Assembly: GCF_004152935.1 (NCBI RefSeq) | Contig: NZ_SETE01000002.1 | Span: forward strand, 372,001 to 436,000 | Source: Brumimicrobium glaciale | Lineage (GTDB): Bacteria > Bacteroidota > Bacteroidia > Flavobacteriales_D > Crocinitomicaceae | Length of the DNA stretch: 64,000 nt | Direction of reading: 5' to 3' | Part shown: positions 1 to 64,000 of the stretch, piece by piece | Numbering within the stretch: the first letter of the stretch is position 1 | Layout of the letters: each line of letters starts with the position of its first letter | Notes under the pieces: generated by a model | Seen by the model: only the letters and a program-made list of their open reading frames with translations | Databases searched by the model: none | Told to the model about the DNA's origin: nothing | Made by a program: the position numbers and the translations under genes

Positions 1-3000
1 CGGGAATGTTAAAAGCAATTTTTAAAACCAGAGCATTTGAACGTGGTGGAGATTTCAGTACGGATCAAATGGCAGTAAACTATGCTCCTTACGATCATTT
101 TGTTGGAATTCAAACACCTGAAATTAATAAATACGGTGCTTTACAAACCGATACGACTTACAATTTCCCAATTGTTTCTGTAGATAAAAACGGAATCAGA
201 AAAGGAAATCGCCAACTACAAGTTGAAGTATATAGAATTGAATGGAGTTGGTGGTGGGAAAGCGGTTCTAACAATGTAGCGAGCTATATCAACAGAAACA
301 ACGTCACTCCTATTTCGCGTGAAGTAATCTCTACCAATGCTAGTGGTGATGGAAAAACTTCTACTAAAATAGAAAAATATGATTGGGGACGTTACCTCAT
401 CAAAGTGACAGATTTAAACAGCGGACATTCTACGGGAATGATGACTTATTTTGATTGGCCGAATTGGATGTCAAGAGCTGGAAGAGAAACTCCAGACGGT
501 GCAAATATGTTGGTTTTTTCTTCAGATAAAAAAGAATATTCAACTGGAGAAAAAGCGAAAATCAGTTTTCCTTCTGCTGCTTATGGTAGAGCATTAATCA
601 GTATTGAGAATGGAAAGAAAGTAATTGATGCTTTTTGGATTGAAACAATTGGAAGTGAAACATCATTTGAGTTGCCAATAACTAAAGACTTGGCTCCAAA
701 TTGCTATGTTCATATTACCTTCCTTCAAAAGCACGAAAAGACAACCAATGACGCTCCAATTCGAATGTATGGAGTTGTTCCAATTATGGTCAAAGATCCA
801 CACACGATTCTTGAACCACAAATTAAAATGCCAGATAAATTAGCGCCTGAATCTTCGTTTACGATTGAAGTGAGCGAGAAAAACAGACGTGAAATGACTT
901 ATACCATTGCCGTTGTGGATGAAGGTTTATTGGATTTAACAAGATTCAAAACTCCGAATCCGTGGAATCATTTCTATGCACGTGAAGCTTTAGGCGTTCA
1001 AACTTGGGATTTATTTGACCATGTAATTGGCGCTTATGGAGCAAAAGTCGAGAATATTTTAACAATTGGTGGAGATCAAAACATTAATCCGGGAGATGAT
1101 AGTCCAATTCGCTTTAAACCTATGGTTCGTTTTATCGGGCCTTTCAAATTGAATGCTGGAAGTACTGCAAAACATAAAATTAGCGTTCCAAATTACATTG
1201 GTTCAGTGAGAACAATGGTTGTAGCGGGTCAAGATGGCGCTTATGGAAGTGCTGAAAAGACGACGGCTGTCAAGAAACCTTTGATGGTTCTAGCGACTTT
1301 ACCTCGTGTTTTAGGCCCTAAAGAGAAAGTTTCTTTACCGATTAACGTTTTCGCAATGGACAAAAAAGTGAAGAACGTAACTTTACAAGTCAAAACGAAT
1401 AGCCTGGTAAAAGTAATTGGTTCGCCACAAAAGCAAATCACTTTCGATAATGTGGGTGATCAAGTGGCTTATTTCGACTTAGAAGTCGGAACAATTACTG
1501 GTGCTGCCAAAGTAGAAGTTATTGCAACAAGCGGAAATGAAAAATCTACGCATGTTATTGACCTCGAAGTGCGCCAACCCAATCTTCCAATTACAGTTTA
1601 TAATGAAGGAACAATTGATGGCAATGCTTCATGGATGAACAGTATTGACTTGCCAGGAATGGACAACAGTAATTCAGCGAAATTGGAATTATCGACCATC
1701 CCTCCTATTAATTTAGAGAAACGCTTGGGTTATTTGATCCGTTATCCGCATGGATGTTTGGAACAGAAAACTTCTGGAGCTTTCCCACAATTATATTTGT
1801 CTTCTCTAATGGACATTGATGCGCCTACAAAAGCGCGTATTGATAATAATGTTCGTTCGGTGATTAATAAAATCCAAAGACATCAACTGAATGATGGAGG
1901 ATTCTCATTCTGGCAAGGCAGTGGTACTTCAAGCGATTGGGGAACAACTTATGCCGGACACTTTATGTTAGAAGCTGAGAAAAAAGGCTATGCGCTTCCT
2001 TATGGAATGAAAGAAAAGTGGATCAATTATCAGAAAGACCAAGCGAAGAAATGGAGTTCACGTAATCACAACAATTACCGTAATTCTGATTTACCACAAG
2101 CTTATCGTCTATATACATTGGCATTGGCTGGAGAACCTGTTTTGAGTGCGATGAACAAACTACGTACACAAAGCGACTTATCTATTCAAGCCGCTTGGAG
2201 ATTGGCTGCAGCATATCAAATTGCTGGGAAAAGCGAAGTTGCTAATGACATTGTGAAGAATAAATCGACCAAGGTTGATCCTTATACGGAATTGAGTTAT
2301 ACGTATGGTAATAATGACAGAGATCAAGCGATGATTATTGAGACTTTGACTTTGATGGGAGAAAAGTCTAAAGCAGCTGCTTTGGTGAGAGAACTTTCTG
2401 AGGTTTTGAGTCGAGACAGATGGATGAGTACCCAAACGACTGCTTATTCTCTCATGGCAATTGCGTTATTTACGGAGAACAATAAACCAAAAGATGGAAT
2501 GAAAGCTTCTTATGTTTACAATGGTAAAACCGTTGATATCAAAAGTTCTAAAGCAATTGAGTTAATTGATTTAAAAGTTAATGGAACTCAGAAAAAGGTA
2601 GATGTAGAAATCAAGAATGCTGGAGAAAGTTATCTCTTCGTTCGATTAATCGCAACAGGGATTCCATTGGCAGGAAATGAAGTTTCTAAATCGGATAATA
2701 TTTATATGGATGTTGTTTACCGCAATGCAGCGAATGAAGTCATCAATATTGAAAACATTGAGCAAGGAACTGACTTCTCGGTTGAAGTAACGGTTTCTAA
2801 TCCGGGAATGAGAGGAAACTATGAAGAATTGGCATTGTCTCAAATCTTCCCGAGTGGTTGGGAAATTCACAATCAACGAATGGATATGAATTACTCAGGA
2901 AACGAAGGAAATCTTTTCAATTACCAAGACATTCGCGATGATAGAGTTTATACTTATTTCGATTTACGTAAGAACAAGAGCAAAACGATTAAAATCAATC

Positions 3001-3125
3001 TTCACGCGGCTTATGTTGGAGAATATTACATGCCAGCTGTTCATATTGAAGCGATGTATGATGCTACGATTTCTGCTTTGAAGAAAGGTAAATTGGTTAA
3101 AGTTGTTTCGCCTGGCGGAAGATAA
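1..3125 (+). CDS. Alpha-2-macroglobulin family protein, 3' part
   Basis: This is a large envelope protein of the bacterial alpha-2-macroglobulin family, thought to trap foreign proteases in the periplasm. The frame is open from the first base, and the family usually exceeds 1,500 residues, so the N-terminus lies outside the window; the ATG at position 6 is internal. Counting from that ATG, the thioester motif GCLEQ is seen with Cys584 and Gln587, followed by an alpha/alpha-toroid-like stretch with repeated helices (about 600-850) and a C-terminal beta-rich domain. The stop is 2 bases before the GTG of the PBP1C gene. This pairing (yfhM-pbpC in Escherichia coli) is known and suggests defence of the wall under repair. 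The intact thioester predicts covalent trapping. Confidence 0.93.
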   Translation, partial: GMLKAIFKTRAFERGGDFSTDQMAVNYAPYDHFVGIQTPEINKYGALQTDTTYNFPIVSVDKNGIRKGNRQLQVEVYRIEWSWWWESGSNNVASYINRNNVTPISREVISTNASGDGKTSTKIEKYDWGRYLIKVTDLNSGHSTGMMTYFDWPNWMSRAGRETPDGANMLVFSSDKKEYSTGEKAKISFPSAAYGRALISIENGKKVIDAFWIETIGSETSFELPITKDLAPNCYVHITFLQKHEKTTNDAPIRMYGVVPIMVKDPHTILEPQIKMPDKLAPESSFTIEVSEKNRREMTYTIAVVDEGLLDLTRFKTPNPWNHFYAREALGVQTWDLFDHVIGAYGAKVENILTIGGDQNINPGDDSPIRFKPMVRFIGPFKLNAGSTAKHKISVPNYIGSVRTMVVAGQDGAYGSAEKTTAVKKPLMVLATLPRVLGPKEKVSLPINVFAMDKKVKNVTLQVKTNSLVKVIGSPQKQITFDNVGDQVAYFDLEVGTITGAAKVEVIATSGNEKSTHVIDLEVRQPNLPITVYNEGTIDGNASWMNSIDLPGMDNSNSAKLELSTIPPINLEKRLGYLIRYPHGCLEQKTSGAFPQLYLSSLMDIDAPTKARIDNNVRSVINKIQRHQLNDGGFSFWQGSGTSSDWGTTYAGHFMLEAEKKGYALPYGMKEKWINYQKDQAKKWSSRNHNNYRNSDLPQAYRLYTLALAGEPVLSAMNKLRTQSDLSIQAAWRLAAAYQIAGKSEVANDIVKNKSTKVDPYTELSYTYGNNDRDQAMIIETLTLMGEKSKAAALVRELSEVLSRDRWMSTQTTAYSLMAIALFTENNKPKDGMKASYVYNGKTVDIKSSKAIELIDLKVNGTQKKVDVEIKNAGESYLFVRLIATGIPLAGNEVSKSDNIYMDVVYRNAANEVINIENIEQGTDFSVEVTVSNPGMRGNYEELALSQIFPSGWEIHNQRMDMNYSGNEGNLFNYQDIRDDRVYTYFDLRKNKSKTIKINLHAAYVGEYYMPAVHIEAMYDATISALKKGKLVKVVSPGGR

Positions 3126-3127
3126 TC

Positions 3128-5497
3128 GTGCGTTTAAAACTAGGTAAATATCGCTTTTACTTTGCTCCCAGAAAGTTAACTTACTTTGCACTCTTTGCAT
3201 TTACGGTTTACTTTCTGGGTTGCTTACCGACTCCATTATTTGACAGTCCTACTTCCACTATTCTGTTAAGTAGAGATGGTCGATTAATGAATGCGCGAAT
3301 AGCTGAAGACGGTCAATGGCGCTTTCCAGAAATGGACAGTACTCCAGTAAAATTCAATGAAGCAATTATAGCTTTTGAAGACCATGACTTTTATGCGCAT
3401 ACAGGAGTTAGTATTAGAGCAATTGGTAGGGCAGTAATCAGTAATTTCAAAGCGAAAAGGGTGGTAAGTGGCGGAAGTACAATCACAATGCAAATTGCTC
3501 GAATGGCGAGAAATTCTGATAGAACATTCTACAATAAGTTTATTGAAGCCATTTGGGCTTTTCGAATGGAAACAAAATACAGTAAAGAACAATTACTGAC
3601 TATCTATGCTTCTCATGCGCCTTTTGGAGGGAACGTTGTTGGATTAGAAGCAGCTTCTTGGCGATATTACGGTTTGCCTCCTCATGATTTATCTTGGTCG
3701 CAAGCAGCAACCTTAGCTGTTCTGCCTAATGCTCCGGGATTAGTTCACCCAGGAAAAAACAGGGAGATTCTTTTAGAAAAACGAAATAAAGTACTGACTA
3801 CCTTATTTGAACAAGATAAAATCGATGCAATAACTTATGAATTGTCATTGGACGAACCGTTAATTGGCGCTCCAAAGACTTTACCTTCTCTCGCTCCTCA
3901 CCTATTGGACAATGCGATTTCTTCGGGTAGGAAAGGTCAAAGAATTACGACAACACTCGATGATAGAAAACAAGAAAAGTTAACGGAAATTTTAGCACGT
4001 CACCAAAGACATTTGAATCAGAATTACATTCATAATGCTGCTTTGATAGTTATTGATGTCAAGACAAACGAAGTCGTTACATACATTGGGAATTCAGCAA
4101 CTGAGAATAAGTATCAGAAATATGTGGACATTGTTCGCGCTCCAAGAAGTTCAGGAAGTATTTTGAAGCCCTTCCTCTATGCTGCAATGACGCAAGAAGG
4201 AATGATTCACAACGATCAATTGATTCCTGATGTTCCAATGAATTTCGATCACTTCTCTCCTCTAAATTACAATGAAAAGAATGAAGGAGCTGTTAAAGCT
4301 GGCGATGCTTTAGCGCAATCTCTGAATGTTCCCGCTGTTTATCTATTGCAACAATATGGAATTGACAAGTTCCTGCATAAATTACGTTCAATCGGTCAAA
4401 CACATGTTTCGAAAAGTGCACAACATTATGGATTGTCTTTAATTCTTGGAGGAGCTGAGTCTTCTCTTTGGGATGTTGCTAATGCCTATGCAGGAATGGC
4501 GAAAACTTTGAATTATTATAATACGGAAAACAAATACAATTCAAACACATGGGACGATGCGAGTTTGTTCAATACTTATGCACCACAATCTTCAGCTGTC
4601 ACAAGAACGACTTCAAAATTTGATGCCGCTTCAATTTATGAAACATTTCAAGCTTTGCTAAGTGTAAATCGACCTTATATGGACGCTTCCTGGGAACAAT
4701 ACTCCTCTTCATCACGCATTGCATGGAAAACAGGAACAAGTTACGGAAACAGGGATGCTTGGGCAATTGGTTGCACTCCTGACTATGTTGTTGCGGTTTG
4801 GGTAGGAAATGCAACTGGCGAAGGGCGACCGGGAATTATTGGAACTACCGCTGCTGGTCCAATTATGTTTGATGTTTTCTCTCATTTGTCTTCAAAAAGA
4901 GGCTGGTTTATTCCGCCTTATGATGAATTAGTGAAAATGAGTATTTGTAAAGAAAGTGGACATAGGAATACTGTAAATTGCACAAAAATAGATACAGTTC
5001 AAGTGCATCAAATGGCTTTACGAGGGCCGTCATGTAATTTCCATGAAGTTTTCCTCACTGATATGAAGGAAAAGTTCCGCTACAACAAAGGTTGTGCGCA
5101 TGATGTGAGAGTAAAAACAGTTTCTCAATTTGTCTTGCCGCCACTCCAAGCCTATTTCTATAAGAACTCTCATCCGAATTACAAAGCTATTCCACCATTT
5201 CATCCAGATTGTGAAGGCGTTACAGAAGACAAGACTTTCTCCATTATTTATCCTGATCACAACAGTAAAATGATCGGAACGGTAGATTTAGATGGGTTTT
5301 CCAAAGGAATTATCTTTGAAGCTTCTCACCCTGATAATTCGGCAACGCTATTTTGGCATGTGGACAATCAGTATTTAGGAGAAACAAAAGGTCAGCACAG
5401 TATAAAGTACATTCCTGAAGAAGGTCAGCATTTATTGACGGTGCTGGATGAAATGGGGAATCAAAAGAAGATAATATTTACGATTTTGGGGGATTAG
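3128..5497 (+). CDS. pbpC: Penicillin-binding protein 1C
   Basis: This is a bifunctional peptidoglycan glycosyltransferase/transpeptidase anchored by one N-terminal membrane helix (about residues 15-32). The glycosyltransferase domain shows the catalytic Glu84 in EDHDFYAH and the SGGSTITMQ motif. The transpeptidase domain has SILK (Ser344, Lys347), SLN (398-400) and KTGT (534-537), so all three active-site motifs are present. The last 90 or so residues form the beta-rich PBP1C C-terminal domain. The length of 789 residues fits the family. It starts at GTG, directly after the macroglobulin gene, and the two are almost certainly co-transcribed. The stop codon lies inside a hairpin repeat. Confidence 0.95.
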   Translation: MRLKLGKYRFYFAPRKLTYFALFAFTVYFLGCLPTPLFDSPTSTILLSRDGRLMNARIAEDGQWRFPEMDSTPVKFNEAIIAFEDHDFYAHTGVSIRAIGRAVISNFKAKRVVSGGSTITMQIARMARNSDRTFYNKFIEAIWAFRMETKYSKEQLLTIYASHAPFGGNVVGLEAASWRYYGLPPHDLSWSQAATLAVLPNAPGLVHPGKNREILLEKRNKVLTTLFEQDKIDAITYELSLDEPLIGAPKTLPSLAPHLLDNAISSGRKGQRITTTLDDRKQEKLTEILARHQRHLNQNYIHNAALIVIDVKTNEVVTYIGNSATENKYQKYVDIVRAPRSSGSILKPFLYAAMTQEGMIHNDQLIPDVPMNFDHFSPLNYNEKNEGAVKAGDALAQSLNVPAVYLLQQYGIDKFLHKLRSIGQTHVSKSAQHYGLSLILGGAESSLWDVANAYAGMAKTLNYYNTENKYNSNTWDDASLFNTYAPQSSAVTRTTSKFDAASIYETFQALLSVNRPYMDASWEQYSSSSRIAWKTGTSYGNRDAWAIGCTPDYVVAVWVGNATGEGRPGIIGTTAAGPIMFDVFSHLSSKRGWFIPPYDELVKMSICKESGHRNTVNCTKIDTVQVHQMALRGPSCNFHEVFLTDMKEKFRYNKGCAHDVRVKTVSQFVLPPLQAYFYKNSHPNYKAIPPFHPDCEGVTEDKTFSIIYPDHNSKMIGTVDLDGFSKGIIFEASHPDNSATLFWHVDNQYLGETKGQHSIKYIPEEGQHLLTVLDEMGNQKKIIFTILGD

Positions 5498-5532
5498 TGT
5501 TGCGCAGCAGTGCAACTGCAGCGCGACACTAA
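5494..5532. repeat. Hairpin repeat containing the pbpC stop codon
   Basis: Two 18-base arms surround a 3-base loop GCA, with two non-Watson-Crick positions. The core is GCGCAGCAGT and its near complement. The same core recurs after the next two genes. There is no T-tract immediately behind it, so it may be a REP-like unit or a Rho-independent terminator of weak type. Confidence 0.7.
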
Positions 5533-5607
5533 TACTTAAATTATTGAATCCTTAAATCTTTGAATCCTTAGAATTGCGTATCTTTATAAATAGACAAAAA
5601 AACAAAT

Positions 5608-7332
5608 ATGAAAAACTACATCATACCATCCCTCCTTTTATTCCTAGGAACGACTTTTACTTCCCAAGCACAAGCCCCTGTAATTTCGCAAGAAGTAAAG
5701 GAAAACATAATATCTCGAGTGGACAAAGAAATAACGCCTGCTATCGTCGTTGGTGTGGTTAATGCTGATGGAATTACTTATTTCAGTTATGGAGTAAAAT
5801 CATTAAAAACCAAGGAGCTTGTAGATGAAAATTCGATTTTTGAGTTGGGTTCTATTTCTAAAACTTTTACAGGAATACTATTGGCGGATATGGTCGTAAA
5901 AGGAGAAATAGATTTAGATGAACCTTTACAAAATCTTCTTCCGGAAGGAATTACCGCTCCTACAAAAGATGGAAAATCAATTAAGTTATTTCATTTATCC
6001 AATCATACTTCAGGATTGCCTAGATTACCTAACAACATGAATCCAAGTAATCCAGCTAATCCTTATGCTGATTACACTGTAAAGGAAATGTATGATTTCT
6101 TAAATAGTTATGAATTAACCAGGGCTATTGGATCTGAATTTGAATATTCGAATTATGCTGTTGGATTATTGGGTAATGTCTTGGCTGCCAAACGCAATAT
6201 GACTTATGAAGAATTAATGTTAGAAATTATTGCTCAACCTTTGGGCATGAAAAATACAGCTATTGTTTTCACTACAGAAATGAGAGAGAATTTGGCTTAT
6301 GGTCACAACACTGGACTGGAAGTAGAAAACTGGGATTTACCAACTTTAGCTGGTGCGGGCGCTATTCGCTCCTCAGCTGCTGATATGGTAAAGTTCCTAT
6401 CTGCCAATATGGGAATTCTAGAAAGTGACCTTTATTCACCGATGAGATTATCCCATCAAATTACAAGTGATGAAGAAATTGAACAAAAAGTTGGACTAGG
6501 TTGGATAATAGATGAAAGCGACAGTGTTGAATATATTTGGCACAATGGCGCAACAGGGGGTTATAATACTTTTACTGGATTTAAAAAAGATGGAAGTCTA
6601 GGCGTTATAGTACTCACCAACTCAGAATCTGGAGTTACAGATATCGGAATGCATATATTGGATCCTTCGAAAGCGCTAAGCGATCCAAAACCTTCCATTG
6701 CAACGAAAGTAAAGCACATCCTCGACAATAAAGGAATTAGAAAGGCGACTAAAGTGTATTGGATTATTAAGAAAAACGAAGAAGAAGCTTATGATTTCGG
6801 TGAAGAACAACTAAATGCTTTGGGTTACTCCTATTTGCAAAAGAATGAAATCAAAAAAGCAATTTCAATTTTCGAATTGAATGTTGATGCTTTTCCAACA
6901 TCTTCGAATGCTTATGACAGTTATGCGGAAGCTCTGATGAAAAATAAGGAGAATAAAAAAGCGATTAAAAACTATAAAAAATCTGTAGCACTCAATCCTG
7001 GAAATACGAATGCGATTGAAATGCTTAAAAAATTAGGAGTTGAAACCAAAGACATGGTTGAAGAGATAATTGTTGAAGATGCTGTTTTAAAAAGTTATGT
7101 GGGTGATTATGAATTGGCTAAAGGATTCATTTTAACTATCAGTAAAGATGGTAGTCAGTTGAATGCACAAGCGACAGGACAAGGCGCTGCCCCAATTTTT
7201 CCTAAGTCAAATAATGAGTTTTATTATAAAATTGTAGACGCTCAGGTAGTTTTTAATTTGAATGAAGCTGGAGAAGTGGAGAGTTTGACTTTGTTTCAAG
7301 GTGGACAAGAGTTGGTTGGTGTGAAGCAATAA
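5608..7332 (+). CDS. Secreted beta-lactamase-family serine hydrolase with TPR-like tail
   Basis: This is a class C beta-lactamase/D-aminopeptidase-fold enzyme. A signal peptide of about 22 residues ends in SQAQA, so it acts outside the cytoplasm. The catalytic motifs are SISK (Ser82, Lys85), YSN (Tyr180, Asn182) and HNG (His312), the third replacing KTG as is common in esterase and peptidase members. Residues about 370-470 carry two TPR-like helical repeats, and the last 90 residues form a small beta domain of the type seen in DUF3471-like tails. Substrate cannot be predicted: peptidoglycan peptides, esters or D-amino acid peptides are all possible. It stands alone after pbpC, with a hairpin repeat on each side. 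Confidence 0.9.
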   Translation: MKNYIIPSLLLFLGTTFTSQAQAPVISQEVKENIISRVDKEITPAIVVGVVNADGITYFSYGVKSLKTKELVDENSIFELGSISKTFTGILLADMVVKGEIDLDEPLQNLLPEGITAPTKDGKSIKLFHLSNHTSGLPRLPNNMNPSNPANPYADYTVKEMYDFLNSYELTRAIGSEFEYSNYAVGLLGNVLAAKRNMTYEELMLEIIAQPLGMKNTAIVFTTEMRENLAYGHNTGLEVENWDLPTLAGAGAIRSSAADMVKFLSANMGILESDLYSPMRLSHQITSDEEIEQKVGLGWIIDESDSVEYIWHNGATGGYNTFTGFKKDGSLGVIVLTNSESGVTDIGMHILDPSKALSDPKPSIATKVKHILDNKGIRKATKVYWIIKKNEEEAYDFGEEQLNALGYSYLQKNEIKKAISIFELNVDAFPTSSNAYDSYAEALMKNKENKKAIKNYKKSVALNPGNTNAIEMLKKLGVETKDMVEEIIVEDAVLKSYVGDYELAKGFILTISKDGSQLNAQATGQGAAPIFPKSNNEFYYKIVDAQVVFNLNEAGEVESLTLFQGGQELVGVKQ

Positions 7333-7359
7333 AACTGCTTTACAGCTGCGAAAAAGTAG

Positions 7360-7382
7360 GCGCAGCAGTGCAACTGCAGCGC
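7360..7382. repeat. Second copy of the GCGCAGCAGT hairpin
   Basis: The ten-base arm GCGCAGCAGT, loop GCA and a ten-base right arm lie 28 bases after the serine hydrolase stop. The core is identical to the copy at 5502-5524. A GTG inside it could be misread as the start of the next gene. Confidence 0.7.
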
Positions 7383-7409
7383 TGCCACGTTACAAAAAAA
7401 CAAAAAAAT

Positions 7410-7850
7410 ATGAATTTGAATAAAGACAATATGCTAAAAGAATTACGAGACGAAAATGGGAACAAAATTAGTCCCAAGTTAGGTGAAAGTATGAAAAACT
7501 ACCTTATTGATATTGATGGAACTATCACGGAAGATGTGCCCAATGAAGAACCTGAAAGAATGATTACTTGCGTCCCTTTTCCTGATGCGCTGGAAACGCT
7601 GAATAACTGGTATGAAGAAGGTCATATTATAACCTTTTTTACATCAAGAACGCATGAACACAAGCAAGTCACAGAAGAATGGTTGGATAAACATGGATTC
7701 AAATATCAAAGTGTAGTCTACGGAAAACCAAGAGGTGGCAATTACCATTGGATAGATAATCATATAGTTAGAGCGACTCGCTACAAAGGTAAATTCACTG
7801 ATCTGGTGAGTAAGAATGTTAATATTGAAGTTTTTAATGATAAAGAGTAG
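7410..7850 (+). CDS. HAD-superfamily phosphatase-like protein
   Basis: This is a small HAD-fold protein. The nucleophile motif DIDGTITED is followed by a threonine/serine motif in FFTSRTHEH and by GKPRGGNYHWIDN near the C-terminus, which matches motifs III and IV of small HAD enzymes often found in capsule or LPS clusters. The start at 7410 is preferred over an upstream GTG because that GTG lies in a repeat; an internal ATG at 7491 (MKNYLIDIDG) would also give a complete domain. The position before a flippase and LicD genes suggests a role on a sugar phosphate in surface glycan synthesis, which is inference. Confidence 0.78.
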   Translation: MNLNKDNMLKELRDENGNKISPKLGESMKNYLIDIDGTITEDVPNEEPERMITCVPFPDALETLNNWYEEGHIITFFTSRTHEHKQVTEEWLDKHGFKYQSVVYGKPRGGNYHWIDNHIVRATRYKGKFTDLVSKNVNIEVFNDKE

Positions 7851-7851
7851 C

Positions 7852-7861
7852 GCGCAGCAGT
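7852..7861 (+). repeat. Half copy of the GCGCAGCAGT unit
   Basis: Only the left arm GCGCAGCAGT is present, one base after the HAD gene stop codon. This makes three consecutive genes with the same decamer at their 3' ends. Confidence 0.5.
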
Positions 7862-7999
7862 TCACCCCATAAAAGCTCGAGAGTTTCGTAACACAACTTT
7901 ATCTTTTGGAATACTTCAAATACTCTTCAATATTCATATTTTTGTAGGGATTGATTAAAATCATAAATCCATTTAGAATTACATAAGCAAAGGAATATA

Positions 8000-9484
8000 G
8001 TGGGAATCGTACAAAGGCAAAGTTTAAAGAACTCTATCGTAAATTACTTGGGCATCATCATCGGTGGATTAAGTACGATGTTCATCTATCCTTTGGATTG
8101 GGAACTTTATGGTGAGATTCAATTTAGTTTGTCTAGTGCTATTTTACTCAGTGCCTTCTTTTCATTGGGAAGTCATGCTTTGGTGAATAAGTATTTCCCC
8201 TATTTTGAAAGTACGAAAACGAAGGGATTTTTATCTCTTCTTTTCATTTACAGTGCTATTAACACTGTGTTTATTTCATCGCTTTTATTTCTTTTTAAAG
8301 CTCCTTTCTCTTCAATGTTAGCATTGGGTGGTTTTGAGGTCGATAAAATAAGCGATAATCTATTCATCATTCTTCCTTTGGGAGTTCTGATGGTTTTTAT
8401 CGCTGTATTACGCGCCCATAGCTTTAACTTTGGTAGAATCGTTTATCCTGATATTATTTCCAATTTCAGTTTAAAAATAATCGTTCCTGGAATTATTCTA
8501 TTGAGTTATTTTTCTTTAATAAATTACAATGTTGCAGGTTGGATTCTCGTAGTTTATCATATTATCATCGCCATTGCTTTGATGCTTTATCTAAAATCTT
8601 TGGATGGTTTAGATTTCAAATCTGGCGTTATCAGAAGAGTTAAGAGAAAGAAACATGCTGAAATGATTCGATACATGCTTTATGGAGCTATGAATCACGT
8701 TGGAAATATTTTGGTTTATAAAATCGACATTGTGATGATTGGTCTGCTCCTTTCCACTACAAAAGTTGGTTATTACAGTATCTTCCTTTTCCTGTCTGTG
8801 GTTATCGAAATTCCAACAAAAGCAGTATTCCAAATTACCGGTCCAATGATTTCAAAAGCTTTTGAAGACAATAAAATGGACGAAATTAAAAAGTTGTACA
8901 AAACTTCATCAGCGAATTTATATGTGGTTGGAATTGTTTTATTTTCCTTGATTTGGTTGAATATTGAAACTTTCTTCGTGGTAATGACCAATGGAGAGGA
9001 TTTAGTGATGTACAAAACGGTTTTCCTCTTATTGGCGTTAACGAAAATCATTGATATGGTAACGAGTGTAAACTTCTCCATCATCTCTTATTCAAAGTAT
9101 TTTAGAGTAAACACATTGTTCATTTTCATCCTAGCAATATCAAACGTGATAATGAATTATTACTTTATTAATTCATTTGACATCATTGGAGCAGCCTTAT
9201 CTACAGCTATTTCAATGTTAGTATTCAACTTATTGAAAACGTTTTTCGTTGCCATTAAATACAAAATGCATCCTTTTACTTGGCCATTAATCATCATTTC
9301 GCTCTTCCTTTTGATGGCGATATTTATGCCTTTGTTCTTCCCTACTCTATTTAAATCAATCCTACTCTCTGTGTTGATTTCAGGAACATTTATTTTATTG
9401 TTTATTTTTGTGGTCTACAAGCTCCATATTTCAATAGAAATTAATAGATTTATCGATAAATACAGAGCTAAAATTCTAAAATAA
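8000..9484 (+). CDS. Polysaccharide flippase, Wzx/MATE-like
   Basis: A 494-residue integral membrane protein with about 12 to 14 hydrophobic helices spread along its whole length, beginning with the typical N-terminal pattern of the polysaccharide biosynthesis (PST/MOP) family: two helices, a conserved YPLDW loop and an SLGSHALVNKYFPYF segment. Such proteins flip lipid-linked oligosaccharides across the inner membrane. The start is a GTG at 8000. Next come an SGNH-type hydrolase 10 bases downstream and LicD genes, so it is part of a surface-glycan operon. No polymerase or ligase gene is visible in the cluster. Confidence 0.88.
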   Translation: MGIVQRQSLKNSIVNYLGIIIGGLSTMFIYPLDWELYGEIQFSLSSAILLSAFFSLGSHALVNKYFPYFESTKTKGFLSLLFIYSAINTVFISSLLFLFKAPFSSMLALGGFEVDKISDNLFIILPLGVLMVFIAVLRAHSFNFGRIVYPDIISNFSLKIIVPGIILLSYFSLINYNVAGWILVVYHIIIAIALMLYLKSLDGLDFKSGVIRRVKRKKHAEMIRYMLYGAMNHVGNILVYKIDIVMIGLLLSTTKVGYYSIFLFLSVVIEIPTKAVFQITGPMISKAFEDNKMDEIKKLYKTSSANLYVVGIVLFSLIWLNIETFFVVMTNGEDLVMYKTVFLLLALTKIIDMVTSVNFSIISYSKYFRVNTLFIFILAISNVIMNYYFINSFDIIGAALSTAISMLVFNLLKTFFVAIKYKMHPFTWPLIIISLFLLMAIFMPLFFPTLFKSILLSVLISGTFILLFIFVVYKLHISIEINRFIDKYRAKILK

Positions 9485-9494
9485 AAGCGTTAAA

Positions 9495-10217
9495 ATGAAG
9501 ATTCAGAAAATTGTATTAGTGGGAAATTCCGTTGCTTTACGCAATCGACCGCACAACAATTTAACGAGTCAAAATTATGGTCAAATTTTAGAAAAAACGC
9601 TCAACGAAGGAAAGGAGAACGAAATCATTCAGGTAAATAATTTGGCTTTTACAAGGGCTACTGTTTATGATTTACACAAGGTTTACCCTCAAATTATCAA
9701 TAATTACGGAGATTTATACATTATCAATATTGGTAGTTCAGACGCTGCAACGCGCGAAATCCCAAGATGGTTTGCTGACTTTCTATTCTCTAACAAAAGA
9801 AGTTTATTCGTTAAAGCAATGAAAGCTTTTCACTTGTATGCAATCAAGCCAAACATTAGGTTATTAGTCAAGTTGAGGGGAAAACGTGCTTGGACATCTG
9901 CCAAAGTATTTAAGCAAGAATACAGCAAATTAATTCATGAAATTCAGCACAATACGAATGGAAAAGTGATTTGTGTAGCTATAAATTTACCGAATCAACG
10001 CATTGAAGATAAGATTCCAGGAACTTACAAGAATTATCAAAAGTTCAATAAAATAATAGAAGCGCTTTGTTTGGAAAAAGAAGCAATCTATTTGAATCTT
10101 GATGATTTAAAAGCTGAAGAACACTTCCCTGATGGTATTCATTTTTCTGAAGAAGGGAATAAAGTTCTCGCTCAAAGACTGTTAGTAATTATCAATCAAA
10201 ATAAAATTCTAAAATAA
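9495..10217 (+). CDS. SGNH/GDSL-hydrolase-like protein
   Basis: A 240-residue cytoplasmic protein with an N-terminal beta strand and GNS turn (VLVGNSVALRNRP) in the position of the GDS block, and a C-terminal DGIHFSEEGNKVLA segment that matches the Asp-x-x-His block V of SGNH hydrolases. No signal peptide is seen. Family members deacetylate sugars or cleave esters. Its place between the flippase and LicD genes suggests tailoring of a glycan precursor. The block-I serine is present, but the Gly and Asn of blocks II and III cannot be assigned with certainty. Confidence 0.7.
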   Translation: MKIQKIVLVGNSVALRNRPHNNLTSQNYGQILEKTLNEGKENEIIQVNNLAFTRATVYDLHKVYPQIINNYGDLYIINIGSSDAATREIPRWFADFLFSNKRSLFVKAMKAFHLYAIKPNIRLLVKLRGKRAWTSAKVFKQEYSKLIHEIQHNTNGKVICVAINLPNQRIEDKIPGTYKNYQKFNKIIEALCLEKEAIYLNLDDLKAEEHFPDGIHFSEEGNKVLAQRLLVIINQNKILK

Positions 10218-10232
10218 AACTATTTACATCAC

Positions 10233-11135
10233 ATGGATTTCAAATACCTCAAAGAAACACAAGCTGCATTGCTTGAAATGGCAAAAATAATTGATCAAAA
10301 ATGCAGAGAACATAATATCACTTATTGGATTTGTACTGGAACTGTTTTGGGTGCTGTGAGGAATAAAGGTTTTATTCAGTGGGATGATGATTTAGACATG
10401 TGCTTTCCGGTTGCTGAGTATCGAAAATTGCTCAAAGTATTGAAAGAGGAGGTTTTAATTGAGCATCCACATTATATTTTATACAACGAAAACAGACCTT
10501 TTCCACATTATTCGGAATACTTGGCAGATACGCGCATTATGAGTGACCACTTGTACCCTATCAAAATTGATTTGGTAAAAGTTAAATCTATTCCTAATAC
10601 GCCCGAAGCAATTCAAAATGATGTAGATAGAGTGAATTTATACGCTTATATTTTTGGGAAAAAGAAGAAGGTGAAAATCGAAAATAAAGCCTTGATTAAA
10701 GAACATCTTTTAACAGGCAGTTTCTTATTCAAACGTGAACGCTACCTTAAAAATTTCATCAGTTACGTTGATGAACTTGATGTTATGGACGAAAATCACG
10801 TTTATGAAAATATCTATAACGACATCTTCTTTTCGAGGGAAGTAAAACCATATAACTACACTGATCTATTCCCATTGCAAGAGCTTGAATTTGAAGACAC
10901 GAAGTTTTTTGCGCCAAGAGACACGAAAACATATCTATCTAATTTATATGGTGAGAATTTCATTATTCCTCCACCAGAAGATAAGCGCAAACCTTACTCA
11001 AAATCACTTGGTCCAGCTAAAATCCCTGTATTCTTAACAAAGAAACTACTTTGGACACTTTATGCTTTAAAAGCTATTAAAGGAAGTTTTACATTGCCTA
11101 CTAAAATCAAAAATCTAGATAAGAATACGATATAG
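10233..11135 (+). CDS. LicD family phosphotransferase
   Basis: A 300-residue member of the LicD/fukutin nucleotidyltransferase-like fold. The signature is seen at residues about 30-60: YWICTGTVLGAVRN, then IQWDDDLDM, which supplies the metal-binding aspartates. LicD proteins transfer phosphocholine or related phospho-alcohols onto surface glycans. The C-terminal half carries the usual PPPEDKR-type segment. It follows the SGNH gene by 15 bases in the same direction. The group transferred here is unknown, and no choline uptake or cytidylyltransferase genes are present nearby. Confidence 0.88.
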   Translation: MDFKYLKETQAALLEMAKIIDQKCREHNITYWICTGTVLGAVRNKGFIQWDDDLDMCFPVAEYRKLLKVLKEEVLIEHPHYILYNENRPFPHYSEYLADTRIMSDHLYPIKIDLVKVKSIPNTPEAIQNDVDRVNLYAYIFGKKKKVKIENKALIKEHLLTGSFLFKRERYLKNFISYVDELDVMDENHVYENIYNDIFFSREVKPYNYTDLFPLQELEFEDTKFFAPRDTKTYLSNLYGENFIIPPPEDKRKPYSKSLGPAKIPVFLTKKLLWTLYALKAIKGSFTLPTKIKNLDKNTI

Positions 11136-11272
11136 AACACGAAATTTCAAAGTCATTTATTGCATTGTCTAAATTGCATTTAAATACTGAACGAGATTTC
11201 ATTATCTTTACCGCTTACATTTTTGAAACAGTAAATTATTTTACTCAATAATCCTCACTTACAGAAAACAAA

Positions 11273-12460
11273 ATGAATAAAAGCCAAGCAGTAAACAACC
11301 TCAAAGAATTGGATACAATTTTTAGAGAACTAGGCGTAGAATACTGGTTATCAAACGGAACATTATTGGGTTTATACCGTGATAATGATTTAATTTCTGG
11401 TGATTCTAATACTGATATGTCTGTTAATGTGAAAACAATTTCGAAAGATATGTTTCAGAGGATCAATGAGGCTAACTTTTCTATTGTGCGTTTTTTCGGA
11501 AAATTAGAAGACGGATTTATGGTTGAAATAGCAAAGAATGATGTTAAAACCAATCTATTTTTCTTTTATAAGGAGAAAGCGAAATGGTATCATTCTGTTT
11601 ATGTAGATGTGGATGGAATCGAAAGCTTGAAATATGATTATGTTTACGCACCATTTGAATTAACTGAAGCAACATATCATGGAAATCAGTTCTTTATTCC
11701 TGCAAGCACTGAAGATGTTTTAAAGCAGCAATATGGCCCAACCTGGCAAACTCCAGATAAAAATTGGTCAATTACTGAATCTCCAAATAATGCAATTAAG
11801 ACAGAGGAGCGTTTTAAGTTTAGTGAATCAGAAAGTGATTTCAATTCGCTAATGAATTTTGAAAACAAATCTTACTGGGATGAATTTTACAAATCAAATA
11901 AAGACCTCAATAAAGAATCTGATTTTGCAAGATTTGTATTGTCCGATTTAGAAAAAAGATACGCTGATTTAGGAACAATAAAAATGGTTGACCTAGGTTG
12001 TGGAAACTTAAGAGACACAAAATACTTTCACAGTAATGGAGTAAATATCGAAGGAGTTGACCTTAGTTTTAACCTAAGCGACCCTTTAATCAAAACTTAC
12101 AATGACAGCGTTCTAAATGTTGATTTACAGAAATATAACGTTTTCTATGCTCGTTTCTTTGTTCATTCAATTAAAGAAGATATTCTAGATGCATTATTGA
12201 ATAAAATTAAGTCAGAATCAGAAAATTTCATCTTCTATATTGAAACTAGATCTTCCAAAAACATTACCAACGACAAGAAATCAATCACATTTTTCAAATC
12301 GTCAATTGGAGATAAACATTACAGATATTTGTATTCGAAAAGCTATTTAGAGGAAAAGTTAAAACCACTTTTCAATATAGAATATATGTTAGAAGACAAT
12401 GATTTGGCTATTTACAAAGAAGAGAATCCTTATTGTATTAGAGTTACGTTAAAATCCTAA
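11273..12460 (+). CDS. LicD-like domain fused to a class I methyltransferase
   Basis: Residues 1-190 resemble LicD/fukutin proteins (EYWLSNGTLLGLYRDND), but the usual DDDLD metal site reads GDSNTDMS, so at least one aspartate has been replaced. Residues about 195-395 form a Rossmann-type SAM-dependent methyltransferase, with motif I MVDLGCGNLRDT and the acidic end of strand 2 in GVDLSF. The fusion suggests one enzyme that adds and then methylates a phospho-substituent, or a non-catalytic LicD fold acting as a binding module. It is separated from the previous gene by 137 bases and ends before a strong terminator. Confidence 0.8.
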   Translation: MNKSQAVNNLKELDTIFRELGVEYWLSNGTLLGLYRDNDLISGDSNTDMSVNVKTISKDMFQRINEANFSIVRFFGKLEDGFMVEIAKNDVKTNLFFFYKEKAKWYHSVYVDVDGIESLKYDYVYAPFELTEATYHGNQFFIPASTEDVLKQQYGPTWQTPDKNWSITESPNNAIKTEERFKFSESESDFNSLMNFENKSYWDEFYKSNKDLNKESDFARFVLSDLEKRYADLGTIKMVDLGCGNLRDTKYFHSNGVNIEGVDLSFNLSDPLIKTYNDSVLNVDLQKYNVFYARFFVHSIKEDILDALLNKIKSESENFIFYIETRSSKNITNDKKSITFFKSSIGDKHYRYLYSKSYLEEKLKPLFNIEYMLEDNDLAIYKEENPYCIRVTLKS

Positions 12461-12529
12461 CATATAAGGTATTCGTGTTTAAGAGCACGCTGATTATGAA
12501 CAAATAATAGTCAAGCAAAAATATTTAGT

Positions 12530-12568
12530 AATCCCCTGTAGACTTCTGTTTACAGGGGATTGTTTTTT
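12530..12568 (+). terminator. Rho-independent terminator of the glycan cluster
   Basis: An 11-base-pair stem starting AATCCCCTGTA, a 10-base loop and the matching arm ending GGGGATT are followed by GTTTTTT. It lies between the methyltransferase gene and the convergent FMN reductase gene. Confidence 0.9.
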
Positions 12569-12659
12569 GAGTAAGATGAGATTTTTAAACGTATTCTTTC
12601 TTGTTTATAACGGAAGGTATTGGTGTTTTTGACTCAGAAAAGCATTCAGAAAAAGAAAC

Positions 12660-13169
12660 TCAAAACAATTCAAAAGCACTTTCAATCAATTCTTTCACGT
12701 CATCAGAAAGCAGTATTACTTCATCTCCAATTGTAACATCAGTTTTATAAATTGGAAGCTGAACAATTGGTTTTGCATCCAAGGCGCTTAATGAAAACAA
12801 GAGAGATTTCATCGCATTTTCTCCTCTTGGTTCATAGGGTGTAAAAGTAATGGGCAATACCTTTTTATCAGTAAACTCTCCTGAATGCGTGCACCACTCT
12901 ATCATATTTTTCAAAACAGCCGGAATGTTATGCGTATATTCTGGAGTAGAAATCACCACTGCATCAGCTTTAAAAAGTTGCCCTTTAAAATCTTGAACAA
13001 TTTCAGGAATCCCTTCCTTTAAGCGTTGCGGAGTAAACAATGGGAATTCTGACAGCGAATCATAAATAGTGATCTCAAAACGGTCTTTAAACAGTGTTTG
13101 AATGGCTTTTAAAAGATAGTAATTGCTGCTTTTTATGCTTGCAGAACCAGAAATTGCTAAGATTTTCAT
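12660..13169 (-). CDS. NADPH-dependent FMN reductase family protein
   Basis: A 169-residue flavodoxin-like protein. The phosphate-binding loop SGSASIKSSNYYLLKAI binds FMN, and STPEYTHNIPAVLKNMIEW is the conserved second segment that contacts the flavin and forms the dimer. The family reduces FMN, quinones, chromate or azo dyes using NADPH. It is a single-gene unit transcribed toward the terminator at 12530. Confidence 0.9.
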   Translation of the reverse strand: MKILAISGSASIKSSNYYLLKAIQTLFKDRFEITIYDSLSEFPLFTPQRLKEGIPEIVQDFKGQLFKADAVVISTPEYTHNIPAVLKNMIEWCTHSGEFTDKKVLPITFTPYEPRGENAMKSLLFSLSALDAKPIVQLPIYKTDVTIGDEVILLSDDVKELIESAFELF

Positions 13170-13594
13170 ATTTATGTTTTTAGAATTTGTTTTATCAGAT
13201 GAATGAGTAAAGATAAAAAAACTAGCATTAAGTTTTGAGAATGGAATTAGGTAAATCGAGGGAATTGTAGGTTTGGAGATTCTTATTCTTTCGCTTTTAA
13301 CGGAAGTTCTGAGTTTGGTGCAGACGTTTTATAAAACGTCCGTAATTAGCCCGAAGGGAGTTTCATTTATGAAATTTATGGATAAATAAAAAGTTACTAT
13401 TTTCCGATGCATGAAGTAATAGGCTTTTGTTTATAGGGCTTTAAGAAACAAAAACACATATAGAACACAATAAAAAAATGTATTATTAATTTAGTTAATA
13501 TTTCTTAAGTTTAAAATTAATCTAATCAGTGTAAGATTTAAGGTGAAAATCTGCTTTATTATTTTTAGTTCACCTTTTTATACTAATCGTTTAT
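13170..13594. other. Intergenic region with an 18-bp perfect palindrome
   Basis: About 425 bases without a credible reading frame. It contains the perfect palindrome GACGTTTTATAAAACGTC at 13323-13340 and a short second inverted pair, TTTCAT and ATGAAA, at 13361-13374. Both look like degenerate dispersed repeat sequence rather than regulation of either neighbour. Confidence 0.5.
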
Positions 13595-13602
13595 TATATT
13601 TG
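13595..13602 (+). promoter_or_regulatory. Candidate -7 box, TATATTTG
   Basis: It matches the Bacteroidota -7 consensus TAnnTTTG, 21 bases before the ATG at 13624. A clear -33 TTG is not seen, so this is tentative. Confidence 0.4.
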
Positions 13603-13623
13603 AGAATAATCAAATCCAAAACA

Positions 13624-14325
13624 ATGACCACTATGAAAAAATCCAATTCTACTTCTTTAAAGTCTTTCAGTAAATTCTGTTTAATATTGAGTTTACTCGT
13701 TTTCATCCCTATTTCATCATGTACTGAAAAGGATTCCACCAATATAGAAACAGAAGTTCCACTAACGGAAATTGATACGAATACTGTTTTTGTTGCTGAT
13801 ATAGATACTTTAATAGAAGAAGTTATAGTTGAAAACAACATTTCCAAAGCGAATAAAATCATAGCTCAGTTAGACTCAACAACTTCTTTAGGAAAGAAAA
13901 TAATAGAAATACAAAAAGAAATTTATCCTGACCCAGCTAAGTATGATCATATTTTTAAAGGCTCTCAAATTGAAATTAACATAGGCATGGAGCAAAAATA
14001 TATTGACAGAAAAATTCTTCTTGCCAAGGTTATAGAAACAATAAAAGAGGATAATAAAACCAATGATAGTTACCGAGAAAGTAGAGGTAAAAGTTTCATT
14101 AGCAATCTAGACAAGTCTCAAGACCTATGGTATAAATATATGCGTTCCCAAATACTGGTAAAGTATCCAGAAGATTCCTACTCTCGTGATGTTAGCGCAT
14201 TTAATCTTTGCTATTTTGAATATTTAATCGAGTTAACAGACCAGCGTATTGTAATGCTTAATAATTGGCTTATTGGCGAAGTAAGTGGTAAAATGTGCAG
14301 TGGTACAATAGAAAATAAGAGATAG
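13624..14325 (+). CDS. Lipoprotein with an LprI-like C-terminal domain
   Basis: The start at 13624 gives a signal sequence ending in the lipobox ISSC with Cys33, so it is a lipoprotein of about 233 residues. An earlier ATG at 13543 would add 27 residues and spoil the signal peptide. A linker rich in acidic residues and threonine is followed by a helical region whose last 80 residues (LWYKYMRSQ, then FNLCYFEYLIELTDQRIVML) resemble the lysozyme-inhibitor LprI/DUF1311 fold, with two cysteines that could pair. The link to that family is by pattern only. No operon partner is visible. Confidence 0.65.
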   Translation: MTTMKKSNSTSLKSFSKFCLILSLLVFIPISSCTEKDSTNIETEVPLTEIDTNTVFVADIDTLIEEVIVENNISKANKIIAQLDSTTSLGKKIIEIQKEIYPDPAKYDHIFKGSQIEINIGMEQKYIDRKILLAKVIETIKEDNKTNDSYRESRGKSFISNLDKSQDLWYKYMRSQILVKYPEDSYSRDVSAFNLCYFEYLIELTDQRIVMLNNWLIGEVSGKMCSGTIENKR

Positions 14326-14378
14326 GAATTAATTGGTTTGGACTACTTTTAAAATATTATAAATTAACCTAAATTAAG

Positions 14379-14582
14379 ATGTGGTTCAAAAACTTAACCG
14401 GCTTCGAAGAGAAAAACCCTCAATATGTTAAAGATAATTAGAAATTCAGGGAGAATATCTACTTTCAAAAATAAATAACAAGAAGTTTTGTTTTGGATAA
14501 TTACACCCCTATCTTAAAGGAATTAACGGATAGTATTGATTTAATATATACAGCTGTTTTTAATTTGTTCTTCACATATTAG
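14379..14582 (+). pseudogene. Decayed small gene starting MWFKNL
   Basis: The ATG at 14379 opens a frame (MWFKNLTGFEEKNPQYVKDN) that stops at 14439. The reading continues in a shifted frame at 14438 (LEIQGEYLLSKINN, KKFCFG) to a stop at 14498, and then back in the first frame at 14499 (NYTPILKELTDS) to 14582. The pieces join smoothly in sense, which suggests two single-base lesions in a once longer gene of a Bacteroidota protein type that I recognise but cannot name. The remaining flanks of this gap show nothing else. Confidence 0.55.
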
Positions 14583-14725
14583 GAAACCACTGTTACAATT
14601 AAATTAGGATAGCTTATACTTTGAATTCCAAATCAAACTTATCTCAAGTCTTGTTTAAACGAAACAGAAAATGTATGTTTATAGGAAATAAATAATTTAA
14701 TCTATTAACCCCAAGCACTTAAATT

Positions 14726-15472
14726 TTGAAAAATAAAATCATCCTTCATATACCTCATTCGTCTACAAATATCCCATTCAAAGAAGGCTATGTTGTCGAC
14801 TCCGCTTCATTAGATAAAGAAATATTAAAATTAACCGATTGGTATACCGATGATCTTTTCTATCCCAAGGAAGATGAAATGATAAAGGCTGAATTTTCTA
14901 GAATATTTTGTGACGCTGAAAGATTTACAGACGATGCACAAGAGGTAATGGCGCAATTTGGAATGGGAGTTCTTTACGAAAAAAATGATAATGATGAAAC
15001 AATAAGAAATGTAACACCAGAGCTCAAAGAAAAGGTCCTTACAGAATACTATTGGAAGCATCACGAAAAGCTAAGTAAAGCTGTAAAAAAACAATTAGAC
15101 CTCTTTGGAAAGGCATTAATTATCGATTGTCATTCCTACCCAAGTACTCCTTTGATAAGAGACCTCGATAAAAATTCAGATCGTCCAGATTTTAATATTG
15201 GAACAGATGCTTTTCATACACCACAGAAACTCGTTGATTTATCTGTTTCATTCTTTAAAAATGCAGGATATTCTTTAGGAATCGATTGGCCTTACAAGGG
15301 CTCAATTGTTCCATTAGAATATTATAATAAGAACAAAAATGTTCAAACAATAATGCTTGAAATAAATAGAGGATTATACTTAAACGAACCTACGAATGAA
15401 AAGTCAGAACGATATTTAGAAATAAAGGAAATCACATCTGAATTCATGAAGACAATTAAAAGTAGTTTATAA
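14726..15472 (+). CDS. N-formylglutamate amidohydrolase family protein
   Basis: A 248-residue zinc hydrolase-like protein. Seen motifs are ILHIPHSSTNIP at the N-terminus, the central IIDCHSYPSTPL, NIGTDAFHTP and IMLEINRGLYL, which together are diagnostic of the N-formylglutamate amidohydrolase family. The classical role is the last step of one histidine-degradation route, but many lone members act on other N-acyl or formyl compounds. No other hut genes lie nearby, so the substrate is open. The start is a TTG at 14726 because no ATG precedes the conserved IILHIPHSS segment. Confidence 0.85.
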   Translation: MKNKIILHIPHSSTNIPFKEGYVVDSASLDKEILKLTDWYTDDLFYPKEDEMIKAEFSRIFCDAERFTDDAQEVMAQFGMGVLYEKNDNDETIRNVTPELKEKVLTEYYWKHHEKLSKAVKKQLDLFGKALIIDCHSYPSTPLIRDLDKNSDRPDFNIGTDAFHTPQKLVDLSVSFFKNAGYSLGIDWPYKGSIVPLEYYNKNKNVQTIMLEINRGLYLNEPTNEKSERYLEIKEITSEFMKTIKSSL

Positions 15473-15727
15473 ATAGGAGTGATAAAATTGTTGATTAGAA
15501 GGTGGGGTTTGTTCTTGTCAAGGTTTGGGATGACAGAGGGTTTTAAGTTCAATTCTTGAAAATTATAAAGGCTGTTTTGATAAGTAAAAGGATTGATTTT
15601 TGGGAGGGATTAGTAGATAAATAAATATAATATAGCTCTACCAAAAGGTTCAATCTCGTATTTTCAACCATTTGTTAACAATACAATCATAAATCATACT
15701 GTCGACATACCTAATAAATCAAAACAG

Positions 15728-15985
15728 ATGAAGTTATATTATTGGTTAAGGTTCATCCTTTTCACTTTCGTATTTTTTTTAGTTGCAGCTTGTAAAAAGG
15801 GCAAAGGTGCAATTTGTCGAGATGGATGGAGAAGTCATTCTACAGGCAGCGGGACATGCAGTTGGCACGGAGGCGTTGATTACTATTTGGATCCAGATGA
15901 AATAGCTATTGGTAGAACGATTGGCTTAGTAGTCTTTATAATTATTGTGATTTTTGTAATAAGATTCATTAGAAAGGTTGATTAA
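15728..15985 (+). CDS. Small DUF3761-like lipoprotein with C-terminal membrane helix
   Basis: An 85-residue protein with a lipobox-type signal ending VAAC (Cys22), then CRDGWRSHSTGSGTCSWHGG, the hallmark of DUF3761-like domains (two cysteines, a serine pair and HGG). A hydrophobic helix follows at about residues 62-80, ending in RFIRKVD. Having both a lipid anchor and a C-terminal helix is unusual; alternatively the first hydrophobic segment is an uncleaved anchor. Function is unknown. It stands alone. Confidence 0.7.
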   Translation: MKLYYWLRFILFTFVFFLVAACKKGKGAICRDGWRSHSTGSGTCSWHGGVDYYLDPDEIAIGRTIGLVVFIIIVIFVIRFIRKVD

Positions 15986-15991
15986 TATAAA

Positions 15992-16159
15992 ATGAACCAA
16001 AGTGCTACCAAAAATATACATCAATTAATATTTTATAATAAGTTTACTGAAGCAACACCAATAATGGAAAAAGAAATTGTTAGTTTTATTGAACAGTATA
16101 TGAACGGTGTTCATAGCCATTTATTTTGGGAGAATTGTAAGACGGAAATTCCTTACTAA
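15992..16159 (+). CDS. Possible 55-residue protein
   Basis: An ATG six bases after the previous stop opens a 55-codon frame (MNQSATKNIHQLIFYN...). It has ordinary codon use for the region and a hydrophilic helical look, with no recognised family. Because it is short, chance is not excluded. Confidence 0.3.
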   Translation: MNQSATKNIHQLIFYNKFTEATPIMEKEIVSFIEQYMNGVHSHLFWENCKTEIPY

Positions 16160-16221
16160 TGGGACGATAGATTTCATTTTAATTGTTACTAGGTTATAAT
16201 TGTTTACTTACCTAAATCACA

Positions 16222-16767
16222 ATGATTATGTTTGTTATCTTCGGAACACTTCAAATAACTACCTCCTTTGGACCTGTTGAACAAAACCAATATCAAAATT
16301 ATAATAACACTGAATTTTGGCAACTCAATCGATTATCAAAATTCTTTACATTATTTTTTATCCCCATTTTTCCTTATAACACGATCTATTGGTATTACTG
16401 TCCTATATGCAATTATGGGATTGAACTAGATTCTGTAGGATTTAAGAGTTACAAATCGATTGCAGAAATAAATTCATCATTTATAGAGAATAAAATTTCT
16501 GAAGAAGAGAAGAATATTCAAATGCAAAAAATACACAATGCTTTACAGAAAAATGCAGAAACTGAAAGAAGCAAACATCTTGAAGCCAGTAAAGAATGGG
16601 TGGAAACTGTATCAAAAAAAAATGACGCTGAATTAATAGAGATTTTATCTTCGAAATCAAGCGGATATAATCCAGCTTTTATTATTGCAGCAGAAGAGAA
16701 ATACAAGAAGCGGAATCTATTGCTGTTAGAAAGTAAGACTATGCCGATTAAGATGATATTAAAATAA
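16222..16767 (+). CDS. Zinc-ribbon family protein
   Basis: A 181-residue protein whose first 75 residues match the small zinc-ribbon family with a pattern FTLFFIPIFPYN followed by YYCPICNYGIELD. The N-terminal CxxC pair that most members have is missing, leaving one CxxC, so metal binding may be lost. The hydrophobic stretch about residues 40-55 may be membrane-associated. The rest is a charged coiled-coil-like region (about 85-125) with many Glu and Lys. ATG codons at 16222 and 16228 are both possible starts. Function unknown. Confidence 0.65.
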   Translation: MIMFVIFGTLQITTSFGPVEQNQYQNYNNTEFWQLNRLSKFFTLFFIPIFPYNTIYWYYCPICNYGIELDSVGFKSYKSIAEINSSFIENKISEEEKNIQMQKIHNALQKNAETERSKHLEASKEWVETVSKKNDAELIEILSSKSSGYNPAFIIAAEEKYKKRNLLLLESKTMPIKMILK

Positions 16768-16836
16768 CACAATTTAAAACAAATAAAACCTTATATTATT
16801 TATTCACTTTTATTAACATTTTCGAAAGATTAATAT

Positions 16837-16844
16837 TATATTTG
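16837..16844 (+). promoter_or_regulatory. Candidate -7 box for the VWA-tubulin set
   Basis: TATATTTG matches TAnnTTTG, 89 bases before the VWA gene, within an AT-rich 166-base gap. The -33 element is not convincing. Confidence 0.4.
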
Positions 16845-16933
16845 AGTGTTACCTTTTATTTAGGTTCATTAACCTAAAACTTATTATTTAAAGGCTTTTT
16901 ATATCTGAAACCAAATTAAACCAATAAAAATCA

Positions 16934-17965
16934 ATGATCTTAAAAAAACTACTTTTTCTATTCCTTATTCTCACATCGGGCTTTAGTTTTGGACAGAACT
17001 TCAAGAAAGAAAAGCGTATTTATATGCTTGACATCACGAAATCTATGTGGGGATCAGATAATGGACCTGATATATATGAAGAAGTAAAAAATGCTCTTTT
17101 CAAGGGGATAGAAGATATAAAAGATCCAGAAACTATAGTAACAATTATTCCTTTTCAAGCAACTCACACATATGAAGCTCTAGGCTCTTGGACTTTTAAA
17201 GCTGGAGACGTTGATAAGTTCAATGAAGCAAAAAAGGTGATTAATTCTTATACTTTGAAGTCTGTTCCTGGAGGATACACAGATATTTATTCCGCCTTAG
17301 AAAAGGCTAAAGAGAAGATAGATAATTCTAGGGTTAATTATATATTCTTACTTACTGATGGTAAGCAGTCCACTGTTCCTAGCTCTCCAAATAAAATTAA
17401 TAAGGTAGATTTTAGTGAATCAGAATTATTATCCTCCTTAAATAATTGGTGTGATTATTCAAATAAAAAAGATGTCCATTTGTTTTATGTAATGCTAACA
17501 GAAGTTGCTGCAAGTGAACAGATAATTGAAATAGTTAAGAATGAATGTAATGCTTATGCAGTTAAAGGAACAAATATTAATATTGCTTTCATAAAGCCTA
17601 GCTCAAATGAAATTAAAATTAATTTAAACGATAATCCGGAGAGGATAGAGATTGCCTTAACGGCTAATGATTGGACTTATATTGGCAATAATCTTACGAT
17701 AGATTTAAATCTAGAAGAAAATTCACTTTTCGAATTGAAAAGTAAAAGTGCTACTATTAAAAACAATAAAATCCTCATTGAACTTAAAAGAAAAAATGAT
17801 GACTCTTTTGAAGAGTTAATAAAAAACAATCCTGATGGAGAATCTAAAATGATTATGAAGCTATCTACTATTCAAGATGTAAAGATTCTAAATCCTAAAA
17901 TAATTATCTCTGTTCGAAATAAAAAAGAAAGAGTTTTAACCTTAGAATTTACTGATGATGAATAA
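16934..17965 (+). CDS. Secreted VWA-domain protein
   Basis: A 343-residue protein with a cleavable signal peptide (ends SFGQ, about residue 21). The VWA fold follows at once, with a complete metal-ion-dependent adhesion site: Asp33-x-Thr35-x-Ser37 (DITKSM), Thr116 in GGYTDIY and Asp142 in LLTDGKQS. The C-terminal 120 residues are beta-rich. VWA domains bind protein partners through the metal. Its gene overlaps the next by 11 bases, and the next gene is followed after 18 bases by the tubulin-like gene. VWA proteins are known companions of the FtsZ-like family called FtsZl-2 (Makarova and Koonin 2010), which supports a joint membrane-associated role. Confidence 0.88.
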   Translation: MILKKLLFLFLILTSGFSFGQNFKKEKRIYMLDITKSMWGSDNGPDIYEEVKNALFKGIEDIKDPETIVTIIPFQATHTYEALGSWTFKAGDVDKFNEAKKVINSYTLKSVPGGYTDIYSALEKAKEKIDNSRVNYIFLLTDGKQSTVPSSPNKINKVDFSESELLSSLNNWCDYSNKKDVHLFYVMLTEVAASEQIIEIVKNECNAYAVKGTNINIAFIKPSSNEIKINLNDNPERIEIALTANDWTYIGNNLTIDLNLEENSLFELKSKSATIKNNKILIELKRKNDDSFEELIKNNPDGESKMIMKLSTIQDVKILNPKIIISVRNKKERVLTLEFTDDE

Positions 17966-18866
17966 AAAAAAAATATCAATTCTTATCTTAAGTATTCTCT
18001 TTTTGTATAGTTGTAAAGAGGGAGATAAATATCAAGGTCCAACAAAAGATTTTGGTATTTCAGAATATTACAAACCTTTCTTATTCAGTAAGAGTGATAC
18101 ATTAATCATTTCGAAGACTTTAAAATATGATTTTAATGATTATGCCTTCGAGCAAAAATCTAAAATAGCAATCAAACTAGTTGACACTTCCCAAAACATT
18201 CTAACTAATAAAAACATTAGACTTTATATCAATGATGAATTTGTTGTGAATAATGAATTTGAAATTAATAGTGAGAAATCTGTTAGCGGTAAGATCAGAA
18301 TAGGTATACAACTTTTACCTGATTATCCAGCGGGGTATACTTCAGGGTTTATTTCTATTTCAAGCCATGATTTAGACATCGTTAATAATACAGATTTAAA
18401 TACATCCTCAGAATTGAGATTGTTTAAATGGGAAGCAAATCATAAACTAATAATGAATCCATTAAAAAAAGGATTAATGTGGTTTAGTGTAATAGTTCTT
18501 TCAATTCTTTTGTTGTGGTTTTTAGTTTTTAGAAACAGAATCTATCCAAAATTTAAAAAAGGAAAAATTCAGATTCTAAAGCCTTATTTTGGTGGGATCA
18601 CTTTTAATCGAAAAGCAAAACTTATTGTATTAACAGCTACGCAAAAAAAACAAAAGCTTTTAAATAAGGTATTCACAGGGAAAGTTATCTACGAGGTAAA
18701 CACCATGTACCAAGAAGACATTATTTTGAGACCTGGCAGAGGTAGCAAATTGAAGATTAAGTTGCCAATCGGTGCTCGAATTAGTCCCTCAGTTATCAAT
18801 TTGGAAAAATTTAATAAATACTCTATTCAGTATAATAATGAATCAATAGAAATACAATATTCATAA
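17955..18866 (+). CDS. Lipoprotein with a transmembrane helix and cytoplasmic tail
   Basis: A 303-residue protein of no recognised family. The signal sequence ends in the lipobox LYSC (Cys20). Residues about 21-170 are predicted to be periplasmic and beta-rich. A strong hydrophobic helix follows at about 176-195 (MWFSVIVLSILLLWFLVF), then a positively charged stop-transfer stretch and about 100 residues of beta-rich domain (LKPYFGGITFNRKAKLIVL). If the lipid anchor and helix both hold, the protein spans the inner membrane with its C-terminus in the cytoplasm. Placed between a periplasmic VWA protein and a cytoplasmic tubulin-like protein, it is the obvious bridge; this is inference. ATG codons at 17955 and 17958 both fit. 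Confidence 0.75.
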   Translation: MMNKKKISILILSILFLYSCKEGDKYQGPTKDFGISEYYKPFLFSKSDTLIISKTLKYDFNDYAFEQKSKIAIKLVDTSQNILTNKNIRLYINDEFVVNNEFEINSEKSVSGKIRIGIQLLPDYPAGYTSGFISISSHDLDIVNNTDLNTSSELRLFKWEANHKLIMNPLKKGLMWFSVIVLSILLLWFLVFRNRIYPKFKKGKIQILKPYFGGITFNRKAKLIVLTATQKKQKLLNKVFTGKVIYEVNTMYQEDIILRPGRGSKLKIKLPIGARISPSVINLEKFNKYSIQYNNESIEIQYS

Positions 18867-18884
18867 TTCAAAAAACACATTATA

Positions 18885-21659
18885 ATGGCAAAATTAAAAA
18901 GAAGTTTATTTATAGGATTAGGAGGTACAGGATTAAGATCAATCTTGCATACTAAAAAAAGATTTATTGATACGTACGGAGAAATCCCCCCAATGACTGC
19001 TTTTTTAGCACTCGATACAGATGGAGACAGTAAAAACACAGTACTTGATAGTAATTTAGGAGATCAAAGAATCGGCTTAGACAGTTCAGAGTTTCTTTAT
19101 ATAAAAGTTCATAGCCCTCAAGAAGTATTAAAGCAACAAGCGGAGTTATTTAATTTTGTTCCTATTGAAAATAGACCTTTGCTTGTGAGTTTAAAAGATG
19201 GTGCTGGACAAGTTAGGTCAAATGGTCGATTTGCTACTCATTTTAATTATGGTGCTATAGAGCATGCCATTCAAAGTAAGTTAACCTCTATTTTAAATGC
19301 TGATTCAATTTCAAATAAAAAATTTGAAGTAAATGGTGATGATGTAGAAGTAAACATGATGTTTTCTGTTGCAGGAGGAACAGGAAGTGGAACATTCTTG
19401 GATATAGCTTATATTGTTAAAGAGGTTTCAAAAAGTATTAATGCTAATGTAGGCGTTTCAATAATTGGTTTTGCCATTCTTCCAGATGTTTTTAACGCTA
19501 TGATGACTGGGCCTGCTATGGCAAACGTATTACCTAACGGCTATGGAGCATTATACGATTTAGATTATTTAATGCACCATAATTTTGATAAAAAACCGCT
19601 TGAAATTAAATATGCGAATAAAACCATAGAAATTGTAACTCCTCCTTTTGATTTAGTTTTCACGATAAACAATAGTGATAAAAACGCTAATACTTATACG
19701 AAAATCAATGATTTAAGTGAATTGATAGGCTTAGCTATGTTTACTGGGGCAAGTGAATTAAGTGGATCTATGGCTAGCTCTTATGACAATGTTAAGACAG
19801 TTATCGCTGGTGGATCCATGAAGGTTGAAGACAAACAATCTTGGGCATGCGGTCTTGGACTTAGTGAGCTTTATTATGATGGTAATAAACTTGGAAATAT
19901 ATACGCTCACAAGGCATCGGTAGCAATTATCAACAATTTAATAACACCAGAAACGAACTCGTTTGATTTGGATGATATCTTTATTAGTGATGCCAAAATT
20001 AGAGAGAATAATGGTGATGAAAATAATGATTTAATTGACTCTCTCTTATCAGAAAACCCTAGTATTCCATATAACTTCATACAGGATGAAAAATCAATAG
20101 AGACTGAAGCAGCATCTTACTTAGGAAATATCTCTGAGACAGCAAAAAAAGAAATTATAGAAAACTTCAATTTTAAGCAAAGGGAAGTAAATGAAAAATT
20201 GGATAAGTTTATTGTTGATCATATCAACAAAGCTTCTGGAGTAGGAAATGTAGAACGCTTTTTAAATGCTTTAACTAAACATGTTAATGTTTTCTTAGAA
20301 GAAATGAAGGCCGAGGAAAAAGAAAAAAATTTAAATGATAAAGCATATAGAAATCAGTTAAGTCAAAACATTTCAGAATTGAAGGAACTAAGCTATATGC
20401 AAAAAAAGTTTGGCTCTTCTTTAAATGATACTAGGGATGGAATTATACAAGCGGTAAATATAGTTGCTAGTAACTTACATGAAGTTTATAGACGTCAACA
20501 TGCTATAATTTTCTTCAACCAACTCCTATTAACTATTGATAGTCATCACTCAAGAGTTAAAGACATCATGTTTAAGTTGACAAATATTGCAGAAGACTGT
20601 GAATCAAGGTTTATAGGCTTACAAAATCAAATTAATGAGGTTCCAAAAAAGTTTGTCAAAGAATTACATCGTGATTTTGTGAATAAGGTGAAAGTATCTG
20701 ATACTGATTTAAGCATAAGTGATTTCATCAAGAGCATTTCTAATGATCATAATAATGGTTTGTATGATTATTCGGAGATGACAGATAAATTGATTTATGA
20801 TGCATTTTGGTTTTTTTCTAAAGAATTACCAAAAGCTTTAGAATATCGAAATAGAAAGATTGACGATATATTATCATCGTATTCTACAGAAGAATTAAAT
20901 GATATGATAAAAGAATTAATCATTAAATCGAATCCACTTTGGTCCTATAATTACAAAGGACATGTTGTAAATAGACAGCATCATGAAGCTTTTATTGTGG
21001 GAGTTCCAAATAGCAGCAATTCAGTTTTCGTGAAGGATAATTTGTTTACGAACCTTCTTGGAACGAATCAAAAAGCAAATTTCAATTCCACCAATATGCA
21101 TGATAGAATAGTAATTTATAGAATGGAAGCAACTGTTCCTATTTATGCAGTTTCTAATATGGCATTGTATGAAGAGAAAAGTAAATTAAGCAGTATCAAT
21201 CATCATATAGATGCAAACTGGCTAGTTAAAATGGAGCAAGAAGGTTTTGATATATATCCAACGAAACGTGAGGATCATAGTTTAGAGTATTGGGTATTTG
21301 GATTGATTTACGACTTCATAAAATATGATGGTAAAAACTACCTGGCTTATAGCCGAAAGCATGGTGACCCTATCAAAGGCTTTTGGTTTGTTTTGGGTAA
21401 ATATAGAGATGAAGCCTTTGATGAATTTAAAAGAAGAAAATTACAAGTAGAGTTTAAAAAAATGATAGATGATAAAGTTAGCACCTTAGGAGAAACAGGT
21501 AATCAAAAATTAATTGCTGAAGTTGTTTCTGAATTGAATTATGTTGACAAATTTTCAAAAAGAGATTTTGAGATGGAAGAATTAGATGATTCTAAGATGT
21601 CTAGAGTGAGAGAGTTATTCAGTAATGAAATTCTTTTTGTTACAGATTTAGAAGCATAA
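18885..21659 (+). CDS. Tubulin/FtsZ-like GTPase, Tubulin_2 (FtsZl-2) type
   Basis: A 924-residue cytoplasmic protein. The N-terminus reads SLFIGLGGTGLRSI (glycine-rich first loop), and the tubulin signature loop appears as AGGTGSGTFLD (Gly164-Gly169), the GTP-binding T4 motif of the superfamily. The tubulin-like part occupies about residues 1-400; the rest is mostly helical, with a charged coiled-coil-like region about 430-620, and a C-terminal alpha/beta stretch. The length fits the Tubulin_2 family rather than FtsZ. Members are proposed to polymerise and remodel membranes together with VWA partners. The gene is third in the set and ends 11 bases before a perfect palindromic terminator, so it is likely expressed at a higher level than the protease gene that follows. 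Confidence 0.9.
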   Translation: MAKLKRSLFIGLGGTGLRSILHTKKRFIDTYGEIPPMTAFLALDTDGDSKNTVLDSNLGDQRIGLDSSEFLYIKVHSPQEVLKQQAELFNFVPIENRPLLVSLKDGAGQVRSNGRFATHFNYGAIEHAIQSKLTSILNADSISNKKFEVNGDDVEVNMMFSVAGGTGSGTFLDIAYIVKEVSKSINANVGVSIIGFAILPDVFNAMMTGPAMANVLPNGYGALYDLDYLMHHNFDKKPLEIKYANKTIEIVTPPFDLVFTINNSDKNANTYTKINDLSELIGLAMFTGASELSGSMASSYDNVKTVIAGGSMKVEDKQSWACGLGLSELYYDGNKLGNIYAHKASVAIINNLITPETNSFDLDDIFISDAKIRENNGDENNDLIDSLLSENPSIPYNFIQDEKSIETEAASYLGNISETAKKEIIENFNFKQREVNEKLDKFIVDHINKASGVGNVERFLNALTKHVNVFLEEMKAEEKEKNLNDKAYRNQLSQNISELKELSYMQKKFGSSLNDTRDGIIQAVNIVASNLHEVYRRQHAIIFFNQLLLTIDSHHSRVKDIMFKLTNIAEDCESRFIGLQNQINEVPKKFVKELHRDFVNKVKVSDTDLSISDFIKSISNDHNNGLYDYSEMTDKLIYDAFWFFSKELPKALEYRNRKIDDILSSYSTEELNDMIKELIIKSNPLWSYNYKGHVVNRQHHEAFIVGVPNSSNSVFVKDNLFTNLLGTNQKANFNSTNMHDRIVIYRMEATVPIYAVSNMALYEEKSKLSSINHHIDANWLVKMEQEGFDIYPTKREDHSLEYWVFGLIYDFIKYDGKNYLAYSRKHGDPIKGFWFVLGKYRDEAFDEFKRRKLQVEFKKMIDDKVSTLGETGNQKLIAEVVSELNYVDKFSKRDFEMEELDDSKMSRVRELFSNEILFVTDLEA

Positions 21660-21670
21660 CGTACTTATAT

Positions 21671-21702
21671 AAAGGCTATATCATTAATGATATAGCCTTT
21701 TT
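21671..21702 (+). terminator. Perfect 30-bp palindromic terminator inside the set
   Basis: The 30 bases 21671-21700 equal their own reverse complement (arms begin AAAGGCTATATCA) and are followed by TT, making six consecutive T residues with the arm. It lies between the tubulin-like and protease genes. It would attenuate readthrough, and being symmetric it could also stop antisense transcripts. Confidence 0.88.
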
Positions 21703-21725
21703 AAATAACTTTAAACATATAATTC

Positions 21726-24700
21726 ATGCCAGCATCTTCCATTATCATCGGTATTAATAAACAAGGTAAAGAACTCGTTTCAATGATTGATTTACACTTA
21801 AATAATCATGAAAATAATTTCTATGAGAATTTCATTCTTTCTTCAGCGATGGAATTGAAAGATTCAATACAATCACTTTCTATAATAAAAGATGGAGAGC
21901 TTTATCAATCAGAAAATGTTAAGACATGGTTTGATTCTGAATTATATGGGAAAATTAATAGATTAAGGAATGTTGTAGATGGTAAAGTTGATGGTGATAT
22001 AAATGTGAATATAATTATCTCGATTTTTGATAAATACTCAAACACTCAATTAAAAGTACTTCTAGAAGCTATTAAAGAGCTAAAGGAAGAACAACAAATA
22101 GCAGATGTTAATGTTAAAGTTTTTGTAGTTCTTTATGACATTAATAGAAGTACTAACATTCAAGAAATCAATATTCACGATGAATTATTGGCTTTGGAGC
22201 AAATAACCGATGAATATGACTCTGTAATTAGAGATATTTATTATTTGGATGATAGGAATGAAGAAAGGGTGGTATTGAACTTAAGCTCTGAATGGCTGGG
22301 TTTTGCTATTAGTGAATTTATAGTTTTCCAAATGATCTGTGAAACATCTGGAGCAATAATGAATAAGTCAAAAGTCTTTGGCTTAGGTGTTATTCATTTT
22401 AATGAGCTGCTTTTCAGAAATGTCGTAACCAATACCATTTTACAGTTTAAATTTAAACAAGAAGGTGTTTTAGATAAAAATGGTGCACAATTAAGAGATA
22501 TAAGTAAGCTTTGTAATCCTTTTATTGAGAAGCATCAAAACTTCTTCACCCAATTTTTAGAAGACTTCCCATTTTCTGAAGAAAATAGTAGGGCATTAAC
22601 TTCTAATTCAGAGAAGTATATATCAGATTTTAAGGACAAGTTAGAAGAACTGATTTTAAGTAGAAGTAAAACTATTGGTGAATCAAAATCACTGCTCGCT
22701 AATCTGTTAGGAGAGAGTGATAAAGAGATTGATGGCATTGACTGGGAAAAAGAGAGATTAAACATTGCTGACTTAGAGTTTGATATAATTGATTATTTTA
22801 ATGGTTTTTTGAATGAAAATGAGCGAGTTGATTTTTTTGAACAAAAAAAACTCAAAAGCAAGATTTCTGATTTAATCCAAGGCATAAAAAGGGATGAGAA
22901 AAATTTAAAAAAACTAGAAGATCAATCTTTTGAATTACGCAGTGACTTAAATATATCTTTCGATGAAGGAATATTTAGTGTGGATGGGCAAAGAATAAAC
23001 GCTTCAGGTTATATCCCGTCTAAAATTAGTCCGAGTGATGAGTTTTATTCTTATAATAAAGTTGATATACCAAACAGTTTAGACCTTTCAGCTGACTTTA
23101 CAAAAGTAAAGAACCAAGGCGAGTTAGGGAGTTGTACAGCTTTCCCCATTACAGCTGTTTATGAATATTATGCAAAACGAAATAATAAAAAGGTCGATAT
23201 AAGCGAACTTTTTGTTTATTATAATACTAGAGAATTAAATGGCAACACTGATGTCGAGGTAGGTACGAGTATATTAGACGCTATCCATTCCGTTAGGGAG
23301 AAAGGAGCTTGTACTTCAAAGCTCCATCCTTATAAGATTGATGCATTTATGAACAAGCCGGTCGATGAAGCTTATTCAGAAGCTCAACGTCAGTTAGTTA
23401 AAAGTGCATCTAGAATTGAAATAAATGAAAATGAATTTAAAAATGCTATAGCTAATGGTCATCCTGTTATTATTGGTCTGAAAATTTTTAAATCTTTCTA
23501 TCCTAAAAATAAATCGGGAATAATTCCTTTTCCTTCAACTAATGAAAATAGTTATGATAGTCACGGTAATCATGCTTTATTAATTGTTGGATATAATGAT
23601 GAGGAAAAACTGTTTAAATTAAGAAATAGTTGGGGGGAGAAGTTCGGTGATAAAGGGTATTGTTATGCTCCATACGATTATATTACTGATCCTGAGTTTT
23701 GTCAAGAGGCTTTTGTGATTACGGAAATAGTAGATTTGTCATTTGCTGAATTTAAAATAGAGAATAATACAAGCTTTAATTTCTTGAGTGATACTATAAT
23801 CCGAAGAAAAGTAATTAGAGAATATAATTTAAGAGAAAAAAGAAGAGACTTAGCTAATGCCAAACAAGAACATGATGAACTGGCATATTTGAATGATGTT
23901 AATGCTGAAAAAATTAAAGATCCGCTCTTCAGAAAAGAACTCTTCGAAAAATCAGAATCAAATCTAACTCAAAAACCTGTTCAACCCGCTGTAAGTGATA
24001 TTGAATTAAAAGTTAATAAAAATAAACCCTTACTTATTATAGCACTTGGAGTTATTATTTCAATTGTTTCTGTATTATTTACTAGTTTTATTTCATTAAC
24101 AGGAACTCTGTTAGGAGTAGTTATTGGGATAGTTATTTTGCTTGTTGGTGCCTCTCAGCTCGCAAAGAAGAATAAAATGTTAGCATCAGAAAATCCAATT
24201 AGTAATGATTCTAAGGAAAAAGAAATGTATACTTTTGAAACTGCTGATGCTTTGTTTGAAATGTTTGAAGATATGAATCTGAGTTTGCTTAAACGATATA
24301 AAGCGATGTCGAGTTATCATTCAGCAATTAAAGAATGGCAATTAGAAAGTGAAATAGCCCTAAATAAAATTGAATTCGATTCACCTGATTTCGTAATAAA
24401 TGTTGTTGAAAAAGAGCCGTTGCTTAAATATCTAGTTAGTGAAGAAAAGAAGTTTCTTCAAAACTTACCTTGCTTCACTGATATGTTTTATGAAAAATAC
24501 AAACAAAATTCAGATAATCAGAATGAAGTATTTGAAGAATTGGAAAGCTACCTATCAAAAGATATTAATGTAAGTATTGCCGAAATTTTAGATATAAGCA
24601 TAGTAGATTATATTCAGGGCGAAACCAAATATGCCTATTTTGATTCAGCGCCACCTCTTGATGGCTTAATAAACAAAACTCAGAAAATATCCATGCCGTT

Positions 24701-24923
24701 TTGTAATTTAAAACACTCTTCTAAATCACTAGAGATTCAAAACTATGTACTTCATGAGCAAATCAATAGTAATGAACATGGTAAACTTAAAGAGTTTGCG
24801 AGACATAGAGATGCAGCAATCAAACCGATATTGACTTTTAGAAAGGATAATAGTAAGAAGTATGTTGCTATCCAAGTTGCGCCTTTAGATAGTATTCAAA
24901 GTTTAGTTAGCTATGACTTGTAA
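21726..24923 (+). CDS. Membrane-anchored papain-like (C1) protease with N-terminal tubulin-like region
   Basis: A 1065-residue protein. Residues 1-400 start with SIIIGINKQGKELVSMI, which parallels the first loop of the neighbouring tubulin protein but lacks the glycine triplets; FGLGVIHFNELLFRN at about 216-230 parallels CGLGLSELYYDGNKLGN there. A coiled coil lies near 375-405. Residues about 450-665 form a C1 peptidase: oxyanion Gln464, catalytic Cys470 (LGSCTAF), His616 (GNHALLIVGY) and Asn634 (RNSWGE), all present. Two membrane helices lie at about 768-812, followed by a 250-residue tail. With no signal peptide and two helices, both ends should be cytoplasmic. No propeptide is evident. Likely it cleaves a partner or effector at the membrane (inference). 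Confidence 0.85.
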   Translation: MPASSIIIGINKQGKELVSMIDLHLNNHENNFYENFILSSAMELKDSIQSLSIIKDGELYQSENVKTWFDSELYGKINRLRNVVDGKVDGDINVNIIISIFDKYSNTQLKVLLEAIKELKEEQQIADVNVKVFVVLYDINRSTNIQEINIHDELLALEQITDEYDSVIRDIYYLDDRNEERVVLNLSSEWLGFAISEFIVFQMICETSGAIMNKSKVFGLGVIHFNELLFRNVVTNTILQFKFKQEGVLDKNGAQLRDISKLCNPFIEKHQNFFTQFLEDFPFSEENSRALTSNSEKYISDFKDKLEELILSRSKTIGESKSLLANLLGESDKEIDGIDWEKERLNIADLEFDIIDYFNGFLNENERVDFFEQKKLKSKISDLIQGIKRDEKNLKKLEDQSFELRSDLNISFDEGIFSVDGQRINASGYIPSKISPSDEFYSYNKVDIPNSLDLSADFTKVKNQGELGSCTAFPITAVYEYYAKRNNKKVDISELFVYYNTRELNGNTDVEVGTSILDAIHSVREKGACTSKLHPYKIDAFMNKPVDEAYSEAQRQLVKSASRIEINENEFKNAIANGHPVIIGLKIFKSFYPKNKSGIIPFPSTNENSYDSHGNHALLIVGYNDEEKLFKLRNSWGEKFGDKGYCYAPYDYITDPEFCQEAFVITEIVDLSFAEFKIENNTSFNFLSDTIIRRKVIREYNLREKRRDLANAKQEHDELAYLNDVNAEKIKDPLFRKELFEKSESNLTQKPVQPAVSDIELKVNKNKPLLIIALGVIISIVSVLFTSFISLTGTLLGVVIGIVILLVGASQLAKKNKMLASENPISNDSKEKEMYTFETADALFEMFEDMNLSLLKRYKAMSSYHSAIKEWQLESEIALNKIEFDSPDFVINVVEKEPLLKYLVSEEKKFLQNLPCFTDMFYEKYKQNSDNQNEVFEELESYLSKDINVSIAEILDISIVDYIQGETKYAYFDSAPPLDGLINKTQKISMPFCNLKHSSKSLEIQNYVLHEQINSNEHGKLKEFARHRDAAIKPILTFRKDNSKKYVAIQVAPLDSIQSLVSYDL

Positions 24924-24971
24924 TGACAATTATTTTCAAAGGTTAGAAACTTACCATAGACTACAACAGAA

Positions 24972-25919
24972 ATGAAATTATTTTTGAATAGATTCATATT
25001 CCTAATACTACTCACAACCGTCATCTTAGGTTGTGAGCGAAACTCATCTAATCAGAATAAAACTTCTGAAACAAATCAAACTGAAAACCATCCCTTCGCT
25101 CCTACCCAAGTTTCATCTTTTACCAATCCACAATTCGAATTACCCAACTCTTCTAAATCTGGCACAATATCATTAGCCTCTTGGAACATACGTCATTTAG
25201 GAAGATCAAAGACTCCTGATGATATTTATCAAATTGCTAATCTTCTTCGAGATTTTGACATAGTAGCAATTCAAGAAGTAGTGGCTAAAGATCCTGCAGG
25301 AGCTCAAGCAGTAGCGAAAATCGCTGATGAATTGAATAGAATGGGATCCAAATGGGATTATCAGATTAGCGACCCTACTAAGAGTCCTTCAGTGTATATT
25401 AGCGAAAGATATGCTTATGTTTGGAAAACATCAAAGGTAAGCATTGTGCATAGAGCATATTTAGACAGTGAGTTAGAGAACCTTTGTTATCGTGAACCTT
25501 TTATTGCCGAATTTAAGGCAAAAGGAAGTTCTGAATCTTTTCATATAATTAATTGCCATTCCAGAAAGCACAACGATAAACCAGAGGAAGAAATTATTCA
25601 CTTTATTGATTATCAAGAAAGACTTAATTCTAATAAAATACTTATCGCTGGAGATTTTAATCTTAGTGAAAAACATGCAATTTGGAAACCGTTTTATCGT
25701 AAAGGTTATCAGAGTGCATTACTTAACCAACGTACAACATTAAAAACAAAATGTAACAATGGTAATTATTTAAGTCACCCTATCGATAATGTCTATTTTA
25801 CATCAGGAATAAAAATGATTAATTCAGGAAGTATTGATTTTATAAAAGACTGTCAAAATTTAGAGAGAGCCCGAGAATTATCAGATCATTTGCCAATTTT
25901 TATTCAGTTTAAACATTAA
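24972..25919 (+). CDS. Lipoprotein of the endonuclease/exonuclease/phosphatase (DNase I) fold
   Basis: A 315-residue protein with lipobox ILGC (Cys21), a Ser/Asn-rich linker to about residue 60, then a DNase I-like fold. Active-site blocks are visible: ASWNIRHLG, IQEVV with Glu102, IINCHSRKH, GDFNLS with Asp228 and Asn230, and SDHLPIFI with His306. Family members cleave DNA, RNA or inositol and sphingo-phospholipids. The lipid anchor places it outside the cytoplasm. It follows the protease gene by 48 bases. A nuclease or phosphodiesterase at the envelope could act on incoming DNA, on extracellular DNA or on lipids; the sequence does not decide. Confidence 0.9.
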   Translation: MKLFLNRFIFLILLTTVILGCERNSSNQNKTSETNQTENHPFAPTQVSSFTNPQFELPNSSKSGTISLASWNIRHLGRSKTPDDIYQIANLLRDFDIVAIQEVVAKDPAGAQAVAKIADELNRMGSKWDYQISDPTKSPSVYISERYAYVWKTSKVSIVHRAYLDSELENLCYREPFIAEFKAKGSSESFHIINCHSRKHNDKPEEEIIHFIDYQERLNSNKILIAGDFNLSEKHAIWKPFYRKGYQSALLNQRTTLKTKCNNGNYLSHPIDNVYFTSGIKMINSGSIDFIKDCQNLERARELSDHLPIFIQFKH

Positions 25920-26016
25920 TTAAATAATTCTTAAAGTACTAACCCCAATGAAAAAACTAGATAACCCCTCTTCTATAATAAAAGTAATACTCGCCATCTT
26001 ATTATTCATGCTATAA
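25856..26016 (+). repeat. Left copy of a diverged 155-bp direct repeat
   Basis: This copy holds the intact 3' end of the nuclease gene plus a truncated start of a small membrane-protein gene. By eye about 27 of 152 aligned bases differ from 29723-29875. The two copies bracket 3.7 kb of reverse-strand genes. Confidence 0.85.
25948..26016 (+). pseudogene. Truncated copy of the membrane-protein gene at 29813
   Basis: The 22-codon frame MKKLDNPSSIIKVILAILLF... stops after Met-Leu, where the full gene reads on as MCLLNMPYGF. Upstream sequence and spacing to the nuclease stop are also shared, so it is a broken duplicate. Confidence 0.8.
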
Positions 26017-26055
26017 AAACATAGAAAAAAGAGCAATATTACAACACCTTACCCC

Positions 26056-26415
26056 TTAAAAAGGCAAATCACCATCGTCATCATCCATTAAATCTACCTC
26101 TTCTGGTTTTGGAAGTGAACTAAACGCTGGTGCCTGTCCAATTAGAGGCTCAATTCTCCATCCTTGAATCGTATTGAAGTAAATAGCTTCACCTTTTGGA
26201 TTAATCCATTCACGGCCCCTGATGTTGATATTGATTTTCACCTCTTGACCTACAGAGTAAGTTTCTAATAGTTCACATTTGTCTCGGGTGAATTCAATCA
26301 AGATAGATTGTGGATAATTCTCTTCAGTTGTAATTACAACTTCACGTTTTTTAAATCCCTTATCCCCTAGTGTTTGAGTTTCATTAATCACTTTTATTTT
26401 ACCTGTAATTTCCAT
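26056..26415 (-). CDS. DUF3127 protein with SSB-like acidic tail
   Basis: A 119-residue OB-fold protein of the DUF3127 family (MEITGKIKVI..., NYPQSILIEFTRDKCELL, then VGQEVKININIRGREW). The end, DLMDDDDGDLPF, is strikingly like the C-terminal tip of single-stranded DNA-binding protein, the docking site for replication and repair enzymes. It lies 11 bases after the gene at 26427 in the same direction. A single-strand DNA-binding role is plausible but not shown. Conserved families of this type are common in Bacteroidota. Confidence 0.82.
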   Translation of the reverse strand: MEITGKIKVINETQTLGDKGFKKREVVITTEENYPQSILIEFTRDKCELLETYSVGQEVKININIRGREWINPKGEAIYFNTIQGWRIEPLIGQAPAFSSLPKPEEVDLMDDDDGDLPF

Positions 26416-26426
26416 AGTTTTTAGTT

Positions 26427-27665
26427 TTATAATGAGGGTAACATCATGTATTTATAGTATAAGTTCATATCGTCAGAAGTTTCTTTGTTTTCTGTATTTT
26501 TCATTACCTCTTCGATTTTCCAACCAAATAAAGAATGTTGAAATTCTTTATTTCCTTGCGAGTTTTTCAACTCTCCTCCTAAAAGCCGTGCGAGCACATT
26601 AACATATTGACCAGCAATAAATCCTTCTAAATGATTTATTCTTCCATCTGAAAAAGTGACAAGATATTCACTACGATTAAAGTCATCAATTTCAAGTAAA
26701 AGTCTTCGCCTTCTATAGGCACTTTGTTTAACGGTTCTCTCAAATATTTCTATCTCATGGATTTCTTTAATCGTTCCTTCGAATACGATCGCTTTACTGT
26801 CTTCCATTAATTCAACAAATTCAAGAGTGTACTTAAAATCTTCTGGATTAAGCACCAATTCATTTAATGCTAAACGATAAAGAGTTTGCTCTCTGCTGTC
26901 GTAAAACATAGCGTTAAACAATTCATATTCTTGTTTATTCTTGCGATGAAAATCAAACCATTCTCTTCTTTTAGAAATACTGTCTTCTACTTTTCTATAT
27001 TCAGATAACTGTTTTTTAAAATAGCTTTCCTTTTTATAAAGCATTGATAAAATAAGTAGCTGACCATATAGCTTCTCAAATTCTTTATTTAATAACAATG
27101 TAACTGGATCAAGTTGAAATCGCACTTTATGTTCCAATAAAGAGGCTACTATATTTGAGTTGTAATGTGCATATTTTTCTAACCAAAATTCTATTACATT
27201 CATGTTACAAAAATCTCTTTCACAAAAGAAATAAAACTCTTTGAAAGGTTCTGATTTGCCTCTAAACTGTAAATATTCTGTCGTTTCTTTAGGCTTTATT
27301 TTGAAGTAATGAAATTGATTTAATTGGGTATCTTCTTCGAGTATTATTTCTTTGCATGTCTTATTCAAACTAAAGTAATTTCGCTCGCTTTCTTGGTAGC
27401 TTAAAGCAAAATAATCTCTTGATAGATTCCCTACAAAGCACATCACATTTCTGCAGTTATTACAACTGCAACCTCCTGTTCCTGTATGGATTTCAATACT
27501 TGTGTCACCTTTATTTTTAAATACGGAAAAAAACGCATCCAACTTTTCAATAAAACTAATATTGTTAAAACGTCCAAAGGCATTTTTCACCAAAACGCTT
27601 TCAAGGGATTTAGTATTCATTGTAGAGAAACATTTCAGAAATTGTTCTTTATTGGTCATGTTCAA
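26427..27665 (-). CDS. Hypothetical protein of a family shared with 49926 and 51741
   Basis: A 412-residue cytoplasmic protein, family unknown. The N-terminal 60 residues (FIEKLDAFFSVFKNKGDTSI) match the start of the protein at 49926 (VFLEAIDDVFNTLKQRGNTS). The middle (WLEKYAHYNSN..., KKESYFKKQLSEYRKVEDS) matches the protein at 51741 (KKEAFFKKELREYRQILHS). It contains a Cys cluster CSCNNC near residue 70 that could bind zinc and a C-terminal region about 280-395 that resembles the OB-fold pattern of the DUF3127 neighbour (GQYVNVLARLLGGE...FGWKIEEV). It may therefore be a scaffold with an OB-like tail; this is inference. Confidence 0.7.
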   Translation of the reverse strand: MNMTNKEQFLKCFSTMNTKSLESVLVKNAFGRFNNISFIEKLDAFFSVFKNKGDTSIEIHTGTGGCSCNNCRNVMCFVGNLSRDYFALSYQESERNYFSLNKTCKEIILEEDTQLNQFHYFKIKPKETTEYLQFRGKSEPFKEFYFFCERDFCNMNVIEFWLEKYAHYNSNIVASLLEHKVRFQLDPVTLLLNKEFEKLYGQLLILSMLYKKESYFKKQLSEYRKVEDSISKRREWFDFHRKNKQEYELFNAMFYDSREQTLYRLALNELVLNPEDFKYTLEFVELMEDSKAIVFEGTIKEIHEIEIFERTVKQSAYRRRRLLLEIDDFNRSEYLVTFSDGRINHLEGFIAGQYVNVLARLLGGELKNSQGNKEFQHSLFGWKIEEVMKNTENKETSDDMNLYYKYMMLPSL

Positions 27666-27749
27666 AACTTAAATTAATTAAAATTTTCAGAGAAAATATG
27701 AATTATTAAACAATCGGTTTAAGGCTTAAAAAAAAACGGCCTGTGGTAT

Positions 27750-28214
27750 TTAATTATTCCACCAATCTATTCTTGTTATTGTCCTATTTTTTTTATCTAA
27801 AAATATATCGAATTTCCTCATGCTTTCATTCTTACAATAAAATTCAAAAGATTTTTTTTGACTTTTAATATCACAATGGACTATACTTTCAATATACAAA
27901 TTTGTTTTTGGAAGATATCGAATTAGGCCCAATCCCCAGTAGTCTGAAACAGCTAATATTATTGTCCCCTCAGGATAAAAAAAATAGTAATAATAACCTG
28001 GATCACCATCTTCTTTAAAATATTCCATGTCATCAGGATCACCTAATTTGTCATAGACCAATTCCATATCCATTTCTGGCTCTATTCCTTTAAACATTGA
28101 AAAATTTACATCTTCCATACAATTATTTAGTTGGATTTCCTCATAAGAACAAGAATAGGATAAGACCATAAGAGTAAAGAAAATCAGTAATCTGATTTGT
28201 TTAAAAGTTCGCAT
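27750..28214 (-). CDS. Hypothetical lipoprotein
   Basis: A 154-residue protein with lipobox SYSC (Cys22) after a 20-residue hydrophobic signal. The body contains GIEPEMDMELVYDKLGDPDD, which resembles the small beta-alpha motif of SmpA/OmlA-like lipoprotein domains, and several aromatic strands. Function unknown. It is 33 bases downstream of the small Cys-rich gene on the same strand. Confidence 0.65.
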   Translation of the reverse strand: MRTFKQIRLLIFFTLMVLSYSCSYEEIQLNNCMEDVNFSMFKGIEPEMDMELVYDKLGDPDDMEYFKEDGDPGYYYYFFYPEGTIILAVSDYWGLGLIRYLPKTNLYIESIVHCDIKSQKKSFEFYCKNESMRKFDIFLDKKNRTITRIDWWNN

Positions 28215-28247
28215 AAGTGATGTTTTTTATGATAAATCAATTTATTT

Positions 28248-28460
28248 TTAATGCTGCCAACAATTGGTATCTCCAGCATTTGAAACACAATGTTTACATC
28301 TTGCACCTGTACTCTTTGCTGTAGCTTTACATTGGCTGTACTTACAATCTAACAGCTCATAGCTTATTGTTTTTTGAAAGTCGTTAGATGAAAAATCTGA
28401 GCTTGTGTTTGTAAATGATAATAAGAATACGACCCCCAGAATAAAAATTATTGTTTTCAT
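28248..28460 (-). CDS. Small secreted Cys-rich protein, DUF5763-like
   Basis: A 70-residue protein with an N-terminal signal (MKTIIFILGVVFLLSF) and the pattern QCKATAKSTGARCKHCVSNA then CWQH. This Cys/His array, C-x3-T-x2-G-x2-C-x2-C and C-x2-H, recurs in Bacteroidota proteins (DUF5763-like) and looks like a metal-binding knuckle. Secretion of such a knuckle is unusual. Role unknown. Confidence 0.65.
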   Translation of the reverse strand: MKTIIFILGVVFLLSFTNTSSDFSSNDFQKTISYELLDCKYSQCKATAKSTGARCKHCVSNAGDTNCWQH

Positions 28461-28531
28461 GTTTTAGTTTTAGTTAAGTATCAAAAATAGGGTATTTATG
28501 TAAGTGCTTAAGTTATTTGCAACCTTGCAAA

Positions 28532-29563
28532 TCAGAATTTAGAATCCCAATCAATTAACTCCTTGGTAAGTTTTATCCTTTTAGGCATATTTTTACCTCC
28601 ATCAATAAAGTAGTTTTCCGCAATATGCTCAATAACGACCTTTATAAATGCAGACTTTATTCTAGACAAATGAACATAAATAGCATTCGATTTTAAATTA
28701 ATTAAATCATCAATACTTTCATTCATTTTCCCAAAATCAACGCGATTAGAAATGGACTGATAAAGTTCAAAAAGTTCATCACGGTGTTTACTCAATTCAG
28801 ATAATAAGATGCCTTCAGAGTGATTTAGAAAAAGTAAATATAAACTTTTTGTAAGGTGGCTTAATTTAATTTCTAAATTATAATCAACTAAAAGTATGTT
28901 ATATTCATTATCAACCTTAAGCATACTTAATCCCTTCAAATCTTGAATTTTCACATCTTGAACATAGTTTTCTAACAAGGGTAAAACTTGAAGAAAACTA
29001 CCATTTTCTCTTAGAGATAAAAATTGTTTGAAAATGATTTCAACAGCCTCTTTCGTCTCATCATCTAATGCTATAAGATCATCTTTATTATTAACATATT
29101 CTCCTCCAAAACAAGGTAGTTCATCCTCTATGTAAATTCTATGATATTTAATAAAACCAATATACAATTGCTTAAATTTAGCTACAGAATCAGTCTCAAA
29201 TTCAATAAATTCACATTCATCATCAATAGAAAGAAGACCTGTTTTGATATTTCCTTTATAGCCCAGATAATTTTTAACAACCTCAAAACTCAAGTCATTG
29301 ACATGGGATACACTTGGTAATTTAGGATAATAATATCGAAGAGTGTCTAAAAACCCATCCTTAAACTTAATATCAGACAAAAGAATAAAACGCTTATAAT
29401 CAGTCCGAAAAACACGTTTAATTTCATCATAATTAGCCTTTATGAAATTAACAACTTCCTCTTGTTGACCATTATCAATAAAAAAAACATTTCCATATAG
29501 GCTAATTGGAAGCTCGTTATTATATCTAAATAGATCTCTTTTTGTTGAAGAAAAATAGTGCAT
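28532..29563 (-). CDS. Hypothetical protein with possible winged-helix C-terminus
   Basis: A 343-residue cytoplasmic protein with no recognised family. Residues 1-220 are alpha/beta with no motif that I know. Residues about 235-330 (KSLYLLFLNHSEGILLSELSKHRDELFELY..., NAIYVHLSRIKSAFIKVV) have the spacing of a winged-helix or response-regulator-like output domain. It is transcribed away from the gene at 29813, and its start lies about 160 bases from the right copy of the direct repeat. A regulatory role is a guess. Confidence 0.6.
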   Translation of the reverse strand: MHYFSSTKRDLFRYNNELPISLYGNVFFIDNGQQEEVVNFIKANYDEIKRVFRTDYKRFILLSDIKFKDGFLDTLRYYYPKLPSVSHVNDLSFEVVKNYLGYKGNIKTGLLSIDDECEFIEFETDSVAKFKQLYIGFIKYHRIYIEDELPCFGGEYVNNKDDLIALDDETKEAVEIIFKQFLSLRENGSFLQVLPLLENYVQDVKIQDLKGLSMLKVDNEYNILLVDYNLEIKLSHLTKSLYLLFLNHSEGILLSELSKHRDELFELYQSISNRVDFGKMNESIDDLINLKSNAIYVHLSRIKSAFIKVVIEHIAENYFIDGGKNMPKRIKLTKELIDWDSKF

Positions 29564-29722
29564 TATAGATTGATGAATTAAGCGTTAGTATACTGGCCTA
29601 CAATAATAACTAAAGAAATCGAATATATCATGAAGTTATTTTGACAATAATGAACGTTTATTCTATTAATTAAATAACGACTTACATTAACAATCCTTTC
29701 AAAATAAGAACTAAGGTATTAA

Positions 29723-29875
29723 ATTTAGAAAGAGTCCAAGAGTTATCGGATAATTTGATTATTTTTATTTAGTTTCGACGTTAATTAAATAATTCTTAAA
29801 ATACTACCACCAATGACCAAACTAAATAACCCTTCCTCTGCAATAAAAGTAATCCTCGCAATCCTACTATTCATG
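29723..29875 (+). repeat. Right copy of the diverged direct repeat, with a nuclease gene remnant
   Basis: Bases 29723-29772 still read NLERVQELSDNLIIFI then stop, a decayed copy of the last residues of the nuclease at 25919, with the active-site His of SDH changed to Asn. The remainder is the promoter-side and first 60 bases of the intact membrane-protein gene. Confidence 0.82.
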
Positions 29876-30133
29876 TGCTTACTCAACATGCCTTATGGCT
29901 TTTTTACGCTCGTTCGCTTTGCAGCATTAGTAGGCTTCGGAATTCTAGCTTACAAAGCAAGTGATAAGCAAGACAAAACTGAAATGATTATTTATGGTAC
30001 CCTTGCCCTACTCTTTCAGCCATTTTTCAAAATTGCATTAGGAAGAGAAATGTGGAATATTGTGGATGTGATAGTTGGTGGGTGGTTGCTTTATTCTGTT
30101 TTTGTAAAAAAAGAAGCAAATGAAGACAACTAA
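29813..30133 (+). CDS. Small membrane protein, DUF6804-like
   Basis: A 106-residue protein with about four hydrophobic segments (residues 12-28, 30-46, 58-75 and 82-98) and the conserved-looking motif QPFFKIALGREMWNIVD. It resembles a small Bacteroidota membrane family (DUF6804, tentative). The start of the gene is duplicated in broken form at 25948, directly behind the nuclease gene, so its original place was probably right after that gene. It overlaps the next gene by 14 bases. Confidence 0.7.
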   Translation: MTKLNNPSSAIKVILAILLFMCLLNMPYGFFTLVRFAALVGFGILAYKASDKQDKTEMIIYGTLALLFQPFFKIALGREMWNIVDVIVGGWLLYSVFVKKEANEDN

Positions 30134-30560
30134 TCTATTTATTTTAATTTTATCAATAGCCCTTAGCTCCTGCTCCTTTTTCGGAAAGGATAAAAAGAAA
30201 GAAAAAGAGTTATTTAACCAACGGATGACTGAGTTTTATATCGAAGAATTAAATTCTGATGTAAACTCAATAGCTGATAAATCCCAAATTGAAAAAGCAA
30301 GAATCAAGGCGATTCTATTGGAATATCTAGAGGAATTTGAAAATTATGATTATCAATATATAACTACAGGTGAATTTAAAGATGATACAACTACTGTTGA
30401 TTTAGATACTTTAGAAACAATTAACGAAGATGATTTCTTAAAGAACTACACTGAAAGTGAACAGCTGGTAATTATGCATTATAGAATAATGAAACTTGAA
30501 GATCACATTTATTATTTAGAGGAGGAAATGCGATATTTAGAAGATGAATTAAGAAAATAA
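30120..30560 (+). CDS. Hypothetical lipoprotein
   Basis: A 146-residue protein with lipobox LSSC (Cys18), then a Lys/Glu-rich body. The C-terminal third (IMKLEDHIYYLEEEMRYLEDELRK) is a short coiled coil. No family recognised. It is translationally coupled to the membrane protein before it. Confidence 0.65.
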   Translation: MKTTNLFILILSIALSSCSFFGKDKKKEKELFNQRMTEFYIEELNSDVNSIADKSQIEKARIKAILLEYLEEFENYDYQYITTGEFKDDTTTVDLDTLETINEDDFLKNYTESEQLVIMHYRIMKLEDHIYYLEEEMRYLEDELRK

Positions 30561-30639
30561 GACTTATAACCAAATGATTAGGAACTATAAAATGTGTTTT
30601 ATCAGATATATACATTAGCAACATTTACGAAAAAAAACA

Positions 30640-31860
30640 ATGGAAAATTTTTACGCAATATTAAATATTGACATAAATGCGTCAAAGCAAGAAATAAAAA
30701 AAGCATACAGAGTTTTAGCTGTAAAATATCACCCCGACAAAAATCAAGGAAATGACAAATTAACTCAAAAGTTTCTTGAAGTAAAAGAAGCCTATGAAAC
30801 ACTTATCGATCCTTTGTCTAGACAAGATTATGATATTAGATTTACTGCATCTTTTCACAATGCCGAAAACCAGAAAACAAAAGAGAACAGCTTCCATGAG
30901 AACCCATTTAACAGTTCAACTATTGAAGATGATTACACACCTCAGTATAAACCTTCTTTTGATTTATTTGGTGAAAAGGCTCCAGAAAATATAATCTTTT
31001 TTAAATTACCGAAAAACATTGGAGTGATAATCGGCGCATTCAGTCTACTAAAAGAAGATGATAAACCTTTATCAAAAGAAAAAAAGAAATCTAATATAAT
31101 TAAAGGAGTTGTGGTCTCTATTATATTGTACTTACTAATATTTTATATAGGAAATCCAAGCCAAAATTGGTCAATTTTTTGGTTTCTAGCAATCTCAATA
31201 ATTACCGCATTTTTACTAGACTCAATTAACACTTTTCATTTCCAAAACTTTTTTGTGGGAACTAATGGTTTTGCTCATTTTGAAATTAGAGGAACAAAAG
31301 ATAATATTACAAAAGAATTTGAGATAAATTTTAACGAAATCACAGATATGTATGTTCATTTGACAGAAGTGAAAAAAAACTTAATCTATGAAAAAACAGA
31401 ATACGAATATATTTTCATAAATAATGGAGAAAAAGTCTATTCGGAATCGGGTTCTTTTAAAAAAGATGAAGAAGTTGAAATTCATAAGGTTGAATTAAAT
31501 TTCTGTCGAAAAATTGAACAATCGTGGAATATCTATTTACTTAATACAATTGAAGATAAGCTCAAAAAAGACGGGTGTCTTACTTTTCACTTATACAATT
31601 ATGGAAATGTAAAAAAGTATATCAAAATGGGAGTTGGAGAAATTACTTTTATTAGAGATGACAAAGAATTTACATATAATTATGATGATATAAAATATGT
31701 TTATAGAAAAGGGAATGATTTGTTTATTGAACATATAAACTTCGAAAGAAAATTTTATTTTATGAAATCGGGAGATGCTGATAAAATACCATTATTAGAT
31801 CTTTGTAATAGAAATTTTTTCTTAAAGTCATTTGAGATATTAATAGGGTATAGTTTATAA
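30640..31860 (+). CDS. Membrane-associated DnaJ-domain protein
   Basis: A 406-residue protein. Residues 1-68 are a J domain with HPD in KYHPDKNQG, the motif that stimulates Hsp70 ATPase. Two membrane helices lie at about 150-170 and 178-197, and the remaining 210 residues are beta-rich and unrecognised (repeated [16 protein letters not shown]-like strands). The orientation would keep both J domain and tail in the cytoplasm. This is not DnaJ itself: the Gly/Phe and zinc regions are missing. It may recruit DnaK to a membrane client. Spacing of 79 bases from the previous gene. Confidence 0.8.
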
Positions 31861-32174
31861 AAAAAACGTAGTTAAAACAGGATGGGCTAAATACAGGTGT
31901 TTATAAACTACCTTATCTTTAAGTTATTCCTTTGAACTACTAATTGACTATGAATAAAGCAGATAATAAACAACACCTTTTTAGTTCTTAAACATTATTT
32001 AAAATAACTACATCCAAACAATTAAATCAACCCAATTCAGAGAATTTCATTAAATTGGTGGATTAAAGTTTTCGAACCATGAATCGTATTTTAAAAGTGA
32101 CTAATAATCAAGGAGTAAATAGAATTGTATCTTGATTCCATATATTTAATCACCTCAAATTTAGAAACAATAGA
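31861..32174. other. Leader region of the defence operon
   Basis: A 314-base gap without a gene. It begins with an inverted pair (TATAGTTTATAA at the end of the DnaJ gene, and TTTATAAACTA near 31899) that may act as a weak terminator. Near 32141 TATATTTA resembles a -7 box. No operator repeat is evident. Confidence 0.35.
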
Positions 32175-35006
32175 ATGAACTTAACAGCAGGCCAAAGAAT
32201 AACTACCAGAGGTGAAGATTTTTTAATTACAGATCTCGTTACCAATCAGGATGGTTCTTTCATCATTGATGTAGAAGGGATTAGCGAACTTGTAAAAGGA
32301 AAGAAATTTTGCTTTGACACAAGCATTGATAAAGACATCAAACCTGTAGACCCCATAAACACAAAGTTTATTGCAGATACTGCAACAGGTTATAGAAAAT
32401 CTAAGCTTTATATTGAAACGCACATTCGTAATTCGACTATATTTTCAGATAAAATTGCAATAGCAAATAAAGGAGCGTTTAATACTTCTGAATACCAGCT
32501 GACGCCAACCTTAAAAGCTCTACAATTACCACGTCCTCGAATATTAATTGCAGATGGTGTTGGTTTAGGGAAAACCATTGAAGTTGGAATCTTCCTTACT
32601 GAATTAATGAAGCGAGGTAAAGGGAAAAGAATAATGGTTCTTGCTTTAAAATCTATTTTAGGGCAATTCCAGCAAGAAATGTGGAATCGTTTTGCAATTC
32701 CGTTGGTCAGATTAGACAGTGAAGGAATTGCACGAATTAAAACACAACTTCCTGCCAATAAGAATCCATTTGATTACTACGATAAGACGATAGTATCCAT
32801 AGATACACTAAAGAATAACGCAAAGTTTAGACATTACATTGAAAAATCTCACTGGGATGTCATCGTGATTGATGAATGCCATACTGTGGCGAATATAGAT
32901 AGCCAAAGAGGTGATTTAGCGCAGTTTTTGGCAAAGAAATGTCAGTCCTTGGTGCTGACTTCTGCTACTCCCCATAACGGGAGAAAAGAGAGTTTTGCAA
33001 ACCTCATCAATATGATTGAACCTACTGCAATCCCTAAGAGTGGGGACTACACCAAGAAAGATGTAGAACCTTACTACGTAAGAAGATTTAAAAACGATAT
33101 TGAAGATGCAGCAGTTCGCGATAACTTTCAAGAACGAGAGATTGTACGCTTACAAACCGATCTTTCTCCAGAAGAAATTGAATTTTTAAGATACCAACAG
33201 AATTTAAAGATTCAAGCTTTAGGAGCCTTAAAAAGAGGGAAGTCAAAAGAAGACTTTTTGTTTTCTATTATGATATTTAAAGCCTTTATGTCCTCCCCTA
33301 TTGCTGCTTTAAATTCAATTGAAAATAGAATAGAAAAAGTAAGTAATCTATCTTCAGTAAGTGACAAATACGAAGATAGTCTTGAGGTCCTAAAAGAACA
33401 CCAAAGATTATTAAAAAACATCTTAGATAAAGGTGCAGACAGTAAATACAAAAGGTTAAAAGAAAAACTGACTGATCTTAAATGGTCAGGTAAAAAGAAC
33501 GATGATCGATTTGTTGTTTTTGCTGAACGTATAGCTACCTTGGATTACTTGAAAGAAAAGTTGACAAAGGACTTTAATTTATCGGCAGATGCGATTGAAT
33601 CTTTTAGCGGAAGTGATAGTGATGTAGAACAACAAAAGAAAATCGAGGACTTTGGTCAAGGAGATAGCAAAGTGAGAATTCTATTGTGCTCTGATGCAGG
33701 TTCACAAGGTGTGAATTTACACTTTTACTGTAACAACATGGTGAACTATGATATTCCTTGGTCATTGATCACGCTTGAGCAACGTAATGGTAGAATTGAT
33801 AGATACGGTCAGAAGAAAGTGCCATACATCTATTACCTAGTTGCGCATACTGATGTAGAAGATATAAAAACGGATTTACACATTATAAATAAGCTTACGG
33901 TTAAAGAAGAAGAGGTGCATAAAACTTTAGGTGACGCTGGTTCTGTAATGCATTTATACGATTCAAATGAAGAAGAAAAGAAAACCATTGAAGCACTTGA
34001 AGAGGGAGATGAAAGCTTTTTGGATAAAGTAGAGAACTTTGACTACAGCTCACTTTTTGATGATAATGAAAACACTTCTGCTGTCATTACAGATAATCCT
34101 TACGAAGAAGCTGTTACGGTGTATGCGAATGATTACGCTTATTATAAACACTTATTCGCACAGTTAGAAAGTGCCAATTTGATTGATACCAATTCTTATG
34201 AATTCAATGAAACTGATGGCTATTTAGAGTTAGCCAATTCAAAAGAGCTAGACAGTATTTTATATGATATGCCACCTGAATCCAAACCAAAGGTGGGAGA
34301 ATTATTCAAATTAACCTTGGATAAGGATTTAGTACAAAAAGCAATTGAAGATTCAAGAAAGAAGAAAGGAACTTGGGCAGAGTTTCAAATTTTGTATGAT
34401 TTACATCCTGCGATTAAGTACTTTATGACCAAGCTTGAAGCCAGTGTTCCAAAAGATCAGGCTTTAGCGGTTAAAATATCTTCTAAATTCCCAAAAGGTT
34501 CTTCTTGGTATGTTTTACATGGACAGGTGTCCAATAACTTGGGCCAACCTGTAATTTCAGACTTTTTTGTCATTGGTTTTGACGGTGAGAAAGTAATTGA
34601 GAGTTTACCCATCGCCACTTTTATTGAAAAGTTTGAGTTAGATAAAGAGTTGTTTACCGAGGAAATAAGTGAAAAAGAATTGAAAAAACTTCACGACAAT
34701 CTTCCTTTAGTAATTGATTACGCTCAGGACGTTCAGATGAAAGAAAAACAAGATGATCTTGTAGATGTGATGCTTGATAAAGCAACAGAACACGAAGCAC
34801 ATTTAAACAGATGGAAAGCAACTTCTATACAGCAGTTAGAAATGCATTTTGAAGAAGTAGCAGATACCGTTTTTTCAAGAAAGAAAAAAGAGAATGAATT
34901 AGAAGAAATTGAAACCATTGCTTCTAGTTCTAGTCAATACATGAAAGACATGGTAGCATTGGATCAAGATGCATATATTAAAGTAATGGCAGTATTTTTT
35001 AATTAG
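32175..35006 (+). CDS. SNF2-type helicase, DrmD-like
   Basis: A 943-residue superfamily 2 ATPase. Motifs in order are Q-like entry, Walker A GVGLGKT with Lys133, DECH box at Asp233, TSATPHNGR, and in the second RecA lobe SDAGSQGVNLHF and LEQRNGRIDRYGQ. The pattern matches the RapA/DrmD branch of SNF2 ATPases, not replicative helicases. DrmD is the helicase of class 1 DISARM and sits next to an adenine methylase, as here: the methyltransferase gene starts 3 bases later. It most likely translocates on duplex DNA and controls access of the methylase or nucleases. It is the first gene of a six-gene operon. Confidence 0.88.
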   Translation: MNLTAGQRITTRGEDFLITDLVTNQDGSFIIDVEGISELVKGKKFCFDTSIDKDIKPVDPINTKFIADTATGYRKSKLYIETHIRNSTIFSDKIAIANKGAFNTSEYQLTPTLKALQLPRPRILIADGVGLGKTIEVGIFLTELMKRGKGKRIMVLALKSILGQFQQEMWNRFAIPLVRLDSEGIARIKTQLPANKNPFDYYDKTIVSIDTLKNNAKFRHYIEKSHWDVIVIDECHTVANIDSQRGDLAQFLAKKCQSLVLTSATPHNGRKESFANLINMIEPTAIPKSGDYTKKDVEPYYVRRFKNDIEDAAVRDNFQEREIVRLQTDLSPEEIEFLRYQQNLKIQALGALKRGKSKEDFLFSIMIFKAFMSSPIAALNSIENRIEKVSNLSSVSDKYEDSLEVLKEHQRLLKNILDKGADSKYKRLKEKLTDLKWSGKKNDDRFVVFAERIATLDYLKEKLTKDFNLSADAIESFSGSDSDVEQQKKIEDFGQGDSKVRILLCSDAGSQGVNLHFYCNNMVNYDIPWSLITLEQRNGRIDRYGQKKVPYIYYLVAHTDVEDIKTDLHIINKLTVKEEEVHKTLGDAGSVMHLYDSNEEEKKTIEALEEGDESFLDKVENFDYSSLFDDNENTSAVITDNPYEEAVTVYANDYAYYKHLFAQLESANLIDTNSYEFNETDGYLELANSKELDSILYDMPPESKPKVGELFKLTLDKDLVQKAIEDSRKKKGTWAEFQILYDLHPAIKYFMTKLEASVPKDQALAVKISSKFPKGSSWYVLHGQVSNNLGQPVISDFFVIGFDGEKVIESLPIATFIEKFELDKELFTEEISEKELKKLHDNLPLVIDYAQDVQMKEKQDDLVDVMLDKATEHEAHLNRWKATSIQQLEMHFEEVADTVFSRKKKENELEEIETIASSSSQYMKDMVALDQDAYIKVMAVFFN

Positions 35007-35009
35007 TAA

Positions 35010-38000
35010 GTGATGATAAAATTTATAAATAACATTGGTGACTTTTTCTCTTCCAACTACTATGATGAAGATTTTGTAAAAAAAGTTCATGAAAAATCTG
35101 GTTATAAATCAGAGGATCATAAAGGCTTGCAAAAACGAATTTCGCCACTAAAGGATAAATACTACCGTTATAAGCAAAACATTATTGAGGGAAGGTTAAG
35201 AACGAAAGATAAAATATACGAAACACATCAATTCCATTCACATTTGTTAAATGCATTGGGCTACGATGGAGATCACCATCAGTACAATGAACCTTTTCAC
35301 TTTTCTGAAAAAGAAGTACTTCCTGTAAGGCATAAATTGTACAGAGGAGATAAACTGCATTTAATTATTATGGAAATGCAGCCATTGATTAAAGAAGGAG
35401 ATGAAGAACCTGATGGTTTATTTGAACAACGCTATAATATAGAGGATGAAGAGCACGAATCGAAAGAACAACGCTATCACCGTGCACAATGGAGCCGTGT
35501 GTTTACTGTTCCTGATGAACTGAAAATTTCTCCAGTAATTATCAATAAGGCAATTTCTCAATTGAGCTTATTGGATCAAAAAGAAAGACCGCAATTCATT
35601 ATGTTATTGGCGGGAAATAAAATCTTTTTGGTGGAGGTGGAAAAATGGTTTAAAGGAGCGTATTTACAGCTTGACATAGAGGAACTGTTTTCGGAAGCGA
35701 CGATTGAACGTAAATACTATTCTCTTTTCTTCTTAATGCTCTCTAAAGAAATGTTAGCACCTGATAGTGAAATGGTACTGATGGATCAGTTGGAAGAAGA
35801 CAGTCATAAAAGTGCTTACGAAGTTACCAAAGACCTAAAGGAAGGAATTATACATGCAGTGGAAGCTTTGGCGAACGAAGCTTTGTATTACCGAAAAGAA
35901 AAGCTCGGTGAAAAATTTGATGAAACGGACGATTTATTCGAAAGTCAAGTGAAAGATGATTGTTTGAATATTGTGTACCGTCTGCTTTTTGTGTTTTATG
36001 CTGAATCAAGATCAGATTTAGACATTCTACCTATTTCTGATAGTGTTTACCAAAAAGGATACTCTTTGGAAATGCTACGTGATTTAGAGCAAACTCAATT
36101 GATTACAGATGCCAGTAGAAATGGATATTTCTTTCACGATTCTTTGAAACAACTGTTCGAATTGATGAGCAGGGGTTACCGTGAAAATGAAGATCAAACC
36201 ATACAACTTAAAGATGGAGAAGTTATATCTACGCTAAAGAATAAAAGTTTTAGAATTCGTCACATTGATTCCCCGATGTTTGATGACGATAAGTTGCTTC
36301 AACTGCGCAATGTGAAATTCAGAAATTACATTTGGCAAGATGTGATTTGTCAACTATCATTGTCTCGAGAGCAACGCGGTAAAGCCAGAGGTAGAATTTC
36401 TTACGCTAACCTTGGAATTAACCAACTGGGAAGCGTTTATGAAAGCTTACTCGCCTATAGAGGATTTTATGCCGAAGAAGATTACATTGAAGTACACCCA
36501 AAAAAGAAACCCAAAGAAGGAACTTTATTGGTGCAAAGAGCAAGAAGAGATGATTTCCATACAGATGAGGTATTGAAAGATGAGTCTGGGAAAGATGTGA
36601 TCATTCCGAAAGGACAATTTGTGTACCGCTTGAGCGGACGTGACAGACAGAAATCTGCTTCTTATTATACGCCTGAGGTGTTGACGCAAACTACAGTGAA
36701 GTACACGCTGAAATCTATTTTAGAGAAGGTGGAAAATGGGGAAATGAAAGCCCTTGAGTTACTGGATTTAAAACTCCTGGAACCAGCAATGGGAGCAGCT
36801 GCTTTCCACAATGAGTTGATTAACCAACTGGCTGAAGCTTATTTGAATTACCGACAAAAAGAGAAGAAAACGAAAATCTCTCCGGAGAAATACATTGAAG
36901 AACTTCAGAAAGTAAAAGCGTACATCGCAACGAACAATGCCTACGGAGTCGATTTAAACCCAACAGCTATTGAACTAGGGAAACTATCGCTTTGGCTGAA
37001 CGTAATTCATAAAGACATGGAAACGCCTTTCTTTGCCAACCGCTTGGCAGTAGGAAATGCAGTTGTTGGGGCTTGGTTTAAGGTATATACCGAAAAACAG
37101 CTGAAAAAGAAATGGTGGGAGAAAGCTCCGAAAATGTTGCAGTTAGGACCAGATGGGGATAAGCGAAAAAAGAATGAAGTTTATCACTTCTTATTGCCGG
37201 ACAAAGGAATGGTTCCCAGTGCTGGAATTAAATTATTGAAAGATGAATTTCCAAAACATGCCAATAGAGTAACGGAATGGCGTAAAGATGCCATTAAACC
37301 AATTTCTGAGACAGAGTTCCGCCAATTGCAAAATATATGTGATGCGATTGACGAGCAATTAGAAGCGTATTATATTTTCCAAAAACGATTAAACCTTCAA
37401 ACCAAGAATAAAGTTGATATATGGTGCGGTTATGAAATAGAGAGAAGAGATAAAGGTTTTCAAAAGAATTTAAACCTGCGTTCTTACGATGAAAAAGAAC
37501 AACTCAACGATCAACGTAATCGTCAATCTTCTCCGTATTATAAATTAAAAATGGTAATGGATTATTGGTGTAGTCTGTGGTTTTGGGATGTGCGGAAAGC
37601 AGAACATTTACCTACACGCCAACAGTATATAAATGATGTGGCAAATATCTTAAGGATTGACTTAACTCAAAAAGATAAAGTATTCAAAAAACAGCCTACC
37701 TCCTATTCCGAGAATAATCAAACAGCGTTATTTCACGAACCTTCTATTGGAGAACAAGCACAACAACAGATTATTGAAAAAACCGAAAAAAGCGACTTGT
37801 ATGACAACAAAGAACGTTTAGAAGAAGTAAAGAATTTAAGTGAACAATATCGATTCTTTCATAGTCAATTAGAGTTTGTTGAGGTCTTTAAAGAAAGAGG
37901 TGGTTTTGATGTGATTGTTGGAAATCCGCCATGGGTAAATATAACTATGGATGAAGCAGGGATTCTTTCTGAGAAAAATCCGGAAATATTTATTAGAAAG

Positions 38001-39815
38001 TTATCTGCCCCACAGATAAAAAAACAAGCAATAAAAATATTAAAAGAAAATGCAGATATAGAGCAAACATATATTACTGAAAATATGTGGGCTGAAGGAA
38101 CTAAAGAGTTTATAGGTGCCTTTCAGAATTACCCTTTACTTCAAGGTCAAAGAAATAATTTGTATAAAAGTATTTTAACCAATTCTTTTAATTTAGTTTC
38201 TAAAAATGGATTTTGTGGGCTGGTTCATCCTGAGGGAATATATGAAGATCCTAAAGCTAGTAATTTAAGAGAAAAAGTGTACCAAAGATTAAAATTTCAT
38301 TTTGAATTTAAAAATGCTTTATTCATTTTTAGCGAGGTTCATGACCAAATGAATTTTGGCATAAATATTTATCGTGGTTTTGAAGATGAAGTTGATTTTA
38401 TTTCAATTCATAACTTATATATCCCTCAAACCATAGATGGTATTTTTATAAGTAAACCAAGCCTCTTTACTGAAGGAAAGAAAATAAAAGATGATAATGG
38501 TAAATTTATTTGGAATACTAAACCTAGTTCTAATCGGAAGGTTAACATAAATGAAAGTGCATTGAAAATAATATATAATGCGTTCGGAACAGAAGAGGAT
38601 AATTATAATAATACAAAGTTAATTGAAGTACACTCTAATGAAGTATTGACTATCCTAACAAAATTAGGTAAATTACAAATGAAATTAGAAGACAAAATGA
38701 AATATTTTGTGACCATGTGCTTTAATGAAACAAACGGTGTTAAGGATGGCGTAATTAAAAGAAAAACAGAATATAGTAATTTTGAAAATAGTGCAGTAAT
38801 ATTTAGTGGACCTCACTTTTTCGTTTCAAATCCATTTAACAAAAATCCATATGAAGCCTGTAAGTTGAGTTCTCATTATGATGTTTTGGACCTTCAATCA
38901 ATAGACAAAGATTTCTTACCTAGAACAAATTATCAAAAATCATATAATTATTCAAATTACATTAATAAAATTATAACTCCATGGGGCTCGCAATGGGAAC
39001 AAGAATTTAAACTAGCTTTTAGTAAAATGCTAAACACTGCCAGTGAAAGAACTTTACAACCAGCAATCTTACCTTCAAATTCTTCACATATTGATGGTGT
39101 TATTTCGATTACTTATAAAAATGAAATAGAACTGTTAGAATCAGTTGGTCTATTTTCCTCAATCATTTATGACTTCTATATTAAAGCTTTAGGTAAGAGT
39201 AATTTATATGACGACACGTTAAGAACTTTAAAAATAGGTGTAGACGAACGATTCAAAAACTTTTTAATTTCTAGAGGTCTATTATTAAACAGCCTGAATT
39301 CTAATTATGCGAAGCTATGGGAGAGAAACTGGAATGATGATTTTAAAGTTGATTTTTGGAGCAAGAAAGATAATAGACTAACTCCTTTTGACAGCTTAGA
39401 ACCAAAGTGGGAATGGGATACACCTTTGCGTAATTGGTATGAACGCAGATGGGCTTTAGTTGAGATAGATGTAATATCTGCAATGGCTTTAAGCTTAACT
39501 TTAGAAGAGTTAATCTTAATTTACAACGTTCAATTTCCAGTTCTCCAACAAAACGAAGATGATACTTGGTATGACACCACAGGCAATATTGTATTTACTT
39601 GTTCCAAAGGTTTAACAGGCGTTGGTATAGACCGTCCAGTTTGGAACACCATAAAAGATTTAAAAGCAGGAGAAACCTACGAGCACACCATAGAGAAAAG
39701 TGAATTGTATTTCGGTAAAAAAATTACGTATTATGCACCGTTTGATAAATGTGATCGTGTAGAAGATTATAAGACTGCTTGGGCACATTTTGAGAAGGTA
39801 TTTAAAGAAGATTGA
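35010..39815 (+). CDS. Large N6-adenine DNA methyltransferase, PglX/DrmMI/Eco57I-like
   Basis: A 1601-residue protein. The catalytic motif IV is NPPW (Asn972-Trp975) in VIVGNPPWVNI. Motif I reads EPAMGAAAF (from Glu591) where most relatives have DPAxGSGxF, and YGVDLNPTAIELGKLSLWL is the following motif. The first 550 residues hold an Eco57I/type IIG-like N-terminal part with no clear nuclease motif, and residues about 1000-1600 are the target-recognition part. Very large size fits PglX and DrmMI proteins, which mark host DNA as self. Reading can start at GTG 35010 or ATG 35013. The altered motif I may lower SAM binding. Confidence 0.88.
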   Translation: MMIKFINNIGDFFSSNYYDEDFVKKVHEKSGYKSEDHKGLQKRISPLKDKYYRYKQNIIEGRLRTKDKIYETHQFHSHLLNALGYDGDHHQYNEPFHFSEKEVLPVRHKLYRGDKLHLIIMEMQPLIKEGDEEPDGLFEQRYNIEDEEHESKEQRYHRAQWSRVFTVPDELKISPVIINKAISQLSLLDQKERPQFIMLLAGNKIFLVEVEKWFKGAYLQLDIEELFSEATIERKYYSLFFLMLSKEMLAPDSEMVLMDQLEEDSHKSAYEVTKDLKEGIIHAVEALANEALYYRKEKLGEKFDETDDLFESQVKDDCLNIVYRLLFVFYAESRSDLDILPISDSVYQKGYSLEMLRDLEQTQLITDASRNGYFFHDSLKQLFELMSRGYRENEDQTIQLKDGEVISTLKNKSFRIRHIDSPMFDDDKLLQLRNVKFRNYIWQDVICQLSLSREQRGKARGRISYANLGINQLGSVYESLLAYRGFYAEEDYIEVHPKKKPKEGTLLVQRARRDDFHTDEVLKDESGKDVIIPKGQFVYRLSGRDRQKSASYYTPEVLTQTTVKYTLKSILEKVENGEMKALELLDLKLLEPAMGAAAFHNELINQLAEAYLNYRQKEKKTKISPEKYIEELQKVKAYIATNNAYGVDLNPTAIELGKLSLWLNVIHKDMETPFFANRLAVGNAVVGAWFKVYTEKQLKKKWWEKAPKMLQLGPDGDKRKKNEVYHFLLPDKGMVPSAGIKLLKDEFPKHANRVTEWRKDAIKPISETEFRQLQNICDAIDEQLEAYYIFQKRLNLQTKNKVDIWCGYEIERRDKGFQKNLNLRSYDEKEQLNDQRNRQSSPYYKLKMVMDYWCSLWFWDVRKAEHLPTRQQYINDVANILRIDLTQKDKVFKKQPTSYSENNQTALFHEPSIGEQAQQQIIEKTEKSDLYDNKERLEEVKNLSEQYRFFHSQLEFVEVFKERGGFDVIVGNPPWVNITMDEAGILSEKNPEIFIRKLSAPQIKKQAIKILKENADIEQTYITENMWAEGTKEFIGAFQNYPLLQGQRNNLYKSILTNSFNLVSKNGFCGLVHPEGIYEDPKASNLREKVYQRLKFHFEFKNALFIFSEVHDQMNFGINIYRGFEDEVDFISIHNLYIPQTIDGIFISKPSLFTEGKKIKDDNGKFIWNTKPSSNRKVNINESALKIIYNAFGTEEDNYNNTKLIEVHSNEVLTILTKLGKLQMKLEDKMKYFVTMCFNETNGVKDGVIKRKTEYSNFENSAVIFSGPHFFVSNPFNKNPYEACKLSSHYDVLDLQSIDKDFLPRTNYQKSYNYSNYINKIITPWGSQWEQEFKLAFSKMLNTASERTLQPAILPSNSSHIDGVISITYKNEIELLESVGLFSSIIYDFYIKALGKSNLYDDTLRTLKIGVDERFKNFLISRGLLLNSLNSNYAKLWERNWNDDFKVDFWSKKDNRLTPFDSLEPKWEWDTPLRNWYERRWALVEIDVISAMALSLTLEELILIYNVQFPVLQQNEDDTWYDTTGNIVFTCSKGLTGVGIDRPVWNTIKDLKAGETYEHTIEKSELYFGKKITYYAPFDKCDRVEDYKTAWAHFEKVFKED

Positions 39816-39817
39816 TT

Positions 39818-40561
39818 ATGGAGGAACCTACTAAAAGTTGGATACAAGATATTAAGAATAGTATGACGTCTATTCAAGAGACATATAAAGAATATCAAGG
39901 TATGATACTCACTGAAGGTGATTTAGAATGCCATGTATTTAATGCGCTCATGGCACAAGAAAATTTAAAAGGTTATCATAATTCCAAAGGTAATTCTTTA
40001 GGTTTTATTGTGGATGAAGGTGAACGGAAAACATCTTTTGTTCATTCACAGGTTACTTGGTTTAAGGAGAATGAGAAATCTGGTTTTGAAGTTGATTTAA
40101 CTATTGGTAGCCCAGCGCTATTAGAAGTTGTTAATATTGAGCTTTTTGAAGAGTACACTAGTAAAGGTTTCGCGTATGACGGACCAGCTGTAGCAATAGA
40201 GTTGAAATTTATTAGAAGAAAAGATAAAGCATCACAAACAGCTCATGAGGATCTCCTTAAAATAATGAATAGACTAATTCCTGCCAAATACGCAAATATT
40301 GAAAACGATAAATATGAAATAAGCTCTAAAAATAATGTCGCATTTGTATCAATTGTTGGATGCAAAGATGAAGAAACTTATAATCTATCAAAATATTATC
40401 TTGGTAAACATCTTATGCTTACAAAAGGAGAGGCACAGGACAATTTATTTGTTTGTTTATTCAGTCCAGAAAAAATCACATGGTGTAAATTTGATATGAT
40501 TGCTGAGTACAATAGAGTTGAGTCAGAAGAAAAAAACAAAAGACAACAGAAAGCCTTGTAA
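39818..40561 (+). CDS. PD-(D/E)XK-like nuclease
   Basis: A 247-residue protein. A possible active site is Asp93 (GFEVDLTI) with Glu128-x-Lys130 (VAIELKFIRRK), the spacing expected for the restriction-endonuclease fold; an upstream helix with Glu (TEGDLECHVFNAL) could supply the remaining acid. No other domain is seen. ATG at 39818 is preferred over a TTG six bases earlier, and it lies 2 bases after the methyltransferase stop, so the two are coupled. It could be the cutting subunit for the methylase and helicase, or a repair-type nuclease. The family is not one I can name. Confidence 0.72.
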   Translation: MEEPTKSWIQDIKNSMTSIQETYKEYQGMILTEGDLECHVFNALMAQENLKGYHNSKGNSLGFIVDEGERKTSFVHSQVTWFKENEKSGFEVDLTIGSPALLEVVNIELFEEYTSKGFAYDGPAVAIELKFIRRKDKASQTAHEDLLKIMNRLIPAKYANIENDKYEISSKNNVAFVSIVGCKDEETYNLSKYYLGKHLMLTKGEAQDNLFVCLFSPEKITWCKFDMIAEYNRVESEEKNKRQQKAL

Positions 40562-40670
40562 AACAGTATTAAGAAATTTAACTAACCGAACCAACCTTAA
40601 GTAATTTAAAAGGTATCAGATAATTTATTTCCCTGTAACGACTTACCAGTAAAGTTTAGAATTAGAAATT

Positions 40671-42401
40671 ATGACAGAAATTAAAAAAAACAAAGTTCAA
40701 TTATACTTTGACTATTATGTAGCACATCATGAGCCGAAACTTGAAAACTGGTATCGTGGATTGACAAAATACATAAATATTGTACAGGCAATAAAAAAAA
40801 CATTGCAAGCGGAAGAGAACTTCGCTGAATTGTCAATAGAAGACCAAGAGTCAAAACTAAATGAAGTTTTTGCAGAATGTTCTGCTAATGAAATCACAAA
40901 TACTGAATCGTTTTTAGAAAGATACATTTTTCTACAAGGTAATGGTGTGGGAGATGTAAGTCAAGGAGTGGTTTGGGATACTGAAAAAAATCCACACAAA
41001 AAAATAATTAGAGAGAATGCATCTGCTTTATTACTTTACAACATCTTGGTTGAGGATGATCGTGTAGAAACGGATAAAAAAATCGATGAATTGTTGAAAA
41101 TGGATAAAAATCAGTTTGCTGTTAAAAACCGGTTTATCAGAACTTTACATCCACATACTTTTGGCTCGCCAGATGCTAATGGAAAAATGGATAGGTTGCT
41201 TAGTGTTTTAGATACTAAATTAGGAGTTACTGTTTCGGGAAGCACTCCAATTGAAAAACATGATGAATTATGTAAATTAATCGAGACGGATGATCCTGCT
41301 TTAAGACAAATGTTTACATGGGAACTTTACTATATGCTTAATGATGAGTTGGATTTAAAAAAAGCGATTGTTTATTATGGAGCGCCTGGAACAGGAAAAA
41401 CATTTATCTCAGATATAAATGCTAGAAAATATATTGACCTGCATAGAATAAAAGTGGGAAGGTCTGTTTTAAATGATTACAGTATTCAAACTGTTCAGTT
41501 TCACCCAAGTTATTCTTATGAAGACTTCTTCGAAGGAATTCGTCCAACTGAAGATGGGAAGTTGAAATTGTTTAATGGTACATTTAAACAGTTTTGCAAG
41601 GATAACAGTATTCTTGAAAGAGCATTGTACAAATCAGATGATTTTATTGAAAATAAAAAATTTAAAAAATTGGAATATGATTTTTCACAAATCCGTATAA
41701 ATGATCTTAACGATGAACAAAAGAAAATTTTAGGATGTAATGATAAGGAGTTTGCCACTGAGCTAACAATTCAAGATTGGATTGAACCGGCTTTTTTCAT
41801 CATAGACGAAATTAATAGAGCAGAACTTTCTAAAGTTTTTGGAGAATTAATGTTGAGCCTTGAATACAGAGGTGTAAAAGGAAAGATAAAAACTCAGTAC
41901 GCTCATTTATGTAAAAATAAAAACGATGATTCTGCTTTTTATTTTGAGGATGATCAAAACTGGTTCTTTGTACCTCAGAATATATATCTAATTGGAACAA
42001 TGAATAATATTGATAGATCTGTAGATACTTTTGACTTTGCGTTGAGAAGACGTTTTATGTGGGAGGAAGTTCATCCGAATTATTCTGTAATTAAATCTGT
42101 ATTGATGTCCTCAGGGAGAGGATGGAGCTATGAAGATTGTAAAAACCTTTCAGATTCATTACTGCGTCTTAATAATCTAATTGAGGGTGATGAGATTCTA
42201 GATAAGAACTACCGCATTGGACAATCTTATGTTTTAGAGTTGCGAAAAACAAATCGTGATCGGTATGATTCTATTGTTAAAGCTAAAGAGTTTTTATGGG
42301 GAAGCTTTATACAACCATTATTGGAAGAATATTTAAGAGGTTTAGGAGATGAAAAAAAATCCAATGAAAAAATTCAAAGGTTTAGAAATTCATTTGTTTA
42401 A
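40671..42401 (+). CDS. mcrB: McrB-like AAA+ GTPase/ATPase
   Basis: A 576-residue protein. The first 215 residues are a helical N-terminal region, not the methyl-DNA-binding domain of E. coli McrB. The AAA+ module follows: Walker A GAPGTGKT (Gly237-Lys243), the McrB-specific FHPSYSYEDFFEGIRP, Walker B FFIIDEINRAEL, and the NxxD signature MNNIDRS at about 445, then the arginine-finger region LRRRF. McrB hexamers translocate DNA and activate the McrC nuclease. The McrC-like gene follows after 3 bases. The gap of 109 bases before this gene may hold a second promoter. The N-terminal region probably decides what DNA is recognised. Confidence 0.9.
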   Translation: MTEIKKNKVQLYFDYYVAHHEPKLENWYRGLTKYINIVQAIKKTLQAEENFAELSIEDQESKLNEVFAECSANEITNTESFLERYIFLQGNGVGDVSQGVVWDTEKNPHKKIIRENASALLLYNILVEDDRVETDKKIDELLKMDKNQFAVKNRFIRTLHPHTFGSPDANGKMDRLLSVLDTKLGVTVSGSTPIEKHDELCKLIETDDPALRQMFTWELYYMLNDELDLKKAIVYYGAPGTGKTFISDINARKYIDLHRIKVGRSVLNDYSIQTVQFHPSYSYEDFFEGIRPTEDGKLKLFNGTFKQFCKDNSILERALYKSDDFIENKKFKKLEYDFSQIRINDLNDEQKKILGCNDKEFATELTIQDWIEPAFFIIDEINRAELSKVFGELMLSLEYRGVKGKIKTQYAHLCKNKNDDSAFYFEDDQNWFFVPQNIYLIGTMNNIDRSVDTFDFALRRRFMWEEVHPNYSVIKSVLMSSGRGWSYEDCKNLSDSLLRLNNLIEGDEILDKNYRIGQSYVLELRKTNRDRYDSIVKAKEFLWGSFIQPLLEEYLRGLGDEKKSNEKIQRFRNSFV

Positions 42402-42404
42402 GAT

Positions 42405-43823
42405 ATGATAGCTTCAGAATATTTTAAAAATCATATCACTGACAATGACTATCGTTTGAATAGGATAGCGGATAGTATTGAGTTAACTAAAAACTTTAAT
42501 TGTTCTACTTATAATAAGGCACGAAAAAATTATGGCCTTATAAGAAGAGAGGGCATTGAGGTTTTTTTACAAGGTATAAGAGAAAACATTGAAACATATG
42601 ATCTAAGCTCTTCAATAATTAATTTTATAAATCGGGATGAAGAGTTTGATGTTAATCAAGATCAAAAAGTCATTGAAATCATAGGTAATTCATATGATAC
42701 TTTTAAAATCAAGACAGGAAATATAGTAGGGTCGTTTATTTATAAGGGCAATCAGCTTAACATCAATTGTCGTTTTGGGAATTCCTTTTTGGAATACATG
42801 ATTGCCAATACTAGTGGTTTTATTGAATTAGAAAACTTCGGTGGTAAAAGCGATGATTTAGGTTTAGGAGAGTGGATAATGATTTTATATTGGAGAATGC
42901 TTTTAAAGAAAGCATTTACTCTAGGGATGTATAAAAATTATAAAAGTATTACAGAAGATATTTCTACAGTGAGAGGTGCTATTGAGATTAATGACTTTAT
43001 TAAAAAACCTTTTTTTAACGGAAAAACCACCTGTACCTTTAAGGAACATAGCTATGAAAATAATATAAATAGAATTATTAAACAGGCTATTGCAAAGGTT
43101 GCTAAATCAAAATACAGCAATTTAATTAATGATATAATTGATATCAAAAGAGCTTATGATAATGTTCATTTTGAAAATGACAGAAAACGAGATTTATCTA
43201 CTAGAGTTAAAAACCCCTATTACCAAAAGTATAATGAGGTTTATAATTTATCAAAAAACATCATCGACGATAACTTTTTAAGTTATAACAATCCTAAAAG
43301 TGATTTCTCAGCTTTCATCTTCGATATTTCCTTATTGTTTGAACATCATATTCGTAAAGTTCTTAATCAAGAATTTACTATCCATCAGAAAAATAAAAAA
43401 GAATTTAAAGTTCCAAACGGAATAGATGAAAATAATTTATTCCCAGACGTTATAATTGATTACGGAGATAATAAAATCGGAGTATTTGACGTGAAATACA
43501 AACGATTCCGTGTTGATGGTAAAGATAAAGGAGTGAATCGAGAGGACAGGTTCCAATTAATTACTTATTTGGCTTCATATACTAGTACTTATGAGGTTGT
43601 TAATTCTGGTTTTATTTATCCTTGCGAAGAACATGAGCATGAGAGATTAGTAAACAGTGTTGGTGAGCAGCAACAATATGTGGCTGTAGGAAAGTGTGAA
43701 ATCCCCTTCAATATTTACTTTTATAAAGTTACTAAAGAATATGATACTCAAAGAAGTTATGATAAGGGCTTCTCAAAAGAGTTTTGTTGTTTTGAAACTG
43801 AAAAAGAATTTAAAATTGTATAA
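42405..43823 (+). CDS. mcrC: McrC-like nuclease subunit
   Basis: A 472-residue protein matching the McrC family: an N-terminal part that docks to McrB, a central stretch STVRGAIEINDFIKK followed by CTFKEHSYENNINRIIKQA, and a C-terminal PD-(D/E)XK nuclease with Asp348 in LFPDVIID and Asp362-x-Lys364 in VFDVKYKRF. The active site is therefore intact. It forms the endonuclease half of the McrBC pair with the upstream gene. Confidence 0.85.
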   Translation: MIASEYFKNHITDNDYRLNRIADSIELTKNFNCSTYNKARKNYGLIRREGIEVFLQGIRENIETYDLSSSIINFINRDEEFDVNQDQKVIEIIGNSYDTFKIKTGNIVGSFIYKGNQLNINCRFGNSFLEYMIANTSGFIELENFGGKSDDLGLGEWIMILYWRMLLKKAFTLGMYKNYKSITEDISTVRGAIEINDFIKKPFFNGKTTCTFKEHSYENNINRIIKQAIAKVAKSKYSNLINDIIDIKRAYDNVHFENDRKRDLSTRVKNPYYQKYNEVYNLSKNIIDDNFLSYNNPKSDFSAFIFDISLLFEHHIRKVLNQEFTIHQKNKKEFKVPNGIDENNLFPDVIIDYGDNKIGVFDVKYKRFRVDGKDKGVNREDRFQLITYLASYTSTYEVVNSGFIYPCEEHEHERLVNSVGEQQQYVAVGKCEIPFNIYFYKVTKEYDTQRSYDKGFSKEFCCFETEKEFKIV

Positions 43824-43826
43824 ACT

Positions 43827-46800
43827 ATGCTACCATTACAACAAGCCTACGAGGTAAAACAGTCCATCATTGAATACTTAAAAGCTACATTTAGCTTTAA
43901 GGAAAAGAAGGTGTCTGATGCTTTTTACAACTTTATAGAAGATCCAAAAGAAGGAATCTTTAAAGGACCTTATGTTTCATTGAAATTACCTTTTGAAACT
44001 GCCGCTTCGAATGAAGAAATGCCTTTAGAAATTTCACCTAACTTCTCAGCTTATAAGCACCAGTTTGAGGCGTTTAAAAGATTGCATACAAAAGATGGAC
44101 ATCAACCAAAACCTACCTTGTTAACAACAGGAACAGGTTCGGGTAAAACGGAGTCCTTCTTATTCCCTATTCTAGACTATTGTCACAAACACAAGGATGA
44201 AAGAGGGATAAAGGTAATTATATTATATCCTATGAATGCTTTGGCAACCGATCAAGCCAAACGTTTGGCAGAGTTGATTCATGGGGATGAAAGGTTGAAT
44301 GGTAAAATTACAGCAGGCTTGTTTATTGGGGAAGGGAAAGACAAATCGAAGTTTCCAAAGAACATGGGAGAAACCCATATCATTGAAAACAGAGATGAAA
44401 TCATTAGTAATCCGCCTGATATCTTGCTAACCAACTTTAAGATGTTGGATTACGGTTTAATGCGTCACAACTTTCATCAGCTCTGGACACACAATTTTGA
44501 TAATCCTGAGTTGCTGCGTTTCTTGGTATTGGATGAATTACACACCTATGATGGAGCACAAGGAACAGACGTTGCTAATCTTATTCGTAGGTTGAAGCTT
44601 AAATTAAATACGCCGAAAAATCATTTATGTCCTGTAGGAACTTCTGCGACCATTGGTAAAGGAGAAGATTCAGTTAAATTGTTGACCGAATATGCTTCGG
44701 ATGTTTTTGGAGAGCATTTCACAGCTGATTCCGTAATCATTGAACACCGATTGAGTTCAGATCAGTTTTTTACCATACCAGATGAAGAATTGGATACTTT
44801 TATTCCTCGAATTGTTGGCTTACAGCAAAGTAGATTGGGTATAAATGAAAACTATGTAGATTACGTTATTCGCCAAAAGAAATTATGGCAATTACCTGAA
44901 AATATTGATGCCTATAATCTATCGAAGGAACTAAAAAAACTAAAAGTTGTAAAAGACATTTCGCGTGTTTTATCTGATAAAATTGTCTCCATAGCTGATT
45001 TAATCGAAGGCGTTGAAGCCATCAATCCAGAGTTTAAAAGATTAGCAGAATACGAAGCAGAGGGTGACTTTTCGCCAAAAGAGGAAGTGATAACTTCTAT
45101 ATTAGCATTGGTTGCTGAAGCAAAATCAGATGAAGAGGGAAGATTTCCATTTTTGTTTCTTCAAATTCAGATTTGGGTAAGAGAAATGAGTGGTTTGTTG
45201 AGAGAATTCAATGAAGAACCAACATTCACTTGGAGAGATAAAATTGTTGGAAAAGAACATAATGCAGCTTTACCTCCTTATTTCTGTAGAGAGTGTGGCG
45301 CGAGCGGATGGTTAGCGGTAAAACATGACAACAGAAATCAATTTGAGCTAGATCCTTTAGAAGTTTATGAACAGTATTTTACGAATCATAAGAACATATA
45401 TTTTACAAACACCCATGAAGAAGCACATTATGGGATAGATGAATATGATCCAACAACTACAATTACACCTTTCGTCCATCAAGTAGATTTAAAACACATG
45501 GATCACATCACCGAACAGCGTATGCACATGATTGCATACCGGAAGGTGAAAGACCAAAAGAACATTCATACCTGTCCAGAATGTAATTCTGCAAACGACA
45601 TGAGTATCATCGGTACACGTATAGCTACTTTGAATTCAGTTTCTATCAGTCAAATCCTATCCTCTGATTTAGATGAACGAGGAGAAAAGTACCGTAAGGT
45701 ATTGGCTTTTACGAATGGAGTACAAGATGCTGCGCATCATGCAGGTTTCGTAGAAGCAAGAAACTACCGTTTTACATTCAGAGCATCTTTACAAAAAGTG
45801 ATTAATCACATTGGAAAACCAGTTGATTTAGAAACTTTAAAAGATGAGTTTATCAGCTATTGGAAAAGCAATTCTGATCCTCAAGAAGCGAATCATTTAG
45901 AAGCTTATTTCTACCGTTTCTTTCCTTCAGATTATATTGGGAAAGCACAAGTAGAAGATTACCGTAATCCAAATACCAATTCATTTTCTAAAGCTTTTGA
46001 GAAAGAATTTGACACCCGAATTCATTGGGAGATATTATCTGAATTTGGATACAATGCTTCCATTGGACGAACATTAGAAAAAACAGGTTCTTCAGCAGTG
46101 AGTTTTAACAAAGAACTCTTTGAATCTACTTTTGATGACATGCTGGACTGGATGCAGGCCAATATGTTGAGTAGTATTGAAAAGGAACAGTTTGTTAAGT
46201 TTTTAAATGGAATTCTGCACCGCATGAGAAAACGTGGAGCCATAGATCATGAGTTCCTATCTAAGTTCAGAACGAATGAATTGAAACTATGGGATTTGAA
46301 TTGGATGAGAGATTCAAGACACTATTTAAATAAAAACTTTGGTCCAAAATCAAGAATTCCAAAATTGATTAGTAACGGTGTACATACCAGAGGAGTTTTA
46401 GACACTACATTTGCCAAGACAACCAATTGGTATCATTCCTATTTCGCGAAGAGTTTCCAATTGACTGTGGTAAATAATGCTGTTATCAATGAGTTCTATG
46501 AATTGTTATTTGATAAACTAACATTCAACGGTCTAATGAGTCAGCAAGTGACTAAAGAAGGAGAGAACTATGCGCTACTTCCTGAAAACATAAAGGTGAG
46601 TAACAAAGTCGCTAATTATCATTGTGATACGTGCTCTTCAACTTTACAAGTTACAGAAGGAGACGATATGACTTTAGATACTTCTTGTTTAGGTTATCGT
46701 TGTTCAGGACATTATAAAAAGTCTGAAGAGAATAAGCTCAATTATTATAATCTGATTTACAACAGAACAAACTCTCCTAGAATATATGCAGCAGAACATA

Positions 46801-49799
46801 CCGGTGTTTTAGAAAGATCTGTTAGAGAACATACAGAGTCAGACTTTAAAGAGCGACCAAAATATAACTCATTAAATACATTAATTGCAACATCTACTTT
46901 AGAAATGGGAATTGATGTAGGGTCATTGAACACAGCTATAAATACAAGTGTCCCTCCCCTCCCATCCAACTTCTTACAAAGAGTTGGGCGTGCAGGGCGT
47001 TCATCAGGAACCGCTCTAATAGAAAACTTCGCACAGAACAAAGCGCACGACTTGTTCTATTATGAAGAACCTTTAGAAATGATGGAAGGAGACATTGCTA
47101 CGCCAGGATGCTTCTTAAATGCAAAGGATATATTAATTCGTCACTTTACAGCCTATTGTTTTGATAGTTGGACCAAGGATGATCCAGAACGAAACCGTAT
47201 TCCTGGAATGATAAAATCATTGAATCTTCTTAAAACGAAAACTACTGATACTTCGTTTTTTATTAATCAATTAATAAGTTTTGTCTTTGACAATCAAAAA
47301 GAACTTTTCGATAATTTCATAGCTGTTTATGATGGAAAAGTTGACGTAGAGTTAATCGAAACAATTAAAACGAGTTTTAAACAAGGCGCTTTTCAACGCA
47401 AAATATTAGATGTTTTTGAAGATTTAAGAAAAGAAATCTTCTTCCTCATTGAAAAAGAGAAAGAGATTGAAGAATTCATTAAAGACAAGGATTTAGGAAA
47501 AGAAGATGATGAACGCAAGTTGCTCGAACAAGAGATAAAATCTTTGTGGCAGCTAAAAAAGTCATTAGAATTAAGACAAGTAATTGAGCACTTAACGAAT
47601 GTCGGTATTCTTCCAAATTATGCTTTCCCTGAAACAGGGGTAACTCTGAATGCCCATGTTTATGGCTTTAAACCAGAGGGAGCTGAGCAGGATCCAGTAA
47701 ATCAATCCTACGAAATTATTCGTTCAGCAACTGGTGCTTTAAAAGAATATGCACCGGACAACTTCTTCTATAGCCAAGGAAATAAGTTGGAAATTACAGG
47801 CCTTAACACTTATGATTGGAGTGGTCAAAAGTCAAGTTTAGTTACCATGAGGTTTTGTTCTAATTGTGATCATTTAGAAGAAGATGTAAAAGCAGAAAAA
47901 GGAGCTTGTCCAAAATGTGATCATGAATCGTGGAATTCTGCATCCAACAAACATAGGTTTGCAAAGCTTCATTCGGTAAAATCAGTTAATTCAAGAAATA
48001 AATCTGCTTTAAACGATTCCAAAGACGAAAGAGAGCAAAAAAACTATCGCATTTCAACTCATTTCAAATTCAATCCAAATACGATTGAAGGAACTTGGGG
48101 AATGACGAAGATTCCTTTTGGAATTGAGTACGTGAAAGATGTTGAGTTAACTCAAATCAATTTAGGAGCTGGGGTTCCACATTCAAACCACTTGACCATA
48201 AATCAACACGAGGAAATTGCTCGTCATGGTTTTGTTACCTGCAGACATTGTGGTAAATCAACTTCTAAACCACGAGAAGTACACCAGTTTGAAAATAAGA
48301 AATTTCACTATGGCTACTGTAAGCACAAAGAGGAACAATATAACAATATCACTGATGACATTTTTGAAGAAGTTTTCCTCTACCGAAGTGTAAGAACCGA
48401 GGCAATAAAAATAATACTTCCAGTTCAAGAGTTTCTAAATGAAGCAACTCAGCTTATGTTTCAGTCAGGCCTCCAATTGGGATTAAAGAAATACTACAAT
48501 GGAAATCCAGACCATGTTGCATTCGAGTTTTACTCAGAATACAACAAAGCAAACGATCGATTTGATAGGTATTTAGTAATGTATGATACAGTTCCTGGAG
48601 GAACAGGTTATCTCCAAAAACTTTTTAATCCTATTGAGTTTACTAAACTATTAAAAGGAGCTTATGAAAGCATCAGAGACTGTTCATGTAAAGATAACGG
48701 AAAGGACGGTTGTTACAGATGTATTCTCTCTTATGGAAATCAATACACAAGAGAAGATCTTAGCCGTGAAGGAGCTGAAGAATTATTTGGTAGAATAGTT
48801 CGCGCAGCAGGAAAAAAAGATTGGGAAGAAATCACCCAAGGGATATCTTCACTAACCAAGACAGGAATGATTGAGGAAAGTGAATTGGAACTAAAGTTTA
48901 TTCATGCGCTTAGAAAGTATGTGAAAGGTCAGAAAAACACTAAGTACACCTTTGAAGACAAGAAAGAAAACGGTAAAGTTGCATACCACTTAGGACTTCC
49001 AATTAAAGATGGTAAAATTACATATTTGATAAAACCCCAACTTCTATTAGGAGAAAAAGACGGTGTAGGAATTGATACAAGAACAGACTTTTACATCAAA
49101 TGCATTCAGTTGGAACGAAATGGTGAAATTATCGAAGATATTGATGAGCTTTTAGCATATAAGGAAGTAGCGATATACCTTGATGGCTACACTTACCACG
49201 CTTCAGATAAACACATGCGCTTCTATAATGATTTAGCCATTAGAAACGAAATTAACGCTACTCCGAATATTAAGTCATGGTCATTAGGCTGGTCAGATGT
49301 AGTGATTTTAGAATCAACAAATGATGAAGATAAATTAGATGAGTTATTCGTGTCAAAAAATCGATACAACGATTCAATTAAAAAACTAAAAACCTTACCA
49401 GCTACTTCCATCTTAACAGCGGGTTTATGGGAAACTAAAAACTCAATCGAACGCTTATTATGGTATTTACAGAACAGTAATTCATCACAAATAAAAAGTG
49501 AAGTGGGCTTACTGCTCCTTTCATTTCAAGAAGAGTTTGGTAAAAAGGCCTATTCGCTTCTTAATGCTGAAAAGTTGATAAATGGAGACCTAGATGTCGA
49601 AATGGCATCTATCAATGGTGATTCCTATTTGTTATCAGACTTAACAGAGGCCAATGATTTATTTAAGTTTACAGCTTTAGCCAGATTGAAAGATTTTGAT
49701 GTATTGACTGGTTTGAAAGTAGAGCAGCTTGAAAAGATTGATAAGGTGATGTGGGAGAGGTTTTTGAGGTTGTATAGTTTGATTGGGGTTATCAGTTAA
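43827..49799 (+). CDS. 1990-aa DEAH helicase with DUF1998 and Vsr-like nuclease tail, DruE-like
   Basis: Helicase lobe 1 has Walker A TGTGSGKT with Lys107 and the DELH box at Asp236 followed by TSATIG; lobe 2 has TSTLEMGIDVG and QRVGRAGR. Between and after are several zinc knuckles (CRECG, CPEC, CSNC, CRHCG). A DUF1998 region ends in CSCKDNGKDGCYRC (Cys1619, 1621, 1629, 1632). The last 300 residues contain Asp1754 (DTRTDFYIK) and Asp1786 with His1791 (YLDGYTYHA), which match Vsr-like restriction-fold nucleases. Size and domains fit DruE of Druantia; a fusion of DrmA and DrmB of DISARM is the alternative. It closes the operon, 3 bases after mcrC. Confidence 0.88.
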   Translation: MLPLQQAYEVKQSIIEYLKATFSFKEKKVSDAFYNFIEDPKEGIFKGPYVSLKLPFETAASNEEMPLEISPNFSAYKHQFEAFKRLHTKDGHQPKPTLLTTGTGSGKTESFLFPILDYCHKHKDERGIKVIILYPMNALATDQAKRLAELIHGDERLNGKITAGLFIGEGKDKSKFPKNMGETHIIENRDEIISNPPDILLTNFKMLDYGLMRHNFHQLWTHNFDNPELLRFLVLDELHTYDGAQGTDVANLIRRLKLKLNTPKNHLCPVGTSATIGKGEDSVKLLTEYASDVFGEHFTADSVIIEHRLSSDQFFTIPDEELDTFIPRIVGLQQSRLGINENYVDYVIRQKKLWQLPENIDAYNLSKELKKLKVVKDISRVLSDKIVSIADLIEGVEAINPEFKRLAEYEAEGDFSPKEEVITSILALVAEAKSDEEGRFPFLFLQIQIWVREMSGLLREFNEEPTFTWRDKIVGKEHNAALPPYFCRECGASGWLAVKHDNRNQFELDPLEVYEQYFTNHKNIYFTNTHEEAHYGIDEYDPTTTITPFVHQVDLKHMDHITEQRMHMIAYRKVKDQKNIHTCPECNSANDMSIIGTRIATLNSVSISQILSSDLDERGEKYRKVLAFTNGVQDAAHHAGFVEARNYRFTFRASLQKVINHIGKPVDLETLKDEFISYWKSNSDPQEANHLEAYFYRFFPSDYIGKAQVEDYRNPNTNSFSKAFEKEFDTRIHWEILSEFGYNASIGRTLEKTGSSAVSFNKELFESTFDDMLDWMQANMLSSIEKEQFVKFLNGILHRMRKRGAIDHEFLSKFRTNELKLWDLNWMRDSRHYLNKNFGPKSRIPKLISNGVHTRGVLDTTFAKTTNWYHSYFAKSFQLTVVNNAVINEFYELLFDKLTFNGLMSQQVTKEGENYALLPENIKVSNKVANYHCDTCSSTLQVTEGDDMTLDTSCLGYRCSGHYKKSEENKLNYYNLIYNRTNSPRIYAAEHTGVLERSVREHTESDFKERPKYNSLNTLIATSTLEMGIDVGSLNTAINTSVPPLPSNFLQRVGRAGRSSGTALIENFAQNKAHDLFYYEEPLEMMEGDIATPGCFLNAKDILIRHFTAYCFDSWTKDDPERNRIPGMIKSLNLLKTKTTDTSFFINQLISFVFDNQKELFDNFIAVYDGKVDVELIETIKTSFKQGAFQRKILDVFEDLRKEIFFLIEKEKEIEEFIKDKDLGKEDDERKLLEQEIKSLWQLKKSLELRQVIEHLTNVGILPNYAFPETGVTLNAHVYGFKPEGAEQDPVNQSYEIIRSATGALKEYAPDNFFYSQGNKLEITGLNTYDWSGQKSSLVTMRFCSNCDHLEEDVKAEKGACPKCDHESWNSASNKHRFAKLHSVKSVNSRNKSALNDSKDEREQKNYRISTHFKFNPNTIEGTWGMTKIPFGIEYVKDVELTQINLGAGVPHSNHLTINQHEEIARHGFVTCRHCGKSTSKPREVHQFENKKFHYGYCKHKEEQYNNITDDIFEEVFLYRSVRTEAIKIILPVQEFLNEATQLMFQSGLQLGLKKYYNGNPDHVAFEFYSEYNKANDRFDRYLVMYDTVPGGTGYLQKLFNPIEFTKLLKGAYESIRDCSCKDNGKDGCYRCILSYGNQYTREDLSREGAEELFGRIVRAAGKKDWEEITQGISSLTKTGMIEESELELKFIHALRKYVKGQKNTKYTFEDKKENGKVAYHLGLPIKDGKITYLIKPQLLLGEKDGVGIDTRTDFYIKCIQLERNGEIIEDIDELLAYKEVAIYLDGYTYHASDKHMRFYNDLAIRNEINATPNIKSWSLGWSDVVILESTNDEDKLDELFVSKNRYNDSIKKLKTLPATSILTAGLWETKNSIERLLWYLQNSNSSQIKSEVGLLLLSFQEEFGKKAYSLLNAEKLINGDLDVEMASINGDSYLLSDLTEANDLFKFTALARLKDFDVLTGLKVEQLEKIDKVMWERFLRLYSLIGVIS

Positions 49800-49925
49800 A
49801 TATATGATACAATTTGAATCAATAAGAATTTATGTAGAAATTAAAAAGAGCTTACTATATTTATTCTATAACCCTATGTTAAAAGTGAGAAGACAAACGA
49901 TATTTAATTTTAAAGTGTAAATCCC

Positions 49926-51035
49926 ATGTCATCAAGACTAGAAAAAGTAAAAACCTGCTTCCAAAACATGGACATAAACGGCTTGAGAAAACTCTTAACT
50001 CAAGAGGATTATCTCTTACAAACAAGTCCTAAAGTCTTTTTAGAAGCCATCGATGATGTATTCAACACATTAAAACAGAGAGGTAACACTTCACTTTTTC
50101 TTTATCCAACAATTGGCCATGGTAGGGATGGTCAGCCAAAATCTGCTATTCAGTTTATAGCTTGTAAAACGGAGAACGTTATTAATGAAAGTATTGATGC
50201 GGATCATTTTAAGTTAATCCTTTATGAAGAAAAAGATATCATAGTTTTTGAAATTGGAAGAGTCATAAGTTATAGTCAGGATTTCAAATCGAAAGGTCAA
50301 TCACTCGATTTCTGTATTGAGGAAATTGATAAACTACCACAATTTCAAAATGAGTATACTATAGAAAAAGATAGAGAAGGTAGTCAAGCATTTAAAGAAC
50401 TTATCCAATTACAAAAAGACATTAGAGATCTTTCTGAATATGTCGCTTGGATTGAAAAATACTCCTCTCTTTTTGAAGAAAGTCTTTATTATGATAGAAA
50501 AGGTTTAACTAAGTTTCATAAGTTCTTCAGAGCATTTCTACGGATCAGAAAATTAAAATACTTCAATTATGAAATCTATAAATTTGTTGCACAAAAAGGC
50601 TATCACGAATTCTTAGAAATAGATCCAACAAAAGTAGAAGAAATAATCCCTTGGCTCGCTAGGTATGAAAGATTACCTATTTGGTTAATATCTTATTATG
50701 ACAAAAAAATTGAATCCAATTTAGAAAAAGGATATTTTGAGTTTGAAAATTGTAAAATCAGGATAGACGGCTTAGATGAAATTTTAAAATTCATTCATTA
50801 TTTCAATCTTTATAAAGAGCAATACAAAGAAGAATTCAAACATATGAGGTTTAAATATGCATTTGATTCATATGGTTACCATGATCCTAAATACAAAGGT
50901 TTTTTTGAGGTGGTTTCAAAGCACCTGCATATACCTACAAAGCCAATAAAAATAAGGAGTGAGGAAGACCCAATCGAAAGACATCATCATTTATGGCATT
51001 TATTTAGAGAACAATATCCAGTTATAAAAAAATAG
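49926..51035 (+). CDS. Hypothetical protein, relative of the gene at 26427
   Basis: A 369-residue cytoplasmic protein. Its first 80 residues align by eye to the protein at 26427 (matching FL..(D)..F...K..G.TS), and the middle contains the same Trp-Ile/Leu-Glu-Lys-Tyr pattern (AWIEKYSSLFEESLYY). The Cys cluster of that relative is absent. The family is not known to me. It lies 126 bases after the defence operon in the same direction and could be read through from it. Confidence 0.65.
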   Translation: MSSRLEKVKTCFQNMDINGLRKLLTQEDYLLQTSPKVFLEAIDDVFNTLKQRGNTSLFLYPTIGHGRDGQPKSAIQFIACKTENVINESIDADHFKLILYEEKDIIVFEIGRVISYSQDFKSKGQSLDFCIEEIDKLPQFQNEYTIEKDREGSQAFKELIQLQKDIRDLSEYVAWIEKYSSLFEESLYYDRKGLTKFHKFFRAFLRIRKLKYFNYEIYKFVAQKGYHEFLEIDPTKVEEIIPWLARYERLPIWLISYYDKKIESNLEKGYFEFENCKIRIDGLDEILKFIHYFNLYKEQYKEEFKHMRFKYAFDSYGYHDPKYKGFFEVVSKHLHIPTKPIKIRSEEDPIERHHHLWHLFREQYPVIKK

Positions 51036-51067
51036 TATCTCATTTAAATGAAGCTTCCCATTTCACC

Positions 51068-51234
51068 CTAGTGCTGTAATTCATAAATAACGATGCTTAA
51101 ATTTCGCTTAATTTTTTTCTTTAGACAAGGCAAAATTTTCAAGCATAGCCATAGTTACGGTTTAAAATTTTAACGAAGAATAAAGGAAAAAGAGGAGTGA
51201 AATAAGTGATGGAATTTATGCATTAGAGCACTAG
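51068..51234. mobile_element. MITE-like element with imperfect terminal inverted repeats
   Basis: The ends are CTAGTGCTGTAATTCATAAA at 51068-51087 and the near complement TTTATGCATTAGAGCACTAG at 51215-51234 (18 of 20 positions agree). The interior shows the partly symmetric body CTTTAGACAAGGCAAAATTTT and AAAATTTTAACGAAGAATAAA. It is 167 bp and encodes nothing. The stop codon of the gene at 51223 lies inside the right end. Confidence 0.7.
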
Positions 51235-51660
51235 CCTAAACCCCAACCTATCCAGTATTTCAAAGTAAACTTTATTAACCTTTTCGTCTTCATTAAACAA
51301 AACTTCCCAAAAGGCATCATGGATTGGATTTAGGTGTTTGTCCGACAAAGCCTCAATCTCTATGATTGTTTCATTATCTGAATTCGTTATTGTATGATAG
51401 ATTTCGGAGATATTATCTAAATCAATTTCAAACAACTCTATTGGCTCCAACCCCGATGGACGATAATCATTAATTTTGTCTGCATAAACAACCATTGTAG
51501 CATGATTGCCTTCTTTTATTCCTGATCTAATTGACAAAAACTCATATTCCTTTCCAACCTCTAAGAACCACTTTCCATCTTCGTTACCAAAGTAGTCTAG
51601 CGCATTTGTTTTGATACAAATTCCTTTGATTATTTTTGAATCCCCCATTTTAAATCCCAT
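51223..51660 (-). CDS. Hypothetical protein ending inside the MITE
   Basis: A 145-residue cytoplasmic protein, family unknown, beta-rich (WFLEVGKEYEFLSIRSGIKEG), with a long acidic middle. The last three codons (Leu-Val-Leu) and the TAA are made from the terminal repeat of the MITE-like element, so the true C-terminus may have been longer or different before insertion. ATG codons at 51660 and 51648 both fit. Confidence 0.6.
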   Translation of the reverse strand: MGFKMGDSKIIKGICIKTNALDYFGNEDGKWFLEVGKEYEFLSIRSGIKEGNHATMVVYADKINDYRPSGLEPIELFEIDLDNISEIYHTITNSDNETIIEIEALSDKHLNPIHDAFWEVLFNEDEKVNKVYFEILDRLGFRLVL

Positions 51661-51740
51661 TTATATTCTCGATTTATTGTATAACACGTCAAGCCTTTTT
51701 AACGCGATAAAGATTTTAGAGTATTTTAGAAAAAACTTGC

Positions 51741-52358
51741 TCACTCCCCATAATATTCTAACCAATATAGTATTTGTTCTTTACGCACTTCGTCAATAGC
51801 ATCACCTAGGCTATGGGGCAGTAATTTTTGATTCCAAAACAATTCACTAAATACCTTGCAGAAATATAAGGTAAAGCAAAAGCGATTCCAATCTACAAAA
51901 AATCCAATCTCATTCCATTTATCACCTATCCATAATGTTCCGCCAATTGTAAAATAGCGATAATATGACCAAATAAATTCAGGAAAATCACCAAGTCCTA
52001 CCTTTTCATTTTTGGCGAGCCATTGTGTTGTTTTTTCACGGGAATGCAATATTTGTCGATATTCTCTGAGTTCTTTCTTGAAAAACGCTTCTTTTTTTGC
52101 AATTAGAGAAATTTCATCCATAAAATTAAAATAGTATATAAATTCCATATAAGGATTCATAATTGTATCTTGATACTCAGTGTAGACTACAAATTTGGTA
52201 TCATAATTAACATTCTTCTCTTTGAAATATAGCATAATCTCAGCGTAAGCATCCGAATATTTTAGAAGCCACCACTCTATCTTTTGCAAACTCATAATAG
52301 GCTCGGTATTGAGCTCTTCAAAGTCTTCTAAGTAGTTTTCGGGTTCATTAGGTTTCAT
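51741..52358 (-). CDS. Hypothetical protein, N-terminally shortened relative of 26427
   Basis: A 205-residue protein whose core (SLQKIEWWLLKYSDAYAEIM, then KKEAFFKKELREYRQILHS) aligns with the middle of the 26427 protein (WLEKYAHYNSNIVASL and KKESYFKKQLSEYRKVEDS). The N-terminal and C-terminal parts of that relative are missing. Its tail (WNRFCFTLYFCKVFSELFWNQKLLP) is unrelated. Function unknown. Confidence 0.6.
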   Translation of the reverse strand: MKPNEPENYLEDFEELNTEPIMSLQKIEWWLLKYSDAYAEIMLYFKEKNVNYDTKFVVYTEYQDTIMNPYMEFIYYFNFMDEISLIAKKEAFFKKELREYRQILHSREKTTQWLAKNEKVGLGDFPEFIWSYYRYFTIGGTLWIGDKWNEIGFFVDWNRFCFTLYFCKVFSELFWNQKLLPHSLGDAIDEVRKEQILYWLEYYGE

Positions 52359-52940
52359 ATTATTTAGGTTAAAGAGTTTATATTAATTTAGATTATGTTG
52401 TGATGGCTTCAAAAAATAATTTCAACAAAAATTAAAATTGGTTTTGTTAATCCCAAAAACACTTAGCTAGGTTTGATTTATTATTTTTGAAAATAATAAA
52501 TCAAACCTAGCTATAAAGAAGTACTTACTTGGCATCAATAAAGGAACACTTTTATTTTTCATTAATCAAATTTATCATAAACCTCACTCTTTAAATGTTG
52601 TAAAGTTTCAACTTGAAACAAAATGGTTTTAATTTAAAGAGAATATCAAACTTATTTTCGAAATATTTCTTTCTAAGAAAAATAAAACAATTTAAACTAT
52701 GTACATAAAAAAAGATAATCCTTTTTTAAAATTATTTTCAATTTCTTTTGAAAAACAAATGTTAGACTTTTATTAAACAGGAAACTTATTAACAAAAATC
52801 AACTTATTTCCACACCTTTTTCTTCCATTTCAAATTAGATTAAAACAAATCAATTTAAATCAAATTATCACTTATAAACCTTCATTTACTAAGTTTTAAT
52901 TCAAGTAAAAAGAGCAGTATCTTAGTTAAAAAAATTAATT
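52359..52940. other. AT-rich divergent intergenic region
   Basis: About 580 bases between divergent genes. Apart from the 50-bp palindrome described separately it contains only AT-rich sequence and one 25-codon open frame at about 52700 (MYIKKDNPFLKLFSIS...), which is too short to support. It may be the control or origin region of the element to its right. Confidence 0.5.
52464..52513. repeat. 50-bp near-perfect palindrome
   Basis: A 24-base arm beginning TAGCTAGGTTTGATTT pairs perfectly with the opposite arm ending AAATCAAACCTAGCTA, leaving two central bases. It sits upstream of genes on both sides, so it is not a terminator for either. It is the strongest hairpin in the window. Confidence 0.9.
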
Positions 52941-53303
52941 ATGATACAACAAAAAGACCCTTACACTGGAGAAATATTTTATGCAAAACGAAGTAATCAA
53001 CGTTTTGCAAATCGAGAAAATCAAGTAGCTTATAACAATGCTAAAGCGAAGGAATTACGCGACCAAATGGCTGAAGTTGACATTCAAATCAAAAGAAATT
53101 GGCAAATACTTTCTGATGTTTTAGAAAACGCTGATAAACTTATCCAATCAAAAGACTATTTACTTGGATGTGGGTATAACTTCAATTTCTTTAACAACAT
53201 AAGAGAAAGCGAAGGAAATCAATATTTCGGAGTTTATGATTATGGTTTGAGACTAATTGAAATCGGAAAATATGAACTAATAAAATTCAATAGAGATGAG
53301 TAG
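52941..53303 (+). CDS. Hypothetical protein with a degenerate Cys-rich N-terminus
   Basis: A 120-residue protein of a type common in Bacteroidota integrative elements. The N-terminus DPYTGEIFYAKRSNQRFANR has the spacing of a zinc-finger family whose members begin CxxCGxxFxxKRSxQxFC, but the cysteines are replaced here. A helical region (NNAKAKELRDQMAEVD) follows. It overlaps the next gene by 8 bases. Confidence 0.6.
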   Translation: MIQQKDPYTGEIFYAKRSNQRFANRENQVAYNNAKAKELRDQMAEVDIQIKRNWQILSDVLENADKLIQSKDYLLGCGYNFNFFNNIRESEGNQYFGVYDYGLRLIEIGKYELIKFNRDE

Positions 53304-53529
53304 ATATTTAGAAATAGGAGAAGTTATTGAAACTATACCAAATCATTTAAAGATAGTCAAGGCACCAAGTGTTGGATCTGTATTAAATATTGAAACAAAT
53401 GTCATATCTGATAATCCACCGGAAAACAAATTCAATTGGATATTGATTATTGGAATTGCAGCTTGTGGCTTAATAATTTACTACAATATAAAGAAACATG
53501 AAGATATTTCTACTCGTAACAAATCATAA
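53296..53529 (+). CDS. Small single-helix membrane protein
   Basis: A 77-residue protein with one membrane helix (about residues 47-64, WILIIGIAACGLIIYY) and a basic C-terminus. No family recognised. It is coupled to the previous gene by overlap. Confidence 0.55.
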   Translation: MSRYLEIGEVIETIPNHLKIVKAPSVGSVLNIETNVISDNPPENKFNWILIIGIAACGLIIYYNIKKHEDISTRNKS

Positions 53530-53545
53530 ATAACTTGCTTTCATA

Positions 53546-53732
53546 ATGATTGTTAAGGAATTAAAAGAAAGAAAAGTTTCTTTTGAAACTTTCAAAATTC
53601 AACATCTTAAAAAAGCAATTTAAATCAATTTTAAGTAAAGGAGTAGAATCAAAATTATCAGGTAAACATACGGTTATATCCTCAATGCCTGATTTACAAA
53701 AATTTTTAGTTGAACAATTAGAAATAAGATAG
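53546..53732 (+). pseudogene. Possible frameshifted small gene
   Basis: ATG at 53546 opens 25 codons (MIVKELKERKVSFETFKIQH...). In a neighbouring frame, 53583-53732 reads 49 codons without stop (LKLSKFNILKKQFKSILSK...) to TAG. The two join plausibly by one shift. It could equally be two chance frames. Confidence 0.3.
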
Positions 53733-53745
53733 TTAGATACAAATA

Positions 53746-53786
53746 AATGCGCCTTGAATTACATTAATTTATATTCAAGGCGCATT
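53746..53786. terminator. Bidirectional terminator
   Basis: A 14-base arm, AATGCGCCTTGAAT, and its exact complement enclose a 13-base loop. It lies between the rightward small genes and the leftward primase module, with A/T runs on both sides. Confidence 0.85.
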
Positions 53787-53799
53787 AAAATTAAATTAT

Positions 53800-54837
53800 T
53801 TAACCAATTTTGCTAAAGCAAAGCAACTTTTTAAATGAAGATAAATCTATAACCATATCTTTATCAAATGATTCAATATTTTTCCCTAATATTGGATGAC
53901 GCATTATTTTAGTTTTAAGAATAGTATTAAACTCTGTTTCCAATTGAGCTTTTATATCATTATTCCTTACTAGAATATCTGCTAAATCTAAACCTTTTTT
54001 AGAATTACTTTTAACTGACTTCTTTTTCAAAAAATCAGAAACATCTATTTCTATTTTTAGATCAGTAGAAATTTCAGCAGCCTTTTTGACCCAGGCATCA
54101 TGCGCATCTGTATCGGGAAAAACAATTATACTACTTTCTTTTAATACCTGTAATGATTTAGGTCTGAATAACTGAAATGAGCCTGTCGCTATCCAATTAA
54201 ATTGAGGAAACTCTATTGCGCATACTAATGTTGTTTTTTCAGACTCGACCAAACAAACCACATTTTCATTATTTAAATCAGATAGTAAATGTTCACCAAA
54301 AAGCACTTGTTTTAAATTAAACTGATTCAAATTGAGCAGAGAATGAGCCCATGTAATCAAAGGTCTTGGTTTCTTCACTCTTTTACCACTATCAGCGTTG
54401 TATTTCATCACTTTTCCAGACCTTAATTTTCCAGAGCCATCCATCTGCCAAAACACAGTAGATCCTCCCCAAGCTTTCGAAGTTCCAACATTGTATTTAA
54501 GAAAAACATATTTTACTAAGTTTTCATCATAATGTTTTATCAAATACTGATACAAATTGTTTCGTTCATATCCACGCATTGATGCCTCAAAAATTTCTCT
54601 TTTTATAAATGACGTTGGAGGTTTTGGTTTTGGTGGATAAATTACATGCATATTGGATATATCATCTCCTCCATTAGGCTTATTAAAGTAGCCACATTTC
54701 AAGACTCGGTCGCACCTACCGTACTCTGCTGGTAGATAATCACCATCAAGATTAATAAATCTCACCATACGTTTTTTGCTACATTTTGGGCAATAGAATT
54801 TCTTACTCGACTTGTCGAGTTCATTTTTATACTTCAT
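53800..54837 (-). CDS. DUF6371-like protein with zinc ribbon and toprim-like domain
   Basis: A 345-residue protein. The N-terminus has a zinc ribbon (FYCPKCSKKRM ... CDRVLKCGYFN), like primase DNA-binding fingers. The middle has a toprim-like pair: VESEKTTLVCAIEF supplies the acidic Glu and IIVFPDTDAHD the Asp-x-Asp. This resembles DUF6371-type partners of element primases. It probably helps start replication of the element. It is downstream of the primase-helicase gene with 94 bases between, which contain palindromic repeats. Confidence 0.75.
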   Translation of the reverse strand: MKYKNELDKSSKKFYCPKCSKKRMVRFINLDGDYLPAEYGRCDRVLKCGYFNKPNGGDDISNMHVIYPPKPKPPTSFIKREIFEASMRGYERNNLYQYLIKHYDENLVKYVFLKYNVGTSKAWGGSTVFWQMDGSGKLRSGKVMKYNADSGKRVKKPRPLITWAHSLLNLNQFNLKQVLFGEHLLSDLNNENVVCLVESEKTTLVCAIEFPQFNWIATGSFQLFRPKSLQVLKESSIIVFPDTDAHDAWVKKAAEISTDLKIEIDVSDFLKKKSVKSNSKKGLDLADILVRNNDIKAQLETEFNTILKTKIMRHPILGKNIESFDKDMVIDLSSFKKLLCFSKIG

Positions 54838-54931
54838 AATCTTTGGAATTAAGGAATTAGGATATTCTGCAATAGGGTATATCCTAATTCATGTTATATT
54901 AATAATAGGGTATACCCTATTTAAAGGAATC
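54838..54931. promoter_or_regulatory. Palindromic repeats between toprim-like and primase-helicase genes
   Basis: AATAGGGTATACCCTATT at 54904-54921 is a perfect 18-bp palindrome, and AATAGGGTATATCCTAATT at 54871-54889 is a near copy of it. Flanking AATTAAGGAATTAGG-type sequences near 54847 and 54930 form another inverted pair. They could be operators or origin iterons. Confidence 0.55.
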
Positions 54932-56506
54932 TTAATTCCTAATTCTAAAAAGACTTATTTTTTCACTATTTCTACTTTCTGTAAAAAACTCAATTGATTT
55001 ATTCTGGTGGTTAAAAAAGCTTTTTAACTTATTACTAAAACTGCGCTGCGTACATTTTTCATCTCCGTCTTCATAGAGATCTTTATACTCTTTAAATTCA
55101 GTTTTTGTATTGTAGTTTTCACCTACTGTATACTCCTTGAGCTTTATCCATTTATACAAGTCTTCTCCGATAATTTGTCGCAATCTATTTTCTATTATGT
55201 TTATACCCGGTGCAGGAATCAACCCTTTGCTTAAATAAAGCTTAGCACAGTCAATCATATACCAATAAAATCGATTCCATTCTACATTATCCCATTCGTC
55301 AGTAAAAAACCTAGCACCATGTTCCGCTACAATTGGCTCTTCGATTCCTGTAGTGATTTTAGAGGAATAATAATTTGATAATTCAATGATGAATTGACGT
55401 CTTTTCCTTGTGGTACCAGAACAGTCAAGAATAATATTAGAACAAATTAAAATTTTTGGAGATGATGCAGGAGGAATCAAGATTGATTTTTGGTGTTTTT
55501 TCTCAATATTAAATCCATCTGTGGAAATTGAATTAAATCTGTCGATATCCATTTGTTTACCTACATCATCCAACCATAGGACCCTACTTGATACTGTGAC
55601 ATCCTGAAAATCGAAGCGGTTATCACCTTTAAATTTCTTCCCATCCATTTTAACTGTTTCACGAAGCGTCGCTATAGCATTCGCTATAACTCCTTTTCCT
55701 GTTCCTCCCTGCGGACTATCTAAGTTAGTAATAGACTCATCATATAAAAGAACCATCTGTCCGCCTGACTTTCGATTAAATGAATGAAGTAAGTAACCTA
55801 ATGCTGACTTTAAAGCTAGGACTCTATCTTCATCATTATTGCAAACATTATTTATGAATAGTGAAAAATTACACTTCTCAACATCTTTGATACCTAGTTT
55901 AAAATCTATTACACTTTCTCTCCAAACTAATCCATCTGTAAAAGAGCTATAGCTGTTTAAATTAACATCAGACTCAGTAACCTCAAGTATACCATTATCA
56001 AAAAATAAGATGACACTATCAGAGGTATCGGTTATGATAGATGTCTTGTCTTCTTTTAAAAATTCAAGAAAACTATCGTTTAGAACCAAATTTGTTTGTC
56101 GATAAAAAAGTTCAATTTGTGCTTCAGGAGAAAACGATTCAGTTGAACCATTAATTTCTACTTCTAAATATGGGAGTTGATATAAATACTCGCTCACTAA
56201 ATCCTTTATCTCTTTATGAGAAATTTCATAAATAATATTCCTTTGTTTTCTAATCAAGATGAAAACGCCATGTTCTTTTTTATAACAAAGTCCCATTTTA
56301 TGAAGGAGGTTGACAATCCCATGTTTATACACTCCTCCAATCTTAACGACATATCCTTTTTCTTCTTTTTTAACAAAAAACGTAAAGATATCTTTTCCAT
56401 ACCTACCGTTTCCTAAGTCATATTTCTTCTTAGAAAAATGACCCTTAATTTTGGTTATATTAAAAGAATCAAGGATTTCGGATACTAAAAATTCTTTCTT
56501 TTTCAT
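54932..56506 (-). CDS. Element primase-helicase, superfamily 3-like
   Basis: A 524-residue protein. The ATPase core starts with Walker A GGTGKGVIANA at about residue 270 and Walker B SRVLWLDDVGKQ, then the sensor segment PKILICSNIIL and a downstream arginine region (TTRKRRQFIIEL). This is the helicase arrangement of phage and plasmid primase-helicases; the N-terminal 200 residues are unrecognised and could carry a primase or origin-binding role. It overlaps the HTH gene by 4 bases, so both are translated together. Confidence 0.82.
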   Translation of the reverse strand: MKKKEFLVSEILDSFNITKIKGHFSKKKYDLGNGRYGKDIFTFFVKKEEKGYVVKIGGVYKHGIVNLLHKMGLCYKKEHGVFILIRKQRNIIYEISHKEIKDLVSEYLYQLPYLEVEINGSTESFSPEAQIELFYRQTNLVLNDSFLEFLKEDKTSIITDTSDSVILFFDNGILEVTESDVNLNSYSSFTDGLVWRESVIDFKLGIKDVEKCNFSLFINNVCNNDEDRVLALKSALGYLLHSFNRKSGGQMVLLYDESITNLDSPQGGTGKGVIANAIATLRETVKMDGKKFKGDNRFDFQDVTVSSRVLWLDDVGKQMDIDRFNSISTDGFNIEKKHQKSILIPPASSPKILICSNIILDCSGTTRKRRQFIIELSNYYSSKITTGIEEPIVAEHGARFFTDEWDNVEWNRFYWYMIDCAKLYLSKGLIPAPGINIIENRLRQIIGEDLYKWIKLKEYTVGENYNTKTEFKEYKDLYEDGDEKCTQRSFSNKLKSFFNHQNKSIEFFTESRNSEKISLFRIRN

Positions 56507-56844
56507 CTCTTCGCTTTTTTAGAGTTCATAAATTCTTCTGCGATCATATCAGCTACTGTCGGTCTACCTTTTAGCATCCATTTAGTTAATTGCGCTCTTG
56601 AAAAAGTAAGTGGACGACGAGAAGAGATTCTTGGTAATTCACCACGGGAAACTTTCGTGTAAAGTGTACTTTTAGTATAATTTGTTAATTCAGCAGCTTC
56701 ATCTGAATAGATTATATCAGGCTTGGATTCTTCGACCTTTTCAGGTTCTAGATGAAGATATTTATATTCTTGTTGAAGTGATTTGTGTAATTCAACATAT
56801 TCTTCTACAGAGAGAGAAAATATCGGTCTTTTATTTTGTTCCAT
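56503..56844 (-). CDS. Helix-turn-helix protein, excisionase-like
   Basis: A 113-residue protein with a MerR/excisionase-type helix-turn-helix at residues 46-95 (YSDEAAELTNYTKSTLYTKVSRGELP then RPLTFSRAQLTKWM). Such proteins act as excisionases or as regulators of element replication. It is coupled to the primase-helicase gene and separated from the gene at 57014 by 169 bases, where its promoter should lie. Confidence 0.85.
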   Translation of the reverse strand: MEQNKRPIFSLSVEEYVELHKSLQQEYKYLHLEPEKVEESKPDIIYSDEAAELTNYTKSTLYTKVSRGELPRISSRRPLTFSRAQLTKWMLKGRPTVADMIAEEFMNSKKAKR

Positions 56845-57013
56845 CTTTTTAATTTTTAAATGTTAATAAAAAGTGCAAATGGCCATTGCTGGAACGAATT
56901 AACGATGAATCACAAACTATCACAAGGCAGAATTACTCGATTTCGAGAAACATTCGAGCAAATGGTTTGAATGATGCAGTAACAATGAGGAAATAATTTA
57001 ATCGAAGATCCTT

Positions 57014-58117
57014 CTATTTCGAGGTTTCGAAAAGCGAAATCAATTTACCACAAAGTTCTTCAAGTTTTGTAGTATTGTCCTTTTTAGAAATTTTGGATTT
57101 TGACAAGCTTTCATATTTTGGAATATTTCCTGGCTCATTCATCCCTTTAAACTTAACCTTAAAACAATGAGAGGCTACAAACCATTGTTGTTGAGTGTCC
57201 AATTTTTGGATCGAATTAGATTGTGCCATTGTTCTTGTGAAAATTTTCAAATCCCACGGAGTACCCATCCAGTAGACCTTATCAGAAGGAGGGATTTCTT
57301 TGCCAATAAAAAGATTTAGGAATTCGATTTTCTTCACAGAATTACATATAAAACCAAAATTCACAAAGTCATTAAATATTTTTGTTACAGGAAAATTAAA
57401 ATCTTCATGGTTAAAATTCTTATAACGGTGAATTGCTTTATCAGAGTAAAACGTTTTGTATAATAAAATATTTTCCTTTTTAAAAGTATAATTATTATTG
57501 ATTTTCAATTTGGATTCAACCCCTCTAGCTGTGTCTTTATTATCAGAGAATTTAACCATAAAAAAATCACTCCTTTTATCTAAGTAGGTTTTTATTTTGT
57601 TTATTTCAGCAGCAGCAAAAGTACCACCGCCTGCTATTACATCTAAGAATGACTTTAAAATATTACATTTTTTTTGAAAAAGAATTAATGAAATAAATTG
57701 TTTAAATACTTCTCTTCTGACCTTATCAAATTCATTCCTATTTAAAATCTCATAAGTCGGAAATGCAATATTAAAAGAAGTAGGTATTTGGTATATTTTT
57801 TTCTCTCCTTTCATCACCTTTGAAGGAGCCTGATTCATTCGTAAAACTCCTCCACTAACTAATTCTTTATAAATTGATTCATATGTATGTATAGAGTTGA
57901 GCTTTAGGTTTAAACTCTCGCCTTTAAGATATGTCTCATTTAGAGTTTTAAATAAAGGTTTTTTCAATAACTCAATGAGTATAGACTCTTCAGTTAATAC
58001 CTTTGAATGATGCTTAAGTTTATCAAAATTGACGAATCCATCTTCAATCAATTCAGATTGAATACTATTCTTATATGAATTCGTCAGTCTTTTTAATATT
58101 TCGTAGAAATCAATCAT
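57014..58117 (-). CDS. Hypothetical element protein
   Basis: A 367-residue cytoplasmic protein, coupled to the integrase (stop and start overlap as TAATG). The sequence is Lys-rich and mostly helical in the first half, with no family I recognise. It is common to find one such gene directly behind an integrase in Bacteroidota elements. No nuclease, HTH or relaxase motif can be pointed to. Confidence 0.6.
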   Translation of the reverse strand: MIDFYEILKRLTNSYKNSIQSELIEDGFVNFDKLKHHSKVLTEESILIELLKKPLFKTLNETYLKGESLNLKLNSIHTYESIYKELVSGGVLRMNQAPSKVMKGEKKIYQIPTSFNIAFPTYEILNRNEFDKVRREVFKQFISLILFQKKCNILKSFLDVIAGGGTFAAAEINKIKTYLDKRSDFFMVKFSDNKDTARGVESKLKINNNYTFKKENILLYKTFYSDKAIHRYKNFNHEDFNFPVTKIFNDFVNFGFICNSVKKIEFLNLFIGKEIPPSDKVYWMGTPWDLKIFTRTMAQSNSIQKLDTQQQWFVASHCFKVKFKGMNEPGNIPKYESLSKSKISKKDNTTKLEELCGKLISLFETSK

Positions 58118-59235
58118 TATAAATCTAATATAGGAATTGCATTAGTAGCATCCACTTTTTTCTGGTCTATAATCTTAGCATACACTTGTGTAGTTTTTAA
58201 TTCACGGTGGCCGAGTAGTTTTGATACAGTATAAATGTCAGTCCCATTAGTTAATTGAAGAGTAGCATAGGTGTGTCTAGCGCAATGGAAAGTGATGGTC
58301 TTTGATATGCCTGCTTTCATCACCCACTGTTGTAATTTCATATTGTGCCAAGCAGAATATTTTAAACCCTTGAATATTCTTTCTTCGTCCGCTTCTACTT
58401 CAGGAAGTAAACTGTGAGCTTGTTGCGAAATAGGTAAAGTTTCTACACCTTTTGTTTTCTGCTGACGAAAACGAACGAACCAATAACTGTTGTTTTCTGA
58501 ATATTGCAAATCTTTCCATAGAAGGTTATTAATATCAGACCATCTAATTCCAGTCAAGCAAGAGAAAAGGAAAGCTGATTTTAATTGTGGTATCTCACAA
58601 TCAACTTTTGCTACTTTTTGAAGTTCCTCAAAAGTCAAATATTCCCTTTCAACTTCTCCTTGTTTAAAACCTTTTACTTTTTCGGAAGGGTTCTTCAAAA
58701 TAAGGTCTTCTCTATAAGCTTGTTTTAAACATGCTCTGACTTTATTAAAATAAGAGTAAAGACTGTTTTGAGAAAGTTTTGTATTGCTTTTAGTTCTTGC
58801 AATATGCTCAAGGTAATACTTAAAGTCTTCTAAGAATTTTGCGTCAACTTGATTTATGGAAATATCGTCGGGACAGAATTTGCGTAAATATTTACAAACT
58901 GAATCCCAATTCCCATAATTACCAAGGCTATCGTATCTCTTATCAGTTTGCTCTTGAAAATAATCTATAAAATTTATTACTGACTTATCTTTTCCACTCA
59001 GCTCAGATAAGGAATTGTTATCATATGCAAATTCAATTGTCTTTTTAGCTCTGATTCGTTCTGCTGCTTCAATCGCTTCTTTGTTGCTCTTTTTTTGCGA
59101 CCCTTTAGGATTTTCATAAACAAAGAGATCGAGAGTAATTGATGTTCTTATTTTCTTTGCAGAAGGATCGTAGATATCTAAAAAAAGTTTTGACACTCCG
59201 TTCTTTGCTTTTCGGCTTCTTACTGTAATCTTCAT
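58117..59235 (-). CDS. Tyrosine recombinase (integrase)
   Basis: A 372-residue phage-type integrase: N-terminal arm-binding part (1-90), SAM-like core-binding domain (about 90-195), catalytic domain (200-372). Catalytic residues are Arg231 (TGIRWSD), His317 and Arg320 (FHCARHTYA), His343 (LGHRE) and Tyr352 (TQVYAKI), all present. It lies 170 bases from the stop codon of mnmE and reads away from it, the usual orientation for integrases at the target end of an element. The gap carries repeated boxes that may be its arm sites. Confidence 0.95.
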   Translation of the reverse strand: MKITVRSRKAKNGVSKLFLDIYDPSAKKIRTSITLDLFVYENPKGSQKKSNKEAIEAAERIRAKKTIEFAYDNNSLSELSGKDKSVINFIDYFQEQTDKRYDSLGNYGNWDSVCKYLRKFCPDDISINQVDAKFLEDFKYYLEHIARTKSNTKLSQNSLYSYFNKVRACLKQAYREDLILKNPSEKVKGFKQGEVEREYLTFEELQKVAKVDCEIPQLKSAFLFSCLTGIRWSDINNLLWKDLQYSENNSYWFVRFRQQKTKGVETLPISQQAHSLLPEVEADEERIFKGLKYSAWHNMKLQQWVMKAGISKTITFHCARHTYATLQLTNGTDIYTVSKLLGHRELKTTQVYAKIIDQKKVDATNAIPILDL

Positions 59236-59248
59236 GTTTGTGTTTTTA

Positions 59249-59327
59249 TGTGTTATTTGTGTTTACAAAACCAAATGTAACACAAAAACCATCAATATAA
59301 CACAAAGTTGAATTAGTTTTGTGTTAT
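59249..59327. promoter_or_regulatory. Repeated TGTGTTAT boxes between integrase and mnmE
   Basis: TGTGTTAT at 59249-59256, a variant TGTGTTTA at 59258-59265, TGTAACACAAA on the other strand at 59276-59286, ATAACACAAA at 59297-59306, and TTTGTGTTAT at 59318-59327. Five related boxes in both orientations suggest arm-type recombinase sites, or an operator of the integrase gene. Confidence 0.6.
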
Positions 59328-59405
59328 ATAGTTTTCAACAATAATCAACTAACATACTAATAAACAATACTTAACATTGATACATCTTGTTCTACTTTGA
59401 TATAG

Positions 59406-60776
59406 TTACTTTCCAATACAGAAATTAGCAAATATATTCCCCAACAAATCATCAGAAGTTATCTCACCAGTTATACTAGACAAATGCCTTATAGCACTGC
59501 GAATATCCATGGCCAATAAATCTCCAGAAATCTGCAATTCTAAAGCTTCTTCAACCTTGGACATATCGGCCAAAGCATTTGAAAAAGCTTCGTAATGTCT
59601 TGCATTGATTACAATCGTATCGCTTTCTGTGGCCAAAGACGCTACAGATTTAGCCAATTCTGCTTTTAAAGCATCTAAGCCAGCGTGTTTTTTAGCCGAA
59701 ATCGCAATGACTGGATACCTTTCACTGTAATCAGCAAACTTAGCGGTATCCATGTCTTCCGTTTTGTTGGCTAGGAGAATTATAGATAAACCATCGCGCT
59801 CTAAACGTTTTAAATCGATTTTAACATCTTCTTTTGTAAGGTCGTTGGCATCAAAAACATAAAGTAAAATGTTCGATTTGCTCACTTGAGAAATAGCTCG
59901 CTCTACTCCTATTTTTTCAATTTCATCTGTTGCTTCACGAATTCCAGCGGTGTCTATAAAGTTGTAAAGAATTCCGTCTATTGTTAAACGTTCTTCAATT
60001 GTGTCTCTTGTTGTTCCTGGAATTGACGAAACGATTGCGCGTTCTTCGTTGAGTAATGCATTCAACAATGTTGATTTCCCAGCATTCGGCTGACCTGCAA
60101 TTACAGTGCTTACTCCGTGTTTTATTGCATTTCCATAAGCGAAAGATTCAGTAAGTAAGGTTAACTTTTCTTTTAACTCAATAACTAAATCATTCAATTC
60201 TGTTCTGCTGGCAAATTCAACGTCTTCTTCTGAGAAATCAAGTTCTAGTTCAATTAATGAAGCAAAGTCCATTAAACGTTGACGTAAATGTTGAATATTA
60301 TCAGAATAACCACCACGCATTTGGTTCATTGCGATCTCATGCGCTTTTTTAGAATCCGCAGAAATTAAATCAGCGATTGCTTCAGCTTGAGATAAGTCCA
60401 TTCGTCCATTGAAATAAGCCCGCATGGTAAATTCTCCAGCTTTTGCCATTCTACAACCTGCTTTAAAAAGTAGATTGAGAATTTGCTGCTGAATAAATGT
60501 TGAACCGTGACAAGCAATCTCAGTGGTGTTTTCACCAGTAAAACTTTTTCCTTCTTTTAAAACAGTGACTAAAACTTCATCGATTACATTATTGTCTGCA
60601 TCTCGAATTGTTCCAAAATGAACAGTATGCGTGTCCACCTTCGTTAAATCCTTTGAAAATATTTTCGAAGTCAATGTTAATGCTTCTTCACCTGAAACAC
60701 GGATAACAGCAATTGCTCCCACTCCATTTGCAGTGGATAATGCACAAATTGTATCTTTCTCAATCAATAAAGCCAT
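59406..60776 (-). CDS. mnmE: tRNA modification GTPase MnmE
   Basis: A 456-residue full-length protein. It contains an N-terminal tetrahydrofolate-binding domain, a helical domain, an inserted G domain (GQPNAGKST, DTAGIR, ANKTE) and the C-terminal CIGK tail with the catalytic cysteine. With MnmG it makes 5-carboxymethylaminomethyl uridine at the tRNA wobble position. The stop codon is followed by the integrase module. The 3' end of this gene is a known integration target in other bacteria (for example SGI1 at trmE), so the end may be part of an attachment site. No truncation is visible. Confidence 0.97.
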   Translation of the reverse strand: MALLIEKDTICALSTANGVGAIAVIRVSGEEALTLTSKIFSKDLTKVDTHTVHFGTIRDADNNVIDEVLVTVLKEGKSFTGENTTEIACHGSTFIQQQILNLLFKAGCRMAKAGEFTMRAYFNGRMDLSQAEAIADLISADSKKAHEIAMNQMRGGYSDNIQHLRQRLMDFASLIELELDFSEEDVEFASRTELNDLVIELKEKLTLLTESFAYGNAIKHGVSTVIAGQPNAGKSTLLNALLNEERAIVSSIPGTTRDTIEERLTIDGILYNFIDTAGIREATDEIEKIGVERAISQVSKSNILLYVFDANDLTKEDVKIDLKRLERDGLSIILLANKTEDMDTAKFADYSERYPVIAISAKKHAGLDALKAELAKSVASLATESDTIVINARHYEAFSNALADMSKVEEALELQISGDLLAMDIRSAIRHLSSITGEITSDDLLGNIFANFCIGK

Positions 60777-61366
60777 GATAAATGTTCTAATCGTTTAATT
60801 CTGCAAAGGTAGGGATTCGAAAGGGAGTTATTGGTCGAAAAAAGATGAAAGTTGATGAATGTGTAACTGATAAAGTATGAGGTCGAAGATGGCATTAGTG
60901 AGCGGTTTTGGTTGCGCTGTAATGGAACGCGGGCCTTCGACAAGCTATTCACCGCAAGATAACTGCAATCAACGCAGATTATTGCGGATTTTGCACTTCA
61001 AAAAGCTATTAGATTATCATTTTAATTTACATCAATTAGCATTAAATATTAGTTCGGAGCAACTCTCACTTTGGAGAGCCTGTCCCGAAATAATCGGGAG
61101 AGATACAGAGGGAGGACATTAAAAAAAATCTTTTCTGTTACTTCGAAACGCTTTTCCATTTGCCAACATTGCATTCGACGGTCAACGGATTGCTCTTCGG
61201 TGACTTCGGTGACTGAGCTTGTCGAAGGCGACGAAGACACCGAAATATCGAAGACAATGTACACTTCGCCAATGAAACACTTAGATTTTGAAGCGAATCA
61301 AAATTGTCTAACATCTAATGTCACTAGTCTAATGTCCACAAGTCTAACATCTAACATCTAGAAATC
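60777..61366. other. Gene-free region of degenerate repeats
   Basis: The 590 bases hold repeat debris: CCTTCGACAAGCT near 60932 with a related GAGCTTGTCGAAGG at 61215; a small hairpin TCCCGAAATAATCGGGA at 61083-61099; and several imperfect copies of GTCTAACATCTAA from 61307 to 61361. Open frames here are translations of the repeats. The mnmE promoter should lie at its left edge. Confidence 0.6.
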
Positions 61367-62050
61367 TCACTCCACTTCCTTCTTAAACCACTTCCACAAC
61401 GGATCATTGGGAACATCTGCCGTAATTTCAATTGGTTCCTTCTTCACAGGATGAATAAATTTGGCTCTTCTTGCATGCAATGAAATACTACCATCTTTAT
61501 TGGAACGTTTTGCGCCATATTTCACATCACCTTTAATAATACAACCGATGTTAGCCAATTGCGTTCTAATTTGGTGATGTCTTCCTGTTTTTGGATTTAC
61601 TTCTAATAAAAAATAGCGGTCACTTTGAGCAATTAATTTATAATCTAAAACAGATTCTTTTGCTTCTGGTGTTCCTTTCTTTACAGAGTAACTTTTGTTT
61701 TGATCAGTGTTCTTTTTCAAGTAATCCAGTAAACTTCCAGTGTCAGTTTGGGGTTTTGTTTCCACAATAGCCCAATACACTTTCTCAACTTCTTGATTTT
61801 TGAACAATTCATTCATTCTGGAAAGTGCTTTACTCGTTTTTGAGAAAATCACTAACCCAGAAGTAGGGCGGTCTAATCGATGTATAACACCACAAAAGAC
61901 ATTGCCCTCCTTCTTATATTTTTCGGCTAGCCAAAGTTTTATTATTTCAGGCAACGGCATATCACCCGTCTTATCGCCTTGGGTAATGTCACCCGAAGCT
62001 TTGTTGACCGCGATCAGATGGTTGTCCTCATAAATAACGTCAATTGCCAT
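61367..62050 (-). CDS. RluA-family pseudouridine synthase
   Basis: A 227-residue protein with the catalytic-loop motif HRLDRPTSGLVIF and the RluA-family segments PKTGRHHQIRTQLA and LHARRAKFIHP. No S4 RNA-binding domain is present, so it is the short RluA/RluC-like type. It isomerises uridine in rRNA or tRNA; the exact site cannot be told. It lies 2 bases after the panB stop codon and is probably co-transcribed with it. Confidence 0.92.
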   Translation of the reverse strand: MAIDVIYEDNHLIAVNKASGDITQGDKTGDMPLPEIIKLWLAEKYKKEGNVFCGVIHRLDRPTSGLVIFSKTSKALSRMNELFKNQEVEKVYWAIVETKPQTDTGSLLDYLKKNTDQNKSYSVKKGTPEAKESVLDYKLIAQSDRYFLLEVNPKTGRHHQIRTQLANIGCIIKGDVKYGAKRSNKDGSISLHARRAKFIHPVKKEPIEITADVPNDPLWKWFKKEVE

Positions 62051-62052
62051 TC

Positions 62053-62868
62053 CTAGTATTGTTCTTCTTTATTAGGGAAATCTCCAGAACGCACATCGCT
62101 GATATAGCTTTTCACTGCGTTTGTCATTTCTTCGAATAAGTTATGGTATTTACGCAAGAAACGTGGATTAAAGTCATTGTTGATCCCCAACATATCGTGA
62201 ACCACCAAAACTTGTCCATCAACTCCTCCACCAGCACCAATTCCAATAATTGGAATATTTACTTCCTTAGCAACTTTTGCTGCTAATTCAGCAGGAATTT
62301 TCTCCAAAACGATAGAAAAACATCCAGCTGCTTCCAATGCCTTAGCATCTTCAATCAAGCGATTTGCTTCTTCCTCTTGCTTAGCTCTTACCACGTAAGT
62401 TCCAAACTTATAAATTGATTGTGGCGTTAATCCCAAATGTCCCATAACTGGAATTCCAGCCGTAAGAATACGTGTAATAGATTCAATGATCTCTTGTCCA
62501 CCTTCCATTTTCACAGCGTGTCCACCAGATTCTTTCATAATTCGAATCGCAGTCACCAACGCTTCTTTCGAATTCCCTTGGTAAGAACCAAAAGGCATAT
62601 CCACCACTACCAAAGCACGTTCTACCGCACGAACTACAGAAGCCGCATGATAAATCATTTGGTCCAAAGTAATTGGCAAAGTTGTTTCGTGTCCAGCCAT
62701 CACATTCGAAGCCGAATCTCCAACCAAAATGACATCAATTCCAGCAGAATCAATAATTTTAGCCATCGAAAAATCATATCCAGTTAACATCGAGATTTTC
62801 TCTTTGTTATCTTTCATTTCTTGCAACGTATGAGTGGTTACACGCTTCACATTCTTATGTACAGACAT
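62053..62868 (-). CDS. panB: 3-methyl-2-oxobutanoate hydroxymethyltransferase
   Basis: A 271-residue enzyme that transfers a hydroxymethyl group from methylenetetrahydrofolate to 2-oxoisovalerate, giving ketopantoate for pantothenate and CoA. Seen are [13 protein letters not shown] at the start, [34 protein letters not shown] and [18 protein letters not shown]. The ATG at 62868 gives the classical [13 protein letters not shown] start; an ATG 13 codons earlier is not supported. The C-terminal half matches the family length. Confidence 0.97.
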
Positions 62869-62947
62869 AATTGTTTTGTTTTCTGCAAATGTACGAGAAC
62901 AAATCAAATTGGGTGTTGAAATTTGGGAAATTTGTGTGGGATTTGCG

Positions 62948-62989
62948 TAGGGGCGGTTTGTGTAAGGGCGGTTTGCAAACCGCCCCTAC
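62948..62989. repeat. REP palindrome at the RAYT 3' end
   Basis: A half unit (GTAGGGGCGGTTTG, 62948-62961) is followed by a hairpin at 62962-62989 (arms GTAAGGGCGGTTTG and CAAACCGCCCCTAC). It contains the stop codon of the transposase gene. Confidence 0.85.
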
Positions 62990-63483
62990 ACATCATCCCA
63001 ATTCCTCACATTATCATTGATGTATTTCTTCACATTCATCAGACTAGGTTCATCTTTAATTATTCTATCATCAAAACTTCGCTGCCAAAAAGAGGATTTA
63101 TACAGATTATTTGCAACTACTTTTCTAGTTACAGCACCTTTAAAACCTCTAACTATCGCGCCCAATGAATTTTTCGGAGCTTTAAATTGACCAACTTCAT
63201 TCTCCTTGTTTACAGAATGTCTTATCTCTACGATTGCATGAAAATGATTTGGCATAATTACATAGTCGTGAAGTTGAATGTTTTTACGCAATTTCTCTGT
63301 GATTTTCCATTCTTCTTCCAAAACTTGTCCAATTTTGGTTAATTCTAGCTTTCCATTTTCTATACGACTCAACAATTTCAGCTTATCTTCTACATTAACT
63401 GTTATAAAATAAAAGCCCATGGAAGAGTAATCATAACCTTTAAGTCGAACGCTTTTGCGGTGGTGTTTTTCTGGGTTAAACAT
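62986..63483 (-). CDS. REP-associated tyrosine transposase (RAYT)
   Basis: A 165-residue Y1 HUH transposase of the IS200-like superfamily. The HUH pair is in MPNHFHAIVE, the N-terminal sheet starts GFYFITVNV, and the terminal helix with the likely catalytic tyrosine is VKKYINDN, after the SFWQRSFDDRIIKDE segment. These proteins are domesticated in many genomes and act on REP palindromes. Here REP-type hairpins lie on both sides: the stop codon is in one, and a half copy and full copy occur 60 and 300 bases upstream of the start. This supports a RAYT/REP pair. Confidence 0.9.
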   Translation of the reverse strand: MFNPEKHHRKSVRLKGYDYSSMGFYFITVNVEDKLKLLSRIENGKLELTKIGQVLEEEWKITEKLRKNIQLHDYVIMPNHFHAIVEIRHSVNKENEVGQFKAPKNSLGAIVRGFKGAVTRKVVANNLYKSSFWQRSFDDRIIKDEPSLMNVKKYINDNVRNWDDV

Positions 63484-63542
63484 AATATTTGATTTAAGTA
63501 TTATGTTAAGATAGTGAAAAAAATGAGATTGTTTGTAATAAT

Positions 63543-63561
63543 GTAGGGGCGATTTGCAAAT
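63543..63561. repeat. Half REP unit
   Basis: GTAGGGGCGATTTGCAAAT, the left half and centre of the palindrome at 63780, before the minisatellite. Confidence 0.75.
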
Positions 63562-63587
63562 GTGTAATGGATATGTGCGATGGATAT

Positions 63588-63778
63588 GGGTGGTGGATGT
63601 TGGGTGGTGGATGTTGGGTGGTGGATGTTGGGTGGTGGATGTTGGGTGGTGGATGTTGGGTGGTGGATGTTGGGTGGTGGATGTTGGGTGGTGGATGTTG
63701 GGTGGTGGATGTTGGGTGGTGGATGTTGGGTGGTGGATGTTGGGTGGTGGATGTTGGGTGGTGGATGTTGGGTGGTGG
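63588..63778. repeat. 14-bp minisatellite, 13 perfect units
   Basis: The unit GGGTGGTGGATGTT is repeated 13 times without change from 63588 to 63769, plus 9 bases of a fourteenth. Because 14 is not a multiple of 3 all frames stay open and give the spurious (VVDVGWWMLGGGCW)n-type frames. GGG/GG runs make it able to form G-quadruplexes. Confidence 0.97.
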
Positions 63779-63779
63779 T

Positions 63780-63807
63780 GTAGGGGCGATTTGCAAATCG
63801 CCCCTAC
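63780..63807. repeat. Perfect 28-bp REP palindrome
   Basis: The arm GTAGGGGCGATTTG and its exact complement make a perfect palindrome. It carries the stop codon of the metallophosphatase gene on the minus strand. Confidence 0.9.
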
Positions 63808-64000
63808 ACCATCACCAAATCATGTCGCTTGTTCCTCTTCTTCTCCCCTAGAAAGAAATCAATCCTCCCCATAGCCAATCCAGCCCAACCCACCTGATTT
63901 ATCAGCACCTTTTCGCCCAATCTGTTAAAATGAATTTCTGGTTTAGGCAAAAAGGTATGCGTGTGTCCACCAATAATGAGGTCTATGTTTTCTGTTTCGG
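63804..64000 (-). CDS. Metallophosphatase, 5'-nucleotidase-type, C-terminal part
   Basis: The 3' part (64 complete codons) of a gene entering from the right. The peptide ETENIDLIIGGHTHTFLPKP carries the GGHTHTF metal-binding motif of calcineurin-like phosphoesterases, and it continues INQVGWAGLAMGRIDFF, as in periplasmic 5'-nucleotidase-like proteins of Bacteroidota. The TAG stop lies in the REP palindrome. The start is outside the window. Confidence 0.88.
   Translation of the reverse strand, partial: ETENIDLIIGGHTHTFLPKPEIHFNRLGEKVLINQVGWAGLAMGRIDFFLGEKKRNKRHDLVMV

Follow-up and report, generated by a model that had tools for sequence, protein, structure and literature searches.

A McrBC module between armB and armC of a predicted ARMADA type II-lineage operon in Brumimicrobium glaciale

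Closest described systems

ARMADA systems (PMC12458937; Bell et al. 2025, preprint) comprise a BrxHII-like helicase (ArmA), a PglX-like methylase (ArmB) and a YprA helicase (ArmC). Type II systems additionally contain ArmD, a GajB-like helicase with a RelE-like domain that 'almost always' follows ArmC, and their gene order is stressed as strict (PMC12458937). Protection was reported to be direct and non-abortive and to depend on the ATPase and methylase motifs, with ArmD being required in E. coli (PMC12458937). A term search of the article text of this preprint retrieved no mention of inserted or accessory genes. The type IV restriction enzyme McrBC has been noted to be commonly associated with a DISARM-like system, with details deferred (PMC11090510, Bell et al. 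2024), and this statement is repeated in the introduction of PMC12458937; the article text of PMC11090510 describes no placement of McrBC within ARMADA.

Defence genes embedded in other defence operons are known under the term 'guilt-by-embedding' (PMC12988326). GmrSD, Schlafen and other second-layer nucleases have been described within or beside BREX operons (PMC12839542, Rakesh and Krishnan 2026), and a two-layer logic was shown for BREX combined with BrxU (PMC8565348) and proposed for TgvAB, which is embedded in a type I restriction-modification (RM) operon (PMC11411939). The locus analysed here resembles such BREX loci in that second-layer nucleases lie in or beside a methylation-based defence operon, but the BREX core is built from PglZ and BrxC, and a term search of the text of PMC12839542 found ARMADA, YprA and McrBC unmentioned. 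It shares with TgvAB the insertion of a type IV enzyme into a methylating system, whereas the TgvAB host operon is of the type I RM kind and its cargo is GmrSD-like. ARMADA, McrBC, their association and the embedding of defence genes in BREX and type I RM operons are already known, whereas no description of a cargo slot between armB and armC was found in a literature search of article text (mostly open-access, without figures or supplements).

The six-gene locus and its ARMADA-like core

The window, a stretch of 64,000 nucleotides from B. glaciale (contig NZ_SETE01000002.1, positions 372,001 to 436,000), contains six long, intact and co-directional open reading frames (ORFs) on the + strand between positions 32175 and 49799, located in an AT-rich stretch. 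The genes are spaced by 3, -4, 109, 3 and 3 nt. Gene 2 starts with GTG; the listed start of gene 3 is a TTG that overlaps the end of gene 2, and an in-frame ATG at 39818 leaves a 2-nt gap instead. With the latter start, the head-to-tail layout given in the original prediction (gaps of mostly 2-3 bases and one of 109) was confirmed. Promoter and terminator scans scored no better than shuffled sequences, and the six genes apparently share one transcription unit.

Gene 1 (32175..35006; 943 aa) encodes an ArmA-like SNF2 helicase of the BrxHII/RapA type (Pfam SNF2 and helicase C) and gene 2 (35010..39815; 1601 aa) an ArmB-like N6-adenine methylase of the PglX/DrmMI type (Eco57I-type N6-methylase, PF07669). 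They are followed by three genes referred to as cargo, encoding a putative PD-(D/E)XK-like protein (gene 3, 39812..40561; 249 aa), a McrB-type AAA+ GTPase (gene 4, 40671..42401; 576 aa; AAA_5) and McrC (gene 5, 42405..43823; 472 aa; McrBC family PF10117, E=1.5e-40). Gene 6 (43827..49799; 1990 aa) encodes an ArmC-like YprA helicase with DEAD and MZB/DUF1998 matches and a C-terminal putative nuclease region. In PADLOC-DB 2023, the best match of gene 1 among the best 25 of 32 families was DrmD (322 bits), with DrmA next and HmaA at 185 bits, and gene 6 matched DruE models at 327 bits versus 68 bits for DrmA among the best 25 of 37 families. For gene 2, where the list of families was complete as for genes 3-5, the REase_MTase_IIG model PDLC03614 matched over its full length (E=0), and DrmMI scored 185 bits.

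Reference proteins were taken from the ARMADA II region of E. coli ATCC 8739; PMC12458937 tested this strain and one other. Gene 1 shows 34.6% identity to ArmA over 957 columns, gene 2 37.5% identity to ArmB over 1484 columns and gene 6 31.1% identity to ArmC over 1909 columns (834 bits); all three are collinear with their counterparts over nearly the full length and lie in the order A-B-C. At all six positions mutated in the ARMADA study, the window has the same residue in pairwise alignments to the ATCC 8739 proteins. These are the Walker residues K133 and D233 of gene 1 (ArmA K136 and D236), G595 and N972 (NPPW) of gene 2 (ArmB G605 and N971), and K107 and D236 of gene 6 (ArmC K110 and D234). 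The residue numbers in PMC12458937 refer to strain NCTC 12900, and the positions landed on the expected motifs in ATCC 8739. Near the C-terminus of gene 6, D1754, D1786 and H1791 are invariant across six ArmC sequences; the label of this region as a Vsr-type nuclease is taken from PMC12458937. Genes 3-5 matched no protein of the ATCC 8739 ARMADA locus in a protein comparison.

Judged by sequence homology, genes 1, 2 and 6 are assigned to an ARMADA type II-lineage core, which is not called a complete type II system because ArmD is absent. The locus thus agrees with ARMADA type II in the homologues of ArmA, ArmB and ArmC, their order and their catalytic residues, and differs from it by the lack of ArmD and by three unrelated genes that separate armB from armC. 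Two other assignments were rejected. Membership in Druantia is contradicted by the ArmC match of gene 6 (834 bits), compared with three short segments and at best 110 bits to DruE of the neighbouring system Druantia III, and by DruH, to which none of the six genes matches. The kinship to Hma proposed earlier was not upheld, as the HmaA match of gene 1 (185 bits) lies below that to DrmD (322 bits), with neither HmaB nor HmaC among the families listed.

ArmC matches were found in 10 of 395 genomes of a phylum sample and in 5 of 395 genomes of a class sample, the genome of the window being counted in both. A scan of a genome collection yielded at least 565 confirmed loci, the best 80 of which were kept by similarity to the ArmC of the window; loci are given below by G or L numbers. 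The two closest loci with a complete set of core genes are G142 and G505 (52-63% identity in ArmA, ArmB and ArmC), in which the order is armA, armB, variable genes, armC, armD. The order armA, armB, armC recurs in relatives and is thus beyond chance. Identity matrices calculated for ArmA, ArmB and ArmC correlate with rho values of 0.83-0.90 (35 loci; none of 999 permutations as high), as expected for genes travelling together.

ArmD was not found in the window. Five ArmD queries, among them the partial E. coli protein and those of clade mates (61-66% mutual identity), gave nothing below an E value of 0.08 while positive controls matched, and a genome-wide search with one query gave nothing at E 0.001. 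When the scored loci are limited to the 46 whose downstream sequence reaches 2 kb, ArmD is missing from two, the window and L073, the latter with an empty slot; the unscored loci L042, L044, L048 and L108 likewise have no ArmD directly after armC. An ORF of 369 aa downstream of gene 6 (49926-51035) was considered as a substitute and rejected, given that it has no Pfam, PADLOC, PHROGs or NCBIfam match and no relative among the ORFs of other ARMADA loci. Since ArmD is absent here and yet needed in E. coli, the core may have a different mode of action or impaired function. The system in the window either works without ArmD, or has cargo that stands in for it, or is impaired.

A gene for a tyrosine integrase (58117..59235, - strand; PF00589, PF13102) adjoins mnmE, which was named by eye. 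Together with HTH, DUF5906 and DUF6371 genes, it occupies positions 53800-59235 beside mnmE, which appear to be the remains or the end of an integrated element. The integrase site is possibly the end of an island carrying the operon; this setting fits the report of ARMADA on integrated elements (PMC12458937). A second copy of the attachment site was not found within the window. Two further features of the window were observed. On the + strand at 16934-25919, a run of genes for a VWA-like protein (by eye), Tubulin_2, a papain-family protease carrying a large region at its N-terminus and Exo_endo_phos could be another conflict-type operon. Positions 63506-63874 hold a short tandem repeat in the ORF translations that is open on both strands.

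Cargo genes and the armB-armC junction in relatives

The gene families originally predicted were recovered by Pfam for the SNF2 helicase, the N6-methylase, McrB, McrC and the helicase/DUF1998 protein. For gene 3, which had been called a PD-(D/E)XK nuclease, a D...ExK pattern (E35, D95, E130, K132) is conserved in three homologues; the corresponding fold was not confirmed by AlphaFold models of two sequences (mean pLDDT 42). Gene 3 had no significant family match in Pfam, PADLOC, PHROGs or NCBIfam, and its queries retrieved nothing from viral contigs, plasmids or the PDB. Gene 4 retains GAPGTGKT and MNNIDRS (NxxD) motifs, which are kept in two relatives at 41% identity, and the PD...DxK residues of gene 5 are conserved across three McrC sequences. 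NCBIfam equivalog cut-offs were not reached for McrB or McrC (gene 4 scored 117 bits against the McrB model, under its cut-off of 637). In terms of sequence, genes 4-5 fit the features of McrBC type IV restriction: McrB is an AAA+ protein with NxxD and McrC has PD-(D/E)XK residues. They share these features with the NxxD branch of McrBC (PMC11090510), from which the locus differs by the presence of gene 3 upstream. The third-position GC content (GC3) is 0.29-0.30 in the core genes 1, 2 and 6 and 0.22-0.24 in the cargo genes 3-5.

Core and cargo also occur apart. McrB-McrC pairs with the same 3-nt spacing were found on a Vibrio coralliilyticus plasmid (41 and 32% identity) and in G476 (41 and 35% identity), and no ARMADA genes were detected around them in the stretches fetched. 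A contig scan of the genome collection with McrB alone gave no match. A relative of gene 3 lies in the ARMADA slot of G505, directly before two GmrSD-type genes. Another one with 53% identity, in G025 (L130:14731-15444), has no ARMADA gene detected nearby, and gene 3 was accordingly rejected as an ARMADA core gene. In G025, this relative is followed by ORFs of 366 aa and then 224 aa, the first of which looks like DUF262 by eye; they may form a small restriction module. Profiles of McrB and McrC had no match among the ORFs in any of the 90 other locus sets, so McrBC cargo is rare in this sample and was discarded as a common cargo of ARMADA II, and the gene 3 profile matched only in G505 among the ORFs of these sets. 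On this comparative evidence, genes 3-5 are assigned to a separable restriction module, presumptively restrictive in function, between armB and armC.

The variability of this position was assessed in a set of loci that had been picked for similarity to the ArmC of the window and is thus non-random. A junction was scored if its two genes were detected in the same orientation, and it was considered filled if the gap exceeded 400 nt. Gaps of this size were found in 1 of 42 armA-armB junctions, in 26 of 53 armB-armC junctions (window included) and in 2 of 76 armC-armD junctions, one of the latter two reflecting a split armC; the armB-armC slot is empty in the other 27 loci. Among the rows listed, no junction gap falls between 302 and 728 nt, so that the 400-nt threshold matters little. 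Fisher tests on the junction gaps gave p values of 1e-7 and 2e-10, which are rough because the loci are related and were chosen by similarity to the window. For the armB-armC junction, 53 of 90 locus sets were scored, in which armB precedes armC in the same orientation. In the remaining 37, the contig ended early or no armB was detected in the flank (e.g. L044, L048, L098, L100 and L102). L033 was dropped from the junction counts because it lies on the same contig as G484, and G215, G278 (= L073) and G344 (= L048) were not added. In E. coli, the armB-armC junction is uninterrupted in all 40 records listed of 518. On viral contigs, the slot is filled in L133, L134 and L135 and empty in L132, L136 and L137, with two distant matches not scored.

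Slot contents were analysed through 55 listed ORFs (40 searched against Pfam and 20 against PADLOC). By manual count, 13 of the 26 filled slots include a gene clearly related to a known defence family. Apart from the window, these carry AbiEii and DUF6088 (G142), GmrSD-type genes (G505, twice, L062 and L068), Tiamat-like TmtA (L032, L035, L038 and L043), Schlafen AlbA_2 (G484, L043 and L047), full-length Mokosh MkoA (L080) or OLD-like PDC-M07A (L090). Protein kinases were found in L066 and L111. Other or weaker matches comprise Hsp70 (L051), a helicase (L049), DprA (L095), a 5'-nucleotidase (L092), an M78 peptidase (L081) and a weak PDC-M28-like ATPase (L069), and the single slot ORFs scanned in L106 and L109 had no Pfam match. 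L089 and L094 were counted as filled by gap length; their slot ORFs look spurious, and neither slot has a credible gene. In 19 of the 26 filled loci, L089 and L094 among them, the final cargo ORF stops at most 50 nt from armC.

Two slots stand out as separate observations. In L064 (605-9516), seven ORFs lie between armB and armC, possibly a Zorya-like system inside ARMADA; the six that were scanned gave a borderline MotA/ExbB match as well as OmpA, dynamin, YjcZ and patatin matches. The actinobacterial slots of L089 (8102-9311) and L094 (8883-9339) contain imperfect direct repeats, for which Rfam returned no match.

In an ArmC tree (FastTree) of 86 sequences, which came from the search with the window and from E. 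coli type II and did not include a type I reference, the window forms a clade with G142, G505 and L032 (support 1.0). Its four members carry four different cargoes: McrBC in the window, AbiE in G142, two GmrSD-type genes in G505 and a Tiamat-like gene with AAA_11 in L032; the cargoes of the window and G505 do overlap in gene 3 and its relative. The armB-armC junction of ARMADA II is probably a slot in which other defence modules recur as cargo, a judgement that applies jointly to this reading and to the layered defence set out below.

Layered defence and alternative readings

McrBC cuts DNA bearing modified cytosine. The original prediction of one enlarged six-gene system is replaced by an ARMADA part (genes 1, 2 and 6) and a separable McrBC cargo (genes 3, 4 and 5). 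Separable units were indeed found in related genomes, as nested modules and not as the first three and last three genes. We consider it likely that an ARMADA II-lineage core has been loaded with a separable McrBC module at the armB-armC junction, that this junction serves as a recurrent cargo slot and that the two parts provide layered defence. Homology, gene order, conserved catalytic residues and the separate occurrence of core and cargo are directly seen in the sequences; the proposed mechanism would run as follows. ArmB would mark self DNA by N6-adenine methylation, and ArmA and ArmC would translocate on unmarked invading DNA and process it. McrB, as a GTP-driven ring, and McrC, as the nuclease, would together cut DNA containing modified cytosine. 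Phages that evade the methylation-based ARMADA through cytosine modification would then meet McrBC, and host DNA methylated on adenine by ArmB would not itself be attacked by McrBC. Layered defence, with ARMADA directed against unmarked DNA and McrBC against modified-cytosine DNA, is the most likely function, judging from the ARMADA experiments (PMC12458937) and the known chemistry of McrBC, and BREX with BrxU and TgvAB in a type I RM operon are published parallels.

A more far-reaching version, which we regard as tentative and rather unlikely, is that armB-armC constitutes a true exchange slot, in which whole modules are swapped and read from the ARMADA transcript, and that McrBC made ArmD dispensable in the lineage of the window.

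Alternatively, all six genes could form one integrated machine, with McrB, McrC and gene 3 serving as a nuclease arm of the core that replaces the lost ArmD. The absence of ArmD from the window, the 3-nt spacing around McrC and ArmC and the appearance of a single transcription unit agree with this idea. It is nevertheless improbable, because the clade mates G142, G505 and L032 retain ArmD together with other cargo, a relative of gene 3 as well as McrB-McrC pairs were found at sites without a detected ARMADA gene, and L073 lacks ArmD although its slot is empty. It is also quite doubtful that the locus is a decaying island, with a non-functional ArmD-less ARMADA and McrBC as its sole active part: ArmD, essential in E. 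coli (PMC12458937), is absent, but the core ORFs have no interruptions and retain their catalytic residues. The kinship of genes 1 and 2 to class 1 DISARM that had been predicted was confirmed by their DrmD and DrmMI matches, as was the fusion of helicase and DUF1998 in the last protein, which are separate genes in DISARM (PMC12458937). Yet a class 1 DISARM variant is hardly credible, since class 1 membership needs separate DrmA and DrmB plus DrmC, neither DrmB nor DrmC is among the matches listed, and gene 6 fuses helicase and MZB/DUF1998, favours DruE over DrmA and aligns with ArmC over nearly its whole length.

On the preferred reading of a core with separable cargo and layered defence, core and cargo together can pass for one new system, as the PADLOC 2023 labels (DrmD, type IIG RM and DruE) illustrate. 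ARMADA was named only recently (2025) and the order of its type II genes was called 'strict'. Since the armB-armC junction has content in about half of the scored relatives, much of it known defence modules, it offers an easy route to the discovery of new defence genes. The variation at this position also serves as a natural experiment for asking why methylation-based defence is combined with enzymes that attack modified DNA. If the armB-armC junction were a true exchange slot, ARMADA would represent one mobile defence operon carrying a replaceable second weapon.
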